A DNA stretch of 64,000 nucleotides. Source: Rhodobacter sp. CZR27. Its GTDB lineage: Bacteria > Pseudomonadota > Alphaproteobacteria > Rhodobacterales > Rhodobacteraceae. The notes beneath the pieces are model-generated. The model saw only the letters and a list, made by a program, of their open reading frames with translations. It was not told the DNA's origin and searched no databases. The position numbers and the translations under genes were made by a program. This document shows positions 1 through 64,000 of this stretch, piece by piece; positions within the stretch are counted from its first letter, which is position 1, and each line of letters begins with the position of its first letter. The stretch covers positions 1,388,501 to 1,452,500 of the forward strand of contig NZ_CP023548.1 of assembly GCF_002407205.1 (NCBI RefSeq), in the 5' to 3' direction.

Positions 1-787
1 GCAGGCCCCTGGCAAAATCCACGATCTCGCGCCGCGCGCCGATCTGCGCATCAAGGCTGGCGGCCACCTCCTTCTGCGTGCCCCCCGCCAGCGGAAAGAT
101 CCGCTCGGACGCGGCAAGGTTCTGCGCGATCTGCGCCTCGACCGGACCCTTGTTCAGGAAGGCGGGCGCGGAGAGAAGCCCGGCCGCGGCGGTGAGGCCG
201 GCCTTGCCCTGACCGGCGCCCTTCGCGCGGAGCGACGGGATCAGGTCGATCTTCGGGTCGTCCTTCACCTTGATCTTCCGCCGCACCAGCGGCGACGGTC
301 CCGCCGCGACATGCGCCAGTTCATGCGCCACGGTCGCGGGCCGGTTCTCGCCGGCGGCAAGGCCGATGTCCGGTCCGCGCGTGAAGGCTGCCGCACCGAG
401 CGCGCGGGCGGCACGATCGGCGGAAGCGCCGTCATGCAGGCGCACATGGCCGAGGGTGCGCCCGAAGCGCGGCTCGAAGAACGCCCGCGCCGGGCTGTCC
501 AGCGGCCGGCCCGGACCCAGGGCGGCCAGCGCGCGGGAAGCCGGTGCGGGCAGCGGGGCGGGCCGTGCACCGGCGCGGGCCCCCGGTCGCGGCCACCGGC
601 CCGGGCGCAAGTCCCACGCCCGCGCCCCGAGCCGCTCGGCCGCGGTCTCGGCCGGATCGCGCGCCCCGCCCAGCAGGATCGCGGCCCGAGCCTCGTCGCG
701 CTGCGCCGCGGCCCGAGCGTCGCCAGCCCGCCGGATCTTCGGCGCCTGCAGTGCCCTTGCCCGGCGCAACCTGCGCTTGCCCGCCAT
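1..787 (-). CDS. DUF4157 (eCIS core domain) protein, partial
   Basis: The gene starts at ATG 787, eight bases after a GAGGAGG-like ribosome site, and runs off the left edge, so the C-terminus is missing. Residues about 110-165 carry the DUF4157 pattern: a conserved VRLHDG segment, then a metalloprotease-like HELAH motif with H155, E156 and H159. The first 100 residues are Arg/Ala-rich and of low complexity. DUF4157 proteins are a hallmark of extracellular contractile injection system loci, where they are found as cargo/toxin carriers or accessory proteins. Whether this one is a protease is unknown; the family often keeps the HExxH motif without shown activity. It lies only 3 bp downstream of the large DUF6519-like gene, so it belongs to the same operon. 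Confidence 0.8.
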   Translation of the reverse strand, partial: MAGKRRLRRARALQAPKIRRAGDARAAAQRDEARAAILLGGARDPAETAAERLGARAWDLRPGRWPRPGARAGARPAPLPAPASRALAALGPGRPLDSPARAFFEPRFGRTLGHVRLHDGASADRAARALGAAAFTRGPDIGLAAGENRPATVAHELAHVAAGPSPLVRRKIKVKDDPKIDLIPSLRAKGAGQGKAGLTAAAGLLSAPAFLNKGPVEAQIAQNLAASERIFPLAGGTQKEVAASLDAQIGARREIVDFARGL

Positions 788-789
788 CC

Positions 790-3700
790 TCACCTCCTCA
801 GGAAGGCCGATGCGGCGGACTTCAGCGCGGCGGGATCCGCGGCCGTGCCCGACAGCATGCGGCGAAGTTGCGGTGCGCTGGCGGCATCGAGATCCCTCAC
901 CGTCAGGATCCCGTTGCTGCGCAGCCGCGTCACCGCCTCGGGATCGAGGTTCAGGCTGTCCACCGGCTGCGCGCCGCGCAGGTCGAGCAGCAGCTTCTCC
1001 TGCGCCGTGCGCAGGTCGGCCAGCGCGGCCTTTCCCTCGTCAATCCCGCGCATCGCGTCGGCGCGCTGTGCCTCGAGGGCGGAGAGTTCGGTCCTCGCGG
1101 TGGCCAGCCCCTGTTCCGCTGACTGCCGGCGGGTCTCGAGCGTCGCAAGATCCGCCTTCACCGTTTCCAGACCCGCCTCCGCGGCCCGACGCTGCGTCTC
1201 GATCGCGGCAAGCTCCGTCCGTGCGGATGCAAGCGCGCTTTCGATCGCCGTGCGCTGCGGCTCCAGTTCGGCGAGCCCCGTCCTGACGACGGCCAGCCCC
1301 GCCTCGGCCGCCGCCCGCTGCGGGTCCAGCTCGGCCAGCCCGGCCTTCAGCCCCGCAAGCCCTGCCTCGGCGGCGGCCCGTTGCGGCTCGAATTCGGCCA
1401 GCCCCGCCCTCAGCCCCGCCAGTCCCGCCTCGGCGGCGGCCCGCTGCGGCCCGAGGGCGGCAAGGCCCTCGGCCAGCGCCGCGCGCGAGGACTGCAGGCC
1501 GACGAGGTCCTGGTTCAGCCGGTCCCGGTCGATGGCCAGATCGCGCAGCTTCGCCTCGATCACCGAGGTGTCGATCGTCGTCGGCGTCTTCGTCGCCGCC
1601 TCGACCGCCTTAGCGATCTCGGCCTGCACCGCCTCGTCCTCGGACCGGGTGCGGAAGCGGAAGCGCCCGCTTCCCGCGCCGATGGTGGCGAAGCCCAGCG
1701 CCTCGCCGCCGCGGACCAGCACCGCCACCCGGTCGCCGGCCTTCGGCACCGCATCGAGCCGGACCGAGGTTCCGGCCGCCTCCGCCAGTTCGAAGACCTT
1801 GCCGAAGCCGGCGGGGTCGCGGTCGAGGTCGATCACCTCCGCGATCTCGAGCCCGTTGCCGGTCAGCACGTCCACCGCATCCTTCAGCCCCAGCTTCAGG
1901 ATGTCGGGCCGGACCCGGATGTCGTCGGGCACGGGATCGGTGAAGCCTCCGCCGGGCAGCAGGTCGTCCGGCCCGATCTTCGGCGGCCAGAGCAGATCGA
2001 CCTCGGGCTCCAGATCCGGAAAGTCCGGCCGGCGCCCCGGAGGCCAGGTGTCCAGGTCGTCGTCGAAGCCGCCGGGCTTCGGCTTCACTTCGGCCACGCA
2101 GCAGACCTTCTCGAGCTTGGCGAACAGGTCCTGGGTGAAGCTGCCACGGTGGTAGCGCCAGGCCCGCCAGCTCATCGCCTGGCGGCGGCAGCAGAAGTGG
2201 CAGATCCGCCCGATCCGAAGCACGCCGGGTTCGGGATCGGCGAAAACGATGCAGCCGAGCGGCACATAGGCGGGCTCGGGCGCATCGGGCGGGCAGGGGG
2301 TGAGCGCGTGGCGGCACTCGCAATCCTCGAGGAAGCGACGTTCGAACTCGCCCAGCGTCGCGATGCGCGCCACGGCCCGCTGCATCCGCCGCACATCCGC
2401 AGCGCCGCCGGCCCGCCGGCCGGGGTCGAACTCGGTGTCGGCGAGCTTCCAGATCTCGCGGATCTCGTCAGCCTCCTCGGCCGAGATCGCTTCGGCATAA
2501 TCGGCCAGCAATGCCTCGGAGACGCGGTCGAGCGTCTGCGCCTCGGCCACCGAAAGGCCCAGCTTGCCGTCGAGCGCCTTGCGCTCGGACCAGACCATGT
2601 TGACCTTCCGCAGCACCTCGCGCTCGGGCCGGGTCAGGGCCTTGAGCGCCTTGCCGCCCAGCAGGCCGCCCTTCTTGCCGGTCTTGCAGGCCCGGATCGC
2701 CTCGGCCATGGTCGGATCGGCCGCACCCTTCGCGCGGTCGGGATCGATCAGGTGCAGCGTCACCCCGTCGTTGCGCCCGATCGCGAGCGCGAGGCAGACC
2801 TCGCCGAACTTGCGCTGAATCTCGGGCACGTCCTCGGCGCCCTTCACCTCGCGCAGGTCGAGCTTGCGGCCCTTGACCTGCACCAGCCGCCCGGCCGCGT
2901 CGAGCGCCACGCCGTCGGACAGCTGGATCTCGCCACGCTCTGCCGAGGAGATCGAGAGCCTCAGGCCGCAGACCACGCCCCAGTCCATCATGGTGCGCAG
3001 CATGAGGCCGAGGCCCGCATTGTCCTCGACCGTGCAGAGCCGCGCGAGCGCCTCGGCGACGGTCGTCGTGCCCTCGAACCGCTCGCAGTCCGGGTCGGGG
3101 GTGAAGCTGACCTTGTCCGCAGGAAGGTTGCAAAGCGCATCGAGCGCCTGCTGGACGGTCTCCACCTCGCCATACCAGTCCGGGCAGGCCGGAACAAAGC
3201 CCACATGGGTGGCGGGCAGGTCCGACAGGGCGGGCATCGACAGGCCGCGGCGCGTGGCGTCGTCGGGCGCCTCGGCCGTGTCGCCGGTGGTGACGAACAG
3301 CGGGCAATAGTGGTGCTCGATCCCCGCCGGTGGCGCCTTGCCCGCGGCATCGGCGCCGACGAGGCGCAGGCGGTCGGCCTCGGCCGCATGGCGGCGCAGC
3401 TCGACCAGCCAGTAGTCTCCGGGCTGCACTTCGCGCCCGGCAAGGTCGACCGTCAGCGAGAAGAACTCGTGCGCGAGGCCGATGGTCTGGCCAGAAACCG
3501 TGAGCGTTCCGGTGCCGAGTTCCTCGGACACCGCGCCGCTCAGGCTGGCTGTCGCCGCGCCGTCCCAGCGCCGCACGAAGGTGAAGGGGGGCGTGCCCGC
3601 GGGCACCGGGAACAGCGTCTCCGACAGCGTCGGCCGCCGGGCGGCGATCCCCGCAGGGAAGCTGCCGACCTGCGCCTCGGTCGCCTGCGAGCAGAATTCA

Positions 3701-4515
3701 TATACCGCCGGTGGCCGCGCGAAGGCCTCTCGCGTCGTGGCGTCGGAGAGGTTCGCGGCCAGTTCCAGCGCCTCGCCGTTCTCCAGCGACCAGGCCAGCG
3801 TGACGGCCGAGACCGCGCCCGCGTCATCGCGCGCCACCGCAATGGCCTCGATGCGGAACAGCGCGTTGGGCAGGGTCTGGCCGATGTCGATCCGGTCGGC
3901 GCAGGGGTCGCAGCGGTCGATGGCGATCTCGGTCTGCTTCGGCGCGACCGAGGCGAGCGCCGTGCCCCGGCGCAGGAAGGGGAACGCGCCCGCCTCGAGC
4001 GCGGCCAGTGCGGCGGCGGTCGCGGCGGCGTCGGCAACCGGCATCGCCTTCAGTTGCACCATCGTCCGGGTGCGATAGCTGGTCTCGGCCCCGTGCAGGC
4101 CCGGATCGGCCAGATAGCCGTCCTCGATCGCGAAGACGGGGCGCTCCCACAGATCGGCGTAAAGCAGGACGCGGCCGGTGCCGAGGGGCGGGCCATCCGG
4201 CAGATCGGCCTGCGCCGCAAAGCGCGCCGCGGTGCCCGAGGGCGAGCCGGTCAGCGTGAAGCGGCCCGGCTTGCCGCGCGCGACGACCTGCCCCTCCTGC
4301 AGGAATGGCAGCCCCGCGCCGTCGAACCCCACCATCCCGTCCCGCGCCGGAACGCCCGAGCGGAAGGCAAGGCCGCCCAGCACCTCGTCGCGCGCCTGAT
4401 GGAGCTGGCCGGCCTCGGTCAGGTCGGCATCCGTGACCATGCCGCCCTGCACCTGCGCGAGGTTCGAATAACGCTGCGAGGCGCGGTGGCTGAACCGGGA
4501 ATTCGAACCTTTCAT
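790..4515 (-). CDS. Large eCIS-associated protein with DUF6519-like N-terminus, coiled coil and helical C-terminal domain
   Basis: A protein of about 1241 residues. The N-terminal 80 residues have the pattern of DUF6519 proteins of phage-tail-like loci (a QxGxxxTDADLTE core instead of the usual QQGRVxLDADWNE). A Cys-rich stretch lies around residues 730-810 (including a CHFCCRR motif) and could bind metal. Residues about 990-1170 form a long Ala/Glu/Leu coiled coil with roughly 21-residue repeats of the EPQRAAAEAGLAGL type. The last 60 residues resemble a helix-hairpin-helix or RNA-polymerase alpha-CTD fold (GILTVRDLDAAS). ATG 4515 is preferred over GTG 4521 because AAGGA sits 8 nt upstream of it. 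A structural or host-contact role in the injection particle is inferred from position; no function is established. Confidence 0.7.
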   Translation of the reverse strand: MKGSNSRFSHRASQRYSNLAQVQGGMVTDADLTEAGQLHQARDEVLGGLAFRSGVPARDGMVGFDGAGLPFLQEGQVVARGKPGRFTLTGSPSGTAARFAAQADLPDGPPLGTGRVLLYADLWERPVFAIEDGYLADPGLHGAETSYRTRTMVQLKAMPVADAAATAAALAALEAGAFPFLRRGTALASVAPKQTEIAIDRCDPCADRIDIGQTLPNALFRIEAIAVARDDAGAVSAVTLAWSLENGEALELAANLSDATTREAFARPPAVYEFCSQATEAQVGSFPAGIAARRPTLSETLFPVPAGTPPFTFVRRWDGAATASLSGAVSEELGTGTLTVSGQTIGLAHEFFSLTVDLAGREVQPGDYWLVELRRHAAEADRLRLVGADAAGKAPPAGIEHHYCPLFVTTGDTAEAPDDATRRGLSMPALSDLPATHVGFVPACPDWYGEVETVQQALDALCNLPADKVSFTPDPDCERFEGTTTVAEALARLCTVEDNAGLGLMLRTMMDWGVVCGLRLSISSAERGEIQLSDGVALDAAGRLVQVKGRKLDLREVKGAEDVPEIQRKFGEVCLALAIGRNDGVTLHLIDPDRAKGAADPTMAEAIRACKTGKKGGLLGGKALKALTRPEREVLRKVNMVWSERKALDGKLGLSVAEAQTLDRVSEALLADYAEAISAEEADEIREIWKLADTEFDPGRRAGGAADVRRMQRAVARIATLGEFERRFLEDCECRHALTPCPPDAPEPAYVPLGCIVFADPEPGVLRIGRICHFCCRRQAMSWRAWRYHRGSFTQDLFAKLEKVCCVAEVKPKPGGFDDDLDTWPPGRRPDFPDLEPEVDLLWPPKIGPDDLLPGGGFTDPVPDDIRVRPDILKLGLKDAVDVLTGNGLEIAEVIDLDRDPAGFGKVFELAEAAGTSVRLDAVPKAGDRVAVLVRGGEALGFATIGAGSGRFRFRTRSEDEAVQAEIAKAVEAATKTPTTIDTSVIEAKLRDLAIDRDRLNQDLVGLQSSRAALAEGLAALGPQRAAAEAGLAGLRAGLAEFEPQRAAAEAGLAGLKAGLAELDPQRAAAEAGLAVVRTGLAELEPQRTAIESALASARTELAAIETQRRAAEAGLETVKADLATLETRRQSAEQGLATARTELSALEAQRADAMRGIDEGKAALADLRTAQEKLLLDLRGAQPVDSLNLDPEAVTRLRSNGILTVRDLDAASAPQLRRMLSGTAADPAALKSAASAFLRR

Positions 4516-4546
4516 CGTCACTGTCCTTCATTCAACGGGTGCCGGC

Positions 4547-6259
4547 TCAGGCCAGGGCCTCCGGAGGCCGGAGCGCGAGCAGGGGGTCGTGGAAGATCGC
4601 GATCTCCTGCCCCAAAGGCAGGAAGGTCAGCAGCTTCAGCCGCAGCGCCTCGAGTTCGGCTGCGAGGAACTGGTGGTGATGGGCACCCATCTCGCCCTCG
4701 TCCTCGGCTCCGCTGCGGATGGCGGCAGGGCAGAGCGTCGAGAGCACGCCATAGCCCGGCTCGCCGTAGCGGGCGGGGCGGAACTCGGGCACAGTGCCGC
4801 AGATCCAGCGGCTGGCGAAGCGCGGCAGGGCGGCGGTGTTGCTGGGGCTTCCGGCGCACTCCCCGACTGCTTCGGCACGCGAGAAGCGGATGCAGGAGGC
4901 GGGGGTTCCGGCCTCCGCGCTTTCGGTGCAGGCGAGATTGCTGGACAGGGCGCCGAGGATGCAGTCCGAGGCCTGCAGCAGCGTCACGTCGGTCTCGCCC
5001 GTCACCGTGCAGTATTCCACACGCGCGAAGCCCGTGCCGCCGGCGATCTCGCCGAAGATCGAATCCCGCGCCTCGAGCGTCGGTCGGGGCAGGCCCGTTT
5101 CGCCGTCAGGGCCGAAGCCCTCCAGCACCACACGCTCGGCCGCGGAACGCTCGGCAAGGATCCGGGCGCCGGGGGCGGCGATCAGCCGGACCGGGTTGGC
5201 GCCCGCCTGTCCGGTGATCAGGATGCCGGTCAGCCGCAACTCGCGCCCTGCCGCCACCCGCACATCGGCGGCGAGGCGCACCACCACGCGGTCCGGCGCG
5301 GGCGCCGTTTCGGGCAGCGGCGTGCCGGCCAGCGCGAAGGCCGCCCGCGGGTCGACCTCCAGACCCTCGGGGCCGGGTTCGAGCTGCGCGGCGTCGAGCG
5401 TCAGCACCTTCAGCCCTTCGGCGAACAGCCCGTCGGGCGGGCGGACATGGATCAGGGTCCGTCGGGGATGCGGCCCGGGCACCGCCACCCGATCGGGGTC
5501 GCGCAGGTCCGGGCAGCGCGCCGCGCCGTCGTCATAGGCGCCCGGGAAGCAGGGCACGCCGCCGGGGGCCGCCGGCCGCCAGAAGATCGCCTCGGCCGCC
5601 GTCTCGACCCCGTTCGCGTCCCGCCGCGGCTGGCTGACGCGATAGAGCGGATTGGCGCCCGACGGGTCGCGCACCGCCCGGTCTTCCCGCCGGAAATCCG
5701 GGCAGCCGAGCGGGATCGTGGCATGGGCGCCGGGGTCGGCGGCATGGGGCACCCGCCGGCGCCCGTCGGGTGCAAGCTCGTCCGCCGCGCCTTCCGGAGG
5801 CAGCGTGAAGGGCGGCAACCCCGGCCGCGGACAGGTCAGCACCCGGCGCCAGCCCTCTCGCGCGACCGTCTCGGCGCCCACGACCACGTCGCCCACCTCG
5901 TCGATCGAGGCGAGCGTGCCCTTCGACTTGAACCAGCGGACCGAGGCGTTCAGCTCGGCCACCCGCTGTGCCGGATCGGGGGCGGCAAGGTCGGCCCCGA
6001 CGATCTCGGCCAGATAGGGCAGGATCCATGACTGGATCTGCCGACCACCCGTGGGCGCCTCGGCGAAGCTGTCGGCGTGAAGCTGTTCCGTCGTGCCGCG
6101 GATCAGGTCCAGCAGGTGGCCCATGCCGTGCAGGAAGGCCTGCAGGTCGCCGGGCTCGTCCGGCTCGGGCGGGACGTCGCGATAGCGGTATTCTTCGGGC
6201 AGTTCGCGCCAGAGGATGTGACCGGCCCGCGTCAGCAGATCGTCGATGCCGAGGCTCAT
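4547..6259 (-). CDS. Phage tail protein I-like eCIS baseplate protein
   Basis: 570 residues from ATG 6259, which overlaps the stop of the upstream wedge gene as ATGA. The N-terminal 150 residues match the tail protein I (gpI/gp7-like) pattern: PEEYRYRD, a helix near LLDLIRGTTEQL, then WILPYLAEIVG and VRWFKSKGT. The middle and C-terminal part has turns typical of a beta-helix (SIFGEIAGGTGFARVEYCTV, CIRFSR), followed by the FASRWICGTVPEF, YGEPGYGVLS and EDEGEMGAHH motifs that recur in eCIS tail proteins. In phages, protein I links the baseplate wedge to the fibres. No separate fibre gene is visible, so the beta-helix part may contribute to receptor binding; this is inference. Confidence 0.8.
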   Translation of the reverse strand: MSLGIDDLLTRAGHILWRELPEEYRYRDVPPEPDEPGDLQAFLHGMGHLLDLIRGTTEQLHADSFAEAPTGGRQIQSWILPYLAEIVGADLAAPDPAQRVAELNASVRWFKSKGTLASIDEVGDVVVGAETVAREGWRRVLTCPRPGLPPFTLPPEGAADELAPDGRRRVPHAADPGAHATIPLGCPDFRREDRAVRDPSGANPLYRVSQPRRDANGVETAAEAIFWRPAAPGGVPCFPGAYDDGAARCPDLRDPDRVAVPGPHPRRTLIHVRPPDGLFAEGLKVLTLDAAQLEPGPEGLEVDPRAAFALAGTPLPETAPAPDRVVVRLAADVRVAAGRELRLTGILITGQAGANPVRLIAAPGARILAERSAAERVVLEGFGPDGETGLPRPTLEARDSIFGEIAGGTGFARVEYCTVTGETDVTLLQASDCILGALSSNLACTESAEAGTPASCIRFSRAEAVGECAGSPSNTAALPRFASRWICGTVPEFRPARYGEPGYGVLSTLCPAAIRSGAEDEGEMGAHHHQFLAAELEALRLKLLTFLPLGQEIAIFHDPLLALRPPEALA

Positions 6260-9246
6260 GTCAGGCCCTCCACGGTGACCGAGACCATGCCGCGCGGCTC
6301 GGGCTGGAGCGGCCCGGGCAGATGCGCCACCTGATGCCCGGCCGGGTAGATCGCGGCCACCGCGCCGTCGAGCAGCGCCACGTTCGCAGGCCACGGCAGG
6401 GCTGATCCCTCCGGCCTCGGCTGGCTCAGGTCATAGGGTGGCGCAAGGTCGAAGCGCGTGACCACCGCCGTCTCGACCTGCGGCACGGCCTCGAGCGCAG
6501 CAAGGATCTCGGCGCGGTGCACGGGCTGGCCGAAATCCCGCGCCTGCAGCCCGAACGCCCGCCACAGCGCGGCCTCTGCCGCAGCCTTCACATCGGCCGC
6601 GTCGAACGAGACGAGGTCGGCGCGCACCACCGCCTCGAGGCGCAGCGGCAGCGTCTCGAACAGCGCGAACGAGAGCCGCACGCCCGGGATCGCGTCCTTC
6701 AGGATCTTCACCCGCAGGCTCTCGGTCAGGTCCGGCGAGAGCGGCTGGCCATCCGCGGTGACGAGTGTCAGGCGCAATTCGCGCATCGCGCCGCCGCCCG
6801 GTCGTTCCTCCGCCCGCGCGCGCCAGACCGAAGGCACCCGCATGGCCAGCCGCTCGAAGTCGCGGGCCGAGACGGCGCGGCCGTTGGCCGCCAGCCGCGA
6901 CGGCGCCGACAGGCGAAGGCTGGCCACCGGCTCGCGGTCGGCGCCGCCTGCCGTGACGAAAGGCTGATGAATGGCATCGACTTGCGGATGCTTCTTCATC
7001 GGCTTCGTGAAAGAGAAGGCGGCAAGCCCCGAACCCCTGCCGCCGGTGCCGACGCGGTGGCGCAGGACGGTGACATTGTTCGTCCCGGTCGGCAGGCGGC
7101 GGCGGAAGCGCACGAGGATCTCGCCGTCTTCCGTCAGGCTCGAGGACCAGGCCTTCGCGCCCTCGGCCGTCACGTCGACGAGGTCGCGCCACGGCCAGAC
7201 GACACCATCCACCGCCACGTCCATGTCGGGCACCACGCCCGCCTCCGCGATGGTCGAGGGGATGTGGCTGACCTCCTTCACCGGCAGGCGGAAGCTCTGC
7301 AGCGGCTGCTCGGCATCGCCCGACCCGAGAAGGCGCGGCGGCTTCGTCTCGCCATGGCCCGCAAGCACCGCATTCAGCCTGAGCAGCATGTCCCCCGCCG
7401 CCCAGTCCGAGAGGTCGGCCGAGGTCGCCAGCGTGATCTCCACCGCGTCGCCGGTGCTGACGGTCGCAATCGTCGCCAGCGCGTCATCGGGGCCGCGGCT
7501 GACGATCAGGCTGCGGCCCGGCTTCAACAGCAGCCGCGCTTCCGGCGAGAGTCCGGTCAGGCGTGCCACCTTGCCCGGCGCGCCCGGCAGGGGATTGCGG
7601 TTCCAGCCGACAGGGCGCAGCGCCTCGGTCATCGGGCCGTGGAATTCGGCGCGCTCGGGGGGAATGTCGATCGTGTCGTGGAACAGCACATGATAGCGCC
7701 CGGGCCCCGCCGACAGGCCCACCACGCGGAGCGCCCTGGGCGTGCCGCCCTCGATCGGGCGAAGCGCGAACCAGCTGCCGACCGCCAGCGATTTCGGAGG
7801 CTTGCCGGCGAAACTTGCGGTGCGGGTGGCGTCGGCCGGGCGGTCCGGCAGCACCGGCGCAGCGGAGGGCCTGACCTTGCCCTCTACCGCCGTCATCGCC
7901 GCGTCGTGGCGGAACCCGCGCGTCGCGGTGAAGCCCTTGGCGGCGAACAGGCGGTTGACCTCGGTGCGGCCGTCCGGTGCCAGTTCGGGCCGGGTTTCGC
8001 CCTCGTCGCCCCAGGCCGTCGAGACGGGGCCGCCGGGTCCGGAGAACCAGACCCGCGACACCGAAACCGGCACGCGGACGAAGCCCTCGTCGTCGGCCGC
8101 CAGCGGCACCAGCGGCAGGATCTCGAGTCCGCCGGCGAAGGCACGGTCGGTCGAGACCACGACCGCATCGCCGCGCACCTCCACCACTTCGACATGGCTC
8201 GCATGGCGGCTGCCGTCGCGGATCCACAGGATGTCGCCCGGCCCGACGGCCATCGGGGCCACGGTCTCGATCACGAGGCGGCCCTCGCGGCCTTGCGGCT
8301 CGGCCACGCGCACGTCATCGGCGGCGATCCAGAGCATCGTCCCGGAATGGACCGCGCCGTTCAGGCCGCGGTCGAGCGTGACGGTCAGGGCGATCTCGCC
8401 CACGCTTGTGGCGGCGACCGCGCGCGCATCCCCGGCCTCGCCGCGCGCGACCACCACGAGATCGCCCGGGTCCAGTGCCGTCTTCGGACCCTTCAGCCAG
8501 TCGACCGGCAGGGCCGTCGTCGTGCCCAGCGGCAGGGGCGTGGCGTTCACGTCCCAGTCTTCCACCCGCACCGCGTTCAGGTCGGGATGGGCGTCCAGCA
8601 CGGCGAGGGTCTCGAAGACCAGCGGCGCGCCGCCACCTGCGGGGGCCGCCTTCATCGCCAGTCCCCGCCCGATCCTCACGGTTCCAGCATCGGGCTTCAG
8701 CGTCAGCGCGACGGTGGTCGTGGCCGAGGCCGGAGGCCCGGGCTGGTAGTTCACCATCGCCGCCAGCCGGCGCAGGTTGTCCCATTGCGTCGCCGTCCGC
8801 AGGTAGCCCTCGTTGGCATAGGCATCGAGATGGCCGAGCAGCACATCGGCGGCGCGAGCGAAGGCGCGCAGGATCTCCCAGGCGTGATCGCCGTCGGGCG
8901 GGGCCTCGTATTGGTCCAGGAGCCGCCGGTTGCGCTGCCCGCGGCTTTCGGCCCGCGGCGGGCGCGAGGGTGCGAGGCGCGCCCAGTCCACCCGCGCCGC
9001 GATCTCCTCCATCCGCGCGGCGGTGGGCCACTCCTCGACGGGCTTCAGGAACAGGTCGCGCCAGCCTTCGGGCAGGCGGTCGGCGGCGGGCTCGCCGCGC
9101 AGGTAGAGGCCGAAGAGCGCCAGCCGCAGCTCCTCGAGCCAGACCGCCGCATCGCCGTCCACATAGCGGAAGCGGGTGAGGCCCGCGCGGTTCCAGCGCG
9201 TCAGGTCGCGCGTCATGTCGGGGCGGTCCGGGTTCGGGGCGCTCAT
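6256..9246 (-). CDS. Baseplate wedge protein, gp6/J-like (large)
   Basis: 996 residues from ATG 9246 (ATGA overlap with the upstream gene). The C-terminal 250 residues have the baseplate J/gp6 pattern: GRAVSARDFERLAMRVPSVWRA, then LRVKILKDAIPGVRL and a final HRAEILAALEAVPQVETAVV segment. The long N-terminal and central part has no motif I can name; such insertions are common in eCIS wedge proteins. Together with the 404-residue protein encoded just upstream it probably forms the gp6-like wedge heterodimer, the counterpart of Afp11/Afp12. A longer open frame upstream of this start overlaps the neighbouring gene in another frame and is not coding. Confidence 0.82.
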   Translation of the reverse strand: MSAPNPDRPDMTRDLTRWNRAGLTRFRYVDGDAAVWLEELRLALFGLYLRGEPAADRLPEGWRDLFLKPVEEWPTAARMEEIAARVDWARLAPSRPPRAESRGQRNRRLLDQYEAPPDGDHAWEILRAFARAADVLLGHLDAYANEGYLRTATQWDNLRRLAAMVNYQPGPPASATTTVALTLKPDAGTVRIGRGLAMKAAPAGGGAPLVFETLAVLDAHPDLNAVRVEDWDVNATPLPLGTTTALPVDWLKGPKTALDPGDLVVVARGEAGDARAVAATSVGEIALTVTLDRGLNGAVHSGTMLWIAADDVRVAEPQGREGRLVIETVAPMAVGPGDILWIRDGSRHASHVEVVEVRGDAVVVSTDRAFAGGLEILPLVPLAADDEGFVRVPVSVSRVWFSGPGGPVSTAWGDEGETRPELAPDGRTEVNRLFAAKGFTATRGFRHDAAMTAVEGKVRPSAAPVLPDRPADATRTASFAGKPPKSLAVGSWFALRPIEGGTPRALRVVGLSAGPGRYHVLFHDTIDIPPERAEFHGPMTEALRPVGWNRNPLPGAPGKVARLTGLSPEARLLLKPGRSLIVSRGPDDALATIATVSTGDAVEITLATSADLSDWAAGDMLLRLNAVLAGHGETKPPRLLGSGDAEQPLQSFRLPVKEVSHIPSTIAEAGVVPDMDVAVDGVVWPWRDLVDVTAEGAKAWSSSLTEDGEILVRFRRRLPTGTNNVTVLRHRVGTGGRGSGLAAFSFTKPMKKHPQVDAIHQPFVTAGGADREPVASLRLSAPSRLAANGRAVSARDFERLAMRVPSVWRARAEERPGGGAMRELRLTLVTADGQPLSPDLTESLRVKILKDAIPGVRLSFALFETLPLRLEAVVRADLVSFDAADVKAAAEAALWRAFGLQARDFGQPVHRAEILAALEAVPQVETAVVTRFDLAPPYDLSQPRPEGSALPWPANVALLDGAVAAIYPAGHQVAHLPGPLQPEPRGMVSVTVEGLT

Positions 9247-10457
9247 GCGGCCTCTCCTCCGTTCACGGTGATGCGGATCGTGCCGCGGTCGGGGCGGGCG
9301 CGGTCGTTCATGCAGCGGATGAACTCGTCCGGGTCCACGGTGATGACCCCATCGGCCGACTGGTCCTCGAAGCCGCGACCGACCCGGCGGAAGAGGTTGA
9401 GGCACGCCACGGCGACGCCCTCGACCTGCATCGCAGCCTCGATGACATCCGAGGCATAGAGCGGCACGCCGAAGCCCAGCCGCCCCGGCTCGAAGAAGCC
9501 GCCCTGATCGGCGGTGAAGACCTGCGCCAGCGCCTGCCGCAGCTCGGATCGGAAATAGCCGGGCTTCGCGCGCACCGAGAGCGTCACGATGACCGAGGCC
9601 GCGCGGGCGCCTTCCAGGAAGACCTCGGTGCCGATCATGCGATACTGCTCGATCAGCGGGCGCAGGATGCTGCGGCCGCAGAGCTGCCCGTCCACCGGCG
9701 GCAGCGGCAGGCCGAGGCTGCGGTGGAAGGCCGTCACCTCGTCCCAGAGCGCGCGGCGGATGCGGTTGGGAACGCCCGCCTCGGACGGCTCGCCGGCCTC
9801 GTGCAGCGCGCCGTCGAGGTCGATGTCGTCTTCCAGCAGCACGGCGATCAGGATGGAATGCCACGCCCCGGTCCAGACCAGCCGCGCCCGGGCCAGCGCC
9901 ACCAGCGGATGCGAGGCGAGCACCGTCGCGTGATCGTCCAGCGTCACCATCCGGCGCTGCTCGCCGATCCGGCGCGGGCCCTCGGCGCGGGCCAACTCCA
10001 TCGCCGAGGGCACGCGGCGCCAGTGATCTTCCAGCAGCACGCCATCGGGCCGCGATCCGCCGCGCGCGGTCTCGGCCGCGCGCAGGTCCGCCATCAGGCC
10101 GGCATCCGGTTGCCAGCCGATCAGGGCCAGCAGGCGCCGCACGCTTTCCGGCCGCCGGGCGCTGTCGAGGAACCGTTCCGCCTGCACCCGGTCGAGCGCA
10201 TGGCTCGCCCGGTCGAGCGCCGCGGCCAGCAGTTCGACGATCACCACCTCCATGTCGGCGGCGGTCCAGCGCCGCCGCTCGCGGAAGCGCGAGGCCAGTT
10301 CCTGCATCATGAACAGCCGGAAGCTGTCGTAGTCGCGGGTCTGCCAGTCGAAGTCGTCCTCGACCCCCGGCAGCGGCAGGGGCAGGACGGCCGTCCGCTC
10401 GCCGCAATCGGGGCAGGAGCCGTCGAAGGTCAGCAGGGGCGGGGCAAGATCAGCCAT
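9243..10457 (-). CDS. Baseplate wedge protein, gp6/J-like (small)
   Basis: 404 residues. The N-terminus has a CPDCGER zinc-ribbon-like half site (C15, C18), then FDWQTRDYDSFRLFMMQELA, a segment found in putative baseplate assembly proteins. The C-terminal half has the J/gp6 features VIVTLSVRAKPGYF, RQALAQVFT and GVPLYASDVIEAAMQVEGV. It lies 5 bp downstream of the gp25 gene and overlaps the next wedge gene by 4 nt, a layout that suggests translational coupling of the two wedge subunits. Role inferred from family: part of the baseplate ring that triggers sheath contraction. Confidence 0.8.
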   Translation of the reverse strand: MADLAPPLLTFDGSCPDCGERTAVLPLPLPGVEDDFDWQTRDYDSFRLFMMQELASRFRERRRWTAADMEVVIVELLAAALDRASHALDRVQAERFLDSARRPESVRRLLALIGWQPDAGLMADLRAAETARGGSRPDGVLLEDHWRRVPSAMELARAEGPRRIGEQRRMVTLDDHATVLASHPLVALARARLVWTGAWHSILIAVLLEDDIDLDGALHEAGEPSEAGVPNRIRRALWDEVTAFHRSLGLPLPPVDGQLCGRSILRPLIEQYRMIGTEVFLEGARAASVIVTLSVRAKPGYFRSELRQALAQVFTADQGGFFEPGRLGFGVPLYASDVIEAAMQVEGVAVACLNLFRRVGRGFEDQSADGVITVDPDEFIRCMNDRARPDRGTIRITVNGGEAA

Positions 10458-10462
10458 GGCGG

Positions 10463-10861
10463 TCAGAGGGCGAAGTCATGCACCTCCTCCTTCTGCAGGG
10501 CGGCGACGATATAGGCGATCCGCACCAGCAGCACCTCGGGCCGGTCGGCCGGGGCGCCGATCTCGACGCGGATGGTCCTGGGGTCGACCTCGCCCGCCAG
10601 CGCCTCGGCCAGCGCGCCGTAAAGCCGGTTCTGCGCGTAATCCCACAGCGCCGCGGCATTCGGCTCGAAGACGTGCCGCCGGGCGCCGAAGCCGAATTCC
10701 GGGCGGAACACCCGCTCTCCCGGCGAGGTGAACAGCACCTGCTCGACCTGCTGGCGGATGTGGTCGAAGCGGGTGGCGGTGGCCGCCCCCGTCCGCTCCA
10801 TCCGGAACGGAAAGGCCATGTAGCGCACCCGGGGCAGGGCTGTGGCGGGACGGTCGGTCAT
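10463..10861 (-). CDS. GPW/gp25 family baseplate protein
   Basis: 132 residues from ATG 10861, which overlaps the stop of the spike gene (ATGA). The family signature is clear: RQQVEQVLFTSPGERVFRPEFG, with the conserved E-R-F/V-x-P-x-F-G of gp25/GPW proteins, followed by NRLYGALAEALAGEVDPR. gp25 is a wedge component that starts sheath assembly in contractile tails (Afp9 type). Length is normal for the family. Longer reading frames upstream belong to the out-of-frame shadow of the spike gene. Confidence 0.9.
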   Translation of the reverse strand: MTDRPATALPRVRYMAFPFRMERTGAATATRFDHIRQQVEQVLFTSPGERVFRPEFGFGARRHVFEPNAAALWDYAQNRLYGALAEALAGEVDPRTIRVEIGAPADRPEVLLVRIAYIVAALQKEEVHDFAL

Positions 10862-11685
10862 TGCGCGGTCGATTTCGTGGTGAGGACGGAGGGCGTCAGC
10901 GGCACGATCGGCGGGCTGGTGGGCGCGCCGATCGAGGTGGCGTTGTGGACATGGGTGTTGAACATCGACAGGAACGTGGTGCCCTTGATCAGCGGCTCGC
11001 CGCCGGCGCCCGCCACCGTCACCTGCGAGCCCTCGATGTTGATCGTGGCCGAGGACTTGATCGTGACGCCCGATCCGCTGGTCGTGATCTCGTTGCCGTT
11101 GGCATCCTTGCAGGCGATCCCGGTCGAGGACAGCGTGATCGAATTGCCGTTCGCATCCTCGACCGTGAGCGTCGAGCCCTGGGCATCCAGCGTGACCTTG
11201 CCGCCGGAACTGTCGGTGAGCAGGATGGCGCCGTCCTTGTCCATGACGATCTCGGCCTCGGCCTTCGAATGGATCGTCACGGTCTCGGAGCCTTCGGTGT
11301 CGTCCAGCACGATGCGGTGGCCGGTCTCGGTCTTGAGGATCTTGACCTCGGGCTTGCCGGCGCTTTCGGCGGGCAGTTCGCTCGCCTGCCGCCAGAAGGT
11401 GCCGACCCAGACCGGCGAGGAGATGTCGCCTTCCAGGAATTCGGCCAGCACCTGCGCGCCGACCGGGGGGATTGCCAGCATTCCGAAATCCTGTCCGCCG
11501 CCATAGGGCACGCAAGGCAGCGCCCAGGCGCTGGCCGCCTCGCCCAGCACGGAAGGGATGGTCAGCCGGATGCGGCCCAGCGCCTCCGGGTCGGCATTGT
11601 CCTGCACGAAGGCGCGGTACTTGCCCCAGTATTTCGTGCGCTGCTGGCGGACGGTGCGGTCGAGGGCATTGACGAATTCGTCCAT
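10858..11685 (-). CDS. gp5/VgrG-like spike protein (phage baseplate assembly protein V type)
   Basis: 275 residues. Residues 15-105 form the OB-fold region typical of gpV/gp5 spikes (KYWGKYRAFVQDNADPEALG, then PSVLGEAASAWALPCVPYGG and PPVGAQVLAEFLEGD). Residues 120-235 are beta-rich with short repeats (VTIHSKAEAEIVMDKDG, NSITLSSTGI, SGVTIKSSATI) that look like the triple-stranded beta-helix shaft. The C-terminus ends with FNTHVHNA, common at VgrG-type tips. Encoded directly after a separate gpD-like hub protein; in AFP and PVC particles the two parts are fused as Afp8/Pvc8, so the module is split here. No PAAR tip gene is seen in the window. Confidence 0.88.
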   Translation of the reverse strand: MDEFVNALDRTVRQQRTKYWGKYRAFVQDNADPEALGRIRLTIPSVLGEAASAWALPCVPYGGGQDFGMLAIPPVGAQVLAEFLEGDISSPVWVGTFWRQASELPAESAGKPEVKILKTETGHRIVLDDTEGSETVTIHSKAEAEIVMDKDGAILLTDSSGGKVTLDAQGSTLTVEDANGNSITLSSTGIACKDANGNEITTSGSGVTIKSSATINIEGSQVTVAGAGGEPLIKGTTFLSMFNTHVHNATSIGAPTSPPIVPLTPSVLTTKSTAQ

Positions 11686-11697
11686 TCTCTCCTCCCC

Positions 11698-12867
11698 TCA
11701 GAACAGGCCGGCGATGGCGGAAAGCGCCTTGGACAGCGGCGCGCCCCCCAGCGAGTCGCTGTCGCCGGTGGCGTTGCGGATCAGCTCGAACCGCTGGCGG
11801 TAGCCGTCGGGGGTGAAGGCGTGGCTGACCTTGTCGACGTAGTAGAGCCCGCCGTTGCGCTCGCCCGCGCCATCCACGCGCACCGGCAGGCCGACCTGCA
11901 GGACGTGACCGTAAAGCGTGCCGTCAAGCTCGCCGGTGGCGCGGATGCGGAAGCTGGCCTCGTTCACCAGCGCCTGCGCGCGGGCCCGGGTCTCCTCCTC
12001 GGTCTCGTCCCCCTCGCGAGAGAGGCGGGCGATGGCGGGCGTGCCCAGCCCCGCGCCCTCGTCGGCCACAGCGGTCGTGCCCAGCAGCGGCAGGTCCGGC
12101 GTCACGGTCTCGACCACCGGGTCCGCGCCTTCCTCGCGCGGGGCGGTCTCGAAGGTCACGGCATCGGGCTTCTGCGCCTCGTCCGAGACGGTGAACGAGA
12201 GGCAGTTGGTCGCCGTGCCAGCGTAGATCATGATCGTGGCCTGCGGCGTGGCGTCGAGCCGCATCGGCCCGAACCAGACCTCGCCACGCGAAAAGATGAT
12301 CTCGTAGCCGTTGGCGCGGGCACGTTCGCGCAGGAAGGCGGTGGGGGTGGCGTCCATCGCCAGCGTCCGCGAGGACTGGCCCTCGCCCGATCCGCTTGCC
12401 ACGGACAGGTTCAGCGGCGCGATCAGCTCCGACAGGATGTCGCCGTCCGACACCGGCGCATCCTCGCCCCAGAGCCTGCGCATGTGCTCGCGGTTCAGCG
12501 CCGCGCCCTCGTCCTGCAACTCCAGCACCAGCTTCGCCTCGCCGCCGTTCTGCGGCATCTGCGGCTTCAGCTCGACGATGTGGCCGCGGAACACCTCCTC
12601 GGAATGGGTGCCGAAGTCGGCGGTGACCGTCACCGGCTCCCATCGCGCGAACAGGCCTGCGTCGGCCGCCATCCAGCGCCCGTCCTCCTGTCGGCGATCG
12701 TCGATTGTGATGGTGCCGGTCGCGGCCTCGGTTCGGGCGGTGCGGATCTCGATCAGGCTGACCAGATCGGCCAGCGGCCCGAGGTCGCGCCCGTCCGTGC
12801 CAACCGTGACCAGAACGGAGGCCGCCTGCCGGAAGCCGGGATCGAGAAGGGTGGCGAGCAGCGACAT
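11698..12867 (-). CDS. gpD/gp27-like baseplate hub protein
   Basis: 389 residues. The pattern matches phage late control D / VgrG N-terminal hub proteins: TGTITIDDRRQEDGRWMAAD near residue 55, VTADFGTHSEEVFRGHIVEL, then a domain with LSELIAPLNLSV, FLRERARANGYEIIFSRGEVWF (the typical FLRxRAxxxGY motif) and GLYYVDKVSHAFTPDGYRQRFEL at the end. The hub joins the tube to the spike encoded 12 bp downstream. Stop 11698 and the next start 11685 leave a short gap. Separate hub and spike genes are usual in phages such as Mu or P2 and less so in AFP-type systems. Confidence 0.85.
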   Translation of the reverse strand: MSLLATLLDPGFRQAASVLVTVGTDGRDLGPLADLVSLIEIRTARTEAATGTITIDDRRQEDGRWMAADAGLFARWEPVTVTADFGTHSEEVFRGHIVELKPQMPQNGGEAKLVLELQDEGAALNREHMRRLWGEDAPVSDGDILSELIAPLNLSVASGSGEGQSSRTLAMDATPTAFLRERARANGYEIIFSRGEVWFGPMRLDATPQATIMIYAGTATNCLSFTVSDEAQKPDAVTFETAPREEGADPVVETVTPDLPLLGTTAVADEGAGLGTPAIARLSREGDETEEETRARAQALVNEASFRIRATGELDGTLYGHVLQVGLPVRVDGAGERNGGLYYVDKVSHAFTPDGYRQRFELIRNATGDSDSLGGAPLSKALSAIAGLF

Positions 12868-13200
12868 TCAGCGCACCTCCCGTTGGCGGGGGATCAGCAC
12901 GACCTCGCCCACCGCCTCGCGCTGCACCTCGCCGGGGGGCGGAGGTTCGGGCGCATAGACCAGATCCTCGGGGAAGATCTCCTGCGGGTTGGAATCGGCG
13001 ATCCGGCGCCAGTCGCGCGGGCTGGCGTAATAGTGCTGGCCCAGCGCATCCAGCCGGTCGCCGACCGCGACCGTGTGTTCCAGGATCGGCTCCGGCGCGG
13101 CTATGGGGCGGGGACGCAGGCCGCGGAACGGGGCCGATCCGTCCTCGGGCGGATCGAACGGTTTCAGGCCCTCGTAATAGGATCCCTTGAAGAGCGCCAT
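12868..13200 (-). CDS. LysM-domain tail protein
   Basis: 110 residues. A LysM-like module spans about residues 38-85: EHTVAVGDRLDALGQHYYASPRDWRRIADSNPQ split around the conserved GD, L and N positions, then IFPEDLVY. In AFP/PVC systems this LysM part is the C-terminal domain of the tube initiator Afp7; here it is a gene of its own just 4 bp downstream of the CIS tube protein. It probably binds between tube and baseplate rather than peptidoglycan. Family call from motif and context. Confidence 0.82.
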   Translation of the reverse strand: MALFKGSYYEGLKPFDPPEDGSAPFRGLRPRPIAAPEPILEHTVAVGDRLDALGQHYYASPRDWRRIADSNPQEIFPEDLVYAPEPPPPGEVQREAVGEVVLIPRQREVR

Positions 13201-13204
13201 GGCA

Positions 13205-13837
13205 TCATCCCGTGTGGAAGCCGGAGGCGAGGTTCAGCGCCGTGCCCATGGTCTGGCGCACCTTGTCGGCAAGGAAGAACGGGTTGGCGCTTTCGATGAC
13301 CTGCATGGTCAGGCCCATCTCGGCGCGGTAGGGCATCAGGTTCGGCAGGTGCAGCGTTTCCTTCTGCGTGACCGAGGTCAGGAAGACCGGCAGAAGCTGC
13401 ATCCCCCAGGCGAAGACCAGGACGCTCGCCACCTCCTGCCGCTCGAAGGCCCGCGCGCCGCCCAAGGAGAGCGACGAGAGCACCTTCAGCCCGGCCGGCC
13501 CCTGCGCCTTCGGCTCGGCCATGGCGCGCAGCGTGTCGATCTGGGGCTGCACGCCATGGGTGCGGGCGATGGCGTCGCCCTCGTTCAGCCGGTCGGTCGC
13601 ATCGAGCAGGATGGTGATCGAGAAGCTCTCGGCCTGCATCTCGACGCCCTGCGCCACGCGGGCGGTCTCGAGCGGGGTCAGGAAGTCATAGCCGCCCCGC
13701 GCGCCCGGGGCGTTGCCGGTCTTGACCGTCACGGTGCGGCTGCGGCTGATCTCCTGCGGGTTGAAGTCGAAGACCAGCGCCAAGGGCGGGATCGTCAGGC
13801 CGTATTCGAACAGCACGCCGCGGGTCTCAACGGCCAT
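13205..13837 (-). CDS. Contractile injection system tube initiator (CIS tube protein)
   Basis: 210 residues. It has the features of the CIS_tube N-terminal domain (Afp7/Pvc7, gp54/gp48-like): LVFDFNPQEISRSRTVTVK near residue 22 (the family's F-x-F-N-P motif), FSITILLDATDRLNEGD, and FAWGMQLLPVFLTSVTQKE. This protein seeds polymerisation of the inner tube on the hub. It overlaps the upstream small gene by 11 nt. The usual C-terminal LysM domain is missing and is encoded by the next gene. Confidence 0.82.
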   Translation of the reverse strand: MAVETRGVLFEYGLTIPPLALVFDFNPQEISRSRTVTVKTGNAPGARGGYDFLTPLETARVAQGVEMQAESFSITILLDATDRLNEGDAIARTHGVQPQIDTLRAMAEPKAQGPAGLKVLSSLSLGGARAFERQEVASVLVFAWGMQLLPVFLTSVTQKETLHLPNLMPYRAEMGLTMQVIESANPFFLADKVRQTMGTALNLASGFHTG

Positions 13838-14045
13838 GGCGGCCCCCTTTCGGTGCCTGCGCCGCCAGCGCCGCGGCCAGCACCGGGCCGCTCAGGCCAT
13901 TGCCGGGCAGCGAGAGCGCCAGCGAACCCTGCGCCGTGCCCCGCGACAGTTCGAGCGCCAGCGCCTCGGCGATGGCGCGGGCGTCGTGCTCGGCGGTGGG
14001 ACGCAGCCGGGCGGGCAGGGTCAGGCTCAGGCGGCGGATCAGCAT
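13827..14045 (-). CDS. Small eCIS-locus protein of unknown function
   Basis: 72 residues from ATG 14045. The start lies 7 nt inside the end of the ATPase gene, and the stop lies 11 nt inside the tube-initiator gene, so it sits as a coupled cistron between them. The sequence is helical, Ala/Leu/Arg-rich, with a short Gly/Pro-containing break near residue 50. No motif is recognised. Small proteins at this position in eCIS operons are common and uncharacterised; a role as assembly factor is possible but not shown. Tight packing between two core genes argues that it is real. Confidence 0.6.
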   Translation of the reverse strand: MLIRRLSLTLPARLRPTAEHDARAIAEALALELSRGTAQGSLALSLPGNGLSGPVLAAALAAQAPKGGRHGR

Positions 14046-15406
14046 GGCTCCTCCAGATGCTCGGCCAGAAAGCCGATCTCGGTGCGGCGGATCTGGCGGG
14101 CGTCCTTGTTCAGTTCGGCCCAGACCGCGCGGGCGATGTGGGGAAGGCCCAGGGGTTCGTCCCGCTCGGCCGCAAGCACGGCGGCATAGGTGGCGGCGTT
14201 GCGGATCGCGCCGCCCGAAAGTCGCGCCGCCTCGCCGATGCGGGACAGGTCCAGATCCGCGGCACGGGGCGCGCGCGGCGGCAGCAGCACCTGCCACAGC
14301 CGCGCGCGGGCGGCCGCGTCAGGGGCGGGGAAGTCCACCACCATCTGGAAGCGGCGCAGGAAGGCGGTATCCACGTTCGCGCGCAGATTGGTGGTCAGGA
14401 TCACCGGGCCGGTATGGTCTTCCAGGCGGGCGAGCAGGTGGCTGACCTCGAGGTTGGCGTAGCGGTCGCGCGCATCCGTCACCTCGCCGCGCTTGCCCAG
14501 CAGCCCGTCCGCCTCGTCGATCTGCAGGAGCGCGTTGCGCCCCTCCAGAGCCGACAGCAGCGCATTCATGTTGGCCTCGGTCTCGCCCACGTATTTCGAC
14601 ATGATCCGGCCGAGGTCGAGCGTGTAGAGCGCCCAAGGCTCTTCCGTCCGCGCATGAAGGGCCGAGGCGATCACGCTGGCGGCGAAGGATTTTCCCGTGC
14701 CGGACGGCCCCGAGAACAGCGCGAGCGGACCGCGCGCCGGCGCCGCGCCCCAGTCCTCGGTCAGCATCCGGCCGCGGGCGATCCAGGCGGTCAGGTCGCG
14801 CAGCTGCGCCAGCGTCGGCTCGGGCAGCACCAGTTCCTCCCACCGGCCGCGGCGATCCGAGAGCGTGGCACCGGGCGGTGGCGCCAGTTCGGCATCGCGG
14901 CCCAGCATGGTCTGGATCAGCCGCGGCGCGGGCCGGACGGTCTGGGCGGGCGTCGCGCCCTCCACCCGGATCAGCCCGAGCGCCGAGAGCGGCGCGGTCG
15001 GGCGCAGGCGGTCGACCAGCAGCGCGATCTGACCTCCGCCGTCCAGCATCAACAGGTCCTCGATCAGCGGCAGCGAGGGCCAGCAGCTGCCCGCCTGCGG
15101 CTGCAGCGACCACAGCCGCGGCCCCAGTGCCGGCCGCGCCACCGGCGCCAGTGCCAGCGCCATCAGATCGACGTCGAGACGGGTCAGCGCCGCCAGATCC
15201 TCACGCGGGGCAAGCGCCAGCAGCCCGGCCCAGGCGCCCGAGGTCCGTGCCGCCTCGACCGCCGCCGACAGGCTCTGGAACCGCTCGGCGGTTTCGTCGG
15301 GCAGGGCGCTGCCGGTCCGCACCGCCTCGGCCAGCGCGATCATCGCCGCCACCCGGTCGAACTCGGCATCAAGGAAGGCATCCAGTCCGGCGGGGCGCAG
15401 GGTCAT
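14039..15406 (-). CDS. AAA+ ATPase of eCIS (Afp15-like)
   Basis: 455 residues. The C-terminal half is a classic AAA+ module: Walker A GPSGTGKS at 233-240, Walker B ending in LLQIDEAD at about 293-300, sensor-1 VILTTNL, and an arginine-finger type AFLRRF. The N-terminal 200 residues are a family-specific domain. This ATPase is found in most eCIS loci and is needed for assembly of the particle in the producing cell; it is not the sheath-recycling ClpV of type VI secretion. It lies directly downstream of the DUF4255 tail terminator gene (stop 15408, ATG 15406), which fits the Afp16-Afp15 order read along this operon. Confidence 0.92.
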   Translation of the reverse strand: MTLRPAGLDAFLDAEFDRVAAMIALAEAVRTGSALPDETAERFQSLSAAVEAARTSGAWAGLLALAPREDLAALTRLDVDLMALALAPVARPALGPRLWSLQPQAGSCWPSLPLIEDLLMLDGGGQIALLVDRLRPTAPLSALGLIRVEGATPAQTVRPAPRLIQTMLGRDAELAPPPGATLSDRRGRWEELVLPEPTLAQLRDLTAWIARGRMLTEDWGAAPARGPLALFSGPSGTGKSFAASVIASALHARTEEPWALYTLDLGRIMSKYVGETEANMNALLSALEGRNALLQIDEADGLLGKRGEVTDARDRYANLEVSHLLARLEDHTGPVILTTNLRANVDTAFLRRFQMVVDFPAPDAAARARLWQVLLPPRAPRAADLDLSRIGEAARLSGGAIRNAATYAAVLAAERDEPLGLPHIARAVWAELNKDARQIRRTEIGFLAEHLEEPC

Positions 15407-15407
15407 G

Positions 15408-16442
15408 TCACGACCCCACCGTCAGGGTCAGCACGTTGCCCGTGGCAGAGCCGGGCAGAGGGGTGCCGTCGTTGGCCGCGGGCTCGGCGGTGATGGTTGC
15501 CCGGTCCCCGCCCGCGGCACCCTGAAGCGCAAGCGTCACCGCCGCGGCCGGATCGTCGATGCGCTGCGCGGCGATAGTGAATGCCTGCGGCGCCTGCGTC
15601 TCCGATGCGCCGCCGGCCCGGAGCCACGCGACGGTCAGCGCGGCCCGCCCGCCCAGCGGACCGGCCAGCGCCACCTCGACCGTGGCCGTCCCGGCCGGCA
15701 CCGTCGTCGTCGAGCCGAGGCCTTCGCCACTGCGGAACAGCTGGACCGGCAGCCAGTCGGCCGGCGGCGCCGTGGCGCCCGCCAGCGGGAAGGCCCGCGC
15801 CTCCGCCCCATAGGCCAGCGTTCCGTCCGCCGCCAGCACCGGCACCGGAGAGGGCGAGATGTCGAGGACCGCCGCCCGAGCCGGCGGAGCGGCTTCGCGC
15901 GGGCTGAGCGGCTCCACCGGGATCAGCGCCAGCTCGTAGCCGCAGGAGAGGCGATAGGCCAGTTCGCCGCCCTGCGTGGTCCAGATGTGGTTCATCTCTT
16001 CCATCGTCACCGGCTGCAGCGTCGCCTCGATCCGGTAGAGGACATGCTCGCGCCGGCGGAAGTCATCGGCGGGCGTGCCCGCGGGCACAGCGCCGGGCAG
16101 GACGACCGGGATCACCGGGAAGCTCTGCAGCACCGACATGGCGTGACCCAGGACGCGCAGATCGGTATCGGCCGGCGGATCGCCCTGACCGGCGGGGAAG
16201 CAGGTCAGCAGCACATGCGCCCGCACGAACAACGGATCGCCCGAGCCCGCGGCGGCATGGAAGCCCGAGGGCGCAAGCCGATAGACGAAGATGTTGAGCA
16301 GGCTTTTCTCGCCGCCCTTCGCCGTCTCCTGCGCGCGTTGCGGCGCGTCGAGCGAGATCACCACCTCCTCGCCGAAGCGGGTGTCGAGGAAATCCGCGAA
16401 GCCCTGGATCGCGACCGACAGCGAGGAGACCGGCAGCGCCAT
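15408..16442 (-). CDS. DUF4255 tail terminator (Afp16/Pvc16-like)
   Basis: 344 residues. The N-terminal 190 residues match DUF4255: a start near VSSLSVAIQGFADFLD, NIFVYRLAPSGFH, ADTDLRVLGHAMSVLQSFPVI and MNHIWTTQGGELAYRLSCGYELALIPVEP (long segments split here only by position). Afp16/Pvc16 caps the growing sheath and tube and sets the end of the particle. The last 150 residues are an Ig-like beta-rich extension (TATVEVALAGPLGGRAALTV) that exceeds the usual 190-250 residue length. The start has no competing upstream start in frame. Confidence 0.9.
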   Translation of the reverse strand: MALPVSSLSVAIQGFADFLDTRFGEEVVISLDAPQRAQETAKGGEKSLLNIFVYRLAPSGFHAAAGSGDPLFVRAHVLLTCFPAGQGDPPADTDLRVLGHAMSVLQSFPVIPVVLPGAVPAGTPADDFRRREHVLYRIEATLQPVTMEEMNHIWTTQGGELAYRLSCGYELALIPVEPLSPREAAPPARAAVLDISPSPVPVLAADGTLAYGAEARAFPLAGATAPPADWLPVQLFRSGEGLGSTTTVPAGTATVEVALAGPLGGRAALTVAWLRAGGASETQAPQAFTIAAQRIDDPAAAVTLALQGAAGGDRATITAEPAANDGTPLPGSATGNVLTLTVGS

Positions 16443-16445
16443 GGC

Positions 16446-17300
16446 TTACATCCCCCCGAGATAGCGGCTGCGGAGCGCGCGGGAGAGGGCCGAGGCATCC
16501 ATCCCCGTGGCCGGTGCAGACGGTTCATGGATCGTCACGTCGATCTGTTCGATCACGACGCGGGGGCGCTCGGCGACCGATGCGGGGCCGGTGAGCGGCG
16601 TCGGGGGCTGGAATGGCGCGGCCGGCGACCAGAGCGGCTCGGCAGGCGGCAAGGCGGCCATGTCGGCATCGACGGCGGGGCCGCCGGAAGGGCCGGCGAC
16701 GGCCGGCACGGGCGAGGCCGCCTCGCGGCGCAGCGTCAGCAGCGGCTCGGGCTCCGGCTCTGCCGAAAGCCAGGCGGGCTTCGGACTGGTGCGGGGTTCA
16801 AGTTCATCGGCGTCCGGGGCGAGGCGCGCGACGGGTTCTTCCTCATCCTCCTCCGGCCCGGGCGGGGCACGGCGCAGAAGCGGCCGAAGGGGCCGCGCCT
16901 CCTCCTCCTCGTCGTCGGGGGCAAGGCTGCGCGCCACCGGCTCCTCCTCGTCCTCCTCCGGAGGGGCGGCGGCGCGGCGGAGGGGTTGCAGCGCCTCCTC
17001 CTCGTCCGGCGGAAGATCACGCTGCGCCTGGATCGGCTCCTCTTCCTCCCCTTCGGCGGTGCGCCGGACCGGCTCCTCCTCCTCCTCCTCTTCCGCACGG
17101 GGGGCGGCGCGGCGCAGGGGCTGCGCCTCCTCCTCCTCCTGCATGGCGCGGTAGAGCGGCGAGAGCGGCGTCTCCCCGGCCTCGCGCTCGGGCTCCTCGA
17201 GGCGCGACAGCGTGCCGAGCCGGCCCTTCGGGTGGGCCAGCGGCACCGCGGGAAGCCCGGATACGGCCGCGCGCGACAGGATGCGGGCAAAGAGGCTCAT
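16446..17300 (-). CDS. Acidic, Glu-repeat protein of the eCIS operon
   Basis: 284 residues, ATG 17300 overlapping the preceding stop (ATGA). The N-terminal 40 residues look globular. Residues about 45-170 are a run of acidic blocks of four or five Glu/Asp separated by short basic motifs of the type PVRR, PLRR or PVAR, repeated about nine times. The C-terminal part is Pro/Ala-rich and ends in a helix (ALSRALRSRYLGGM). I do not recognise a family. Low-complexity linkers of alternating acid clusters and basic pairs also occur in DUF4157 proteins of other eCIS loci. It could be a flexible scaffold or a length-setting component. The coding sense is supported by operon overlap on both sides. Confidence 0.65.
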   Translation of the reverse strand: MSLFARILSRAAVSGLPAVPLAHPKGRLGTLSRLEEPEREAGETPLSPLYRAMQEEEEAQPLRRAAPRAEEEEEEEPVRRTAEGEEEEPIQAQRDLPPDEEEALQPLRRAAAPPEEDEEEPVARSLAPDDEEEEARPLRPLLRRAPPGPEEDEEEPVARLAPDADELEPRTSPKPAWLSAEPEPEPLLTLRREAASPVPAVAGPSGGPAVDADMAALPPAEPLWSPAAPFQPPTPLTGPASVAERPRVVIEQIDVTIHEPSAPATGMDASALSRALRSRYLGGM

Positions 17301-18103
17301 CGCGCCCCCCCCGTGCCGCGCATCTCGGCGGCGATGAGCTGCGCATAGGCCCGGCGGCGGCTCACGGGCAGGGCATGGATCGCGCCCTCGTCCCAGTGAT
17401 AGGCGCGGGCGATCAGATGCGTCTCGCGCAGGATCTCGTCTGGGCGGGGCAGCGCGAAGGCAAGCGGGTCGATCACCGCCCGGGTGGCGGCCCCGCAGGC
17501 GGGACAGGTCGTGGCGATCTCGTCCCCGATGTCGGGCGCGACGGCATCGAGCGCGGCCTCGATCCGGTCTAGATCGGCTTCCGTGAAGCGGCAGGCATCC
17601 TCGACCGCGGTCCCGGCCAGCCCGAGCAGGGCCACAAGATCGCGGCGGGGATCGGCCGTGGTGCCGCGGGCAAGCACTTCCTCGTGCCTTCCGTTCGGCA
17701 CTTCGAAGCGGCGCGGGCCAAGGCTGGTCTCGACCTCGGTCATGGGAAAGCCCGGGCCGGGCGGGCCCTTCGGCACCTCGGCAAGGTGCAGGCGCAGGTC
17801 GTAGGGCGCGCCGCAGGCCGAGCAGTCGGCCTGGAACCAGCCGCTCTCGCGCCCGAGCAGGGCGGCCGCCCGGCAGAGCAGCCAGGCCCGCGCACCTGAC
17901 GGCAGCCGGCGCACCAGCGGTGCGGTGACCCGCTCGCCGCCGAGCGTCTCGTAGAGTGCGACGAGCACCTCGCTCGCCCGCTCGGGGCGGGAGACGGGCG
18001 CGATGGCGGCCTCGGCCAGACGAAGCTCGACCGCGCCCGTCATCGGCCGGGGCACCGCCTCCGGAAAGGCGAGCGCCAGCGTCTCCGGCGCGCGCCAGCC
18101 CAT
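17297..18103 (-). CDS. Zinc-finger T4-type baseplate assembly protein
   Basis: 268 residues from ATG 18103, only 2 bp after the tube gene. It contains two CxxC pairs (CSACG near residue 95 and CPACG near residue 200) that would make one zinc site. Helical N-terminus with LALAFPEAVPRP, then VRRLPSGARAWLLCRAAALLG, a pattern also seen in T4-type baseplate hub assembly proteins. The position between tube and terminator is normal for this family in eCIS operons. Family assignment is moderate; the metal site is inferred from the cysteines. A larger open frame that continues upstream covers the tube gene out of frame and is not real. Confidence 0.68.
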   Translation of the reverse strand: MGWRAPETLALAFPEAVPRPMTGAVELRLAEAAIAPVSRPERASEVLVALYETLGGERVTAPLVRRLPSGARAWLLCRAAALLGRESGWFQADCSACGAPYDLRLHLAEVPKGPPGPGFPMTEVETSLGPRRFEVPNGRHEEVLARGTTADPRRDLVALLGLAGTAVEDACRFTEADLDRIEAALDAVAPDIGDEIATTCPACGAATRAVIDPLAFALPRPDEILRETHLIARAYHWDEGAIHALPVSRRRAYAQLIAAEMRGTGGAR

Positions 18104-18105
18104 CG

Positions 18106-18618
18106 TCAACTCTCCGCGGGCTCGGCCACGGCGCGGTCGCGCACGAAGCCTTCGTAGGCGATCGTGATCGACTGGATGCCGACCGTGTTCATGTTGTTGG
18201 CGTCGAACTCCGGCAGGGCCTGGAACTCGCTGACCCAGGCACGGCGCAGCTTGTAGGAGATCGCGGGCACCCCCTGCAGGTTCAGCACGTTGATCACCAC
18301 GTCGCGGCGGTATTTCACCAGGCTCATGCCGGCGTCGCCCTCGGCCACGTTGTTCACGGAATTGGCCCATTCCTCGAACACCTCGTCGTGGCTCAGGCCC
18401 TGCTCCAGCGTCACGTTCTCGAACTTGGTGCCGCCGGGGATCGCGCGCTGGTGCGAGGGATCGCCGGCCGAGCGCCAGTTCACGACCTCGGTCGTCTTCT
18501 TCAGCGCGCCCATCTTGGACAGGCCGGCGACGGAGCGGCCCGCGATCACCACCTGGAACTTGAAGGTGCGGTAGGGATCGTAGCGGTGGGCGTTGGCGGG
18601 AAACATCGGAGCGGGCAT
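18106..18618 (-). CDS. Phage tail tube protein (gp19/Afp1-like)
   Basis: 170 residues with an AGGAGG ribosome site 8 nt before ATG 18618. Typical tube features: N-terminal PYRTFKFQVVIAGRSVAGLS, the GGTKFENVTLEQGLSHDEVFEEW segment, and RRDVVINVLNLQG followed by YKLRRAWVSEFQALPEFDA. These proteins stack as hexameric rings to make the inner tube. Only one tube gene and one sheath gene are present in the window, against two tubes and three sheaths in AFP, so this is a minimal-set particle. Confidence 0.93.
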   Translation of the reverse strand: MPAPMFPANAHRYDPYRTFKFQVVIAGRSVAGLSKMGALKKTTEVVNWRSAGDPSHQRAIPGGTKFENVTLEQGLSHDEVFEEWANSVNNVAEGDAGMSLVKYRRDVVINVLNLQGVPAISYKLRRAWVSEFQALPEFDANNMNTVGIQSITIAYEGFVRDRAVAEPAES

Positions 18619-18651
18619 GGCGGAAGCCTCCTGAACGGCGGGAACGGAAGG

Positions 18652-20232
18652 TCAGTTCGACTGGCCGACCTTCTGCTGGATCTCGACCACGACGAACTCG
18701 GCCGGCTTCAGCGGCGCGAAGCCCACCACCACCCGGACGATGCCGGCATCGACGTCGCCCTGCGTCATGGTGCTGCCCAGCCCGCAGCGCACGAACCACG
18801 CATCCGAGGACTTTTCGCCCTGGAAGGCGCCCGAGCGGTGCAGCCCGTCCATGAAGTCGCCCACGCTCGCACGCAGCGCGCCCCAGAGCTTGTGGTCGTT
18901 CGGCTCGAACACCACGGCCTGCAGCGCGCGGTAGAGGCTTTCGCCGATCATGCTCTGGGTGCGGCGCACCGGGACATAGCGGAACTGCGGCCGCGCCTTG
19001 GTGGCCAGCGTCCGCGCACCCCAGATCACGGTCGGCCCGATGATGGCGCGCAGGCAGTTCACCCCCCATTCGTTGAGGTTGTCCTGCACCTCGTTACCGA
19101 TCAGGATCGTCGGCCCGAGCGTGCCGCGCACCGTCGCCTCAAGCCCCGCCGGCGCCTTCCACACCCCGCGCGTGGCGTCGATGCGCGCCCAGATCCCGGC
19201 CGCCGCGGCCGAGGGGCCGATCTCGAAGGTCCGGGGCAGGTTCGCGGCGGTGTCGGGGTCGTGGTAGGGGTTCGCGACCAGCAGGTGGGGGTGATAGAGC
19301 ACCGCATAGGGCGAGGTGGGCAGCTTCGCATCCGCGACGTCCTTCGGGGTCTTCAGGCTGCCCTTCGCGTCGGCATCGATGATCACCAGCCGGTTCTGCA
19401 TGTATTCGGCATGGGTCAGCGCCGCGTCATAGGCCGTCGCCCCATCGGTGCCGGTCTTGTAGACCTGCCCCGGCAGCAGCACGATCGAGATGTCGCGGTA
19501 ATCGCGCAGCCGCTCGAAGGCCGCCGTGTAGTCGGTGGTCTTCGGCGCCTTCGGGTCGGTGCCGGTGTCGAGCACGGCATTCAGTGGCGGATCGGTCCCG
19601 GCCGTGCCGTCCTCGAGCCTGGCCGTCACCAGACCCGAGAGCAGCGCCACGCGCTGATCGAAGAAGCCGGTGGTGCCTGTCTTCGTGGTCAGGCCCGGGA
19701 TCACCTCGAGTTCGGTGCCGATCGCCTTCTTCGCCAGATCGGTCTCGGCGAGGCTCGCTGAGGTCTGCAGGCCGATCCGCAGGCGATACTCTCCCGCCAG
19801 ATCGCCGACCTCGAGGCGCGCGAGCAGCTTGTTGGCCCAGACGCCGGGGGAGTTGGCCGTCAGCGTCAGCTTGCGGTTGGCCGAGCCGTCCTTGAATGCG
19901 ATCGAGGCGGTGGCGGCGGTCCCCGCATCCTCGCCGACCGGCACGATATAGGCCTTGGTCCCGCCATTGGCGAAGTACAGGTTCACGGCATGGCCCATGG
20001 CATCCGCGCTCTGGTCGTCGTTGCGGATGCCGCCGAGGCCGCCTCCGGCCGGGCCGAAGGCCCGGGCATACTGGTCGAGCGAGGTCACGAAGACCGGATC
20101 GCCGCCCGAGGCGGTCACCCGCGCGCCGCGCCGCGTGCGGCCGACGAAGGCGGTCACCGAGGTCGAGGCCGCCTCGATGGCGAGGGCGTTCGAGGTGACG
20201 TGCTCGATATAGACGCCGGGGTGCTGATACAT
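18652..20232 (-). CDS. Contractile tail sheath protein
   Basis: 526 residues from ATG 20232, with GGGAG 10 nt upstream and the family-typical N-terminus MYQHPGVYIEHV; an earlier ATG is unlikely because it lacks both. The C-terminal domain has RRTQSMIGESLYRALQAVVFEPND, then AFQGEKSSDAWFVRCG and the closing GIVRVVVGFAPLKPAEFVVV, the sheath core that contracts around the tube. It is the first gene of the leftward eCIS operon, so its upstream region (20233-20795) should hold the operon promoter. Confidence 0.95.
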   Translation of the reverse strand: MYQHPGVYIEHVTSNALAIEAASTSVTAFVGRTRRGARVTASGGDPVFVTSLDQYARAFGPAGGGLGGIRNDDQSADAMGHAVNLYFANGGTKAYIVPVGEDAGTAATASIAFKDGSANRKLTLTANSPGVWANKLLARLEVGDLAGEYRLRIGLQTSASLAETDLAKKAIGTELEVIPGLTTKTGTTGFFDQRVALLSGLVTARLEDGTAGTDPPLNAVLDTGTDPKAPKTTDYTAAFERLRDYRDISIVLLPGQVYKTGTDGATAYDAALTHAEYMQNRLVIIDADAKGSLKTPKDVADAKLPTSPYAVLYHPHLLVANPYHDPDTAANLPRTFEIGPSAAAAGIWARIDATRGVWKAPAGLEATVRGTLGPTILIGNEVQDNLNEWGVNCLRAIIGPTVIWGARTLATKARPQFRYVPVRRTQSMIGESLYRALQAVVFEPNDHKLWGALRASVGDFMDGLHRSGAFQGEKSSDAWFVRCGLGSTMTQGDVDAGIVRVVVGFAPLKPAEFVVVEIQQKVGQSN

Positions 20233-20795
20233 GGCGGGCGCTCTCCCGTGACGGGTGACATGGCGGCCGGACATGCGGCAAGGGCCGTCCGGGACCGGCG
20301 GGGTTTCAGAGGCTGTGCTGTCGGAGGCCAGCGCGCCGCGCTGGCGGCGTCAACGCGCAGGGCGCGCGGTGGCGGGCGATGAAGGCCGGAGGCGGGGCGG
20401 GTTCCGAGAGATGCGGACTGTCATGCGACCCTCCGGGCAGGGATATCGGTCGTGAAGCGGATCTTCAGAATTCGGACGTTCAAGCAAATTCAGGATCAGC
20501 GATTCGCCCTTTGCGATCAAGAGGAATACCTGACGTCGAGGCAACTCTTCCTTGGCGGGCATCTTGCCGGGTGCGACGGCACCGGAAGGGGGCCTGCCCA
20601 TGATTGCGGCAGTCGTCGGACGACGACGGGAGCGGGCAGAGGCGGACCGGATCCGCGCCCCGGTCACGGCGGCGGCCGGTCAGGCAAGACGGCACGGCCT
20701 GCGGGCGTCAAACCCGAGGCGCATCCCTCGCCGGCGGTGTGACAGCGGATCAGGCCGCGCGCCGCGAAACGATGGCGGCCGCGGCCGGGCGCAGG
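20233..20795. other. Intergenic region upstream of the eCIS operon
   Basis: A 563-bp stretch without a convincing gene. The part 20455-20550 is clearly AT-richer than the surroundings, a usual mark of a promoter zone. A perfect 8-bp stem with a 3-nt loop lies at 20327-20345 in the leader. A minus-strand open frame at about 20350-20600 gives protein-like sequence in part but has no ribosome site. No sigma54 element was seen on the minus strand. The eCIS promoter is presumed here but cannot be pinned down by eye. Confidence 0.45.
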
Positions 20796-20990
20796 CTATT
20801 CGGCGCGGTGCCGCGTTACCGATTTCAGCACCAGACGGGTCGCCTCGGGCGGAATGGCCTTCACGGCCTCGGCCTCGCTGTCGAACTCGATCGGGCTGCC
20901 GTCGGAATAGTGCCGGTCGAATTCCAGCCGGTCCCGGCTGTCGACCCAGGCGAGCACGTATTTCGTCTCGGTGGAGTCCTGTCCCATCAT
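20796..20990 (-). CDS. Small conserved-type hypothetical protein
   Basis: 64 residues from the double ATG at 20988-20990 with GGAGGA 4 nt upstream. The sequence contains KYVLAWVDSRDRLEFDRHY followed by FDSEAEAVKAIP, which looks like a small alpha/beta fold. No family is recognised. It stands alone between the eCIS operon and the binding-protein gene. Codon choice and the strong ribosome site favour a real gene. Confidence 0.6.
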   Translation of the reverse strand: MMGQDSTETKYVLAWVDSRDRLEFDRHYSDGSPIEFDSEAEAVKAIPPEATRLVLKSVTRHRAE

Positions 20991-21067
20991 CCGATCCTCC
21001 CCCGGCCATTCGAGCGCCGCGCGGCGCATCGGTCAAGCCGGTCGCCCGGGGTGCGACGTTTGCGACC

Positions 21068-21180
21068 GGGCGGAAGGGAGTGGCGTCAGCCGCTCGTTCA
21101 GGCAAGGCGAGGGCCCGGAGCCGGCCGGAAGGGGTGGTGTCAGCGCCCCCCGTTCATTCAAGGCGAGGGCCCGGAGCCGG
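21068..21180. repeat. Imperfect direct repeat, period 56 bp
   Basis: Two copies of a roughly 55-bp unit stand side by side. The 21-mer AAGGCGAGGGCCCGGAGCCGG is identical at 21104-21124 and 21160-21180; the preceding part (CGGAAGGG, then a GTCAGC and GTTCA block) is similar in both. The repeat lies between two minus-strand genes, just downstream of the binding-protein terminator. Function unknown. Confidence 0.8.
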
Positions 21181-21201
21181 CAGGCCGCCTCCGGGAGAAC
21201 C

Positions 21202-21227
21202 TGCCGCCCGGACCGTGCCGGGCGGCA
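21202..21227 (-). terminator. Hairpin downstream of the binding-protein gene
   Basis: A perfect 10-bp stem (TGCCGCCCGG with CCGGGCGGCA) and a 6-nt loop, starting 10 bp after the stop of the minus-strand binding-protein gene. There is no clear U-run, as is frequent in high-GC alphaproteobacteria. Confidence 0.6.
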
Positions 21228-21236
21228 AGAGCGGGA

Positions 21237-22313
21237 TCAGCTTGCGAGCCAGGCGTTGAACCGCTCGTTGAGTTCCGTGTCGCGATCCACCCAGAACTCG
21301 TAGTCCGACGCCAGCGCGTTGGACATGTTCTCGGGGCTCGTCGGCAGGTGCGGGCCCATCTCGGTCTTGCCGTCCTGATACATGCCCACGAGCGGCGCCG
21401 AGGATTTTCGCGGCGGCCCGTAGCTGATCCATTCGGCGGCATTGGCCAGTGGCTCGGATCCGGTCGAGAAGGTCACGAACTCCTTGGCCTTGTCCAGGTT
21501 GGGGGCGCCCTTCGGGATCACCCAGCCCTCGAACTCGTAGACCTGTCCGTCCCAGACGATCTCGAACGGCTTGTTCTCGGAGATCGCGGCGTTGAAGATC
21601 CGGCCGTTGTAGGCGATGGTCATCGCGACCTCGCCATCGGCCAGAAGCTGCGGCGGCTGGGCGCCGGCTTCCCACCACACGATCTGGTCCTTGATCGTAT
21701 CGAGCTTCTTGAACGCGCGGTCGATGCCCTCGGGCGTGCCGAGCAGGTCATAGACCTCGGCGGCGGGGACGCCATCGGCCAGCAGCGCCATCTCGAGGTT
21801 GACCTTGGCCGACTTGCGCATGCCGCGCTTGCCGGGGAACTTCTCGAGATCGAAGAAGTCGGCCAGTTTCGCGGGGGCCGCGCCCTCGGCGAACTTGCTC
21901 TTGTCGTAGGCCATCACGGTCGAGAACACGTCCGTCGCCACGAAGCAGTCGGCTATGGAGCCCGGCAGGAAGTCGTCGGTCGCGGGCGAGCCGTCCGGCG
22001 CGGGCGCCAGCATGGCCGGGTCGATCTGCTCGAGCAGGCCCTCGTCGCAGAGCCGCACGGCATCGGCATATTCCACGCTGGCGACATCGGTCGTCACGTT
22101 GCCCGACTCCACCTGCGCCTTGATCGGCGTGGCCGGGTTGTCGGTATCCACCGAGACGACCGTGGTGCCGGTCTTGGCCGTGAAGGGCTTGTGATAGGCC
22201 TCCACCTGGCTGACGGTATAGGCTCCGCCCCAGCCGAGGACCGCAATCTCGTCGGCCGCGGCAGGCAGGGCGAAGCCTGCCAGAGCGGTGGACAGAAGGA
22301 TAAAGCGCCTCAC
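21237..22313 (-). CDS. Periplasmic polyamine-type ABC transporter substrate-binding protein
   Basis: 358 residues from GTG 22313 with GGGAGAGA upstream. An N-terminal signal peptide (about 20 residues, ending PAAA) is followed by AVLGWGGAYTVSQVEAYHKPF, the usual start of PotD/PotF-like binding proteins. Further family marks are VSVEYADAVRLCDEGLLEQID-like spacing near residue 80, TIAYNGRIFNA near residue 240 and EGWVIPKGAPN. The likely ligand is a polyamine or related amine. No permease or ATPase gene is next to it, so it is an orphan in this window and must work with a transporter encoded elsewhere, or sense ligands. Confidence 0.85.
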   Translation of the reverse strand: MRRFILLSTALAGFALPAAADEIAVLGWGGAYTVSQVEAYHKPFTAKTGTTVVSVDTDNPATPIKAQVESGNVTTDVASVEYADAVRLCDEGLLEQIDPAMLAPAPDGSPATDDFLPGSIADCFVATDVFSTVMAYDKSKFAEGAAPAKLADFFDLEKFPGKRGMRKSAKVNLEMALLADGVPAAEVYDLLGTPEGIDRAFKKLDTIKDQIVWWEAGAQPPQLLADGEVAMTIAYNGRIFNAAISENKPFEIVWDGQVYEFEGWVIPKGAPNLDKAKEFVTFSTGSEPLANAAEWISYGPPRKSSAPLVGMYQDGKTEMGPHLPTSPENMSNALASDYEFWVDRDTELNERFNAWLAS

Positions 22314-22793
22314 TAGATTCTCTCCCGTGTTGAACGTCTTGCGGGTCAGGCCCGCGAATGGCCCGACCCGGGCGGGCGGGGCAGGTCCGAGGCTACGGAC
22401 AAGGGTTCGCGGAAGTCAATGTTTCAGGCGGGCGCATGACGGCGGAGCGTCCCGCACCCCCGGCAAGGTTGTGCGCGGCCGGCCGCGGTTCGGCTGGCCG
22501 CCTTCGGCCGGGCGCGCTTGCCTGCAGCTTGGGCAGATCATGCGCGCGGCGGGGGCATCCGCGAAGACGCGACCGGCATGCGCCGAAGGGAGGAAGCCGA
22601 AGGCCGCGTAGTAGCCCGTTACCACCTATCCGTGCCATTGGCCGCTAGACTTCCCGCATTCCGATTGCAGGCCCGTTGGCCACCCCTCCAGACAAAATCA
22701 GCGGATCGACATGGGGTGGCGGTTGCCGCGGGTCCCGAAGTAACGACCGTCCGGCTGCCGGGGAGGGCCGCCTGCCGGTCCAGGGGAGGACAC
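22314..22793. other. Divergent intergenic region between binding protein and activator operon
   Basis: A 480-bp region between divergent genes. It should hold promoters for both sides. I see no convincing -24/-12 element, riboswitch or long hairpin. Short open frames in it have neither ribosome sites nor protein-like sequence. Confidence 0.4.
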
Positions 22794-23282
22794 ATGGTCG
22801 ACATCATCTCGAGGCGGGACGGTCCCCGCCGCGAAGACGCCGCCGCACGCCATCTCATCGATCAGAACCGCCAGAGCATCACGCGGCTGGCCGATCAGCT
22901 GACCGGCGGCGGCTATTCCGCATCGCGGGCCGCCGCCACCCCGGCGCCATCCGCCCCCGAGCCCCCGGCCCGCCGCATCCATGCCTGGGGCGGTCCCGCG
23001 GCGCCGGCCGAGCAGGCGCCCTATCTTCGCATCAGCCGCAACGGGCGGGTCGTGATCGCCTGCGCCTCCTCGGGCCGGCAGCTTCATCTGCTGGGCGAAT
23101 TGCGCCGCCGCGACGGGCGCACGCGCTTCGCGCTGGCCACCGCCGGCAACGGCTTCCTCTCGCCGGTGGCGGAGGGGATGGCCGAGGTGCTCGGCGATCT
23201 CGACGGATGCGAGATCGGGCCCGAGCTGACCGAGGAGCGGCTTGCACGCGAACTGTCCGGGCGGCTCGGCCTGACGGCCTGA
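22794..23282 (+). CDS. Hypothetical protein upstream of the sigma54 activator
   Basis: 162 residues, ATG 22794 with a GGGGAGGA ribosome site 4 nt upstream. The N-terminal 45 residues are helical and charged, then a Pro/Ala linker (residues 48-65), then a C-terminal domain of about 90 residues with RISRNGRVVIACASSGRQLHLLGEL, which looks beta-rich. No family is recognised. It lies 46 bp before the sigma54 activator on the same strand and is probably cotranscribed with it, so a regulatory or sensory link to the monooxygenase island is possible but unproven. Confidence 0.65.
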   Translation: MVDIISRRDGPRREDAAARHLIDQNRQSITRLADQLTGGGYSASRAAATPAPSAPEPPARRIHAWGGPAAPAEQAPYLRISRNGRVVIACASSGRQLHLLGELRRRDGRTRFALATAGNGFLSPVAEGMAEVLGDLDGCEIGPELTEERLARELSGRLGLTA

Positions 23283-23328
23283 GCGGCATGTCCAGCCAAT
23301 CCCGGAAGGGACAGCAGGGAGACGCGGG

Positions 23329-25323
23329 ATGACTGACGCCCGAAGCGACCGCCCGGCGGCGCCGTCGGCCGATTATGACCACGGCGCCACGATGCGCGCC
23401 TGGGAAAACCTGCTCAGCGGCGTCGCGGCCGAGGGGCCGGCCGCCGGCGTCCGGCCGGAGATCCTCGCCTCGTGGCAGCGCTGCCGCAAGGTCGGAACCG
23501 ACGCGCGGGCCTGCGAGGCGCCGCTGCACTCCTGCGAGGAGACGCTGCGCGAACGGTTGCAGGGCGCGCAGGAACTGCTGGAGGCCGCGACCGACACGCT
23601 CGACCAGCTGGGCCGCCTGCTGGAGGGGGCGGGGGCGATGCTGCTGCTCTGCGACGCCTCCAGCATGGTGATCCGCGCCATCGGCGATGCGCGCACGCGC
23701 GACCAGGGCCGCGAGATCAACCTCGAGGTCGGCGGGACCTGGGACGAGGCGGTGATCGGCACCAACGGCATCGGCACCGCGATCCGCGAGGAGCGGCCCA
23801 CCTTCGTGCATGCCTCCGAGCATTTCTGCGCCGGCATCAAGGGCTGGAGCTGCGCCGCCGCTCCGATCCGCGATCCGTTCGGCTTCGGCACGGTGGGGGC
23901 GATCGACCTTTCGGGCGGCCCCTCGATCTTCCGGCCGCACAACCTGGCGCTGGTGGCGGCGGCGGCGCGTGACATCGAGGCGCGCCTGGCCGAGCGCCGC
24001 CGGCAGGAGCGCGAGCGCCTGCTGGAGGCCTTCATCGACACGAGCGCCGGACGCGGTCCCGAAGACGGCGTCGTGATCCTCGACCGCATGGGGCGGGTCG
24101 CCTTCAGCCGCAACATCGCGCCCGAGGCGCAGGATGCCACAGGTCCGCTCCGCCTCGGTCACATGCTCGTCGACCTGAAGCGGCTGTCAAGCGACAGCCA
24201 GATCGCGGCTGCCCTGCCGCCGATGCTGCGGCCCAGCGGGATCAGCCGGCTGATCCTAGATGGCGAGCAGCGCGGCACGGTGCTGCATCTGCCGCGGCCC
24301 CGCGTCGTCTCCGCGCCGCGTCCGGTCGCGGCGGTGGCGAGCCTGATCCCGCCGCGCGCCGGCACCGGCGAGGCCCCGCTGCCCATCATCGGCCAGAGCG
24401 GCGAGTTCCTGAACGCGCTCGACCTTGCCCGGCGGGCGGCGGAGGCGGGCGCCTCGATCCTGATCCAGGGCGAGACGGGAACCGGCAAGGAGCTTTTCGC
24501 ACGCCTCGTCCACGCCTCCTTCGTGGCGCGCAAGGCGGATGCGCCGTTCATCACGATGAACTGCGGCGCGATCTCGGTCGAACTGGTGGCGTCCGAGCTG
24601 TTCGGCCATGTCGCGGGCGCCTTCACCGGAGCGATGCGCGACGGGCGGCCCGGCAAGTTCGAGCTGGCGCATGGCGGGGTGCTCTGCCTCGACGAGATCG
24701 GCGAGATGCCGCTGGACATCCAGCCCTATCTGCTGCGCGTGCTGGAGCAGCGGGCGATCTACCGTGTCGGCGACAGCCGGCGGCGGCCGGTGGACGTGCA
24801 GGTGGTCGCGATGACCAACCGCGACCTGATGGACGATGTCTCGGCCGGCACCTTCCGCCGCGACCTCTATTACCGGATCAGCACCGTGACAATCGAGGTG
24901 CCGCCGCTGCGCGCGCGTCGGGGCGACGTGCCGCTGCTGATCGCGCATTTCAACGAGGCCGCCGCGCGGCGGATGGGCCGGGCGCCGCTGCGGTTCTCGG
25001 ACGAGGCGATGGCCCTTCTGGATGGCTGGGACTGGCCGGGCAACGTGCGGGAGTTGCGCAACCTCTGCGACCGGCTGCATGTCTTCCTGCGCGGCGAGGA
25101 TGTGCGCGCGACGGACCTGCCGGAGTCGATCCGCCGCGGTCCCGCACGGCCCGGCCCGCGGTCCGAGGATCTGAGCCTTGACGAGGTGGAGGAGGCCGCA
25201 ATCCGCCGGGCCTTCGCCGCCGCCGAGGGCAACGTGACGCGCGTGGCGGCCATGCTCGGGATCTCGCGGCCGACGCTCTACCGCAAGATGCGCCATTACG
25301 GCATCCGCCGGACCTACGAGTGA
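23329..25323 (+). CDS. Sigma54-dependent activator (AcoR/MmoR type)
   Basis: 664 residues. Three parts are visible: an N-terminal sensor with a GAF-like domain (AEHFC-type segment WSCAAAPIRDPFG around residue 180), a central AAA+ domain with Walker A GETGTGKE at 381-388 and the sigma54-contacting loop GAFTGA at 430-435, and a C-terminal Fis-type helix-turn-helix (NVTRVAAMLGISRPTLYRK). This is the layout of AcoR and of MmoR, which activates soluble methane monooxygenase. It converges on the prm operon, so it is the likely activator of the promoter at 34724-34739, sensing an alkane or its oxidation product. Start at 23329 is backed by GGGAGACGCGGG upstream. Confidence 0.93.
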   Translation: MTDARSDRPAAPSADYDHGATMRAWENLLSGVAAEGPAAGVRPEILASWQRCRKVGTDARACEAPLHSCEETLRERLQGAQELLEAATDTLDQLGRLLEGAGAMLLLCDASSMVIRAIGDARTRDQGREINLEVGGTWDEAVIGTNGIGTAIREERPTFVHASEHFCAGIKGWSCAAAPIRDPFGFGTVGAIDLSGGPSIFRPHNLALVAAAARDIEARLAERRRQERERLLEAFIDTSAGRGPEDGVVILDRMGRVAFSRNIAPEAQDATGPLRLGHMLVDLKRLSSDSQIAAALPPMLRPSGISRLILDGEQRGTVLHLPRPRVVSAPRPVAAVASLIPPRAGTGEAPLPIIGQSGEFLNALDLARRAAEAGASILIQGETGTGKELFARLVHASFVARKADAPFITMNCGAISVELVASELFGHVAGAFTGAMRDGRPGKFELAHGGVLCLDEIGEMPLDIQPYLLRVLEQRAIYRVGDSRRRPVDVQVVAMTNRDLMDDVSAGTFRRDLYYRISTVTIEVPPLRARRGDVPLLIAHFNEAAARRMGRAPLRFSDEAMALLDGWDWPGNVRELRNLCDRLHVFLRGEDVRATDLPESIRRGPARPGPRSEDLSLDEVEEAAIRRAFAAAEGNVTRVAAMLGISRPTLYRKMRHYGIRRTYE

Positions 25324-25428
25324 CGGGCCGAAGCGCCATTTTCCGGGAGGGCTTCGGCCCGGCGGAAGGGCGCCGCGGGCCCACGAGCGCCGGGTGAGGC
25401 GAGGGGCGTGCCGTCGCAATGGCCACGT

Positions 25429-25454
25429 CCGGGCGCCCTTTGTCGGGCGCCCGG
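25429..25454. terminator. Bidirectional terminator between activator and alcohol dehydrogenase
   Basis: A perfect 10-bp stem (CCGGGCGCCC with GGGCGCCCGG) with loop TTTGTC, lying between the convergent stops at 25323 and 25466. It can end transcription from either side. Confidence 0.75.
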
Positions 25455-25465
25455 CTGAATCGAAG

Positions 25466-26563
25466 TCACTTCACCGCTTCGGCCACCCGCTCCGACGCCG
25501 CGACCTTCTTCGGCGGCGCGCCCGGCACGATCACGCCGCGGCCGGTGAAGCGGCGGTTCTTGAAGTCGTCGATCGCCGTGTTGATGTCGTCGAGCGCGAA
25601 TTCGGTCTGGTGCATCCTCACCTTGCCGTCCGCATTCAGCTCCATCAGTTCCACCAGTTCGGTGTAGTCGCCGACCAGACTGCCGCCGATGCGGATCTCG
25701 CGCGCGACCAGTTCCAGCGTCGGGATCTCGATGGTGCCGCCATAGCCCACCATGATCAGGTCGCCGCCGTTCTTCAGCAGCTTCCAGCACAGGTTCTCGA
25801 CGCCCAGTTCGCCCACGAAGTCGATCACCACCTTCGCGCCGCCGCCGGTGATCTGGCGCACCTCCTCGATGATGTCCGGCCCGCCCGAGAGCACCTTGTC
25901 CGCCCCCAGTTCCTTGGCCAGGACCTGCGCGCCGGGCTCGCGGTCCACTGCGATCGTCCGGCAGCCGGCCATCTCGTTCAGGACCTGCAGCGCGATATGC
26001 CCGAGGCCCCCCACGCCGAGGATCAGCGCCCATTCGCCGGGGTTCAGCAGCTTCGCCGCCCGCTTCGCCGCCCGATAGGCGGTGATGCCGGCATCGGCCA
26101 TCGGCGCGACCGACAAGGGCGTGATCCCGGTGTTCAGCTTGATCAGCGAGCGTTCGGAGGTCTTGAAATACTCGGCAAAACCGCCGTCTAGTCCGAGACC
26201 GGGAAAGAGACTGTGCTGGCAGTGCATGTCGTGGCCATGCCGGCAGTTCAGGCAGATGCCGCAGGTCCTGAGCGGATGGCAGATCACCGCGTCGCCGGGC
26301 TTGACCGAGGTCACGGCCGAGCCCACGTCCTCGACCCAGCCCGCGTTCTCGTGGCCCATGATGTAGGGCAGGAGGGTCCCGCCCGTGTCCATGAAGTCCT
26401 TCCACACCCCCTCGATGATGTGAAGGTCGGTGCGGCAGAGCCCGGCCGCGCCCACCTTGACGATCACCTCGTCTGGACGCTCGATGGTGGGGGCGGGGAC
26501 GTCCTCGATCTTCAGCCGGACGTTCATCGCGGGGTCGTATTCATAGAGCCTTGCAGCCTTCAT
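25466..26563 (-). CDS. Zinc-dependent NAD(P) alcohol dehydrogenase
   Basis: 365 residues from ATG 26563, with AGGAGG 8 nt upstream. Medium-chain dehydrogenase features: catalytic zinc ligands C43 and H71 (GHEN motif), structural zinc cysteines C101, C104, C107 and C115, and a Rossmann GVGGLGH motif near residue 190. As the last gene of the monooxygenase operon it most likely oxidises the alcohol made by hydroxylation (2-propanol to acetone, or a primary alcohol to the aldehyde). Homologous prm clusters in Rhodococcus and Gordonia also include such a gene. Two hairpins separate it from the chaperonin gene, so its mRNA level may differ from the rest. Confidence 0.92.
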   Translation of the reverse strand: MKAARLYEYDPAMNVRLKIEDVPAPTIERPDEVIVKVGAAGLCRTDLHIIEGVWKDFMDTGGTLLPYIMGHENAGWVEDVGSAVTSVKPGDAVICHPLRTCGICLNCRHGHDMHCQHSLFPGLGLDGGFAEYFKTSERSLIKLNTGITPLSVAPMADAGITAYRAAKRAAKLLNPGEWALILGVGGLGHIALQVLNEMAGCRTIAVDREPGAQVLAKELGADKVLSGGPDIIEEVRQITGGGAKVVIDFVGELGVENLCWKLLKNGGDLIMVGYGGTIEIPTLELVAREIRIGGSLVGDYTELVELMELNADGKVRMHQTEFALDDINTAIDDFKNRRFTGRGVIVPGAPPKKVAASERVAEAVK

Positions 26564-26583
26564 CGGGTTCCTCCTGGAAATCG

Positions 26584-26649
26584 GCTCGCCCTTCCGGCGA
26601 GCGGGTGTCGGGATCGAGGGCGCCCGCCGGGGGAGACGCCGGCGGGCGC
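26584..26649 (-). terminator. Two tandem hairpins between chaperonin and dehydrogenase genes
   Basis: Stem 1 is GCTCGCC/GGCGAGC at 26584-26602 with a 5-nt loop; stem 2 is an 11-bp stem GCGCCCGCCGG/CCGGCGGGCGC at 26620-26649 with an 8-nt loop. They may be a partial terminator or an mRNA-stabilising or processing site inside the operon. Confidence 0.55.
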
Positions 26650-26654
26650 TTGCC

Positions 26655-28286
26655 TCACGGCCGCCCGAGCCGCTCGGCACCGCCGCCGAGGGCGGGACCC
26701 TCGGTCGGATCCTCGACCTGCTCGAAGTGGCCGACGAGGGTCTCGGTGGTCAGGATCAGCGCGGCGACCGAGGCGGCATTCTGCAGCGCCGCGCAGGTGA
26801 CCCGCACCGGGTCGATGATCCCGGCCGCGATCATCTCGCGATACTGGCCCGAGGCCGCGTCGAAGCCGGTGCCGGACTCGGCCTCGGTCACGGCCTTCAC
26901 CACGGCATTCGGGTCGCTGCCGCGGTTCAGCGCGATCCGCGCCAGCGGCCGCGTCAGCACCGAGCGGACCAGCCGCACCCCTTCGGCCACGTCGCCGGAC
27001 AGCCCGGTCAGCGTGTCGAGCACCGGCGCCACCTGCGCAAGCGCCGTTCCGCCGCCCGGCACCACGCCATCCTCGGCGGCGGCGCGCACCGCGTTCAGCG
27101 CATCCTCGACCAGCTGGATCGTGCGCTTCTGCTCCACCGGCGTCACGCCGCCGGCATGGATGATCGCCGTTCCGCCCGAAAGCTTGGCCACCCGTTCGCG
27201 CAGCTTGTCCTGCTCGATGTTCGGGGGGGCGGCCTCATACTGGCGCTGGACCTGCGCCCGGCGGGCGGCGATGGTGGCCGCGCAGCCCTCGCCGCGCAGG
27301 ATGGTGGTGTGGCTCGCGCTGGTCACCACCCGTGCCGCGCCGCCCAGCTGCGCCCGCGTGACCGCCCCGACCTTCTGGCCCAGGTCGCGCGCCAGCACCG
27401 AGCCGCCGGTCAGGATCGCGAGGTCGTCCATCATCGCGCGCCGCCAGTGGCCGTATTCCGGCGGGTGAACCACCAGATACCTCTCGGGCGCCGGCGCCTC
27501 GAGCAGCGAGATCACCACCTCGGGCGAGACCTCCTCGGCGATGACGAGAAGCGGGCGGCCTTCCTCGCGCGCGATGGTACGGGCGGGGTGCAGGTCCTCG
27601 GGGTCGCGGATCTTCTGGTCGGTCATCAGGATCAGCGGCCGGTCGAGATGGGCCTCCATGCTCTCGGTGTCGGTGACCATGTGGTGCGAGAGATAGCCGC
27701 GGTCGAAGGACATGCCCTCGATCACCTCCAGCACCGTCTCGACCGTCACGCCGTATTCGGTGGTGATGACGCCGCTGGTGCCGACGCGCGCATGCGCCTC
27801 GGCCACCAGCGCGCCGAGCGCCTCGTCGGTGGCCGCGATCCGGGCGACGGCGGACAGGATCGCCTCGTCATCGGCGGCAGGGCGGGCGGTTTCCTTCAGC
27901 GCGGCCACCACCCGACCCACGGCAAGCTCGATACCGCGGCACAGGTCCACCGGCTTCGCGCCCTTCTCGGCCAGGATCACCCCCTGCTGGATCATGGCGT
28001 TGGCCAGCACGATGGCGGTCGTGGTGCCGTCGCCGGCCACCTCGTTCGTCTGCATCGAGACCTCGCGCACGACCTGCGCGCCCATGTTCTCGAAGCGGTC
28101 GGGCAGTTCGATCTCCGAGGCGATCGAGACCCCGTCGCGGGTGACGAGGGGCGTGCCCACCGGCCGGTCGATCATGGCGTTCATGCCCTTCGGGCCCAGC
28201 GTCGGCTCGACCGCCGCGGCGAGGCGGGCAACCCCGCGGGCCAGCGCCTTCCGCGCCTCGTGATTGTGCAGCATCTTCTTCGGCAT
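26655..28286 (-). CDS. GroEL-like chaperonin dedicated to the monooxygenase
   Basis: 543 residues. The chaperonin core is clear: VGTPLVTRDGVSIASEIEL, the ATP motif GDGTTT at 85-90 (Asp86 is the catalytic position), and AAAEDGVVPGGGTA near residue 400. It is divergent from housekeeping GroEL (for example TRDGVS instead of TNDGVT), lacks a GGM tail and has no groES beside it. GroEL-like genes in mmo and mim clusters (MmoG, MimG) are known to be needed for a soluble, active hydroxylase large subunit. By position between the MIP18-like gene and the dehydrogenase gene it is very likely the specific folding helper of PrmA. Confidence 0.92.
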   Translation of the reverse strand: MPKKMLHNHEARKALARGVARLAAAVEPTLGPKGMNAMIDRPVGTPLVTRDGVSIASEIELPDRFENMGAQVVREVSMQTNEVAGDGTTTAIVLANAMIQQGVILAEKGAKPVDLCRGIELAVGRVVAALKETARPAADDEAILSAVARIAATDEALGALVAEAHARVGTSGVITTEYGVTVETVLEVIEGMSFDRGYLSHHMVTDTESMEAHLDRPLILMTDQKIRDPEDLHPARTIAREEGRPLLVIAEEVSPEVVISLLEAPAPERYLVVHPPEYGHWRRAMMDDLAILTGGSVLARDLGQKVGAVTRAQLGGAARVVTSASHTTILRGEGCAATIAARRAQVQRQYEAAPPNIEQDKLRERVAKLSGGTAIIHAGGVTPVEQKRTIQLVEDALNAVRAAAEDGVVPGGGTALAQVAPVLDTLTGLSGDVAEGVRLVRSVLTRPLARIALNRGSDPNAVVKAVTEAESGTGFDAASGQYREMIAAGIIDPVRVTCAALQNAASVAALILTTETLVGHFEQVEDPTEGPALGGGAERLGRP

Positions 28287-28349
28287 GGTTGTCCTCCCTG
28301 CGCCGCCGCCTGCGCGGGGCGCGCCTCCTTTGATGATCGGGCGGGCCGC

Positions 28350-29132
28350 TCAGGCGCGGCCGGCAAGGGGTTCGCGCGGCGGAACCCGGTTCAGGATGAA
28401 GTCGATCAGTTCCGGCTCCTCCGGGCTGTCCCGGTATCGTGCGGCCTGAAGCCCCCTGCAGAGCGCGCCGTTGAACTCCATGTTGATCCGGACGGAGCGA
28501 AGGCGGGCCATGTGCGCCGGAAGCGTGGCGGGCGAGAGGGGATCGCCCGCCCAAGTCACGAAGGCCGGATCGCCCGGGGCGGCGGCGCGGAGCGAGTCCC
28601 GCAGGATCGCCCGGTAGCGCGGAAGCTCGGCCGCGGCCGGACCCGAGGTGAAGCGCAGCCGGTCCAGATCGGCCAGCGTCATGGCGCAGATCGCCTCGTC
28701 CGGGACCTGCCGCTCGCGCAGCGCGAGCAGCACGGCCTCCTGCCGGCGCTGGAACGCCTTTTCCTCGAACTTCGCGCGCAGCTCGTCGAGGTCGCCGCCC
28801 TCCTCCTCGGCGAAGACGCAGGCGAAGGGCAGGCCCTCGTTCACGCCGCGGTTCACCTTGTCGGCGAAGAGGTGATCGACCAGCCGCACGCGCACCTGCG
28901 CGACCCATGGCAGCGCGAGGATCTCGCGCCGGATGCCCTCCGCCATCAGGAAGGCGAAGTTGGGCGAGCACCAGTAGGTCGGCAGGCGGAAGTCCACCTC
29001 GACCCGGTCGCGCAGAACCGCAATGCGCTCGATGAAGCCCAGATCCGTCACCGGCTCGTCAAGCTCGGGGTCGGAGACGCGGGCAAGGCGGGCCCAGAGC
29101 TGGGCCCCCTTTCCGGTTGTCGGCGCCTGCAT
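28350..29132 (-). CDS. MIP18/DUF59-like protein of the prm operon
   Basis: 260 residues from ATG 29132, 4 bp after the amidohydrolase stop. The N-terminal 100 residues match the DUF59/MIP18 pattern (VSDPELDEPVTDLGFIERIAV, then FRLPTYWCSPNFAFLMAEGI), known from SufT and PaaD proteins involved in iron-sulfur or metal-centre assembly. The rest is a helical extension with no named motif. A gene of this type lies in the prm clusters of actinobacteria. A role in maturing the di-iron or [2Fe-2S] centres of the monooxygenase is a reasonable inference. Confidence 0.75.
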   Translation of the reverse strand: MQAPTTGKGAQLWARLARVSDPELDEPVTDLGFIERIAVLRDRVEVDFRLPTYWCSPNFAFLMAEGIRREILALPWVAQVRVRLVDHLFADKVNRGVNEGLPFACVFAEEEGGDLDELRAKFEEKAFQRRQEAVLLALRERQVPDEAICAMTLADLDRLRFTSGPAAAELPRYRAILRDSLRAAAPGDPAFVTWAGDPLSPATLPAHMARLRSVRINMEFNGALCRGLQAARYRDSPEEPELIDFILNRVPPREPLAGRA

Positions 29133-29136
29133 CGGC

Positions 29137-30159
29137 CTACTCCGCCGCAGCCAGGACCGGATGGTCCGCGAAGTCGCGCCGCTTGGCCTCGATGTCGATG
29201 CCGTAGAGCCGCGCCGCATTGAGCCCGAGGATCTTTTCCTTGATCTCGTCGGTCAGCTGCACCCCGCGATCGGCGGCGATGTCCTCGGGGATCTGGAAGT
29301 TCCAGAACCGCTCGACCAGCCATTTCGGCGTCCAGATCGCATAATCCGACCCGAAGAGCAGCTTGTCCGGCCCGAGCCAGAACAGAAGCTCGGCCATCAC
29401 CTCGGCGAAGTAGCGCGGGCGGGTGTGGATGAACGGGAGCGCCACGGCAAGGCCGCCGTAGACATTGGTCTCCTGCACCGCGATCCAGCAGAAGTCGTCC
29501 AGCCGCGGCAGGCCGCAGTGCTCCACGATCCAGTTCAGCCCCTGGAAGTCGGTCGCCGCATCGTCCACGTCGCCCACCGAGAAGCTGTCCTTGGACAGGG
29601 GAATGATCGTCGGGCCCTTGTGGACATGCATGTTGCGGATGCCGAGCTTTTCGCACAACTCGAAGCACTTGTAGGCGGCGGGGTCGGTCAGCTTCCAGCC
29701 GCGGCTGTCGCCGTGCCATTCGGCGGTGTAGAGCTTGACGCCCTGGATGTCGTGCGTCTCCTTCATGTAGTGGATGTATTCCAGCGCCTTCTCGCCGTCG
29801 CGCGGATCGAAGGCGCCATTGACGATGAAGCGGCCGGGATTGCGCGCGGCCATCCTGGCAGAGCGCTCGATGCAGCCGAAGCCGGTCTTGTAGAAATCGC
29901 CGAGCACGGTCGTCTGGATGATCGCCATGTCGTCGGGGCCGTCCACGAACAGGTCGCGGTAGATGTCATCCTCGGAACATTTTTCGAAGCGGGACTTGTC
30001 CCACTGTTCGTCCTTCGGGCTCAGCGCGGAATGATAGGCATAGAAGCAGTCGATGAACTGCTTGCCGTGGATGTTGGCCTGGTTCTCGGGGCTGCCGTCC
30101 CAGAAATGGGTGTGGGCATCCACGACGAAGATCTCGCGGCCGTCAGCGGTGCGGTACAT
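29137..30159 (-). CDS. Amidohydrolase-family protein of the prm operon
   Basis: 340 residues. The N-terminus has VDAHTHFWDGSPE, the metal-binding HxH start of amidohydrolase-2 proteins; further along are IVNGAFDPRDG, VKLYTAEWH, MHVHKGPTI and a late FGSDYAIWTP motif carrying the conserved Asp. The fold is a TIM barrel with one or two metal ions. Genes of this type are found next to prmD in propane monooxygenase clusters, where the substrate is not established. It could act on a downstream product or help metal loading. Confidence 0.85.
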   Translation of the reverse strand: MYRTADGREIFVVDAHTHFWDGSPENQANIHGKQFIDCFYAYHSALSPKDEQWDKSRFEKCSEDDIYRDLFVDGPDDMAIIQTTVLGDFYKTGFGCIERSARMAARNPGRFIVNGAFDPRDGEKALEYIHYMKETHDIQGVKLYTAEWHGDSRGWKLTDPAAYKCFELCEKLGIRNMHVHKGPTIIPLSKDSFSVGDVDDAATDFQGLNWIVEHCGLPRLDDFCWIAVQETNVYGGLAVALPFIHTRPRYFAEVMAELLFWLGPDKLLFGSDYAIWTPKWLVERFWNFQIPEDIAADRGVQLTDEIKEKILGLNAARLYGIDIEAKRRDFADHPVLAAAE

Positions 30160-30188
30160 GTCTTCCTCCCTGTCAACTCGATGGGGCA

Positions 30189-30210
30189 GGGCGGGCCGGG
30201 CGGCCCGCCC
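30189..30210 (-). terminator. Hairpin between prmD and the amidohydrolase gene
   Basis: A perfect 9-bp stem (GGGCGGGCC with GGCCCGCCC) and 4-nt loop, just after the prmD stop. It may attenuate or protect the upstream prmABCD message. Confidence 0.5.
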
Positions 30211-30217
30211 GGATCGG

Positions 30218-30586
30218 TCAGATGTATTCGAACACCTCGTCCATGTTTCCGAACAGGATCACGGTATTGTCGTCCACCCGGACCATGCGGCCGTAGTGGG
30301 TCGAGGTGTTCACCTCGAACATCTCGGCCGTCATCTCCTTGCCGAGGAACTCGCTGATCTCGTCCATCTTGAAGATCAGCTTGCCCTCGCCGTCGATGCG
30401 GATCAGCGCCGGGTTGTAGGTGACGGTCACCTTCGGATCCTGGTCCATGAACTCGGCGATGGCGCGCGCCTCGACCGAGTCATTCATGGTGACGCCGCAC
30501 TGGTGCGAGATCGTCTGCTCGAAGGTGATGTCTTTCATCGACTTGAAGATGTTGGACTTGGTGCTGTCGCGGGCTGCAACGGACAT
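30218..30586 (-). CDS. prmD: Monooxygenase coupling (effector) protein PrmD
   Basis: 122 residues. It matches the MmoB/DmpM effector family: QTISHQCGVTMNDSVEARAI, VTVTYNPALIRIDGEGKLIF and MDEISEFLGKEMTAEMFEV followed by the HYGRMVRVDDN segment. Effector proteins bind the hydroxylase without cofactors and tune its oxygen reactivity. It lies 11 bp after prmC. The order A-B-C-D equals that of propane monooxygenases of Gordonia and Rhodococcus. Confidence 0.93.
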   Translation of the reverse strand: MSVAARDSTKSNIFKSMKDITFEQTISHQCGVTMNDSVEARAIAEFMDQDPKVTVTYNPALIRIDGEGKLIFKMDEISEFLGKEMTAEMFEVNTSTHYGRMVRVDDNTVILFGNMDEVFEYI

Positions 30587-30597
30587 GTCACGTCTCC

Positions 30598-31656
30598 TTA
30601 GCGGGAAAGGCCGAGTTCGCCGAGAATCCGCTCCAGCCGCTCGTGCGAGACGGCCCGGACATCCTCGAAGCTCACGGGTTTGGAGTGGGGCTGCGACCAG
30701 ATCGGCTGAAGCGCCGCCGCCGCGCGGTCGGCCAGCGCGGCATGCCTGCCGATCCAGGCCTGGAACAGCGCCCGGTTCGCCTCGCCGTGCTGCTCGTCAT
30801 TGGCCAGCAGATACATCAGGTCGATGGTGTTCGCGAGGTTGCGCTCGTAATCCGCCTCGGCCGCCGAGATCACCGGGGGGGTGATGAAGTCGTTGTTGGC
30901 CGCCGCCGCCTGCATCAGGAAGCCCGAGCGGAACAGCTCGCCCACCAGCGGCTCGAAGATCAGGTTGATCGCGAAATACTGCTCCAGGTAATCCTCGGTC
31001 CCCATGATGGTCTCGACCGCCTCGCGGCAGGGCTGCCAGACCGGATCGTCAAGCCAGGCGCGCTTGCCGGCCTCGTCGTCCCAGCCCTCGATGTCCATGC
31101 CGATCTCGGCCAGATACAGCGTGATGTCCTGCGCGAGCCGCATCTTGTAGGAGGCGTTGGTCAGCGTCGCGTTGTTGATCATCTGCGTGTAGCCGTAGCG
31201 CTGCGCCTGCATCAGCGAGGTGCCGAGCCCGAACTCCGCGTGCTTCCAGGCGCCCAGATGGGTCTGGAGGATCTTGACCCAGGCGCGGTCGAAGGCGCGG
31301 GGCGCGCCGGCCTTGCGGGCATTCGCAATCACCGACTGCACCATGGTCTCGATCTTCGACTGGCGCTGGTAATGCGTGCGCTCCCACTCCTGGTCCGGCG
31401 CGCGGAAGGCGTGCCAGTTCGAGCTGCGGGCATGGGTGTTGTCCTTGGTATAGGCGCCCTTGCCGTTCGAGAAGCTGATGATCCAGTCCTGGATCAGGTA
31501 GCGTTCGGGATCGGGCTGGACGTCGCAGGTCACGTCCTCGTAGTGGGTGGCCCGCTTGCCGCGCGGCTCGAAGTAGTTGTAGCGCCGGCTGGCGGAGCCC
31601 GCGAAGATCGCCGCTCCCGCGGCGCCCGAGCCCACCGAACTCGAAAGTGCTGGCAT
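30598..31656 (-). CDS. prmC: Propane-type monooxygenase hydroxylase small (beta) subunit PrmC
   Basis: 352 residues with the ferritin-like fold of di-iron hydroxylase beta subunits. Features: RRYNYFEPRGKRATHYEDVT near residue 25, WERTHYQRQSKIE, QTHLGAWKHAEFGLG and the aromatic-rich LEQYFAINLIFEPLVGELF segment. It has no iron ligands of its own, as expected for beta subunits. It pairs with PrmA in the hydroxylase. Closest in pattern to propane and phenol/ketone monooxygenases (Prm, Mim), not to toluene monooxygenases. Confidence 0.93.
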   Translation of the reverse strand: MPALSSSVGSGAAGAAIFAGSASRRYNYFEPRGKRATHYEDVTCDVQPDPERYLIQDWIISFSNGKGAYTKDNTHARSSNWHAFRAPDQEWERTHYQRQSKIETMVQSVIANARKAGAPRAFDRAWVKILQTHLGAWKHAEFGLGTSLMQAQRYGYTQMINNATLTNASYKMRLAQDITLYLAEIGMDIEGWDDEAGKRAWLDDPVWQPCREAVETIMGTEDYLEQYFAINLIFEPLVGELFRSGFLMQAAAANNDFITPPVISAAEADYERNLANTIDLMYLLANDEQHGEANRALFQAWIGRHAALADRAAAALQPIWSQPHSKPVSFEDVRAVSHERLERILGELGLSR

Positions 31657-31686
31657 TGGTCTTCCTCCCTGGTGAAATGGCCGGCG

Positions 31687-32781
31687 TCAGTGTCCCGATG
31701 CGCCGGAGGTTGTGGTGAAGCGGTCGAAGAAGATGCGATCGCTGTCGAAATCGAGCATGAAGAGCACGGGCTGCAGCGCGTCGATCATCGGCGGCGGCCC
31801 GCAGGCATAGACGTCGCCCTGGCCCTCGATCCCTTCCTCGCGCAGGATGCGAGAGACCGCCTCGTGGACGAAGCCGCGCTCGCCCTCCCAGCCGCAATCC
31901 ACGGCGGCATGCGACAGGACCGGGATGAAGCGGACGGAGGGGTGCGCCGCCGTCAGGGCCCCGATCTCCTCGAGATGGAAAAGATCCTCGGGCGTGCGGG
32001 CTCCGTAGAAGAACAGCACCTCGCGATCCTCGCCGCTTTCCACGTGATCCTGCAGGATCGACCAGACCGGCGACATGCCCGAGCCCGCGCCGACAAGGAT
32101 CACCGGTCCTTCGCGCCCTTCGCGCCGGAAGCACATCCCGTAGGGTCCGGTGACGGAGACGGAGGCCCCGAGCCGGATTCCCCCGCTGTCGAGCTGGTTC
32201 GAGAACTTCCCGTCGGGGTATTTCTTGATGATGAAGCGCAGTTTCTGGGTTTCGCCCGGCGGATTTGCCATGGAGAACGACCGCGTAATCGTCTCCCCTT
32301 CTTCGGTGGTGACGGTGATGTCGACATACTGTCCGGCCCAGAATTTCAGGGGGGCGTCGATCTCGATCTCGACCCCGCGGATGTCGTGGGTGAGGGCGCC
32401 GAAGCCGGTGATGCGGCCGGCGAAGGTTCTCACCGGGATCGACTTGGACAGGACCTCCTCGTCATAGTTCAGCAGGTCGATCGTCAGGTCGTCGAAGGGC
32501 CTCGCGCGGCACATCAGGATGTGGCCGCTGTCGCGCTCGCCGTCGTTGAGCGCGAAGGTGGAATACTTCAGCATGTCCACCTCGCCCTCGACCAGCACGC
32601 ATTTGCAGGCCGAGCACTGGCCCTCCTTGCAGCCATGCGGCAGCGCGATGCCCTGCCGGAAGGCGGCATCGAGCACGGTCTCGTCCTCGCGCACCTCGAA
32701 TTCCACGCCCACCGGTTCGAGCCGCACGGTGTGGGTCTCGACCGCGGTCTCGGGTCGCTTCGCTGCGGTATGAACGCCCAT
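31687..32781 (-). CDS. prmB: Monooxygenase reductase PrmB
   Basis: 364 residues. N-terminal plant-type [2Fe-2S] ferredoxin with C51, C56, C59 and C91. Then an FAD-binding domain with the RSFSMANPPG motif near residue 168 and an NAD-binding domain with GAGSGMSPVWSIL near residue 245, ending in a CGPPPMID motif. It passes electrons from NADH to the hydroxylase di-iron centre. It sits 73 bp after prmA, separated by a GC-rich hairpin. Confidence 0.94.
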   Translation of the reverse strand: MGVHTAAKRPETAVETHTVRLEPVGVEFEVREDETVLDAAFRQGIALPHGCKEGQCSACKCVLVEGEVDMLKYSTFALNDGERDSGHILMCRARPFDDLTIDLLNYDEEVLSKSIPVRTFAGRITGFGALTHDIRGVEIEIDAPLKFWAGQYVDITVTTEEGETITRSFSMANPPGETQKLRFIIKKYPDGKFSNQLDSGGIRLGASVSVTGPYGMCFRREGREGPVILVGAGSGMSPVWSILQDHVESGEDREVLFFYGARTPEDLFHLEEIGALTAAHPSVRFIPVLSHAAVDCGWEGERGFVHEAVSRILREEGIEGQGDVYACGPPPMIDALQPVLFMLDFDSDRIFFDRFTTTSGASGH

Positions 32782-32823
32782 TCGGTTCGGCCTCCCTGCC
32801 GTCCGTTCGTGTCGTCTGAGGAA

Positions 32824-32843
32824 GGGGGCCGTCGCCGGCCCCC
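32824..32843 (-). terminator. Hairpin between prmA and prmB
   Basis: A 7-bp stem GGGGGCC/GGCCCCC with loop GTCGCC, directly downstream of the prmA stop. It may raise the prmA transcript over the rest by partial termination or 3' protection. Confidence 0.5.
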
Positions 32844-32854
32844 CGGGATCGCGG

Positions 32855-34522
32855 TCAGTGGCAGGGATTGATGGTGAAGCCCGCGCGGTAGTCGGCGAGG
32901 TGCTTCTCGCGCGCCTCGGGGCTCATCTCGCGCAGGAGGGTGAGCGGCGAGAGCAGCGTGTGGCCGCGCACGTCGTCGAGCGTCCACATGTCCTTGTCGT
33001 CGAAGCGCAGGTGCGGCTGCGGCGTCAGCGTCTTGCCATCGTCGCGGACGAAGTTCAGGTCCTTGATCGCATCGGCGAGATCCCAGCCGTGATAGAGCGT
33101 CTCCCACTCGCGCTTGCCCGAGAAGCGGCCCATCGCGGGGGTCGGCCGGCCCTGGTATTCGTCGGCGAAGGCCTCGACGGCGGTCCAGCGGTCCAGCTCA
33201 TGCGCGAAGGTGTGCAACTGTCCGTCGATCTCGTCCACCACCATGTCCTCGCGGATCAGGCAGGGCACGAGGCAGGACCAGCAGCGGTGCGGATAGACGT
33301 AGCCCACTTCCTCGTTGAAGGTGATGATCTTCTGCCCGGGCTTCGAGAGCTTCGCATACCAGCGCCAGAACTCGCCGAACTCGGCATACCAGCCCGGATA
33401 CTTGTGCTCGAACCACTCGAAGTCCTTGTCGGTCTGGGCCTCGATCCGCCAGAAGTTCACCGGCCACCCCACCGCGAAGAACTGCGCGACCTTGTGGACG
33501 TAGTGCTTCTTGGTGATCCGGTTCCACGCCTCCTGCACGTCGTCGTGGTGCACCTTGATGCCGTATTTCTCGAGCGGCAGCATGTAGGTGCGGTAGTAGT
33601 CCTCGAAGATCCAGCGGTGCCACATCTCCGCGTAGGACTCCTTGTCCTTGTCGCGGTTGGTGGTGCCGTATTCGATGAAGGTGCCGATGGCCGCATCGAC
33701 GATCGCGTGGTTCTGCCAGAAGGCGTAGCGCAGGTCGCGTTCCAGCAGCAGGTGGTTCTCGGGCTCCTTCAACGCGGCCATCAGCAGCGAGTGGCCGTTG
33801 CCGATGTGGCGGCTCTCGTCCGATTGAACGGACAGGAAAACCGTCGGCAGCGCATAGTCGCCGTTGCGCGCGGCTTCCGAGGGCATGGCGACGAACAGCG
33901 TGTTTGTGAAGGCGGTCTCGGCCACGACCGTCAGATACATGCAGGCCGCGGTCATCGTGTCGCCGGTGATGAAGCCCTCGCCGAACTGCCGCCCGATGGT
34001 GGTGGCGTAGCACTTCCCGAACGCCTCTTCGGTAATGTCGAAGCCAGCCGGGTCGATGTAGTTCTCCATATACCACTTCTTCAGGTTCATCTGGATCGTG
34101 GAATGGCGGAACTCATCGACCATCTGCATGGTAAAGCCGGTGCGCAGGTCCTCGCCGGGCGCGAGGCGGGCGACCATGGCCATCGACCGCGCGGCCGAGA
34201 TCTCGGGGAAGGGGATGATCGCCAGGAACAGCTTCATCCACTCGACCCAGCGCGGCTCGACATTGCGGAACATGTCGCCGCGCAGCGCCGCATCCAGCGC
34301 GCCATAGACGCGGTTGTCCTTTTCCTCCTGCATCGGGAAATACGAGCGCAGCACCTGCTTCATCGGATCGCGCGGCGCCTTGGCGATCTTGTAGTCGGTC
34401 GGGAAGGTCGCCGCCTCCTGGACGTAGGTCGGGTTCCAGCCGAGGTCGGAAATCCTTTTCGTTGCCTCGCCGACGGAGATCCCGCGTTGCGAGGTGATCT
34501 TGTTCAGCGTCAAAGACGTCAT
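32855..34522 (-). CDS. prmA: Propane-type monooxygenase hydroxylase large (alpha) subunit PrmA
   Basis: 555 residues from ATG 34522, with GGAGG 8 nt upstream. All six di-iron ligands can be placed: E107 (IPFPEIS), E137 and H140 (DEFRH), E202 (AETAFTN), E236 and H239 (DESRH). Each is offset by exactly 7 from the soluble methane monooxygenase numbering. The sequence is very close in pattern to actinobacterial PrmA and MimA (for example YFPMQEEKDNRVYGA, WFEHKYPGWY, CWSCLVPCLIRED). It hydroxylates short alkanes, probably propane at C2, and perhaps acetone or phenol as Mim enzymes do. Substrate cannot be read from sequence. The transcript probably starts near 34712 from a sigma54 promoter. Confidence 0.95.
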   Translation of the reverse strand: MTSLTLNKITSQRGISVGEATKRISDLGWNPTYVQEAATFPTDYKIAKAPRDPMKQVLRSYFPMQEEKDNRVYGALDAALRGDMFRNVEPRWVEWMKLFLAIIPFPEISAARSMAMVARLAPGEDLRTGFTMQMVDEFRHSTIQMNLKKWYMENYIDPAGFDITEEAFGKCYATTIGRQFGEGFITGDTMTAACMYLTVVAETAFTNTLFVAMPSEAARNGDYALPTVFLSVQSDESRHIGNGHSLLMAALKEPENHLLLERDLRYAFWQNHAIVDAAIGTFIEYGTTNRDKDKESYAEMWHRWIFEDYYRTYMLPLEKYGIKVHHDDVQEAWNRITKKHYVHKVAQFFAVGWPVNFWRIEAQTDKDFEWFEHKYPGWYAEFGEFWRWYAKLSKPGQKIITFNEEVGYVYPHRCWSCLVPCLIREDMVVDEIDGQLHTFAHELDRWTAVEAFADEYQGRPTPAMGRFSGKREWETLYHGWDLADAIKDLNFVRDDGKTLTPQPHLRFDDKDMWTLDDVRGHTLLSPLTLLREMSPEAREKHLADYRAGFTINPCH

Positions 34523-34723
34523 GCCATGAGCCTCCATGTATGGCGCGGGCAGCGGCCCGCGGGGGTGCGGCCCGGAAGGGGCCGGCGGTCTGCGGATCAC
34601 GGCAAAGGTTCGGGGCTCTGCACCTCCGCCGCAGCGCCGGACCGGCGGACGGCGGCCTCCTCCCATCCTTCGTTCTTCTGCCGTCGGCCTTTCGGCGATG
34701 ACGGACGGTTATGCCGGAATGGA

Positions 34724-34739
34724 AGCACGTCCGGTGCCA
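34724..34739 (-). promoter_or_regulatory. Sigma54 (-24/-12) promoter of the prm operon
   Basis: On the minus strand TGGCACCGGACGTGCT: a full TGGCAC -24 element, five bases, and GTGC in place of TTGC, with GG and GC exactly 10 nt apart. Expected transcript start is about 34712, some 190 bp before ATG 34522. A sigma54 activator and an rpoN gene flank the operon, which supports the call. Confidence 0.75.
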
Positions 34740-34830
34740 GAGACCGGGAAAACGCGCCGCTCCGGCGCCCGATGCACCGGGCGGCGCGACTAACATCCGG
34801 AAAGTGGCCGGGAAAAAAAATTCAGGAGGG

Positions 34831-34843
34831 AATCAGCAATTTC
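34831..34843. promoter_or_regulatory. IHF-like site between activator sites and prm promoter
   Basis: AATCAGCAATTTC matches WATCARNNNNTTR except the last base and follows an A8 tract at 34813-34820. IHF bending between an upstream activator site and the -24/-12 element is usual for sigma54 promoters. Confidence 0.4.
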
Positions 34844-34895
34844 GCCTCGTCGGCCGCAGCCGGTGCGCGGCCTGTCCAGGGCGCAGGCAGCTTTC

Positions 34896-34909
34896 GTTAC
34901 AGGTGTAAC
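34896..34909. promoter_or_regulatory. Palindromic activator-type site GTTACA-GG-TGTAAC
   Basis: GTTACAGGTGTAAC is an inverted repeat of 6-bp arms with a 2-bp spacer, about 160 bp upstream of the prm -24 element. A second GTTACA half lies at 34927-34932, and related GTAACA, TGTAAA and GTAACG/TGTCAC halves at 35010-35015, 35028-35033 and 35042-35056. The cluster fits an upstream activator sequence for the AcoR-type regulator serving both divergent operons. Confidence 0.55.
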
Positions 34910-35103
34910 GCGCCGGGTGATCCGGCGTTACAGCACGCGGACAGCTCGGGCGATTCGCGGCCTCGCCAGGGGTGCCGCGCCGCGGCGCCCGCGTTCTGCA
35001 CCTGCGACCGTAACAGGCTGAAACGGCTGTAAAGTCCCGGCGTAACGCCCTGTCACGATCGGCCCGGACGCCGCCGAAAAATATGTGTGCAGGATGCGCT
35101 TTT

Positions 35104-35119
35104 CGGCACCGGACCCGCT
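35104..35119 (+). promoter_or_regulatory. Sigma54-like (-24/-12) promoter of the rpoN operon
   Basis: CGGCACCGGACCCGCT has GG and GC 10 nt apart and shares GGCACCGGAC with the prm promoter on the other strand. It would start transcription near 35130, 47 bp before ATG 35177. The -12 box is weak (CCGC for TTGC), so this is a candidate only. Confidence 0.45.
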
Positions 35120-35176
35120 CGGCAGGCGGCCCATGGGTGCTACGCTTGTCCCGTGTTCCAGCAACGGAGGCGAGGA

Positions 35177-35641
35177 ATGTCCGGTTCCGAGGATCTTCCC
35201 ATCGGCAGGCCCGTGCCATCGCGTCTGGTGGCCGAGCGCGTCCTTGCGCGCGCCCCGCAGGATCTGGTCTTCGTGATGCGCTTCCTTGGCGAGAGCCAGG
35301 ACATCCTGCAGGCCCACTTCCGCCTGTTCCTGACCCGCCGTCTGGCCGAGGCGGGGGCCACGGCGGACGAGCATCCGCTGCTTCCGTTCTTCATCGACAG
35401 CCATGCCTCGGAGTTGCGCGACTTCGTCTTCACCGGCGTGTCGCTTGCCCGCCAGTTCCGCCTGCGCGAGATCGAGGAGCTGACGGGGGATGCCGAGGCC
35501 ACCATGCGCATCGACGTCTGGGACGCCATCGCAAGCCATATCGAACTGGCCGAGGCGCGGTTCGCGGACGGGATCGGCGCGGTGGTCGAGCGGCTGCGTC
35601 GGCAGGAGGCCGATCTGCACGCCGCGCGGAGGCCGGAATGA
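35177..35641 (+). CDS. Unknown helical protein, first gene of the rpoN operon
   Basis: 154 residues from ATG 35177 with GGAGGCGAGGA upstream. The sequence is almost entirely helical, with FVMRFLGESQDILQAHFRLF near residue 32, a conserved-looking HPLLPFFIDSHASELRDFVF stretch near residue 66 and an amphipathic C-terminus. No signal peptide, membrane segment or known motif. It is coupled to the next gene by an ATGA overlap. Shared control with prm suggests an accessory role in the monooxygenase system, but that is inference. Confidence 0.7.
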   Translation: MSGSEDLPIGRPVPSRLVAERVLARAPQDLVFVMRFLGESQDILQAHFRLFLTRRLAEAGATADEHPLLPFFIDSHASELRDFVFTGVSLARQFRLREIEELTGDAEATMRIDVWDAIASHIELAEARFADGIGAVVERLRRQEADLHAARRPE

Positions 35642-35898
35642 GCGCGCTGCTTTTCGCACGGATTGCCGCCGTGGGCGAGATCGCGCGGCTGGAATCGGAC
35701 CGCCAGCGTCTCGTCCGCACGCTTTCGGGCCTCGAGATCGAGGCCGCCGGCGGTGCAGCCGTGGATGCGGGGCGCGCCGCGGCCGAGGAGGCGCTAGCCG
35801 CCTGCGACCTGCGCATGACGACGCTCGAGGCGCGTCTTGCGCAACTGGACCGGGATCTGGCGGCAGAGGCGTCGCCGGGAGAGGAGAGAAAGCCATGA
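35638..35898 (+). CDS. Short coiled-coil protein of the rpoN operon
   Basis: 86 residues, ATG overlapping the previous stop and its own stop overlapping the next ATG. Leu/Ala/Arg-rich with heptad-like spacing (RLVRTLSGLEIEA, then MTTLEARLAQLDRDLA), so a coiled coil is likely. No family recognised. It probably interacts with the product of one of its coupled neighbours. Confidence 0.65.
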   Translation: MSALLFARIAAVGEIARLESDRQRLVRTLSGLEIEAAGGAAVDAGRAAAEEALAACDLRMTTLEARLAQLDRDLAAEASPGEERKP

Positions 35899-36980
35899 AC
35901 CAGACGCTCGCACTGACACCCTTCGATCTCCTCTCCCGGCGGTGGCTGCGACCGGCGGAAGTGTGCGGGGCGATCTTCGAGGCCAGCGGCAAGGCCGTGG
36001 TCTTTCGCGATGTCGAGGGCCGGCTGGCGCTGGCGCCTGTGGCCGATGCCGAGGATACGCCGGCCCGCCTGAGGCTGGAACTCGAAACGGGGCGTGCCGT
36101 GATCCGTCCGCGCCAGCACGAACCCGCGCCGCTTGCCGAGGCGGCGCTCGTCACTGCCGCGATCGCGCCGTTTCCCGGGCCCGGGGTGCTTGCCGCCGAT
36201 GCCGCGGGCGCGCTGCACCGCGTGACGCCGAGGGGACAGGTGACAGCGCTTGCCCCGGCCGCCGGGCCGGTCAAGGCACTCGCCTGTGACCCCGTGCATT
36301 TCAGCCTGGTCATTGCCCGCGAGGCGGGGGTGGAGATCCTCGACGCCGATCTTCGCCGGCTCGGCCACGTGGAGACCGACCGGCCCCGCGGGATCGCCGT
36401 CCGCGACGGCCGCATCGCCGTGGCCCATGCCGGCGGCCTGACGCTTCGCGACGCGACCTCCTGCCGCCACCTCGCCATTCCGGAGCCCGAAGGCGCGCCG
36501 GCGCTCGACCCCTCGGGGAGCTGGGCGGCGGGGCGGACGGCCGCGGGCGGTCTGTGGCTGGCCGAGATCGCCACGGGCCGGATCGCGCATCTGGCGGACT
36601 TTCCGCTGCCGCCTGCGTCGGTCGGCTTCGACACCGCCGGGCGGCTCGTGACCTCGGGCGCCTATCGGCTTACCGCCTGGAGCCTCGACCGGCCGCCGTT
36701 CGAGGATGGGATGGCAGGAGCGCTCCGGACCGGGCGGCCGGGGCTGGTGGCGGTGACGGCGGCGGCACCCCATCCCCGGCGCGATGTCGTGGCGGTCGGG
36801 CGGGCCAACGGGGAACTCGCGCTCGCCCGGCTGGGCCAGCCGGACGAGATGGTGCTGCGGCCCGGGGACGGCGACGCGATCGGGGTCCTCGTCTGGTCGG
36901 CGGATGGCCGGCACCTGGCCATCGGCACGCGCGGCGGTCTGGCTGCCCTCGTCGATTTTCCCGCACAGATCTTCAAATGA
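35895..36980 (+). CDS. Beta-propeller (WD40-like) protein of the rpoN operon
   Basis: 361 residues. The C-terminal half shows repeated propeller blades, for example PHPRRDVVAVGRANGELALA followed by LVWSADGRHLAIGTRGGLAAL; weaker blades fill the middle (DPSGSWAAGRTAAGGLWLAE). No signal peptide, so it is cytoplasmic and likely a scaffold for protein contacts. Family not recognised beyond the fold. It is translationally coupled to the coiled-coil gene upstream and followed 16 bp later by a 57-residue gene. Confidence 0.68.
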   Translation: MNQTLALTPFDLLSRRWLRPAEVCGAIFEASGKAVVFRDVEGRLALAPVADAEDTPARLRLELETGRAVIRPRQHEPAPLAEAALVTAAIAPFPGPGVLAADAAGALHRVTPRGQVTALAPAAGPVKALACDPVHFSLVIAREAGVEILDADLRRLGHVETDRPRGIAVRDGRIAVAHAGGLTLRDATSCRHLAIPEPEGAPALDPSGSWAAGRTAAGGLWLAEIATGRIAHLADFPLPPASVGFDTAGRLVTSGAYRLTAWSLDRPPFEDGMAGALRTGRPGLVAVTAAAPHPRRDVVAVGRANGELALARLGQPDEMVLRPGDGDAIGVLVWSADGRHLAIGTRGGLAALVDFPAQIFK

Positions 36981-36996
36981 GCCACAGGAGGCTGCC

Positions 36997-37170
36997 ATGA
37001 CCACCCGCAATCACCTTGACGAGCCGAGCAAGGACGCGTTCTTCGCCCGCATCGCCGAGCTTTCCGACGAGATGATCGCCGCGCATGGCCGCGACTTCGC
37101 CGTGGGCGCCCTGGTGCTTGCCGCGCGCTTCATCTGCGACCGGACACCGGACGCGCTGAACCGCCACTGA
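36997..37170 (+). CDS. Small 57-residue protein of the rpoN operon
   Basis: 57 residues from ATG 36997 with CAGGAGG 6 nt upstream. Helical, with DAFFARIAELSDEMIAAHG and FAVGALVLAARFICDRT. No motif known. Strong ribosome site and position inside the operon favour a real gene; longer frames through it are shadows of the propeller gene. Confidence 0.65.
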   Translation: MTTRNHLDEPSKDAFFARIAELSDEMIAAHGRDFAVGALVLAARFICDRTPDALNRH

Positions 37171-37181
37171 AGGAACCCGCG

Positions 37182-37223
37182 ATGACCGGTCCCCGCCCCC
37201 CCGCGCCGGGTTGCGCGGGATGA
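37182..37223 (+). CDS. 13-codon leader ORF overlapping rpoN
   Basis: ATG 37182 has AAGGAA 7 nt upstream; the frame is 13 sense codons, Pro/Gly-rich, and ends with TGA in an ATGA overlap with the rpoN start at 37220. rpoN itself lacks a good ribosome site, so this leader may deliver ribosomes to it. Confidence 0.45.
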   Translation: MTGPRPPAPGCAG

Positions 37224-38470
37224 GCCGGCTCGGCCTGCGTCTCGGGCAGCGGCAGGTCCAGACCGTCAGCCAGCTGGCGGCGCTCTCGCTGCTCAGGATG
37301 GATGCCGCCGAGCTTTCGGCCCATCTTTTGGCCGAGGCCCGGCGCAATCCCTTCCTTCGGCTTCGCTCTCCGGCGCTCGGCGCTCCCCTGTCCGGAACGG
37401 AGCCGTTGGCCGCCGCACCCGGCCTGCACGACCATGTGCGCGCCGAGATCGGCCTGCGCCTCACGAGGCCGGCGGACCTGCATCTTGCGGAGCGGTTCAT
37501 CGAGGCGCTGGCGCCCTCGGGGTGGCTGGAGCAGCCGGTGGAGGCGATCGCGGCCGCGGCGCGCGTCCCGGTGGCCCATGCCCTTGCCCTGCTCGAGATG
37601 CTGCAGCAGATCGAGCCGGCCGGCCTGTTCGCGCGCAGCCTGCGCGAATGCCTGCGCCTGCAGGCGGCCGACCGTGGCCAGTTGACGCCGGCGATGGAGC
37701 GGGTGCTCGACCGGCTCGACCTTCTGGCGGCCAAGGGGCCCGCCGCGGTCGCCGTCGATGCCGGCCTTGATCCGGCGGAAGTCGGCTGCTGCCTTGGCGC
37801 GATCCGCCGCATGGATCCCAAGCCCGGCGCCCGGTTCGACGATGCCGCGCACGCGCCGCCGCTGCGCGAGCCCGACCTGCTGGCGCGACGCTCTGCCGGG
37901 GGATGGACGGTGGAGCTGAACCGCTCGCTCCTGCCTGCCGTCCGGGTGGCGGATCTTCCCGCCGGACGGCCGGGGGACGAGGTCGCACGCCTCAGGCGCG
38001 AGGCGCGCGAGTTGCAGCGCGCGCTGTCGCGGCGGGGCGAGACGGTGCTACTGGTCGGCGCCGAGGTCGCGCGGCGCCAGCAGGCGTTCCTCGATCATGG
38101 CCCGGACGCCCTGCAGCCCCTGCGACTGGCCGACGTGGCGCGACCGCTCGGCCTGCATCCCAGCACGGTGAGCCGGGTGGTCAGCGGGCTTCTGTTGCAG
38201 ACCCCGCACGGCATCGTGCCGGTGCGGCTGCTGTTCCGAAGCGCGCTGGCGGCAGGCGAGGGCGGCGGCGTGACCGCGGCCGTCCTGCAACAGCGCATCC
38301 GCGCCCTCGTCTCGGCCGAGGACGGGCGTCGCCCGTTGGACGACGAGGCGCTGGCCGCGGAGCTGGGACGCGCCGGCATCCGGGTGGCGCGACGAACGGT
38401 CGCGAAGCATCGGGCGCTGGCAGGCATCCTTCCGGTGGCGCAGCGTCACGCCCTGCCGCGCGAGGCGTGA
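37220..38470 (+). CDS. rpoN: RNA polymerase sigma-54 factor (paralogue)
   Basis: 416 residues. The N-terminal region I is recognisable but altered (LGQRQVQTVSQLAALSLLRM in place of the usual QxLxMTPQLQQAI). Acidic region II is nearly absent. The core-binding domain follows, then the helix-turn-helix LGLHPSTVSRVVSG, the TPHGIVPVRLLF segment and the RpoN box ARRTVAKHR near the C-terminus, which reads the -24 element. R. sphaeroides-type bacteria carry several rpoN copies, each matched to its own activator. Its place across from prm points to a sigma factor devoted to this island. Start at ATG 37220 is set by overlap with a short leader ORF. Confidence 0.93.
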   Translation: MSRLGLRLGQRQVQTVSQLAALSLLRMDAAELSAHLLAEARRNPFLRLRSPALGAPLSGTEPLAAAPGLHDHVRAEIGLRLTRPADLHLAERFIEALAPSGWLEQPVEAIAAAARVPVAHALALLEMLQQIEPAGLFARSLRECLRLQAADRGQLTPAMERVLDRLDLLAAKGPAAVAVDAGLDPAEVGCCLGAIRRMDPKPGARFDDAAHAPPLREPDLLARRSAGGWTVELNRSLLPAVRVADLPAGRPGDEVARLRREARELQRALSRRGETVLLVGAEVARRQQAFLDHGPDALQPLRLADVARPLGLHPSTVSRVVSGLLLQTPHGIVPVRLLFRSALAAGEGGGVTAAVLQQRIRALVSAEDGRRPLDDEALAAELGRAGIRVARRTVAKHRALAGILPVAQRHALPREA

Positions 38471-38897
38471 CCTCACCGCCGCGCCGTGCCCGGATATTCT
38501 CATCACGTGTTTCCCGTTCGGGTGAAACCTGTTTCCCGCCAAGGATCTTCGTGTCGGCGACTCGCGGCGTATATTATCGGAATGATCGGGTAATTCCCGC
38601 CTGAGTGTCTTCCTAATACCACATCTCAACCTGAGATATAAAATCCGACCCGTATTCATGAAGGACAGCCGGATCGACTTGCCCAATTGGACTTTGCCAT
38701 CTTGTTGACACCAGATGGACGTATTCTTAAGAGTAGTATCTATAACTTTAGTAATCTGTCGGAGCCCGAACGGATCACGCCACGACTAACCTTCGGGCCG
38801 CCCCGGCAGGCCCCAGGCTATTGAACAAGACCGGCAAACCGACTGCGCCGTGCATGACGGACAGCAGTTTCCTGCCGCTCTAGCGGAGCAATGGAAA
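38471..38897. other. AT-rich intergenic region upstream of the polysaccharide cluster
   Basis: 427 bp without a gene and clearly richer in A+T than its surroundings, mainly 38560-38770. A sigma70-like promoter candidate is TTGACA at 38705-38710, 17 bp, then TAAGAG at 38728-38733, reading toward the polysaccharide genes. A short inverted repeat GTTTC/GAAAC lies at 38509-38528 just after rpoN and may end that operon. Confidence 0.5.
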
Positions 38898-39935
38898 ATG
38901 GACGGAAGCCCGATTCCGGTCGTCTCGACCGGCAGTGACTTTTTTTCGCCACAGTTCAGTCGGCGAAAGATCGTTCTGGTCGCAGGCGGCGCCGGCTTCC
39001 TGGGATCCCACCTTTGCGACAACCTGATCGCCGACGGCCATTCCGTCGTCTGCCTCGACAATCTGCAGACCGGCCGCATGGAGAACATCGCCGGCCTTCT
39101 CAAGAATGACCGGTTCCACTTCGTCCGGCATGACATCACCAATGCCTTGCCATGGGACGGGCCGCTGGACGAGATCTACAACCTCGCCTGCGCGGCCTCG
39201 CCGCCGCTTTACCAGAAGGATCCGATCCACACCTTCCGCACCTGCACCGAGGGCGTGCTGAACCTGCTCGGGCTGGCCCGGCGCACCGGCGCGCGGATCC
39301 TGCAATCCTCGACCTCCGAGGTCTATGGCGACCCCGAGGTCACCCCGCAGCGCGAGGGCTACCGCGGCGCGGTGAACACCGTCGGGCCGCGGGCCTGCTA
39401 CGACGAGGGCAAGCGCGCCGCCGAGACGCTGTTCTGGGAATTCGGCGCCCATCAGGGTGTCGAGGTGCGCATCGCGCGCATCTTCAACACCTATGGCCCG
39501 CGGATGAGCCCGGACGACGGTCGCGTCGTGTCGAACTTCGTCGTGCAGGCGCTTACCGGAGCGGACCTGACGCTCTACGGCGACGGGATGCAGACGCGCT
39601 CCTTCTGCTATGTCGACGACATGGTGGCGGGCCTGCGGCGCCTGATGGCGGCGGAGTGCAGCATGCCGGTCAACCTCGGCAATCCGGGCGAGTTCACCAT
39701 GCGCGAGCTGGCGGACCGGGTGCTTCGCCTGACGGGTTCGCGCTCGAGGATCGTGCACCATCCGCTGCCGGTAGACGATCCGCGCCAGCGCCGGCCGGAC
39801 ATCGGCTTTGCGACGTCGGTTCTGGGCTGGGCTCCGACGGTGCCGCTGGAACAGGGTCTCGCCCTCACGATCCGCCATTTTGCGGACGAGCTGAAGACCC
39901 TCCCGTTGCGCGAGGCCGAACTGCATCATGTCTGA
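38898..39935 (+). CDS. UDP-glucuronate decarboxylase-like NAD-dependent epimerase/dehydratase
   Basis: 345 residues. The extended SDR fold is clear: [14 protein letters not shown] near residue 35, [12 protein letters not shown] with the catalytic Ser/Thr, and YDEGKRAAE with the Y-x-x-x-K pair, plus the [11 protein letters not shown] and [15 protein letters not shown] motifs typical of UDP-xylose synthases. It likely converts UDP-glucuronate to UDP-xylose. ATG 38898 is chosen because GGAG lies 12 nt before it and the earlier GTG 38850 has no ribosome site. It overlaps the next gene by 8 nt. Confidence 0.85.
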
Positions 39936-40920
39936 CGTCGTTCTGGTGACGGGCGGTGCGGGCTTCATCGGCTCGCACGCCTGCAAGGCGTTGCGGAGGG
40001 CCGGCTACCGGCCGGTGAGCTTCGACAACCTGAGCACGGGCCATGCGGATGCGGTCCGCTTCGGACCGCTCGTGCGCGGCGACGTCCGCGACGCCGCGGC
40101 GGTCGAGGCCGCGCTTCGTGGCCACGGGGCGGTGGCTGTCATGCATTTCGCGGCCTCGGCCTACGTCGGCGAATCGGCCAGCGATCCCGCGAAATACTAC
40201 GACAACAACCTGGGCGGGATGATCGGGCTGATCCAGGGCTGCCGGGCCGCAGGCGTCCGGCGCATCGTCTTCTCGTCAAGCTGCGCCACCTATGGCGTGC
40301 CCGCCAGCCTTCCGATCCGCGAGACGCTGGAGCAGCGGCCGATCAACCCCTATGGCCGGACGAAGCTGATCTGCGAGCAGATGCTGCGCGACATGGGGGT
40401 CGAGGGCTTCGCCCATGTCGCGCTGCGCTATTTCAACGCCGCCGGCGCCGACCCCGAGGGCGAGCTGGGCGAGCGTCACGACCCCGAGACCCATCTGCTG
40501 CCGCTGGCGCTGCGGGCGGCGTCGGGGCAGGGCGGTCCGCTTGCGATCTTCGGCACCGACTACCCGACCCCCGACGGCACCTGCATCCGCGACTACATCC
40601 ACGTGGCCGATCTGGCCCGGGCGCATGTGCTGGCGCTTGGCCGTCTGCTGAGCGGGGGCGAGAGCGTCGCGCTGAACCTCGGCACGGGGCGGGGGCTGTC
40701 GGTGCGCGAGATCGTCCGGGCGATCGAGACCGCCACCGGCCGGCAGGTGCCCCTGCGGATGGAGCCGCGCCGTCCGGGCGATCCGCCCGAGCTGACGGCG
40801 GATCCGGCGCGGGCCGCGGCCGAGCTTGGCTTCCGCACCGAATGCTCGGACATCGCCACCATCGTGCGCCACGCCGCGCCGTGGTTCGGGCTGGAGACGG
40901 CCGATGTCGCAGCGCAGTGA
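39928..40920 (+). CDS. galE: UDP-glucose 4-epimerase
   Basis: 330 residues. GalE signature: [15 protein letters not shown] at the NAD site, [25 protein letters not shown] and the catalytic NPYGRTK with Y-x-x-x-K, then [14 protein letters not shown] and [15 protein letters not shown]. It interconverts UDP-glucose and UDP-galactose. Start overlaps the previous gene; the glycosyltransferase start lies 17 nt inside its end. It supplies sugar nucleotides to the polysaccharide synthase of the same operon. Confidence 0.92.
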
Positions 40921-42784
40921 CCGCAAGCGCGCAAGGGCAAGGCTGAAGCGGCAGGAGCGCCTTCGCAGCCGGGCCGGAACCGGGGCGCGCTACCTCGAGC
41001 CGATCATGAGCCGTGTGCAGCGCAGGCATTATGGCGTCCTAGCGCTGCTCTGGCTGGTCTCGCTGGTCTGGTTCTGGGTCTGGTGGCTGAAGCCCGTGCA
41101 TGTCATCGGCTGGCCGGGGTTCCTGTTCGTGACCCTTCCGCTCGTCTGGCTGAGTGCGCTGCAGCTCTATTTCGTCATCGTCCTGTTCTACGCCCACCGC
41201 TCCTCGGCGCCCGATCCGGTGCCCGGTCGCTGGCGCGTGGCGATGATCGTGACCAAGACCCCGTCCGAGCCGTTCCCGGTCGTGCGCCGCACGCTCGAGG
41301 CGATGCTGGCGCAGGACTATCCGCACGACACCTGGCTTGCCGACGAGGATGTGACGCCCGAAACCGCGGCTTGGTGCGCGGCGCATGGGGTCAAGATCTC
41401 GTGCCGGAAGGGGCGCGCGGACTATCACCGCGCGGTCTGGCCGCGCCGCACGCGCTGCAAGGAGGGCAACCTTGCCTTCTTCTATGACCACTGGGGCTAT
41501 CGCGACTATGACATCGTGGCGCAGCTCGATGCCGATCATGTGCCCCAGCCAGGCTACCTGCGCGAGATCCTGCGGCCCTTCGCCGATCCGGGCGTGGGCT
41601 ATGTCAGCGCGCCCAGCATCTGCTCGGCCAACGCCGGCGAAAGCTGGGCCGCGCGCACGCGGCTTCACACCGAAGCCACGTTCCATGGCGTGTTCCAGAC
41701 CGGCTACGCCGGGTTGCTGGCCCCGATGTGCATCGGCTCGCATTACGCGGTGCGGACGCGGGCGCTGAAGGAGGTCGGTGGCCTCGGGCCGGAACTGGCC
41801 GAGGATCACTCGACCTCGATGCTGATGAACGCGGGCGGCTGGCGCGGCGTCCATGCCATCGACGCCATCGCCTTCGGCGACGGGCCCGCCAATGTCGCGG
41901 ACCTCGCCACGCAGGAGTTCCAGTGGTCGCGCAGCCTGCTGTCGCTGCTGCTGAGCCATACGCCGCGCTACCTGGGCCGGCTTCCGGCACGGCTGAAGTT
42001 CCTCTTCGTGGCCTGCCAGCTCTGGTATCCGATGTTCGCGGTCGTCATGGTGATGATGTATGTCGCGCCGATGCTGGCGCTGCTGCTCGACATGCGCTTT
42101 GCGGACGTGACCTTCCCGGCCTTCATCGGCCATTCGCTGCCGGCGGTGGCGATCCTGACCTGGATGGCGTGGCGCCTGAAGCGCGACGGATTCTGCCGGC
42201 CGGTCGACGCGCCGATCGTCAGCTGGGAGAAGGCGCTGTTTCTCGCGATGAAATGGCCCTGGGTGCTCTGGGGTTGCGCGATGGCGGTGCGGGACCGCGT
42301 GACCGGGCGGTTCGTCGACTTCCGCATCACGCCCAAGGGCGAGGCGGCGAACCGGCGCATCCCGCCCCGGATGACGGCGATCTACGTGGTGCTGGCGGCC
42401 GGCTGCGTGGTGCCGGTGTTCCTGGCGCAGGACGTGTCCGAGGCGCGCGGCTTCCTGCTTCTGTCGATGCTGAACGCCGCGCTCTACGGCTGTCTCGTCG
42501 CCGTGATGGTCTGGCACCACCTGCGCGGTCTGGGCGCGGTCTGGCGCGAGCAGATGGCCGATCTTGCCGTGCAGGGACTGGCCGTGGCCGCCGTGATCGG
42601 CCTCGTGGTGGCCGGCGCGATGATGCGAGGGCCCGAAAGCCTGGCCGCGCTCGCCTTCGGGCTGGAGCCGCTGCAGCTGACCCGCGCCGAATACGTCGTG
42701 TCCGGCGCCGCAAGCGGAGAAGAGCCGCGGGTGCACTTCCGCTTCGCACCCGCATGGAACTCCAGCCCCCTGATCGGTGGCTGA
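40904..42784 (+). CDS. Membrane GT2 polysaccharide synthase (cellulose-synthase-like)
   Basis: 626 residues. Two N-terminal membrane spans (residues about 42-95), a GT2 catalytic domain with TKTPSEP, the LDADHVP motif, the AEDHSTSM acceptor motif and QEFQW in the place of the processive QxxRW, then four or more C-terminal spans. No PilZ domain, so c-di-GMP control through this protein is unlikely. It should polymerise a beta-linked glycan across the inner membrane. The Arg-to-Gln change in QxxRW is unusual. The product is not predictable; mixed-linkage or hetero-glucan are options. Confidence 0.87.
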   Translation: MSQRSDRKRARARLKRQERLRSRAGTGARYLEPIMSRVQRRHYGVLALLWLVSLVWFWVWWLKPVHVIGWPGFLFVTLPLVWLSALQLYFVIVLFYAHRSSAPDPVPGRWRVAMIVTKTPSEPFPVVRRTLEAMLAQDYPHDTWLADEDVTPETAAWCAAHGVKISCRKGRADYHRAVWPRRTRCKEGNLAFFYDHWGYRDYDIVAQLDADHVPQPGYLREILRPFADPGVGYVSAPSICSANAGESWAARTRLHTEATFHGVFQTGYAGLLAPMCIGSHYAVRTRALKEVGGLGPELAEDHSTSMLMNAGGWRGVHAIDAIAFGDGPANVADLATQEFQWSRSLLSLLLSHTPRYLGRLPARLKFLFVACQLWYPMFAVVMVMMYVAPMLALLLDMRFADVTFPAFIGHSLPAVAILTWMAWRLKRDGFCRPVDAPIVSWEKALFLAMKWPWVLWGCAMAVRDRVTGRFVDFRITPKGEAANRRIPPRMTAIYVVLAAGCVVPVFLAQDVSEARGFLLLSMLNAALYGCLVAVMVWHHLRGLGAVWREQMADLAVQGLAVAAVIGLVVAGAMMRGPESLAALAFGLEPLQLTRAEYVVSGAASGEEPRVHFRFAPAWNSSPLIGG

Positions 42785-42798
42785 CAGGAAGGAGATGG

Positions 42799-43713
42799 AT
42801 GATGTGCCGGCATGAAATGCGGAAGACACGGGTCGCGGCAGCGGCAATCGCCGCAGCGGTCGGCCTTGCCTGCGCGGGCGTGGCCGTGGCCGCGCCTCCC
42901 GGAAGCCTTCCCTTCGGGGCCTATGACCCGGCGGGCGACTATCGCGACGACGAGGACCTGGTGATCGAGCACCTGTTCCTGCCCTGGGAAGACGTCTACC
43001 TGCCCTCGCTGCTCGACGCCGATACCTACGCCCGCGAGCGCAACCGCGCGCTGCTGGTGACGCTGGAGCCCTGGACCTGGACCCGCGACGAGCGCAACAC
43101 GCCCGAGGCGTTGCGCGAGGGTATCCGCAGCGGCGCCTATGACGCCAACATGGCAGCGGTCTGCAACGTGCTCGCCGCTCTCCGCAGCCCGGTGACGCTG
43201 CGGTGGGCGCACGAGATGGAGGTGAAGGACGGCCAGTTCATCTGGTCGGGCTGGAACCCCGCCGACTACGTCGAGGCGTTCCGGCACATGACCTCGCTCT
43301 GCCGCTCGATCGCGCCCGCCATCCGGGTCATGTGGTCGCCGGGCGGAGAGGAGGGACTGGAGGCCTATTATCCGGGTGACGACGTCGTGGACCTGATCGG
43401 CATCTCGGTCTTCGGCCTGCAGGCCCAGGACCGGTTCAAGGTCGGGCGCGACCGCAGCTTCGTCGACATCCTGGGACCGCGTTACCAGCGGGTGGCGGGC
43501 TTCGGCAAGCCCGTCGTCGTGGCCGAATACGGCGTCTCGGGCAGCCGGGACTATGTCGACGCGTGGGACGGCGCGGTGCGCCAGGTGGGGGCGCAGTTTC
43601 CCAACCTCGTCGGCGCGGTCCACTTCAACCAGAAGGAGGTCTATGCCTGGCCGGACGGCTTCGGCCTGCCGGACTGGCGGCTCGACTACCGGGTGACGGA
43701 CTCCCCGGACTGA
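42799..43713 (+). CDS. Secreted GH26-like glycoside hydrolase
   Basis: 304 residues from ATG 42799 (AGGAAGGAG upstream). A signal peptide ends near AVAAPPG. The mature part has the clan A hydrolase pattern of GH26: TLRWAHEMEVKDG with the likely acid/base Glu, FIWSGWNPADYVEAFRH, and VVVAEYGVSGS with the likely nucleophile Glu. It is encoded 14 bp after the synthase. Hydrolases are common partners of polysaccharide synthases, trimming or releasing the polymer in the periplasm. Exact linkage unknown. Confidence 0.82.
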   Translation: MMCRHEMRKTRVAAAAIAAAVGLACAGVAVAAPPGSLPFGAYDPAGDYRDDEDLVIEHLFLPWEDVYLPSLLDADTYARERNRALLVTLEPWTWTRDERNTPEALREGIRSGAYDANMAAVCNVLAALRSPVTLRWAHEMEVKDGQFIWSGWNPADYVEAFRHMTSLCRSIAPAIRVMWSPGGEEGLEAYYPGDDVVDLIGISVFGLQAQDRFKVGRDRSFVDILGPRYQRVAGFGKPVVVAEYGVSGSRDYVDAWDGAVRQVGAQFPNLVGAVHFNQKEVYAWPDGFGLPDWRLDYRVTDSPD

Positions 43714-43768
43714 CCACCCGCGGACCCGGTCAAAGGCAGCTTCAAGATACATTCTTTGGGCGGTGACT

Positions 43769-43792
43769 GCCCGAAAGAGGCCATGTTCGGGC
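43769..43792 (+). terminator. Hairpin after the polysaccharide operon
   Basis: A 7-bp stem GCCCGAA/TTCGGGC with a 10-nt loop, 56 bp after the hydrolase stop. No U-run; a modest terminator candidate. Confidence 0.4.
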
Positions 43793-43922
43793 CAATCTGA
43801 TGGCGTGATCGCCTACCAGACATGTCGGTAGTTTCTATATCGTCACGTAGTCCATGACGTCCGGCGGTTGCATTCGGCATCGCCAGGCCTGGGCCTTCGT
43901 GTCGAGCGAAGGAGATCCGACT

Positions 43923-44204
43923 GTGCAAACTGTCCGCAAGCTTGTCGCCGGCCTCGGGGTGGCGATCGTGGCCGCGCTTCCGCACCTCGCCGATGCCTCC
44001 AACGACTCCGCCCGCAACCATCCCACGGGACGGGGCGTGGTCATCACCCACTCGGCGGGAGCCTTCAGCTGGCTGGCCCGGCCGGCCGTCGCCCCGGCGG
44101 CCCTCACCCCCGCCAAGGCCCGCCTCCAGCGCCAGATCGGACGCGGGTCCTGGATCTGCTCGCCGGCGGGCTTCGGCCGCGGCTCGCGCTGCTATTCGAA
44201 CTGA
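43923..44204 (+). CDS. Secreted 93-residue peptide with CSPAG motif
   Basis: Starts at GTG 43923 with GAAGGAG 8 nt upstream, which decides the start against the earlier ATG 43854. Signal peptide of about 24 residues ending ADA. The mature part is short and basic and ends with GSWICSPAGFGRGSRCYSN, holding two cysteines (C79, C90). It converges, with 13 bp between stops, on a radical SAM maturase-like gene. The C-S-P-A-G pentapeptide resembles the C-x-P-x-R core on which sulfatase-maturing enzymes act, but the Arg is absent. A disulfide-bonded periplasmic peptide is the simpler alternative. Family not recognised. Confidence 0.7.
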   Translation: MQTVRKLVAGLGVAIVAALPHLADASNDSARNHPTGRGVVITHSAGAFSWLARPAVAPAALTPAKARLQRQIGRGSWICSPAGFGRGSRCYSN

Positions 44205-44217
44205 CCGGACCGGCGAC

Positions 44218-45528
44218 TTACGCCGGGCGCGCGCCGGTCGCTATGATGGCCGAGGCCGGAAGGCCCGCCCGCAGCAGTTCGGCCATCCGGTCGAACGCGG
44301 GCGCGGCATGGTCGAGGAACATCCGGTAGCCGTCGCAGAAATGGTTGATCCGGCCGGGGCCGCCGGTCGGGTCCGGCAGGATCCTGTGCTTGGGGCAGCC
44401 GCCGTTGCAGGCGAAGCGCCAGCGGCAGGTCCGGCACCCGGGCGGCAGCGTCGCCGCCTTGTCCTTGCCGAAGCGGCGCTGTCGGGGCAGCGCGGCCAGC
44501 TCCGCCACCGGCCGCGCGAGAAGGCTGCCCAGCCGATGCTCGGGATAGACATAGTGGTCGCAGGCATAGAGGCCGCCGTCATGCTCGAGCGCGAGCGCAG
44601 TCCCGCAGGTCTCGGCGAAGATGCAGAGCGACGCGGGTTCTCCCATCCAGAGCCCCAGCATCACGTCGAAATGCTGCACGAAGACCCGCCCCACGTCGTG
44701 GCGCACCCATTCGTCGAAGACCGCGCAGAGGAAGCGGCCGAGTTCCTCGCCGCTTGCGCAGAATGGCGCCACCACGGCACCGCGGTCGCCCCGGCCCGGC
44801 GGCCCGGCGAGCCGCCCGTCGGGCATCAGACGCTCCAGCGCGGGAATGAACTGGATCACCTCGGCGCCCAGCCCGCGCAGGTAGCGATAGACCTCGAGCG
44901 GCGCCCCGACATTGGCGCGCGAGATCACGGTCAGGATGTTCACGTCGACCCCGTGCCGCTGGAGCCGCTCCAGCCCGCGCAGGACGGCGGCCGAGCTGGG
45001 CCGTCCGCGGCGGTCGGGCCGGGCCTGGTCGTGCATCGCCGGCGGCCCGTCGAGGCTGACGCCGACGAGAAAGCCGTTCTCGCGCAGGAACCGCGCCCAG
45101 TCCTCCGTCACAAGCGTGCCGTTGGTCTGCAGGGCATTGCCGATCCGGTGGCCGGGGGGGCAGTGACGCGCCTGGATCTCGACAACGCGGCGGAAGTAGT
45201 CGAGGCCCATGAGCATCGGCTCTCCGCCCTGCCAGGCAAAGGTGATCTCCCGCTGGCCCGCCGCGCTCTGGCTTGCGATGTAGTCCCGGATGAAGCGGGA
45301 CAGCACGGCCTCCTCCATCCGGAAGCGGTGCCGCTCGGGATAAAGCGCCTGCTTCTCGAGGTAATAGCAGTAGCCGCAGTCGAGATTGCAGCGCGGGCCG
45401 ATGGGCTTGGCCATGACATGGAAGACCTGCCCCCAGGTCGGCCGGCCGGGAACGCCCGGCGATGACGGCGATCGGGAAGGCTGGGCCGGCGCGCGCTGCG
45501 GCCCGCCCGAGACGGGAGGGCGCTTCAC
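44218..45528 (-). CDS. Radical SAM/SPASM enzyme, anaerobic sulfatase-maturase type
   Basis: 436 residues from GTG 45528. The radical SAM cluster site is CNLDCGYC (C47, C51, C54) after the family-typical FHVMAKPIGPR; then FAWQGGEPMLMG, LQTNGTLV and GVSLDGPPAMHD. The C-terminal SPASM part has further Cys (LCIFAETCG, YACDHYVYPEH, CRTCRWRFACNGGCPKHR). Such enzymes convert a Cys or Ser to formylglycine in sulfatases. No sulfatase gene is in the window, so the substrate is unknown. The first 30 residues are Pro/Ser-rich and may not be part of the fold. Confidence 0.88.
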   Translation of the reverse strand: MKRPPVSGGPQRAPAQPSRSPSSPGVPGRPTWGQVFHVMAKPIGPRCNLDCGYCYYLEKQALYPERHRFRMEEAVLSRFIRDYIASQSAAGQREITFAWQGGEPMLMGLDYFRRVVEIQARHCPPGHRIGNALQTNGTLVTEDWARFLRENGFLVGVSLDGPPAMHDQARPDRRGRPSSAAVLRGLERLQRHGVDVNILTVISRANVGAPLEVYRYLRGLGAEVIQFIPALERLMPDGRLAGPPGRGDRGAVVAPFCASGEELGRFLCAVFDEWVRHDVGRVFVQHFDVMLGLWMGEPASLCIFAETCGTALALEHDGGLYACDHYVYPEHRLGSLLARPVAELAALPRQRRFGKDKAATLPPGCRTCRWRFACNGGCPKHRILPDPTGGPGRINHFCDGYRMFLDHAAPAFDRMAELLRAGLPASAIIATGARPA

Positions 45529-45595
45529 GCGAGCCCCGGCGGGATGCCCGGTCCGGGCGCTGCAGACGCCCTGTTACGCCGCGGGCCGCGGCACC

Positions 45596-46183
45596 TCATT
45601 CGACGACCAGCGGGCCGTGCATCCCCGCCTCATAATGGCCGAGGATGAGGCAGGCGAACTCGTAGCGCCCGGGCTGTCCGAAGCTCCAGACGATCTCGCC
45701 GCTCGCGCCGGGGTCGAGCCGAACGGCGTTGGCCTCGGTGTGCGGCATGTCCGGCGTCTCTTCCATGAGCCGCTTGTGCGCGGCGATCTCCGGGGCCGAG
45801 CCCATCATGAACTCGTGCTCCTGCTGGCCGTCGTTGCGGATGAGCAGCCGGACCGTCTCGCCGGCCGCGACGGACAGGCGTGCCGGGCGGAAGATCATGC
45901 GGCCGTCCGCCGTCTCGGCCATGCTGACAGTCACGCTGCGCGTCGCCGACCCGGCAGAGGCCGGCGTGCCGAGCGGCGTCACATGGCCTCCGGCCGCGTC
46001 CTCGTGCGACGCGTGGCCTCCGGCTGCGACGTCATGCGATGCGTGGCCCCCGGCTGCGGTGTCATGCGACGCGTGCCCCCCGGCTTTGGTGTCATGCGCC
46101 ATGTGGCCCCCGGTGTGCTCGCCCCCGGCCTGCGCCATGCCGGCTAGGCAGACGGCGATCACGGTGGTGATGCAGGTTCTCAT
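45596..46183 (-). CDS. Secreted His-rich cupredoxin
   Basis: 195 residues from ATG 46183 (AAAGGA 7 nt upstream). Signal peptide ending MAQAGG. Residues about 26-66 are a tandem repeat of a ten-residue unit (AAGGHASHD type, four copies), rich in His and likely to bind copper or other metals. The C-terminal 100 residues are a plastocyanin/azurin-like domain with EHEFMMG, and a copper site FACLILGHYEAGMHG holding Cys, His and Met. It probably buffers or carries copper in the periplasm. It lies 67 bp upstream of the radical SAM gene on the same strand. Confidence 0.87.
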   Translation of the reverse strand: MRTCITTVIAVCLAGMAQAGGEHTGGHMAHDTKAGGHASHDTAAGGHASHDVAAGGHASHEDAAGGHVTPLGTPASAGSATRSVTVSMAETADGRMIFRPARLSVAAGETVRLLIRNDGQQEHEFMMGSAPEIAAHKRLMEETPDMPHTEANAVRLDPGASGEIVWSFGQPGRYEFACLILGHYEAGMHGPLVVE

Positions 46184-46350
46184 GCTCGTCCTTTCGAATG
46201 GTCTTCCGCAGGAAGCACATTTCCCGGCATCCGACCTTGTCCGGGCGCAGGGTTCAAGCGACCTGCCGTCGCAAGGGATGCCGCCCGCCCCTGTATTTGT
46301 GGAGCCAATGCCGTCCAGCGCGAGCCGCGGCGTGGATGGCGCGGGCAGTG

Positions 46351-46374
46351 GGGCCGGCCCGGGGCGGCCGGCCC
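46351..46374 (-). terminator. Terminator hairpin after the TerC gene
   Basis: A perfect 9-bp stem GGGCCGGCC/GGCCGGCCC with a 6-nt loop, 9 bp downstream of the minus-strand TerC stop. Confidence 0.6.
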
Positions 46375-46383
46375 TCGGTCCGG

Positions 46384-47046
46384 TCAGCTGATCGCGCTCA
46401 CGACCAGCGGTTCCACCTCGTGCCAGCCTTCCCAGATCATCTGCAGGGCGACATAGAGGATGATGAGCAGGCCGACATAGGCGATCCAGCGATAGCGGCC
46501 GATCAGCCGGGCGATGTAGGCCGAGGCAAGGCCCATCAGCGCAATGGAAAGGGCGAGGCCCACGATCATGACGGTCAGGTGCTCGCGCGCCGCGCCCGCC
46601 ACGGCGAGCACGTTGTCGAGCGACATCGAGACGTCCGCCACGATGATCTGGACAGCGGCCTGCATCATCGTCTTCTGCGGAATGCCAGCCGCGATGGTGC
46701 CGTCCGCGTTGAGGTCGGCGCCCGCAAGCGCTTCCTCGGCGGCCTGTTCCTCGACCTCGTGGCCGGCGCGCAGCTCGCGCCACATCTTCCAGCACACCCA
46801 GAGCAGCAGGATGCCGCCCGCAAGAAGCAGGCCGGTCAGCGCGAGAAGCTGCGTGGTCACCCCCGCGAACAGGATCCGCAGCACCGTGGCCGCGATGATG
46901 CCGAGAAGGATCGCGCGCGGCCGCTTGTCGGCGGGAAGGCCGGCGGCCGCGAGCCCGATGACGATGGCGTTGTCCCCCGCAAGCGCGAGATCGATGGCGA
47001 TGACCTGAAGCAGGGCGGCGAAGCCCTCGGGAGTGAGAATTTCCAT
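46384..47046 (-). CDS. TerC-family integral membrane protein (YjbE-like)
   Basis: 220 residues with about six or seven membrane spans. TerC marks: VIAIDLALAGDNAIVIGLA near the start and VADVSMSLDNVLAVAG in the second half, with the acidic residues that form the metal path. A cytoplasmic loop with acidic residues lies at about 90-120. Family members export manganese or are linked to tellurite tolerance. GAGGAACAG lies just before ATG. No yybP-ykoY manganese riboswitch was found upstream. Confidence 0.88.
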   Translation of the reverse strand: MEILTPEGFAALLQVIAIDLALAGDNAIVIGLAAAGLPADKRPRAILLGIIAATVLRILFAGVTTQLLALTGLLLAGGILLLWVCWKMWRELRAGHEVEEQAAEEALAGADLNADGTIAAGIPQKTMMQAAVQIIVADVSMSLDNVLAVAGAAREHLTVMIVGLALSIALMGLASAYIARLIGRYRWIAYVGLLIILYVALQMIWEGWHEVEPLVVSAIS

Positions 47047-47509
47047 ACTGTTCCTCTTCGAGAGCCGCGCCGGGCCCGGCGGCGGTTCGTGATGGCTGGT
47101 TCGGCCCGACGGTCCGGCGCGGAACTGCCGTGACGGATCGCCTTTCCCGACACAGGGTCGCGGCCGGCTTCATACGGAAGACGCAGCCGTTCGGCCACAG
47201 GAATATTTGCGCCGCTACCCCGGCCCGTGACCCGTATCCCTTGCCTGCAATGGGCGAGGGGGCGGCCCCGGTGCCGCCGGCAGGGGCCGATCCGACCGGA
47301 GAAAGCGCCCTTGTCCTTGGCGCGGGCACGCGATGCGGCAGGCGCCGAGGCTGGCGCTGGGCCCTTGCCTTTCGCGAGGACGCGCGGTGCGGCAGGCGCC
47401 AAGCCATCAGCTCGAGGCGGGCACGGGTCCTTGCCCTTCGCAAAGGCACGCGGCGCTGCAGGGTCTTGCTCCAGCTGCCGGGACTGCCGGCGCCCGCCCG
47501 TCCGTGTCC
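47047..47509. other. Intergenic region with imperfect repeats between TerC and cryB
   Basis: 463 bp without a gene. The part next to 47046 should hold the TerC promoter. From 47308 to 47463 three imperfect repeats are found, annotated separately. Long open frames here are products of GC bias. Confidence 0.5.
47308..47463. repeat. Three imperfect tandem repeats of about 39 bp
   Basis: Units at 47308-47346, 47362-47400 and 47427-47463 share CCTTGxCxTTxGCG, a GCACGCG-like block and GCGGCAGGCGCC or its relic. Spacing is 54 and 65 bp. They lie between two minus-strand genes and have no evident coding role. Confidence 0.7.
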
Positions 47510-49036
47510 TCAGACCGCCTCGCCTGCCTTCAGGGCCGCGAGCAGGTTCCGTGCTTCTGCCAGAACCCGCTCGCGGTGGCGCGGCTCCATCCGGTCCCAC
47601 GTGCGATACATCTGCACCATCCGGGGGTTCCGCTCGAAGCGGTCGCGGTGGCGGTCCAGGAAGTGCCAGTAGAGCAGGTTGAAGGGGCAGGCACGATCGC
47701 CGGTGCGCTCCTTCACGCGGTAATGGCAGCGCCCGCAGTAATCCGACATCCGGTCGATGTAGGCCCCCGACGCTACATAGGGTTTCGAGGCCATCTGCCC
47801 GGCATCGGCGAACTGGCTCATGCCCAGCGTGTTCGGCGCCTCGACCCATTCGAAGGCGTCGATGTAGACCGACAGATACCACTCGTGCACCTCCGCCGGA
47901 TCGACCCCCGCGAGCAGCCCGAAATTTCCCGTCACCATCAGGCGCTGGATGTGGTGGGCGTAGGCAAGGTCCCGCGTCTGCGCGACAGCATCGGCCAGGC
48001 AGGCCATGCGGGTCGGGCCGCCCCAGTAGGCGGCCGGCAGCGGGGCGTCGTGGCCGAGCGCGTTGAGCGCGGTGTAGCCCGGGCCGTTCAGCGCCCACAG
48101 GCCCCGGACATATTCGCGCCAGCCGAGGATCTGCCGGATGAAGCCCTCGACCGCGTTGAGCGGGGCCCCGCCGCCCTGGAAGGCGGCTTCGGCCCGGCGG
48201 CAGACCTCCAACGGATCGAGCAGGCCGAGGTTCAGCGATGACGACAGCAGGGAGTGCGACAGGAACGGCTCGCCCGACAGCATCGCATCCTGTTCGTCGC
48301 CGAAGCGCGGCAGGCTTTCGGCGATGAAGTGGTCAAGCGCCTGAAGCGCCTGCACCCGGTCGGTCGGCCACAGGAACGGGCGCAGCCGGCCGAAATGCGC
48401 GGAAAAGCGGCTTTCGACCAGATCGAGCACGGCTTCCGTTTCGGCATCCGGTGGAAAGCGCGGCGGACGCGGGCGGAGCAGGTCCGGCCGGGCCGGCTTG
48501 CGGTTCTCGGCGTCGAAGTTCCACCGCCCGCCCACCGGCGCGTCGCCCTCCATCAGAAGCCCGGTGCGACGGCGCATCTCGCGGTAGAACCACTCCATCC
48601 GAAGCTGGCGGCGACCGCGGGCCCAGTCGGCAAAGACCGCGGGCGGGCAGATGAAGCGGTCATCGGCCAGCAGGTGCATGCGCAGCGGCAGCGCTTCGAG
48701 CGCGGCGGTCAGCCGCCAGTCGCCCGGAGCGGTCACGAGCACCTCCGCCGCTCCCGACTCCGCGGCCCGGCGCAGAAGCTCGGCCCCGATGGAAGGCCCC
48801 GTCGCGGGATCGTCGAGCCGCGAGTAGGCCAGCCGGAAGCCCCGCCCGCGCAGGTGATCCGCGAATTTGCGTATCGCGGCCAGCACCAGCGCGATCTTCT
48901 GCGGGTGATGCGGCACGTAGGTGCCTTCCTCCATCACCTCGGCCATCACGACGAGGTCGCGGGCCGGATCGGCGGCCCGGAGCGAGGCGAGCGTGTCGCT
49001 CAGCTGGTCGCCGAGCACCAGTATCAGGCGTGTCAC
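47510..49036 (-). CDS. cryB: Iron-sulfur bacterial cryptochrome/photolyase CryB
   Basis: 508 residues when started at GTG 49036 (GGAG 8 nt upstream). With this start the four [4Fe-4S] ligands are C346, C434, C437 and C450, the numbering I recall for R. sphaeroides CryB. The N-terminal LILVLGDQLSD begins the photolyase alpha/beta domain; the C-terminal helical domain holds FAD. FeS-BCP proteins use a lumazine antenna and repair (6-4) photoproducts or signal light; CryB affects photosynthesis gene expression in R. sphaeroides. ATG 49075 upstream has no ribosome site. It follows the Kef-type antiporter gene by 121 bp. Confidence 0.92.
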   Translation of the reverse strand: MTRLILVLGDQLSDTLASLRAADPARDLVVMAEVMEEGTYVPHHPQKIALVLAAIRKFADHLRGRGFRLAYSRLDDPATGPSIGAELLRRAAESGAAEVLVTAPGDWRLTAALEALPLRMHLLADDRFICPPAVFADWARGRRQLRMEWFYREMRRRTGLLMEGDAPVGGRWNFDAENRKPARPDLLRPRPPRFPPDAETEAVLDLVESRFSAHFGRLRPFLWPTDRVQALQALDHFIAESLPRFGDEQDAMLSGEPFLSHSLLSSSLNLGLLDPLEVCRRAEAAFQGGGAPLNAVEGFIRQILGWREYVRGLWALNGPGYTALNALGHDAPLPAAYWGGPTRMACLADAVAQTRDLAYAHHIQRLMVTGNFGLLAGVDPAEVHEWYLSVYIDAFEWVEAPNTLGMSQFADAGQMASKPYVASGAYIDRMSDYCGRCHYRVKERTGDRACPFNLLYWHFLDRHRDRFERNPRMVQMYRTWDRMEPRHRERVLAEARNLLAALKAGEAV

Positions 49037-49157
49037 GGAGGCGGCTCCGGGCTGAAGATCGGATCTGCCGGACATGGGGGCTTGCCCGGGTGCCGGGAAG
49101 GGGCGTCGGATCGCCGGGGCGGGCCCGGACGGGGCAAAGCCGGCGCTGAAAGGCCGC

Positions 49158-50927
49158 TCACTCGGCCGCGATCGCGTCGCGCAGCGGCCGCTTGATCGCC
49201 TCGCGCTTGCCGCGGATGACCGCATCGATCCGCGCCGCGGGCATGCCCAGCGTTTCCAGCGCCGTGCCGGCCAGTTCCAGACCCGTCTCCAGCACTTCCG
49301 GCACCACCTCGGTCGCTCCCAGCTTGAACAGCCGGATCGCATGCTCGGCGTCGCGGGCGCGCACCACGATGGGAATGCCCGCGCGCTCGGCGTGGATCGC
49401 CGCTGCGATGCGTTCGGCCGCGACGGGGTCATGCATGGTCAGGACGACGGCGGCGGCCTGATCCAGCCCGCATCTGCGCAGGAACTCGCGCTGCACGGCA
49501 TTGCCATAGACGACATCATGGCCTGCCGCGCGCCCCTGCCTGACGGCCTCGGTGTCGCGCGCGATTGCGATGAAGGGCCGGCCCTCGGCGGCCAGCACCT
49601 CGCAGATCAGGCGCCCGACCCGGCCATAGCCCACGACGACGACCCGTCCCGCCTCCACCGGTCCCGGATCGGCATGGCCCTCGTCCAGCGCGCGGGCGCG
49701 GGTGGCGCGCAGTCCCGCCCGGCTTCCCACCTTGGCGAGGAGCGGGGTGAGCAGCATGGTTCCCGAGGAGACGAGCAGCATGAACTGCTCGACATCAGGA
49801 CTGATCAGCCCGCTCGAACTGCCAAGGCCGAGGACGAGGAAGGCGAATTCCCCGCCGCCCGCCAGCAGGAGGCTCGCCTCGGCCGCCAGCGGCCAGGCCA
49901 GGCCGAAGAGGCGCGCCAGCACCGCCACGACCGCCGCCTTGATCGCGACCATGCCGATCACCGAGGCCACGAGCATCACCGGCTCCTGCGTCACCTCGGC
50001 AAGGTCGATCCGCATGCCGACCGAGATGAAGAACAGCCCGAGCAGCATGCCCTTGAACGGCTCGATGTCCACCTCGACCTGACGGCGGAACTCGGTCTCG
50101 GCCAGCAGGAGCCCGGCGAGGAAGGCCCCCAGCGCCATCGAGAGGCCCGCAAACTGGGTCAGGAGCGAGGTCCCGACCACCACGAACAGGATCGTCGCCA
50201 TGAAGAGTTCGCGGTTGTGCGTGCGCGCCACCAGCCGGAACAGGCGCCGCAGGATCAGCCGGCCGAAGCCGACGATCAGCAGGATCGCCGCCGCCGCCTG
50301 TGCCAGCGCAAGCCCGAGCCCCGCCCAGACCGAGGTCGCCGCGCCGTCGCCGACAGTCCCGCCGAACACCACGATCAGGAACAGGATCGGCACCACCGCC
50401 AGATCCTGCGCCAGCAGGACGGCGAAGATGCTGCGACCGGCGACCGAGGTCAGCCGGTGCTGCTCGGCCAGCAGTTGCAGGACGATCGCCGTGGAGGACA
50501 GCGCAAGGCAGGCGCCGATCACCAGGCTCGCGTCGAGCGGGTTGCCGAAGGCGAGCGCGGTGGCGCAGATGGCCGCCGTGGTCAGCACCACCTGCGCCAT
50601 CCCGAGGCCGAACACCAGCCGGCGCATGGTCCAGAGCCGGTCGAAGGACAGCTCCAGCCCGATGGTGAACAGAAGGAACGCCACGCCCAGTTCGGCCAGC
50701 CGGTCCACCGCCTCCTGCGAGGTGATGGTGATCCAGCCAAGCCAGGGGAGCGCGCCCTCGAGCCGGCCGATGCTGTTCGGCCCGAGCAGCAGGCCCGCCA
50801 CCAGAAAGCCCACCACAGGGCTGACCCGAAGCCGCGCCATGAGGGGGATCATGACCCCGGCGGTGCCCAGGAACACCAGCGCCTCGCGATAGATTCCGAT
50901 GTCTGTTCCCGCTGCCATGCGCGCCAT
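49158..50927 (-). CDS. CPA2 cation:proton antiporter with TrkA-N domain (KefB-like)
   Basis: About 589 residues. Twelve or so membrane spans of the Na+/H+ exchanger type (GFLVAGLLLGPNSIG, GLELSFDRLW, ALSSTAIVLQLL, LAQDLAVVPILFL), then a C-terminal Rossmann TrkA-N domain with VVVVGYGRVGRLICEVL near residue 425. Kef systems release potassium with proton uptake and respond to electrophiles; the NAD-binding domain is the control part. No KefF/G ancillary gene is adjacent. The start is uncertain: ATG 50927 or 50918 give the family N-terminus (MAAGTDIGIYREALVFLG), and neither has a clean ribosome site. Confidence 0.88.
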   Translation of the reverse strand: MARMAAGTDIGIYREALVFLGTAGVMIPLMARLRVSPVVGFLVAGLLLGPNSIGRLEGALPWLGWITITSQEAVDRLAELGVAFLLFTIGLELSFDRLWTMRRLVFGLGMAQVVLTTAAICATALAFGNPLDASLVIGACLALSSTAIVLQLLAEQHRLTSVAGRSIFAVLLAQDLAVVPILFLIVVFGGTVGDGAATSVWAGLGLALAQAAAAILLIVGFGRLILRRLFRLVARTHNRELFMATILFVVVGTSLLTQFAGLSMALGAFLAGLLLAETEFRRQVEVDIEPFKGMLLGLFFISVGMRIDLAEVTQEPVMLVASVIGMVAIKAAVVAVLARLFGLAWPLAAEASLLLAGGGEFAFLVLGLGSSSGLISPDVEQFMLLVSSGTMLLTPLLAKVGSRAGLRATRARALDEGHADPGPVEAGRVVVVGYGRVGRLICEVLAAEGRPFIAIARDTEAVRQGRAAGHDVVYGNAVQREFLRRCGLDQAAAVVLTMHDPVAAERIAAAIHAERAGIPIVVRARDAEHAIRLFKLGATEVVPEVLETGLELAGTALETLGMPAARIDAVIRGKREAIKRPLRDAIAAE

Positions 50928-51199
50928 CAACCACGCCCGTCGGGATTTGGCGAGTCCCCCCATCGCATGGGCCCTTATCCATCGGTGCGGCCTCCGCGCG
51001 CGCCTTGCCGCCGCGCTCGCGGCGAGGGCGGGTGGGGGGGGAGGCGGCCCGGCGCCGGGCCGCTGCGCCCTGGCGCCGGGGCTCTCGGCGGGGCGGGCGT
51101 CATCGGGCATTCGGTCCCATTGTCGAACGCCCGCGGGGAAGCTATCGGATAGGCAGGTTCGGCGCACGGCGCCGATCGAGGGGAGAAGGATGTAGTAAG

Positions 51200-51505
51200 G
51201 TGTTCCAGTTCCTCGCTCTGTCCCTGGGACTTTCGCTGGTTCTGCTTCTGGGCGCGACCGAGATCGAGCGGCGGGCCATCGTGGCCCGCAGGCTGGGCCC
51301 CAACGGCCGCGCCATCCTTGCGGCGCTGTTCATCTCGGCGGTGGCCTCGCTCGCGGTCACGGTGGCGGCGGCCTTCGCCGGGGGCTGGATCTACCTGCTC
51401 CACGTGCTTGGCGCGTCGATCGTGTATCACGGCTTCATGGGCGTCTTCCTGGTTCATGGCCTGCAGGAAGTCTCCGCCCGCGTCGCCGAGCAGGCGATGC
51501 GCTGA
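51200..51505 (+). CDS. Small inner-membrane protein
   Basis: 101 residues from GTG 51200, with GAAGGA 9 nt upstream. Three hydrophobic stretches are seen (residues 3-18, 38-58 and 62-85) with positive residues between the first two (EIERRAIVARR). No family recognised. It is divergent from the antiporter gene across about 270 bp and 90 bp before the serine hydrolase gene. Confidence 0.65.
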   Translation: MFQFLALSLGLSLVLLLGATEIERRAIVARRLGPNGRAILAALFISAVASLAVTVAAAFAGGWIYLLHVLGASIVYHGFMGVFLVHGLQEVSARVAEQAMR

Positions 51506-51595
51506 GGCGCCCTGCGCCTGCGCGCAAACGTGAAGCCCATCGGCGCTTGACGCGGAAGGGTCGCGGTCCACCTCGCGGAGACGGAGGACGCCGCC

Positions 51596-52612
51596 ATGCC
51601 GATCGATCGTCGCCAGTTTCTTGCCGGAGCCGCCACCGCGCTCGGCCTTGCCCTGCCGGCGGTCGCGCAGGCGCCACGCCGTCCGCGCCTCGCCGGCACG
51701 CTGGAGGCCGCGCGGTCGCTGCGCCAGCTCAATGCGCTGGTGGTCGCGCGGGGCGGGGAGATCCTGGTATCCGAGGCGCTGCGCGGGCCGTCGCCGGACC
51801 GGCCCGTCAACGTGAAGTCGGTGTCCAAGACCCTGGTCGCGGCACTCCTCGGGGCGGCCATCGACCGCGGCGTGGTGCCCGGCGTCCGGGCGACGCTGGG
51901 AGAGCTTGCGCCGGGGCTGATCCCGGACGGGGCTGATCCCCGTGTCCGCGCCCTGACGCTCGAGGATCTGGTGAGCCTGCGGTCGGGGCTGGAGCGCACC
52001 TCGGGCCCGAATTACGGCGCCTGGGTATCGAGCGGGAACTGGGTCGCCTTCGCCCTGTCGCGTCCCTTCGTCGCCGAACCGGGCGGGGCGATGCTCTATT
52101 CCACCGGCAGCTTCCACATCCTCGGCGCGGCACTGGCAGAGGTTTCGGGCCGCAGCCTGCTTGCGCTCGCCCGCGACTGGCTGGGCGGGCCGCTCGACAT
52201 CGCGATCCCGTCGTGGACGCGCGACCCGCAGGGCTTCTATCTCGGCGGCAACGAGATGGCGCTGTCGCCGCTCGCCCTGCTGCGCTTCGGCGAGATGGTG
52301 CGCACGGGCGGGACGTGGGGTGGCCGGCAGGTGCTGTCGCGCGACTGGGTCGACCGCTCGCTCACCCCCCGCACGCGGTCGCCATTCTCAGGGCTGGACT
52401 ACGGCTATGGCTGGTTCCTCGGCGCCTCTGCGGGAGAGAGGCTGGCGCTCGCGCGCGGCTATGGCGGGCAGATCGTCTGCCTGCTGCCGGACCTCGAGGC
52501 GACGGTCGTCATCACCTCGGACCCGACGCAGCCCGCCCGCAGCGGGGGCTATTTCGGCGACCTCATGCGGCTGGTGGGCGAGGTGGCGGTGCCGGAATTG
52601 CGGGCAGCCTGA
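51596..52612 (+). CDS. Exported serine hydrolase, class C beta-lactamase family
   Basis: 338 residues. N-terminal Tat-type signal RRQFLAGAATALGLAL ending AVAQA. The catalytic SxxK is S75-V-S-K78, and YST near residue 168 stands for the YxN motif. Further family marks: LEDLVSLRSGLE, GNEMALSPLALLRFGEMV and GYGWFLGAS. Such proteins are periplasmic esterases, DD-peptidases or relatives rather than true lactamases. Substrate unknown. ATG 51596 lies 9 nt after a GGAGG stretch. Confidence 0.85.
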   Translation: MPIDRRQFLAGAATALGLALPAVAQAPRRPRLAGTLEAARSLRQLNALVVARGGEILVSEALRGPSPDRPVNVKSVSKTLVAALLGAAIDRGVVPGVRATLGELAPGLIPDGADPRVRALTLEDLVSLRSGLERTSGPNYGAWVSSGNWVAFALSRPFVAEPGGAMLYSTGSFHILGAALAEVSGRSLLALARDWLGGPLDIAIPSWTRDPQGFYLGGNEMALSPLALLRFGEMVRTGGTWGGRQVLSRDWVDRSLTPRTRSPFSGLDYGYGWFLGASAGERLALARGYGGQIVCLLPDLEATVVITSDPTQPARSGGYFGDLMRLVGEVAVPELRAA

Positions 52613-52830
52613 CGGTGGCTGTTGCGGCAACGAGTCGAGCCATGCGCCGGAAAAGGCAGGCGGGCATCCGGCAGCGGAAGAACCCGGCTGTCCCGCCGGC
52701 ATATGCCCCACCCGGCACGACCCGGAATGGCAACGCCTGGCCCGCGCGGGGCGTGTTGCAGCGGCGGGCCGGAGCCCGTCCGACATCCGCACTTTCGGGA
52801 GGGGCCGGCCGTCGCAAGGCCGGAAATGAC

Positions 52831-52856
52831 GAAGGGCACCCGCAAGGGTGCCCTTC
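52831..52856 (-). terminator. Terminator of the tRNA-Gly gene
   Basis: A perfect 11-bp stem GAAGGGCACCC/GGGTGCCCTTC with a 4-nt loop, 8 bp downstream of the tRNA 3' end. It can also end transcription from the serine hydrolase side. Confidence 0.8.
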
Positions 52857-52863
52857 TGTCGTC

Positions 52864-52938
52864 TGGAGCGGGCGATGAGATTCGAACTCACGACCCTTAC
52901 CTTGGCAAGGTAATGCTCTACCCCTGAGCTACGCCCGC
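52864..52938 (-). tRNA. tRNA-Gly (anticodon GCC)
   Basis: On the minus strand a full cloverleaf is read: acceptor stem GCGGGCG with CGCCCGC, D-arm with AGCTCAGGGGTAGAGC, anticodon loop TTGCCAA giving GCC, T-arm with GTTCGAATC, discriminator T and encoded CCA at 52864-52866. No integrase or attachment site is seen next to it. Confidence 0.97.
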
Positions 52939-52996
52939 GCTCCGTGGGCCGGGTATTAGCCGAGGCGTTCGGCGGCTGCAAGAGCCTTCTTGCACC

Positions 52997-54196
52997 TCAT
53001 GCAATTCCCCGAGCCTCGACCGCCGGAACCGCCGCGAAGGTCGCGGGCGCCACCTTCGCCGACGCGCGCGCCGCGCCATGGTGCTTCCAGCGGTCGGCGA
53101 GCCAGGCCACGAGGAACTGCACCGACAGGCCCGTGGCCAGCAGCAGGGTGTCGAACAGGAAGTGGTCGCCCGTCACGTCCTTGATGCCCTGCATCACGAA
53201 GCACAGCACCGTGCCCGTGGCGAAGACCTGCAGGGCATGGCGCCCGAGCAGCGCAAGAGGCTCCGTCACCGGAGAGGCCGCAAGGCTGCGCACCCAGCCC
53301 ACCGTCGTCAGCAGATAGACCAGCGACAGAACGTGCAGCAGGCGCGGCACGGTGGCGAAGGTCTTGTCGAAGGCGGTGACGTAGAAGGGCAGGCCCAGCT
53401 CGGTGTTCAGGATCCACATGAAGTGGTTCATCGCCTCGTTCACGGCCGGGACCTTCAGCCAGAGAAGCGACAGCAGCAGATAGGCCGCCGAGAGGAGTTG
53501 CAGCCACGGCAGCACCGGCACGAATCGCTGTCCGCGCTTCAGCGCCACCCCGGTCAGCAGGCCGCAGACGAAGATGATCTGCCAGGACAGGGGGTTGAAG
53601 AACCAGCCGCCTGCGTTGGGGAAGTTCGGCAGGTTCAGCCGGAACTGACCCGCGGCGGCCCACAGCAGCACCGAGGCCGCCAGAAGCGTGCGCGGCCAGC
53701 GCAGCGCCGCGATGAGCAGAAGCGGCGTCACCAGGAGCAGCGTGGCATAGAGCGGCAGGATGTTGGTGTATCCCAGCTGATGCGTCAGCGCCGGCACGCC
53801 GATCATGAAGCCGAGCGGCTTCTCAAACAGCACCCAGACCTGATTCTCGTGCAGGAGTTGCGGGGCCGCGAACCAGAGCGCGAAGGCCGCCGAGATGGCG
53901 ATGGCCCAGACCGTCGTCAGCATGTGGACGAGGTAGAGCGTCCACGCCCGCCGCCAGACCTTGCGGGCCGCTGCCCAGGAAGGCTGCCAGAAGCCCTTGG
54001 AGTAGGCGAGGCCGGCGGCGATCCCGGACATCAGCACGAAGGCCTCGGCCGCGTCCGAAAAGCCGAAGTTCCGGCTGGTGAAGTTCTCCCATACCGTGCC
54101 GGGCACATGGTTGACGAAGATCATCACCAGCGCGAGGCCGCGGAACATGTCGAGTCGCTTGTCGCGTCCCGCCTGTATCGATCCCCCGTCAGGCAT
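52997..54196 (-). CDS. opgC: OpgC, periplasmic glucan succinyltransferase
   Basis: 399 residues from ATG 54196, 8 nt inside the end of opgH. About ten membrane spans. OpgC family marks: DKRLDMFRGLALVMIFVNHVPG at the N-terminus with the conserved His, NFGFSDAAEAFVLMSG, and YTNILPLYATLLL. In R. sphaeroides OpgC adds succinyl groups to osmoregulated periplasmic glucans. It is the last gene of the opgGIHC operon. Confidence 0.93.
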   Translation of the reverse strand: MPDGGSIQAGRDKRLDMFRGLALVMIFVNHVPGTVWENFTSRNFGFSDAAEAFVLMSGIAAGLAYSKGFWQPSWAAARKVWRRAWTLYLVHMLTTVWAIAISAAFALWFAAPQLLHENQVWVLFEKPLGFMIGVPALTHQLGYTNILPLYATLLLVTPLLLIAALRWPRTLLAASVLLWAAAGQFRLNLPNFPNAGGWFFNPLSWQIIFVCGLLTGVALKRGQRFVPVLPWLQLLSAAYLLLSLLWLKVPAVNEAMNHFMWILNTELGLPFYVTAFDKTFATVPRLLHVLSLVYLLTTVGWVRSLAASPVTEPLALLGRHALQVFATGTVLCFVMQGIKDVTGDHFLFDTLLLATGLSVQFLVAWLADRWKHHGAARASAKVAPATFAAVPAVEARGIA

Positions 54197-55976
54197 GTTG
54201 CACCGCCAGCGCCATCCCTTCCTCGGGGGCCTGGCTGTTCTGCCAGTCGGCCAGGATCGCTTCATGAGCGAGGAGCACCGGGGTAGGGGCCATATCCAGC
54301 GGGGTGGTGAAAAGCGCGGAACAGCTGCGCTTCGAGGTGCTCATGATGACGAGCGGGGAAAGGATCATCGGAATGGCCACCGGAAGAAGCCAGGGCACGA
54401 GGCCCGGCGCGAAATAGTAGGTGGCGCCGATGCCGACGAGGCCCCAGGTGACGATCCAGTGGCTGGCCATCCAGGCCTCGGCCAGCGTCAGGCTGCCGTC
54501 GCCGCGGTTGTTCGTGGGCCAGCCGCCGTCACGTCCCAGCACGACCTGCAGGACGGAGCGGGTCTGGAACGCCATCAGGATCGGCGCGATGATGCTGGAG
54601 AAGGCAAGCTCCGCCAGGGTGGAGACGAGGACGCGGAAGGCGCCGCCAAAGCCCGCGGCACGGCCGGTCAGGATCGCCTCGAAGGCGATGAGCAGCTTCG
54701 GCAGCAGCAGCAGGCCGAAGATGCCGACCGCCAGACCGATGGCCTTCCAGGTCTCGTCCGAGGGGAAGACCGGGAACGGCCAGTAGGGCACCGGGAAATA
54801 GTCGAGCGGGGGCGCGAAGAACGGCGCCGCGATCGAGGCGAGGATGAATCCCAGCCAGAACAGCGGCGCGATATAGGCCATGATGCCCTGGACGAAGACG
54901 AAGCGGTTCCAGGCCCGCAGCCCGGGCGCGAACAGGATCCGCCCGTGCTGCAGGTTGCCCTGGCACCAGCGCCGGTCTCGCTTGGCGTGATCCACGAGGT
55001 TCTCGGGGCCTTCCTCGTAGGAGCCGCCGATGTCGTCGTCGAACCGCACCGTCCAGCCCGACCGCGCCAGCAGGGCGGCCTCGACATAGTCGTGGCTCAT
55101 CACGGGGCCGCCGAAGGGCGGCGGGCCGCTCAGTTCGGGCAGGCCGCAGCTTTCCGCAAAGGCGCGGACGCGGACGATGGCGTTGTGTCCCCAGAACGGC
55201 CCGGTCTCGCCCTGCATCATGGCAAGGCCCCGCGCGAAGATCGGCGCATGCAGCGCAGCCGAGAACTGCATCGACCGGCCGAAGCGGGCCTTCGCCTTGG
55301 TGACGGCGGGCAGCGTCTGCAGCAGGCCGAGCCGCGGCTCCGCCTCCATGCGGCGGACCATCTCGACGAGGGTCTCGCCCTCCATCAGGCTGTCGGCGTC
55401 AAGAATGACCGCCAGCTCGTAGGCGGCGCCGGACTTCTGGATGAAATCCTCGATGTTGCCGGCCTTGCGGCCCTTGTTCACCGGGCGGCGGCGGTAGAAG
55501 ATCCGGCCCTCGGCCTCGCGCTCGCGAAGCAGCCGCAGGAACCAGAACCGCTCGCGCGCCGCGATGGTCTCGTCCCGCGTGTCCGACAGGATCGCGAAAT
55601 GGAACAGGTCATGCCAGGGCGTCGCCGCCAGCGAGGCATCCATGGCCGCGATGCGCGAGAAGGTCGCCACCGGATCCTCGTTGTAGACCGGGACGAGGAT
55701 CACCGTCTTCGCCGCGATGGGCGCATTGGGACGGACATTCGCCGGCCGCCGCGCGCGCGTGAACAGGCCGAGCACCGCATGCGCGGCACCCCAGGCCAGC
55801 CACGAGGTCGAGACGAGGATCAGCACGCTGCGCGTGATGTCCATCGAGTCGAGTCCGTCGGTCGAGCCGAACTGCAGAAAAAGAAAGAAGGCCCCGGCCG
55901 ACGCGAGCAGGCTGATCGCCGCTGCGAGAAGGCGCGAGGCCAACGTGACGGCGCGCAGGCGCCGCACCGCGGGCAT
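54189..55976 (-). CDS. opgH: OpgH, glucan backbone glucosyltransferase
   Basis: 595 residues. N-terminal two membrane spans, then a GT2 domain with VPVYNEDPVATFSRI, SDTRD, VNKGRKAGNIEDF, ILDADSLMEG, the SHDYVEAALL motif and RRWCQGNLQH (QxxRW-type, here RRWCQGN), then four to six C-terminal spans. It makes the linear beta-1,2-glucan chain while moving it to the periplasm. Shorter than E. coli OpgH (about 850) because it lacks the long N-terminal region. It starts 3 bp after the opgI stop. Confidence 0.94.
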   Translation of the reverse strand: MPAVRRLRAVTLASRLLAAAISLLASAGAFFLFLQFGSTDGLDSMDITRSVLILVSTSWLAWGAAHAVLGLFTRARRPANVRPNAPIAAKTVILVPVYNEDPVATFSRIAAMDASLAATPWHDLFHFAILSDTRDETIAARERFWFLRLLREREAEGRIFYRRRPVNKGRKAGNIEDFIQKSGAAYELAVILDADSLMEGETLVEMVRRMEAEPRLGLLQTLPAVTKAKARFGRSMQFSAALHAPIFARGLAMMQGETGPFWGHNAIVRVRAFAESCGLPELSGPPPFGGPVMSHDYVEAALLARSGWTVRFDDDIGGSYEEGPENLVDHAKRDRRWCQGNLQHGRILFAPGLRAWNRFVFVQGIMAYIAPLFWLGFILASIAAPFFAPPLDYFPVPYWPFPVFPSDETWKAIGLAVGIFGLLLLPKLLIAFEAILTGRAAGFGGAFRVLVSTLAELAFSSIIAPILMAFQTRSVLQVVLGRDGGWPTNNRGDGSLTLAEAWMASHWIVTWGLVGIGATYYFAPGLVPWLLPVAIPMILSPLVIMSTSKRSCSALFTTPLDMAPTPVLLAHEAILADWQNSQAPEEGMALAVQHA

Positions 55977-55979
55977 GGC

Positions 55980-56180
55980 TCAGAGCCCCGGCCTCGGGGC
56001 ACGGACCCCGAAGAGCCGCAGCACCGAGAACAGACCGCTCGGGGTCGGCTCGAGCTGCTGCTTGGGCATGGCACAGGGCGCGGCCGGAGGCGCGCCGAGA
56101 CTGTCTACGAGGGCCGCGATATCCTCGACCGTGGCGGCCTCGTGGGCTTCGGTCCGGAACGTGTCGGCAGGGTGCAGCAT
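55980..56180 (-). CDS. opgI: OpgI, small protein of the glucan operon
   Basis: 66 residues from ATG 56180, sharing one base with the opgG stop (TGATG). N-terminal helix with FRTEAHEAATVEDIAALVD, then a Pro-rich part ending LFGVRAPRPGL. The opgGIH order with a small opgI is the one reported for R. sphaeroides; its role is not defined. Longer frames through it extend into opgG out of frame. Confidence 0.85.
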   Translation of the reverse strand: MLHPADTFRTEAHEAATVEDIAALVDSLGAPPAAPCAMPKQQLEPTPSGLFSVLRLFGVRAPRPGL

Positions 56181-57826
56181 CAGGCTTTGTTCCACTGATA
56201 GAGCCAGGTTTCCGAGAGCTTGCGTCCATAACCGGCAATGTGAGCTGCCAGTTCCACCGTGGCCCCCTCGGGTGCGGCCACGTCGAGAACGAGACGCCAT
56301 ATGTCCATGTCGTCGAGTCGTTCAAGGGTCTGCGTAACAATTTGTCCATGCTGGACCGAGGCGACGGCTTCGATCTCGGCATCGGGGGGCAGGCTGCCCA
56401 GCAGGCCGCCCTTGAAGTCTATGACGAACTTGCGTGTTTCCCCGTCATTCTCCGTGCCCGAGACGCCGCCGTGACCGGCCCGCGTCTCATGGATATGGGC
56501 AAGGTCGGACGGTTCTTCGACCGGCAGGGCGCCCCAGCGCAGCCGATAGGCGAATTCGCGCGCATCGCCGGCGGCAATCTGCCCTTCCGGGACCCAGAAG
56601 GCAACGATGTTGTCGTTCGTCTCGTATTTCGTCGGGATCTCGACCAGCCGCACGACGCCCTTGCCCCACTGGCCGATCGGTTCCACCGCGACCGAAGGGC
56701 GGCGCTCGTAATGCGCCTCGGCGTCCTGATAGTCCTCGAAGGCGCGCTTGCGCTGGAGCAGGCCGAAGGAGGCGATGTTCTCCTCGCCGAAATAGCTGCT
56801 CGCAAGGCGCGGCGGGTTGTTCAGCGGCCGCCAGAGCGTGTCGCCATCAGCCCGGCGGATTGCCAGCCCGTCGCTGTCGTGCACGTTCGGCCGGAAATCG
56901 TCGAAGCTCGCACGGTTCTTCTCGCCGAACAGGAACATCGAGGTCAGCGGCGCCACGCCGAGCTGCGCGACAGGGCTGCGGAAGAACAGGCGGGCGGTCA
57001 CCTCCATCACGGTCTCGATGCCGGGGGTGATGACGATCCGGTAGGCGCCGGTCACGCTGGGGCTTTCCATGGCGGCGAACAACTCGGCCGACAGGTCGCC
57101 GGCCCCCGGACGCTGGAAGTAGAAGCGCGAGAAGCGCGGGAATTCCTCGGGCGAGGCGGTCGCCGTGTTGATCGCAAGGCCGCGGGCCGAGATGCCGTAG
57201 CCGTTGCCGCGGCCGAGCGCCCGGAAGTAGCTGGCGCCGAGGAAGGCCACCAGTTCGTCCGACACGTCCGGCCGGTTCAGCGGGAAGTTCATCCGGAAGC
57301 CCGCGACGCCCGGCAGGTCGACATGCTGCGCCACGCGTTCCGCAAGGCCGTTGCGGTATTCGAAGTCGTCGGTGGAGAACTTCATCTCCTGCACGGTGCC
57401 GTCGGTGATGTCGAACAGCCTGACCGGCGCACCGAACAGCCAGCCGAGGTGGAAGGCCTGCACGCGGAACATGCTGTCGGTGTCGGCCCAGCGCGACCGC
57501 TCGGCGAGGAAGTTGATCGAGCGGTAGTCGTCATACTTCAGTTCGCCCAGGAAACCGGTGAGGTTCTCGGGCTCGACATGCGGCTTGGTGGCGGCGAGCC
57601 GCATCTCCTCGGTCAGCCAGTCGAAGCTGAACTGCTGCGGTGCGGCAACCGGCGCCTCCGGCTGCGCTTCCGGGACCACGGGCGCTGCCGGCTGGGGGGC
57701 AGGTGCTTCCTGCGCGCGCAAAGGCAGCCCGAAAAGGCCGCCGGCGGCGAGGGCAAGCGACGAACTTGCCGCCGAAAGAAGCACGCGGCGGTTCAGCCGG
57801 GCGGAGGGTGTGGCGTTCAACGACAT
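56180..57826 (-). CDS. opgG: OpgG, periplasmic glucan biosynthesis protein
   Basis: 548 residues from ATG 57826. Signal peptide with an NRRVLLSAASSSLALAAGG core (twin-Arg-like start) followed by a Pro/Ala-rich linker of about 30 residues. The OpgG/MdoG domain follows: YDDYRSINFLAERSRWAD, HVDLPGVAGFRMNFPLN, GISARGLAINTATASPEEFP, and YRIVITPGIETVMEV. OpgG shapes the glucan released by OpgH, in E. coli needed for any glucan to appear. First gene of the operon. Confidence 0.94.
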   Translation of the reverse strand: MSLNATPSARLNRRVLLSAASSSLALAAGGLFGLPLRAQEAPAPQPAAPVVPEAQPEAPVAAPQQFSFDWLTEEMRLAATKPHVEPENLTGFLGELKYDDYRSINFLAERSRWADTDSMFRVQAFHLGWLFGAPVRLFDITDGTVQEMKFSTDDFEYRNGLAERVAQHVDLPGVAGFRMNFPLNRPDVSDELVAFLGASYFRALGRGNGYGISARGLAINTATASPEEFPRFSRFYFQRPGAGDLSAELFAAMESPSVTGAYRIVITPGIETVMEVTARLFFRSPVAQLGVAPLTSMFLFGEKNRASFDDFRPNVHDSDGLAIRRADGDTLWRPLNNPPRLASSYFGEENIASFGLLQRKRAFEDYQDAEAHYERRPSVAVEPIGQWGKGVVRLVEIPTKYETNDNIVAFWVPEGQIAAGDAREFAYRLRWGALPVEEPSDLAHIHETRAGHGGVSGTENDGETRKFVIDFKGGLLGSLPPDAEIEAVASVQHGQIVTQTLERLDDMDIWRLVLDVAAPEGATVELAAHIAGYGRKLSETWLYQWNKA

Positions 57827-58171
57827 ATGATGCGGCGACGTCCGGATTCCAATGAGTTGGGCGGTGCAACTGCGAGATTCGCACCGACCAGCAATATGGT
57901 TGTGTGCTAGGCACTTGCAAGGTCGGGTGGTGCCGCAGGCGGCTGGTAAGCGTGCTTTCGCCGAACTTGTGTGCAAATCGGCGCAGGTCCCCCGGGGCGC
58001 CATGGCGCTGCATGCGCGAAATGCCCCGCGCGGTGCAAAATCGCCCGGATGCTGCGGTGCAGACAGGCAGCGGAGAGAAAATGCCGCAGGGCGGAATGTG
58101 CGGCTTTCCGTCGGGTGAGTCGGGTGGTGGCGCGGGGTGATCGGGCAGCGCGGCGACGGCCGGGGACGGAC
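57827..58171. other. Upstream region of the opg operon
   Basis: 345 bp without a gene. A sigma70-like candidate for opgG on the minus strand is TTGCAA (57915-57920), 17 bp, then ATATTG (57892-57897), some 65 bp before ATG. Short frames on both strands show no coding character. Confidence 0.4.
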
Positions 58172-58444
58172 TCAGTCGCGGCGCTCGGGGCGCGGGCCGT
58201 GCAGCAGGACGAGACGCTCGGCGCCGGCGTCATGCTCCGGGTCGGACGGGCGGCGGACGGCCGGCGCGACGCGCTCGGCGGCCTGAGACAGGGCGTGCTC
58301 GACCTCGTGCAGCTTGTGGCGCTCGGCATAGCCGATCAACGAGATCAGGTGCGGCACGAGCCAGGCATGCTCGCCCTGCGGCCTTCTGGGCCGCCGGGCA
58401 GCAAGCTGCGTCACGTTCGTCAGGTCATGCTCCGGCTTCGCCAT
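58172..58444 (-). CDS. Small hypothetical protein downstream of luxI
   Basis: 90 residues from ATG 58444 with GGAAGGA 7 nt upstream. Charged N-terminus (AKPEHDLTNVTQLAARRPRR), a helical middle with HLISLIGYAERHKLHEVEHAL and a disordered tail. No known family. It follows luxI by 117 bp on the same strand; an inverted repeat lies between. It may be part of the quorum-sensing response, but no function can be named. Confidence 0.65.
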   Translation of the reverse strand: MAKPEHDLTNVTQLAARRPRRPQGEHAWLVPHLISLIGYAERHKLHEVEHALSQAAERVAPAVRRPSDPEHDAGAERLVLLHGPRPERRD

Positions 58445-58503
58445 GCTTTGTCCTTCCGATTTCGGGGCGGCGCTCCGTTCTGCCGACGCCTCCGAAGTGC
58501 CCC

Positions 58504-58521
58504 TGCACGTTGCCTCGTGCA
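58504..58521 (-). promoter_or_regulatory. 18-bp inverted repeat upstream of the small gene
   Basis: TGCACG-N6-CGTGCA, perfect arms, 60 bp upstream of ATG 58444. Size and place suit a dimeric regulator such as a LuxR protein, but it does not match the CTG-N10-CAG lux box. Confidence 0.4.
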
Positions 58522-58539
58522 ACATTCCTGTCGTTCCGA

Positions 58540-58557
58540 CCGGCGGGAAGCCGCCGG
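58540..58557 (-). terminator. Hairpin downstream of luxI
   Basis: A 7-bp stem CCGGCGG/CCGCCGG with a 4-nt loop, directly after the luxI stop at 58562. No U-run. Confidence 0.45.
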
Positions 58558-58561
58558 CCCG

Positions 58562-59194
58562 TCAGGCAAATACAGTCTGGGGTTGCATCACGTCGTGACG
58601 GATACCGGAGAAGTCGCGAATCCTTGCCACACGCTCTTCCGAACAGTCCATCAGCGCCGCCAGCGCCGTGACCTTTCCCATCGGCTTCGGCGTGCCAAGA
58701 TAGCCGTGCGGGGCATTGCCCGAACGCTTCAGCACCCGATCCATCACCGGGTCGATCACCGCGACCGCATCGGTGACACCGGCGGACATCGCGAATTCGA
58801 ACGCGCCGATCATCACCTCGCTGGTGACATAGGCGATCGAGTTGCGCGACCGGCCACCGGAAAGCCGCTCGGTATCGACGCAGAAACGCGTGGCTTCCCA
58901 GCAGGTTGCACTGCGGAGCGGGGGCTCGCCGTCGAGGATCGAACTGAACACGTCCGAGAGCATGTGCGGGCCGGTCGTCTGCAGCAGCCGCATGCAGCCC
59001 ACCACTTGGCCGTCGTCGTCCACGCTCACGACATGGGCCGGGTCAAGCTCGTCGAAATTGTCGCGCTCCATTCCCTGGGACACCTTCACGTCCCAGCCAA
59101 GACGATCGGCAAAGACCCGCTTGCGCAACCTATACATGTCCTTCACGAGGGATGCATGCTCGTGTAAGTTGAGCGAGTCGATGATGAAAATCAT
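58562..59194 (-). CDS. cerI: Acyl-homoserine lactone synthase (LuxI family)
   Basis: 210 residues from ATG 59194 with GGGGA 8 nt upstream. The invariant LuxI residues are present: R, F and W in RLRKRVFADRLGW, the D-E-x-D pair in NFDELDPAHVV, and the GCMRLL and CWEATRF segments with the conserved Glu and Arg. It makes an acyl-homoserine lactone signal. In R. sphaeroides the known synthase is CerI, which makes a long-chain 7-cis-C14 signal; the symbol is given by analogy of organism and length, not by direct comparison. Confidence 0.9.
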   Translation of the reverse strand: MIFIIDSLNLHEHASLVKDMYRLRKRVFADRLGWDVKVSQGMERDNFDELDPAHVVSVDDDGQVVGCMRLLQTTGPHMLSDVFSSILDGEPPLRSATCWEATRFCVDTERLSGGRSRNSIAYVTSEVMIGAFEFAMSAGVTDAVAVIDPVMDRVLKRSGNAPHGYLGTPKPMGKVTALAALMDCSEERVARIRDFSGIRHDVMQPQTVFA

Positions 59195-59210
59195 TGGTTG
59201 AGTCCCCAAG

Positions 59211-59241
59211 GTTGCGTAACATACGGCTATAGTTGCGCAAT
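59211..59241. promoter_or_regulatory. Tandem 10-bp palindromic motifs upstream of luxI
   Basis: GTTGCGTAAC at 59211-59220 and GTTGCGCAAT at 59232-59241, 21 bp apart, two helical turns. Each is itself palindromic (TTGCGCAA in the second). Placed 17-47 bp upstream of the luxI ATG, fit for operator binding in cis. A longer imperfect repeat TCCCTG...CAGGGGA spans 59241-59265. Confidence 0.45.
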
Positions 59242-59320
59242 CCCTGCTTTTTCGGCTATCAGGGGAATCCCGTATCGCGGGCCCTTTCGGCGTGCTTTCT
59301 CTTCAGGGGGATGGGCTAGG

Positions 59321-60022
59321 TCATCTGGGGTAGACCAGCCCCAGCCCGATGGCGCGACCCACTGCCTGAACGGTGGAAAGCGTGCCGAGCTTCTCGCGTG
59401 CCGAGCGCAGGTGAACCTCGACGGTGCGGTGCGATATGCCGAGGATGTCGCCGATGTCCATCTGCGACTTGCCTGCTGCGACCCACTGAAGCACCTCGAT
59501 TTCGCGCTGGGAGAGCCTCGGCTGGCGCAGCGCGCGCGAGATCACGTCCGAGCGCATCACGGCGTCGTGCAGGTGCACCGCCGCCACCTGAAGCTGGCCG
59601 ATGACGGCGCGACGCAGCTTGTCCCATTCCGGACGCGGGCAGGCGCGGGTGACTGACAGAAGCCCACGGTCACCGTAGGGGCCGCGGACGGGCACCGTCA
59701 TGCCCTGGGCGGAGATGCCGAAATCCTCTGCCGCGAAGAAGACGGCATGGAAGCGCTCGTCCCGCTCGAACCGGCTCCAGTCGACGGGGGCGATGCTTTG
59801 CGCCGACTTGTGGATGGTCGGGTCCACGCGGTGCAGGTTGCGTCGCATGTAGTGCATCTTCCAGGCGTCGGGGTAGTTGGCATAGCCCTGCACCGCGCCG
59901 GTGACCGGGCTCGTCGTGGCGTAGGACGCATAGTCGAACCCCAGGGTCGCGCAAAGCTGATCGAGATATTCGAGAAAGTTCTCGTCACTCGAAGTGACCG
60001 TGCTGAGGTCGATGATGTCCAT
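59321..60022 (-). CDS. cerR: LuxR-family quorum-sensing regulator
   Basis: 233 residues. N-terminal autoinducer-binding domain with the W, Y, D and G positions of the family (YPDAWKMHYMRRNLHRVDPTI, then FGISAQGMTVPVRGPYG). C-terminal LuxR helix-turn-helix from about residue 170: LSQREIEVLQWVAAGKSQMDIGDILGIS... with the HRTVEVHL recognition helix. It lies upstream of luxI on the same strand, the usual cerR-cerI arrangement; symbol given by analogy. It should bind the signal made by LuxI. Confidence 0.9.
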   Translation of the reverse strand: MDIIDLSTVTSSDENFLEYLDQLCATLGFDYASYATTSPVTGAVQGYANYPDAWKMHYMRRNLHRVDPTIHKSAQSIAPVDWSRFERDERFHAVFFAAEDFGISAQGMTVPVRGPYGDRGLLSVTRACPRPEWDKLRRAVIGQLQVAAVHLHDAVMRSDVISRALRQPRLSQREIEVLQWVAAGKSQMDIGDILGISHRTVEVHLRSAREKLGTLSTVQAVGRAIGLGLVYPR

Positions 60023-60114
60023 TCTGCCGGCTCCGCTCCGGCCGTGCTGCGTGCCGGCAAGCCTTTCTTACCATGTTTTCCTGGCCGAAGGGAGGCGCCG
60101 CGGACGCCTTTCGG

Positions 60115-60735
60115 TCACAGAATCCCGCGGCTGGCGGCCACCGACGCCGCCTGGGCGGCGGTCTTGGCATTCATCCGCTGGGCCGCGCCCTTGAGGCGGG
60201 CCTTGACCGCGCTCTCCGAAATTCCAAGCGCATAGGCCATCTGCTTGTAGCGCATCCCGGTGGAGAGCATCCGCAGCACCTCGACCTGGCTCTCGGTCAG
60301 GGACTGCGGTTCGTTCACATGCAGCGCGGTCAGCATCTCGCGCAGGTCCTGGATCTCGGAATCAGTGAATTCGCGGTCGGAACGTGCGAAGATGCCGAAG
60401 CTCTTCTTCGGGACGGTCCCGCGTCCAGCGAGACAGATCGTCGCGCCGAAGCGCATGCCATACTGTCTGTAGCGGGCCATGACGCCCAGCGGATCGGCAA
60501 GGTCGATGGAACTCCAGCGCAGCGAGCCCTGGTTGGTAAAGGTCCACCGCATCAGCGGGTCCTGCAGCGCAAGTCCTCGTGCGGTATAGAGTTCGACAAA
60601 TGGTTCCGGAAAGGTATTCAGTTCATCCTCCGGCGAGTAGAACCCGAGGCGGAGGGCGACGTAGAAGCCGGCCTGTGCTATCTGCAGGAACGCTCCCTTC
60701 ATGTCCGACAGATGCATAAGCTTGTGCTGTTCCAT
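60115..60735 (-). CDS. Second LuxR-family regulator
   Basis: 206 residues from ATG 60735; ATG 60774 is an alternative with a GAGG 9 nt upstream, but 60735 lines up with the divergent homologue. Autoinducer-binding domain with FVELYTARGLALQDPLMRWTF, the SLRWSSIDL motif and GATICLAGRG, then a HTH with SLTESQVEVLRMLSTGMRYK and the recognition part GISESAVKARL. There is no second luxI gene, so it reads the neighbour's signal or another one. It is divergent from the HTH-less homologue. Confidence 0.88.
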   Translation of the reverse strand: MEQHKLMHLSDMKGAFLQIAQAGFYVALRLGFYSPEDELNTFPEPFVELYTARGLALQDPLMRWTFTNQGSLRWSSIDLADPLGVMARYRQYGMRFGATICLAGRGTVPKKSFGIFARSDREFTDSEIQDLREMLTALHVNEPQSLTESQVEVLRMLSTGMRYKQMAYALGISESAVKARLKGAAQRMNAKTAAQAASVAASRGIL

Positions 60736-60821
60736 TGTTATCCGGCAAGCCGTAAACTGGTAGTCGCAGGGCATGATGCCGTGCCTCTTTTTGATACACA
60801 ACCTCCGGGCCGATACAAAGC

Positions 60822-61304
60822 ATGGTAAACGTTCTGCGCGTGCGTGAGCTTCTTTCGGCTGTGGCCGCCCGCTCCGACTGGCACTTCGCCATCGGCGTCC
60901 GCATCCGCTTCGCAAATCCGACGCTGCTCTACCAGACCTACCCCGAGGCGTGGGTGAACACCTACGCCGAGCAGGCGCTGATCTTCGTGGATCCGACTGT
61001 GCGGTGGGGGATGGAGCACCCGGGCATCTGCCGGTGGAGCGAGTTGAGTGACCAGGACGAGGCCGGAGTCATGGCAAAGGCAGCCGATTTCGGGCTGCGC
61101 TACGGCATCGTGGTCTCGGTGGGCGAGGCCTCGGCTCGCACGCTGGGTTTCTTCTGCCGGCCGGAGCGGGAACTGACCGATGAGGAGGCCAGCTTCGCGC
61201 TGGAAACGGTTCAGGTCCTGCACGACGAGACCAGCGGCATTGGCCAGCTGAGCGAGACGCAACTGGCCGAGCTGCGCAATCTGGGAGCGGGGTTGCGGCA
61301 CTAG
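60822..61304 (+). CDS. LuxR-like protein with autoinducer domain but no DNA-binding domain
   Basis: 160 residues. It aligns over its whole length with the divergent LuxR protein: ALIFVDPTVRWGMEH, GICRWSELSD, GLRYGIVVSVGE and GFFCRPERELTDEEA. It ends at LSETQLAELRNLGAGLRH, matching LTESQVEVLRMLSTGMRYK of its neighbour, so the protein stops after the first helix of the HTH. The stop TAG is followed by no clear HTH remnant in any frame. It could bind signal and form inactive heterodimers, or be a decaying duplicate. The reading frame itself is intact. Confidence 0.8.
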   Translation: MVNVLRVRELLSAVAARSDWHFAIGVRIRFANPTLLYQTYPEAWVNTYAEQALIFVDPTVRWGMEHPGICRWSELSDQDEAGVMAKAADFGLRYGIVVSVGEASARTLGFFCRPERELTDEEASFALETVQVLHDETSGIGQLSETQLAELRNLGAGLRH

Positions 61305-61420
61305 ACCGGGGCGTGCCCGCGACGGCATGTCGCAGCTGGATCGCCTCTTCTGACGTAGCGTCAACGCTTCTCTTGTGGCGCGGACCTTTGGGGATTCGAC
61401 GCGCTTCAGGCTGCGCGGCC

Positions 61421-61444
61421 GGCGCGGCGCCCCGACGCCGCGCC
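61421..61444. terminator. GC-rich hairpin between LuxR-like and TetR genes
   Basis: A perfect 9-bp stem GGCGCGGCG/CGCCGCGCC with a 6-nt loop, 117 bp after the LuxR-like stop and upstream of the TetR operator. No U-run. Confidence 0.45.
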
Positions 61445-61507
61445 CCGATCCAACCAAGCGCTGCCGCTGCAGACCACGGCGGTGACCTGCGCAGGTCCGC
61501 ATTGCAA

Positions 61508-61527
61508 CTAACTGACCGGTCGGTTAG
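61508..61527. promoter_or_regulatory. TetR-type operator palindrome
   Basis: CTAACTGACCGGTCGGTTAG is a 20-bp palindrome with one mismatched pair, ending 9 bp before the TetR start codon. Size and place suit autorepression by the TetR protein of the whole efflux operon. Confidence 0.7.
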
Positions 61528-61536
61528 TAATGGTGC

Positions 61537-62190
61537 ATGGTGGAACGAGCGGCTCCCGCGACACGGCCCGACCAGACCCCCCGGTTCCGGAGGCGGGCAG
61601 AGGCTCGGCCGGATGAGGTGCTCGACGCGGCGCTGGACCTGTTCTCGCGCAAGGGCTTTGCCGGCACGACCGTCGAGCAGATCGCGCGTCACGCCGGCCT
61701 CTCGAAGGCTGCGGTCTATCTCTACTTTCCCTCGAAACAGGCGCTGCTGACCGGCCTCGTGCGGAGGGCGATCGTGCCGCTGGCCGACGAGGCGCTGGCG
61801 CGTATCTCCTGCCATCGCGGGGATCCTCGGCCGGTGATCCGGCAACTGGCGGGCCTGCTTGCCGAGCGTCTGGCCGATCCGAAGGTCTTCGCCGTGCCAA
61901 GCCTTGTGCTGCGCGAGGCCGCCTCGGCCCCGGAGGTCGCCGCCATGTATCGCGCGGAAGTGCTTGAAAAGGTGCTGCCGGCCCTGCGCGGCCTGATCGC
62001 GCAGGGGGTCAAGGGCGGCCATGTCCGCCCGGTGGATCCCGACCTTGCCGTCCGCAGCATCGTCGGGCCGATCTTCGTCCACCTTCTGCTGTCCCATGTC
62101 TTCGGCATCGGCGAGCCCCGGCTTGATGCCCTGCTCGAGACGCATCTTGCCATCCTCTGCGCGGGGCTGGAGCCGGAGCGCGCGCCATGA
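61537..62190 (+). CDS. TetR-family repressor of the efflux operon
   Basis: 217 residues. N-terminal TetR HTH at about 28-75: VLDAALDLFSRKGFAGTTVEQI followed by AGLSKAAVYLYFPSKQALL (the conserved TxxxIA...YxxFxxK pattern). The C-terminal ligand domain is helical with VFAVPSLVLREAA. It overlaps the adaptor gene by 4 nt (ATGA), so repressor and pump genes form one operon, like E. coli ybiH-ybhGFSR. The inducer is unknown. No strong ribosome site is seen; the leader may be very short. Confidence 0.9.
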   Translation: MVERAAPATRPDQTPRFRRRAEARPDEVLDAALDLFSRKGFAGTTVEQIARHAGLSKAAVYLYFPSKQALLTGLVRRAIVPLADEALARISCHRGDPRPVIRQLAGLLAERLADPKVFAVPSLVLREAASAPEVAAMYRAEVLEKVLPALRGLIAQGVKGGHVRPVDPDLAVRSIVGPIFVHLLLSHVFGIGEPRLDALLETHLAILCAGLEPERAP

Positions 62191-63125
62191 CCTTTCCCGA
62201 CACGATCCTCGGCCTGTTCGCGGCCCTCCTCGGGGCGGGGGAGCCGCAGGTCTGGAACGGCTATGCCGAGGCGGACACGATCCTCGTCGCGCCGGTCAGC
62301 CCGGGGCGGATCGTCACCGTCGCCGCCGGCGAGGGCGATCTCGTGACCGCTGGCGACCCGCTGGTGGAACTGGAAGGCGACGCCGAGAAGGCCGCGCTCG
62401 CGGCCACGCACGCGGCGGTCGCGGTGGCCGAGGCCAATCTGGGCAACCTGCGCACCGGAGGCCGGGACGAGGAGATCGCGGTGATCGCCGCCTCGCTGCA
62501 CCGGGCCGAGGCGGATCTGGGTCTTGCCTCGATCACGCTCGACCGTTCGGAACAGTTGCTGGCGCAGGGCCGGGTGCCGCAGGCCACGGTGGATCAGGAC
62601 CGCGCTGCGTTGACGGCGGCCGAGGCGCAGGTGGAGCAGTTGCGCGCGGAACTCGCCGTGGCGCATCTGCCGGCGCGGGAAGGCGAGCGGCTGGCCGCCG
62701 AGGCCGCGCTGCGGCAGGCCCGTGCCGAGGCCGATGCCGCACAGGTGGCGCTCGACAACCGCAGGCTCATCGCGCCGATCGGCGGCCGGGTGGAAACCCG
62801 GTTCCACGATCCGGGCGAGGTGGTGGCGGCCGGCGCGCCGATCCTGTCGCTCTACGATCCGGCACGGCTTCATGCCGTCTTCTTCCTGCCCGAGGCCGAC
62901 CGCCTGCGCATAGCGCCCGGCACGCGGCTGGCGCTGACCTGCACCGGCTGCCCGGAGGGGCTGACCGCCACCGTCACCGAACTGGCCACCGATCCGCAAT
63001 ACACGCCCCCGATCATCTACAGTCGCGAGGAGCGCGCCCGCCTCGTCTTCCGCGCCGAGGCCGAACTGGACGCCGAGTCGCGCCTGATGCCGGGGCAGCC
63101 GGTGACGCTGGAACCGCTGCCATGA
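62187..63125 (+). CDS. HlyD-family efflux adaptor (YbhG-like)
   Basis: 312 residues. N-terminal hydrophobic stretch (LGLFAALLGAG), a biotinyl-lipoyl half with APVSPGRIVTVAAGEGDLVTAG, a long alpha hairpin (residues 60-180, Ala/Glu-rich, EEIAVIAASLHRAEADLGLA), then the second lipoyl half with RLIAPIGGRVETRFHDPGE and a beta-barrel part. It links an ABC exporter to an outer membrane channel. It overlaps both neighbours by 4 nt. Confidence 0.9.
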   Translation: MTFPDTILGLFAALLGAGEPQVWNGYAEADTILVAPVSPGRIVTVAAGEGDLVTAGDPLVELEGDAEKAALAATHAAVAVAEANLGNLRTGGRDEEIAVIAASLHRAEADLGLASITLDRSEQLLAQGRVPQATVDQDRAALTAAEAQVEQLRAELAVAHLPAREGERLAAEAALRQARAEADAAQVALDNRRLIAPIGGRVETRFHDPGEVVAAGAPILSLYDPARLHAVFFLPEADRLRIAPGTRLALTCTGCPEGLTATVTELATDPQYTPPIIYSREERARLVFRAEAELDAESRLMPGQPVTLEPLP

Positions 63126-64000
63126 CCGCGCCCGCCATCTCGGTCCGGGGCCTGACCAAGGTCTTCAACGGCCGCAAGGTGGTGGACGGCTTCGACATGG
63201 ACGTGCCGAAGGGCGCGATCTACGGCTTCCTTGGGCCGAACGGCTCGGGCAAGACCACGACGATCCGCATGATGTGTGGCCTCCTCACCCCCGACGCGGG
63301 CGAGGGCAGCTGCCTCGGCTTCGACATCCGCCGCGAAAGCCAGCGGATCAAGGAGGCCGTGGGCTACATGACCCAGCGCTTCTCGCTCTACGAGGATCTG
63401 ACGATCCGCGAGAACCTCGATTTCATCGCCCGCATGTATCGCATCGCCGACCGGCCAGCACGGGTCGGCAAGGCGCTGGAGGACCTCGGCCTTGCCGATC
63501 GGGCGGGGCAGCTGGCCGGGACGCTCTCGGGCGGCTGGAAGCAGAGGCTGGCGCTGGCGGCCTGCATGATCCACGACCCGCGCCTGCTGCTGCTTGACGA
63601 GCCGACCGCGGGCGTCGATCCCAAGGCGAGGCGCGACTTCTGGGACGAGATCCGCAGGCTTTCGGGGCAGGGCGTCACGGTCCTCGTCTCGACGCATTAC
63701 ATGGACGAGGCGGTGCAGTGCGACTTCATCGCCTACATCGCCTATGGCCGGAAGCTGATCGACGCGCCGGCGCCCGAGATCCCGAAGCGGCTGGGCCTCG
63801 AGACATGGCGGGTGGACGGCCCCGACATCGCGGCGCTCGAGGCCGAGCTGCGCGGGCAGCCGGACGTGCAGCAGGTCGCGCGGTTCGGCTCGGTGCTGCA
63901 TGTCTCCGGCACCGACGCCGGGGCGCTCGACCGCCTCGCCGCCACCTTCGCCGCGCGCGGCACGCACCGCTGGCAGAAGCAGGAGGGCGGGCTGGAGGAG
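63122..64000 (+). CDS. ABC transporter ATP-binding protein (YbhF-like), partial
   Basis: 293 residues seen before the right edge cuts the gene. Complete first nucleotide-binding domain: Walker A GPNGSGKT near residue 40, Q-loop MTQRFSLYEDLT, signature LSGGWKQRLALA, Walker B LLLLDEPTAGVDP and H-loop STHYMDEA. The E. coli YbhF protein has two such domains, so the rest may follow outside the window with the permease genes ybhS and ybhR. It powers drug or xenobiotic export. Confidence 0.92.
   Translation, partial: MTAPAISVRGLTKVFNGRKVVDGFDMDVPKGAIYGFLGPNGSGKTTTIRMMCGLLTPDAGEGSCLGFDIRRESQRIKEAVGYMTQRFSLYEDLTIRENLDFIARMYRIADRPARVGKALEDLGLADRAGQLAGTLSGGWKQRLALAACMIHDPRLLLLDEPTAGVDPKARRDFWDEIRRLSGQGVTVLVSTHYMDEAVQCDFIAYIAYGRKLIDAPAPEIPKRLGLETWRVDGPDIAALEAELRGQPDVQQVARFGSVLHVSGTDAGALDRLAATFAARGTHRWQKQEGGLEE

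Follow-up and report, generated by a model that had tools for sequence, protein, structure and literature searches.

A prm-type propane monooxygenase cluster of Rhodobacterales with a linked sigma54 gene and candidate helper proteins

The 64-kb window analyzed here, the whole stretch of DNA taken from a Cereibacter-like genome, contains a prm propane monooxygenase cluster that lies opposite a tight, divergent operon composed of P1, P2, P3, P4 and an intact rpoN encoding sigma54 (Table 1). We interpret the cluster, with modest confidence, as a portable and self-contained sigma54 regulon in which P1–P4 would act as dedicated helpers of the monooxygenase. Sigma54 is usually regarded as a host factor common to many regulons; in the prm case it appears to move with one catabolic cluster and to be the sole sigma54 in several hosts.

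Table 1 Features of the prm cluster and the divergent operon, in positions of the window
Feature	Position	Strand	Description
Enhancer-binding protein	23329..25323	+	GAF, sigma54 AAA+ with GAFTGA, Fis-type HTH
Zinc-type alcohol dehydrogenase	25466..26680	-	Pfam match
GroEL-type chaperonin of prm cluster	26655..28286	-	Family match
PaaD/FeS_assembly_P-type protein	28350..29219	-	Domain match
Amidohydrolase	29137..30159	-	PF04909
prmD, MmoB/DmpM-type coupling protein	30218..30586	-	ORF; homologues annotated MmoB/DmpM family
prmC, hydroxylase beta subunit	30598..31656	-	Domain matches
prmB, reductase	31687..32781	-	Domain matches
prmA, hydroxylase alpha subunit	32858..34522	-	Domain match
prmA 5' leader RNA	34601..34714	-	Hairpin, AAGAACGAAGG (34677-34667) and ACCTTTGCC (34609-34601)
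prmA sigma54-type promoter	34724..34739	-	TGGCACCGGACGTGCT; GTGC replaces TTGC
YGTAAC/GTTACR motifs	34896..35047	+	Candidate activator-binding sites, between prmA and P1
P1	35177..35641	+	Helical protein, 154 aa, no recognized family
P2	35638..35898	+	Coiled-coil-like protein, 86 aa
P3	35895..36980	+	WD40-like beta-propeller protein, 361 aa
P4	36997..37170	+	Helical-hairpin protein, 57 aa; of P1–P4 the most consistently prm-linked
prm-linked rpoN (sigma54)	37220..38470	+	416 aa, ATG at 37220

The prm cluster and the divergent operon

The prm genes follow the order alpha, reductase, beta, coupling protein, which we take to mark a group V SDIMO, and the alpha and beta subunits are of the methane/phenol hydroxylase type. 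On the opposite strand the ORF coordinates bear out the tight coupling of four small genes and rpoN described in the first-pass annotation, with 4-nt overlaps between P1 and P2 and between P2 and P3, a 16-nt gap between P3 and P4, and a 49-nt gap between P4 and rpoN. An in-frame TTG is present at 37211, ahead of the rpoN ATG. Judged from sequence, P1–P4 and rpoN are real genes. Homologues at E ≤ 0.001 number 167 for P1, 146 for P4 and at least 26 for P3 among the best 7999 candidates scored, and dN/dS, computed on stop-to-stop frames for a single pair of congeners (G004 and G001), is 0.07 for P1, 0.27 for P3, 0 for P4 and 0.25 for rpoN. For P2, both congeners encode a 73-aa counterpart. The P1 operon was judged to have no sigma54 promoter of its own, since none of 80 upstream regions (the window and 79 loci) scored ≥15, the median being 12.1 as compared with 12.6 in shuffled sequence.

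The protein classes first proposed mostly hold. P1 is helical in its structure model (pLDDT 87.9), and P3 appears propeller-like from weak matches to WD40-type models (best E 3.5e-4, under the Pfam cut-offs) and from precomputed WD40-type domains in its homologues, while the coiled-coil look of P2 was judged by eye only. P4 is predicted to form a helical hairpin (pLDDT 82.3). P1, P2 and P4 matched no Pfam or NCBIfam family above cut-off, a profile search gave no PDB relative for P1, and fold searches with P1 and P4 returned no informative match and none giving a function; weak fold-search rows relating P1 to GTP cyclohydrolase or RbcX were not trusted. The portion of the open literature covered by our search contained no description of P1–P4.

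Linkage of P1–P4 to prm

The four genes accompany prm across genomes. Among 80 P1 loci, prmA sequence adjoins in 79 (near full length in 75), P3 is present in 79 and P4 in 78. Within 394 host-family genomes prmA occurs in 12 and P4 in 14, and each of the 12 prmA genomes has P3 and P4 next to prmA, the window and G004 included (G421, the same genome as G001, was left out of the counts). Of the two further P4 genomes, one contributes a 5-kb contig that breaks off at the prm leader motif, the other a decayed remnant with fragments of prmA, rpoN and P3. The genes are thus not common apart from prm, and the association with alkane oxidation, which had been proposed from their position, is upheld.

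The idea that the four genes and rpoN form a single conserved unit did not survive the same comparison: P1 was undetected in 7 of the 12 host-family loci, rpoN was unlinked in 2 of them, and BLAST found a linked rpoN in just 9 of the 80 P1 loci. The core is P2-P3-P4, with P1 and rpoN lineage-specific. In most loci P4 comes after P3, both are retained whether the sigma54 source is linked or unlinked, and in two loci (L097 and L152) P4 adjoins prm with neither P1 nor P3 detectable. Azospirillum B510, Methylocella tundrae and G063 have prm clusters that look complete yet yielded no detectable P1, P3 or P4, which would therefore be dispensable for some enzymes of the prm kind.

The prm-linked sigma54

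The window RpoN scores above the Pfam cut-offs in its activator-interacting (AID; PF00309, 29.7 bits), core-binding (PF04963, 119.7 bits) and DNA-binding (PF04552, 142.7 bits) domains, and its RpoN box reads ARRTVAKHR, as compared with ARRTVAKYR in two aligned rhizobial copies. The short region II and altered region I reported in the first pass are both present, though not as features of this copy alone. Region II spans 23 residues in the window and a median of 24 across 21 prm-linked copies; the 14 other Cereibacter sigma54s compared have 36–40, and nine from rhizobia have a median of 98. A short region II was accordingly rejected as a hallmark of the linked copies, which are shorter still in a lineage that was already short. 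In region I, 14 of the 29 consensus positions are retained, compared with 19, 11 and 10 in the genome's three other sigma54s.

In the sigma54 tree all 21 prm-linked copies fall on one side of a branch with bootstrap 94 and SH-aLRT 74, a moderately supported clade at which long branches meet; the trees leave out one Gemmobacter aquatilis sigma54, a third copy, and a Limibaculum fragment of 28 positions. Any rpoN (E ≤ 1e-10) is present in 102 of 325 host-family genomes versus 12 of 12 prm genomes; a sigma54 of its own would account for the spread of a sigma54-dependent pathway through this family. Six of the 10 hosts sampled have no full sigma54 besides the linked copy, and the two prm genomes with no linked rpoN each have a sigma54 located elsewhere. 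Of five Cereibacter genomes, the three with the P3 locus carry four rpoN genes, and the two that lack P3 carry three and two. The cluster with its linked rpoN was also found on plasmids. Linkage to one regulon and a separate clade would fit a dedicated sigma54 with a cognate activator.

It is unlikely that the linked rpoN is instead an ordinary extra sigma54 serving several activators, placed near prm by cluster transfer rather than by specificity. G425 and G428 hold the linked copy as their lone sigma54 alongside further sigma54-type activator domains, so in these two genomes it may be less than strictly private, and a degenerate region I is also seen in other paralogues. However, the linked copies cluster in the tree and are accompanied by altered prm promoters, Cereibacter hosts retain three other sigma54s besides the linked one, and PMC11999139 reports each of three C. 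sphaeroides rpoN paralogues as paired with one activator (RpoN1-NifA, RpoN2-FleQ and RpoN3-AprX). The private sigma54 of the first-pass annotation therefore stands in outline, given the tree, the hosts that have no other full sigma54, and the promoters.

The prmA promoter, activator and leader

The promoters differ according to rpoN linkage. Of 21 loci with a linked rpoN, one has the exact TGGCAC-N5-TTGC, versus 71 of 73 without, and the first T of TTGC is substituted in 14 of 21 versus 0 of 73, although the loci with linked rpoN are related and do not represent independent events. These counts include G004 (L009) and omit four loci whose contigs end before rpoN, leaving their status undecidable (L022, L075, L092 and L093), as well as L214 and L215, which duplicate L024 and L103. 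L221 has a canonical promoter despite its linked rpoN, and five promoter sites score at or below the 95% point of the shuffled background.

YGTAAC/GTTACR, a motif picked after inspection of the window, averages 1.74 per 280 nt across 89 loci versus 0.21 in shuffles. A GAFTGA activator is encoded at the other end of the cluster in 7 of 7 roseobacter-type loci, which led us to reject a non-GAFTGA protein as their sole activator; none was found within the stretches read for Gemmobacter fulvus (C3:40000-95900). An ORF opposite the window activator gene (24256-25419) mirrors that gene's conservation and was not counted as a gene.

The prmA leader is conserved and structured. Its 44-row alignment was made after removal of 9 leaders that do not carry both motifs and 36 near-identical ones. 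No Rfam family exceeded its gathering cut-off (the only match, ar14, scored 17.6 bits against 58.8 and lies on the opposite strand), and no prm leader RNA was described in the part of the open literature covered. An N-terminal extension of prmA (603-aa ORF) was rejected because across 80 leaders the frame of the motifs is not fixed: all three frames are represented, whether measured from the prmA start or from one motif to the other.

Proposed mechanism and role of P1–P4

In our model, prmABCD and the genes after it would be turned on when the GAF-type activator, bound to GTAAC-type repeats in the prmA–P1 intergenic region, acts at TGGCACCGGACGTGC on the holoenzyme formed by the cluster's own sigma54. 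The prm cluster of Rhodobacterales usually carries its own sigma54, with a preference that may have drifted jointly with the prm promoter, and such a drifted, linked factor could work in hosts that have no sigma54 and would not mix with nif or flagellar sigma54 elsewhere. P1–P4, most likely together with the cluster GroEL and PaaD-like proteins, may help to assemble, mature or maintain the diiron hydroxylase. Such an accessory role seems likelier than sensing because P1–P4 track the enzyme more than the regulators, and the persistence of P3 and P4 with any sigma54 source likewise points to the enzyme. The retention of P1, P3 and P4 in two P1 loci that have lost prmB-D and have a cut prmA (L020 and L056) counts against the helper reading.

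A regulatory role appears not very likely; in that reading P1–P4 would tune the activator or the cluster sigma54 in response to alkane, product or redox state. Partner proteins modulate some other enhancer-binding proteins, and the activator's GAF domain could respond to one; in Cereibacter the genes precede rpoN in a shared operon that is transcribed divergently from prm. With no sigma54-like site above background upstream (0 of 80 regions), their expression probably does not depend on prm induction, as would be expected of a regulator. Yet a domain search of P1–P4 revealed neither a DNA-binding domain nor a known sensor domain, P3 and P4 are kept in loci that have no linked rpoN (linked in 9 of 80 loci only), and P4 persists where P1 and P3 are undetectable. 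Decidedly unlikely is a scaffold or localization complex that would hold the monooxygenase and later enzymes around P3 as hub. Beta-propellers often serve as binding platforms, P2 is coiled-coil-like and P4 follows P3 in most loci, but P4 also occurs beside prm with no detectable P3.

Returning to the helper reading, we tentatively propose a broader picture that combines a private sigma54 system (sigma factor, activator and matching promoter) transferable as a package into sigma54-less bacteria, a P2–P4 maturation module dedicated to one propane monooxygenase clade, and a novel structured RNA in the prmA leader. Propane monooxygenases attract interest as a means of removing short-chain alkanes and, by co-metabolism, pollutants, and P2–P4, as unstudied proteins, are candidates for the factor limiting their heterologous expression.

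Comparison with known systems

The prm genes of Gordonia TY-5 and Methylocella silvestris BL2 are ordered alpha, reductase, beta, coupling protein. The same order is found here, with a GroEL-like gene adjoining in the loci examined. PMC9213486 lists prmABCD of these strains among the SDIMO group V propane monooxygenases, and a figure legend there also names amidohydrolase and iron-sulfur assembly genes. The prm loci of M. tundrae and Azospirillum B510 differ in that P1, P3, P4, a linked rpoN and both leader motifs were undetected. In the mmo system rpoN adjoins mmo, and diiron monooxygenase genes are likewise accompanied by a sigma54 activator and a GroEL-like gene, although the enzyme group and gene order are different. 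Expression of mmo requires rpoN, according to PMC5874634.

The closest parallel to a sigma54 dedicated to one regulon is provided by the specialized RpoNs of C. sphaeroides, which also have a short region II and number four per genome, as in 3 of the 5 Cereibacter genomes here. According to PMC11999139, RpoN4 was still uncharacterized; by elimination, the prm-linked sigma54 is probably this factor, which suggests a prm regulon for RpoN4 of a model organism. Unlike RpoN1–3, the prm-linked copy is tied to alkane oxidation, is also plasmid-borne and is often its host's only sigma54.

Gene Organization and Conservation of P1–P4

In the window, P1–P4 (a helical, a coiled-coil-like, a WD40-like propeller and a 57-residue protein) and rpoN lie divergent from the propane monooxygenase cluster. 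The opposite strand carries prmA, prmB, prmC and prmD together with genes for an amidohydrolase, a PaaD/FeS_assembly-type protein, a GroEL-type chaperonin and an alcohol dehydrogenase, and a GAF/AAA+/Fis-HTH activator with an intact GAFTGA loop is encoded on the plus strand at the far end of the cluster. The genome has four rpoN genes. A 13-codon ORF read from the sequence between P4 and rpoN could couple their translation.

Features of the window and of related prm loci
Feature	Source	Position	Strand	Description
prmA 5' leader	window	34601–34714	-	two near-invariant motifs, covarying hairpin
P1	window	35177–35641	+	ORF read
P2	window	35638–35898	+	ORF read; 4-nt overlap with P1
P3	window	35895–36980	+	ORF read; 4-nt overlap with P2
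P4	window	36997–37170	+	ORF read; 16-nt gap after P3
13-codon ORF	window	37182–37223	+	stop overlaps rpoN ATG (ATGA)
rpoN	window	37220–38470	+	ORF read; 49-nt gap after P4
AAA+ activator-like gene without GAFTGA	L103	2617–4386		also in L216, L218, L221, L223
AAA+ activator-like gene without GAFTGA	L105	2055–4004
91-aa gene	L103	8510–8785
91-aa gene	L105	5200–5475
about 320-aa gene	L103	5870–6835
about 320-aa gene	L105	7146–8099

Homologues number 167 for P1 and 146 for P4, and 26 were found for P3 among the 7999 best candidates scored. Comparison of two congeners gave dN/dS of 0.07 (P1), 0.27 (P3), 0 (P4) and 0.25 (rpoN), computed on stop-to-stop frames. P2 evolves fast, with a BLAST match in just 4 of 80 loci found through P1; a similar-sized gene occupies its position in both congeners and also in L100, L103, L104 and L105, which are annotated relatives. 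Structure prediction gave a helical protein without recognised fold for P1 and a helical hairpin for P4, and these predicted folds say nothing further on function.

Linkage of the P Genes to prm

The first-pass annotation had tied these genes to prm, and the co-occurrence search bears this out. A P1 profile scan (one genome per species) yielded 88 relatives and 80 retained loci, a set biased in that its members were found through P1, within which BLAST detected prmA sequence in 79, P3 in 79 and P4 in 78. The sole locus without prmA, L072, is a contig starting 57 bases before P1. For 75 of the 79 loci with prmA, the match spans 540 or more of the 555 residues. Of the four shorter matches, two (L075 and L093) lie at contig ends; in the others, L020 from Pseudogemmobacter bohemicus and L056, 287 and 504 residues match, respectively, and a search of these two loci did not find prmB–D. 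Decayed or deleted clusters that retain P3 and/or P4 after prm was lost or cut comprise L020, L056, L151, L153 and L229 (in genome G654).

Further samples were drawn independently of P1. Among 394 Rhodobacteraceae genomes, prmA occurs in 12 (E ≤ 1e-150) and P4 in 14 (E ≤ 1e-4), and P3 and P4 adjoin prmA in all 12 (ten loci fetched and read, plus the window and the congener G004). The two P4-only genomes are G538, where a 5-kb contig holds P3, P4 and an activator and carries the prm leader motif at its end (24.8 bits), and G654, whose locus is a remnant containing fragments of prmA, rpoN and P3. Three of 385 alphaproteobacterial genomes have prmA, and P4 occurs in two of these three and nowhere else; the P4 match in one genome, G384, has one stop codon as aligned. 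Plasmid records contain prmA in 21 cases (E ≤ 1e-100) and P4 in 13, of which 11 are also on the prmA list. The others are Rhizobium sp. CB3171, where prmA is cut to 35 residues and prmB–D and groEL are retained, and Phyllobacterium zundukense, without prm and near ISL3 transposases. P4 was unmatched in ten prmA plasmid records (Azospirillum, 4; Rhodococcus, 3; Methylocella, 2; Indioceanicola, 1), all with PrmA identity of 80.5% or less. Since Skermanella has P4 with a PrmA 79.6% identical, PrmA similarity alone does not decide P4 presence. Plasmids of 310–531 kb (L103, L104, L105) carry prm clusters with their own sigma54.

The proposal that the four genes and rpoN form one unit holds for the window, where they make up a tight plus-strand operon, but not for every locus: P1 was undetected in 7 of the 12 family loci (L216–L221, L223), and rpoN is linked in 10 of the 12 and unlinked in 2. 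P1 was also undetected in the Caballeronia, Paracoccus aminophilus and Ponticoccus prm loci, L097 and L152 have P4 beside prm without detectable P1 or P3, and linked rpoN was detected by BLAST in 9 of the 80 P1 loci, every one from Rhodobacterales. Because P1 and rpoN vary between loci, the conserved core is P2-P3-P4, P4 above all, with P1 and rpoN as separate additions. Two more uncharacterised genes, encoding 91 and about 320 aa, recur beside P2–P4 and rpoN in Gemmobacter- and roseobacter-type prm loci.

The Linked sigma54 and the prmA Promoter

A sigma54 tree of 56 proteins, for which the program warned of long branches that meet, has a single branch separating all 21 prm-linked proteins from the rest (bootstrap 94, SH-aLRT 74), and 92% of 200 bootstrap trees give them one origin; in an earlier tree of 46 rows, SH-aLRT was 91 for 14 of 14. 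Any rpoN (E ≤ 1e-10) is present in 102 of 325 family genomes versus 12 of 12 prm genomes, the two without a linked copy having sigma54 elsewhere in the genome. The linked copy is the sole full sigma54 in 6 of the 10 family genomes having one, two of these six also containing borderline sigma54 fragments (31 and 42 positions). Gemmobacter serpentinus and MAG UBA1943, two of 20 P1-scan genomes examined, also have the linked copy as their only sigma54; because each has further sigma54-type activator domains, this copy may not be exclusive to prm there.

A −24/−12 site precedes prmA in nearly all loci, with exact consensus in most. Among loci with a linked rpoN, TGGCAC-N5-TTGC is exact in just 1 of 21 (L221), versus 71 of 73 without, and the first T of TTGC gives way to G or C in 14 of the 21 versus 0 of 73, in a comparison where loci are related, sites were picked by best score and four loci whose contigs end too early were left out. 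TGGAAC occurs in five of seven roseobacter-type loci. Scores at L105, L216, L218, L219 and L223 are no better than the shuffled 95% point, 14.3. YGTAAC/GTTACR, a motif chosen after inspecting the window, averages 1.74 copies in the 280 nt preceding the site, versus 0.21 in shuffles (89 loci), and 54 of the 89 have two or more. In each of the seven roseobacter-type loci, a GAFTGA activator is encoded at the opposite cluster end. An AAA+ activator-like gene without the GAFTGA loop lies near several prm clusters that also have a linked sigma54. Facing P1, the divergent region has no sigma54 site above background (0 of 80), so another sigma factor probably transcribes the P1–rpoN operon, fitting a gene needed first.

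A Structured Leader of prmA

Between promoter and prmA start, 80 of 89 prmA loci contain AAGAACGAAGG (or a one-letter variant) and ACCTTTGCC, whose reading frame is not constant. The hairpin preceding the first motif shows both-sided changes in 7 of 7 pairs (shuffles mean 4.8; 13 of 500 reach 7), and 80.9% of its cells pair, versus 65.3% in shuffles (0/500) and at most 62.2% when slid, in an alignment that was fitted to the structure and leans towards it. When 69 sources were searched with a covariance model from 22 of the leaders, 55 matches had E ≤ 0.1, no source having more than one. All lie at the prmA leader, except that the L228 match is near the contig end, and nothing else matched in the 1.43 Mb searched, nearly all of it prm loci. 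Rfam gave no match above threshold. Judged from sequence, the leader is a conserved structured RNA.

Possible Function and Comparison with Known Systems

P3 and P4 are kept with either a linked or a host sigma54 and are undetected at several loci whose PrmA is among the most diverged, and thus track the enzyme more than its regulation. Given the GroEL and PaaD-like proteins in the same cluster, our leading guess is that P1–P4 help to assemble or maintain the diiron hydroxylase; they may alternatively act in sensing or as a scaffold.

The monooxygenase clusters described in PMC9213486 include amidohydrolase, iron-sulfur and hypothetical proteins, and P1–P4 of the window are absent from the cluster proteins noted in the available part of that paper. 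For soluble methane monooxygenase, RpoN is required for mmo transcription, and the cluster includes the genes for MmoR and MmoG (PMC5874634). C. sphaeroides is described as having four rpoN genes with the matched pairs RpoN1-NifA, RpoN2-FleQ and RpoN3-AprX, and PMC11999139 states that nothing was known of RpoN4 or the remaining activators. Three Cereibacter genomes with a P3 locus have four rpoN each; two without P3, classed by P3 and not by prmA, have three and two, the latter genome being 83% complete. We infer that the prm-linked sigma54 and its activator would be the missing RpoN4 pair of C. sphaeroides.
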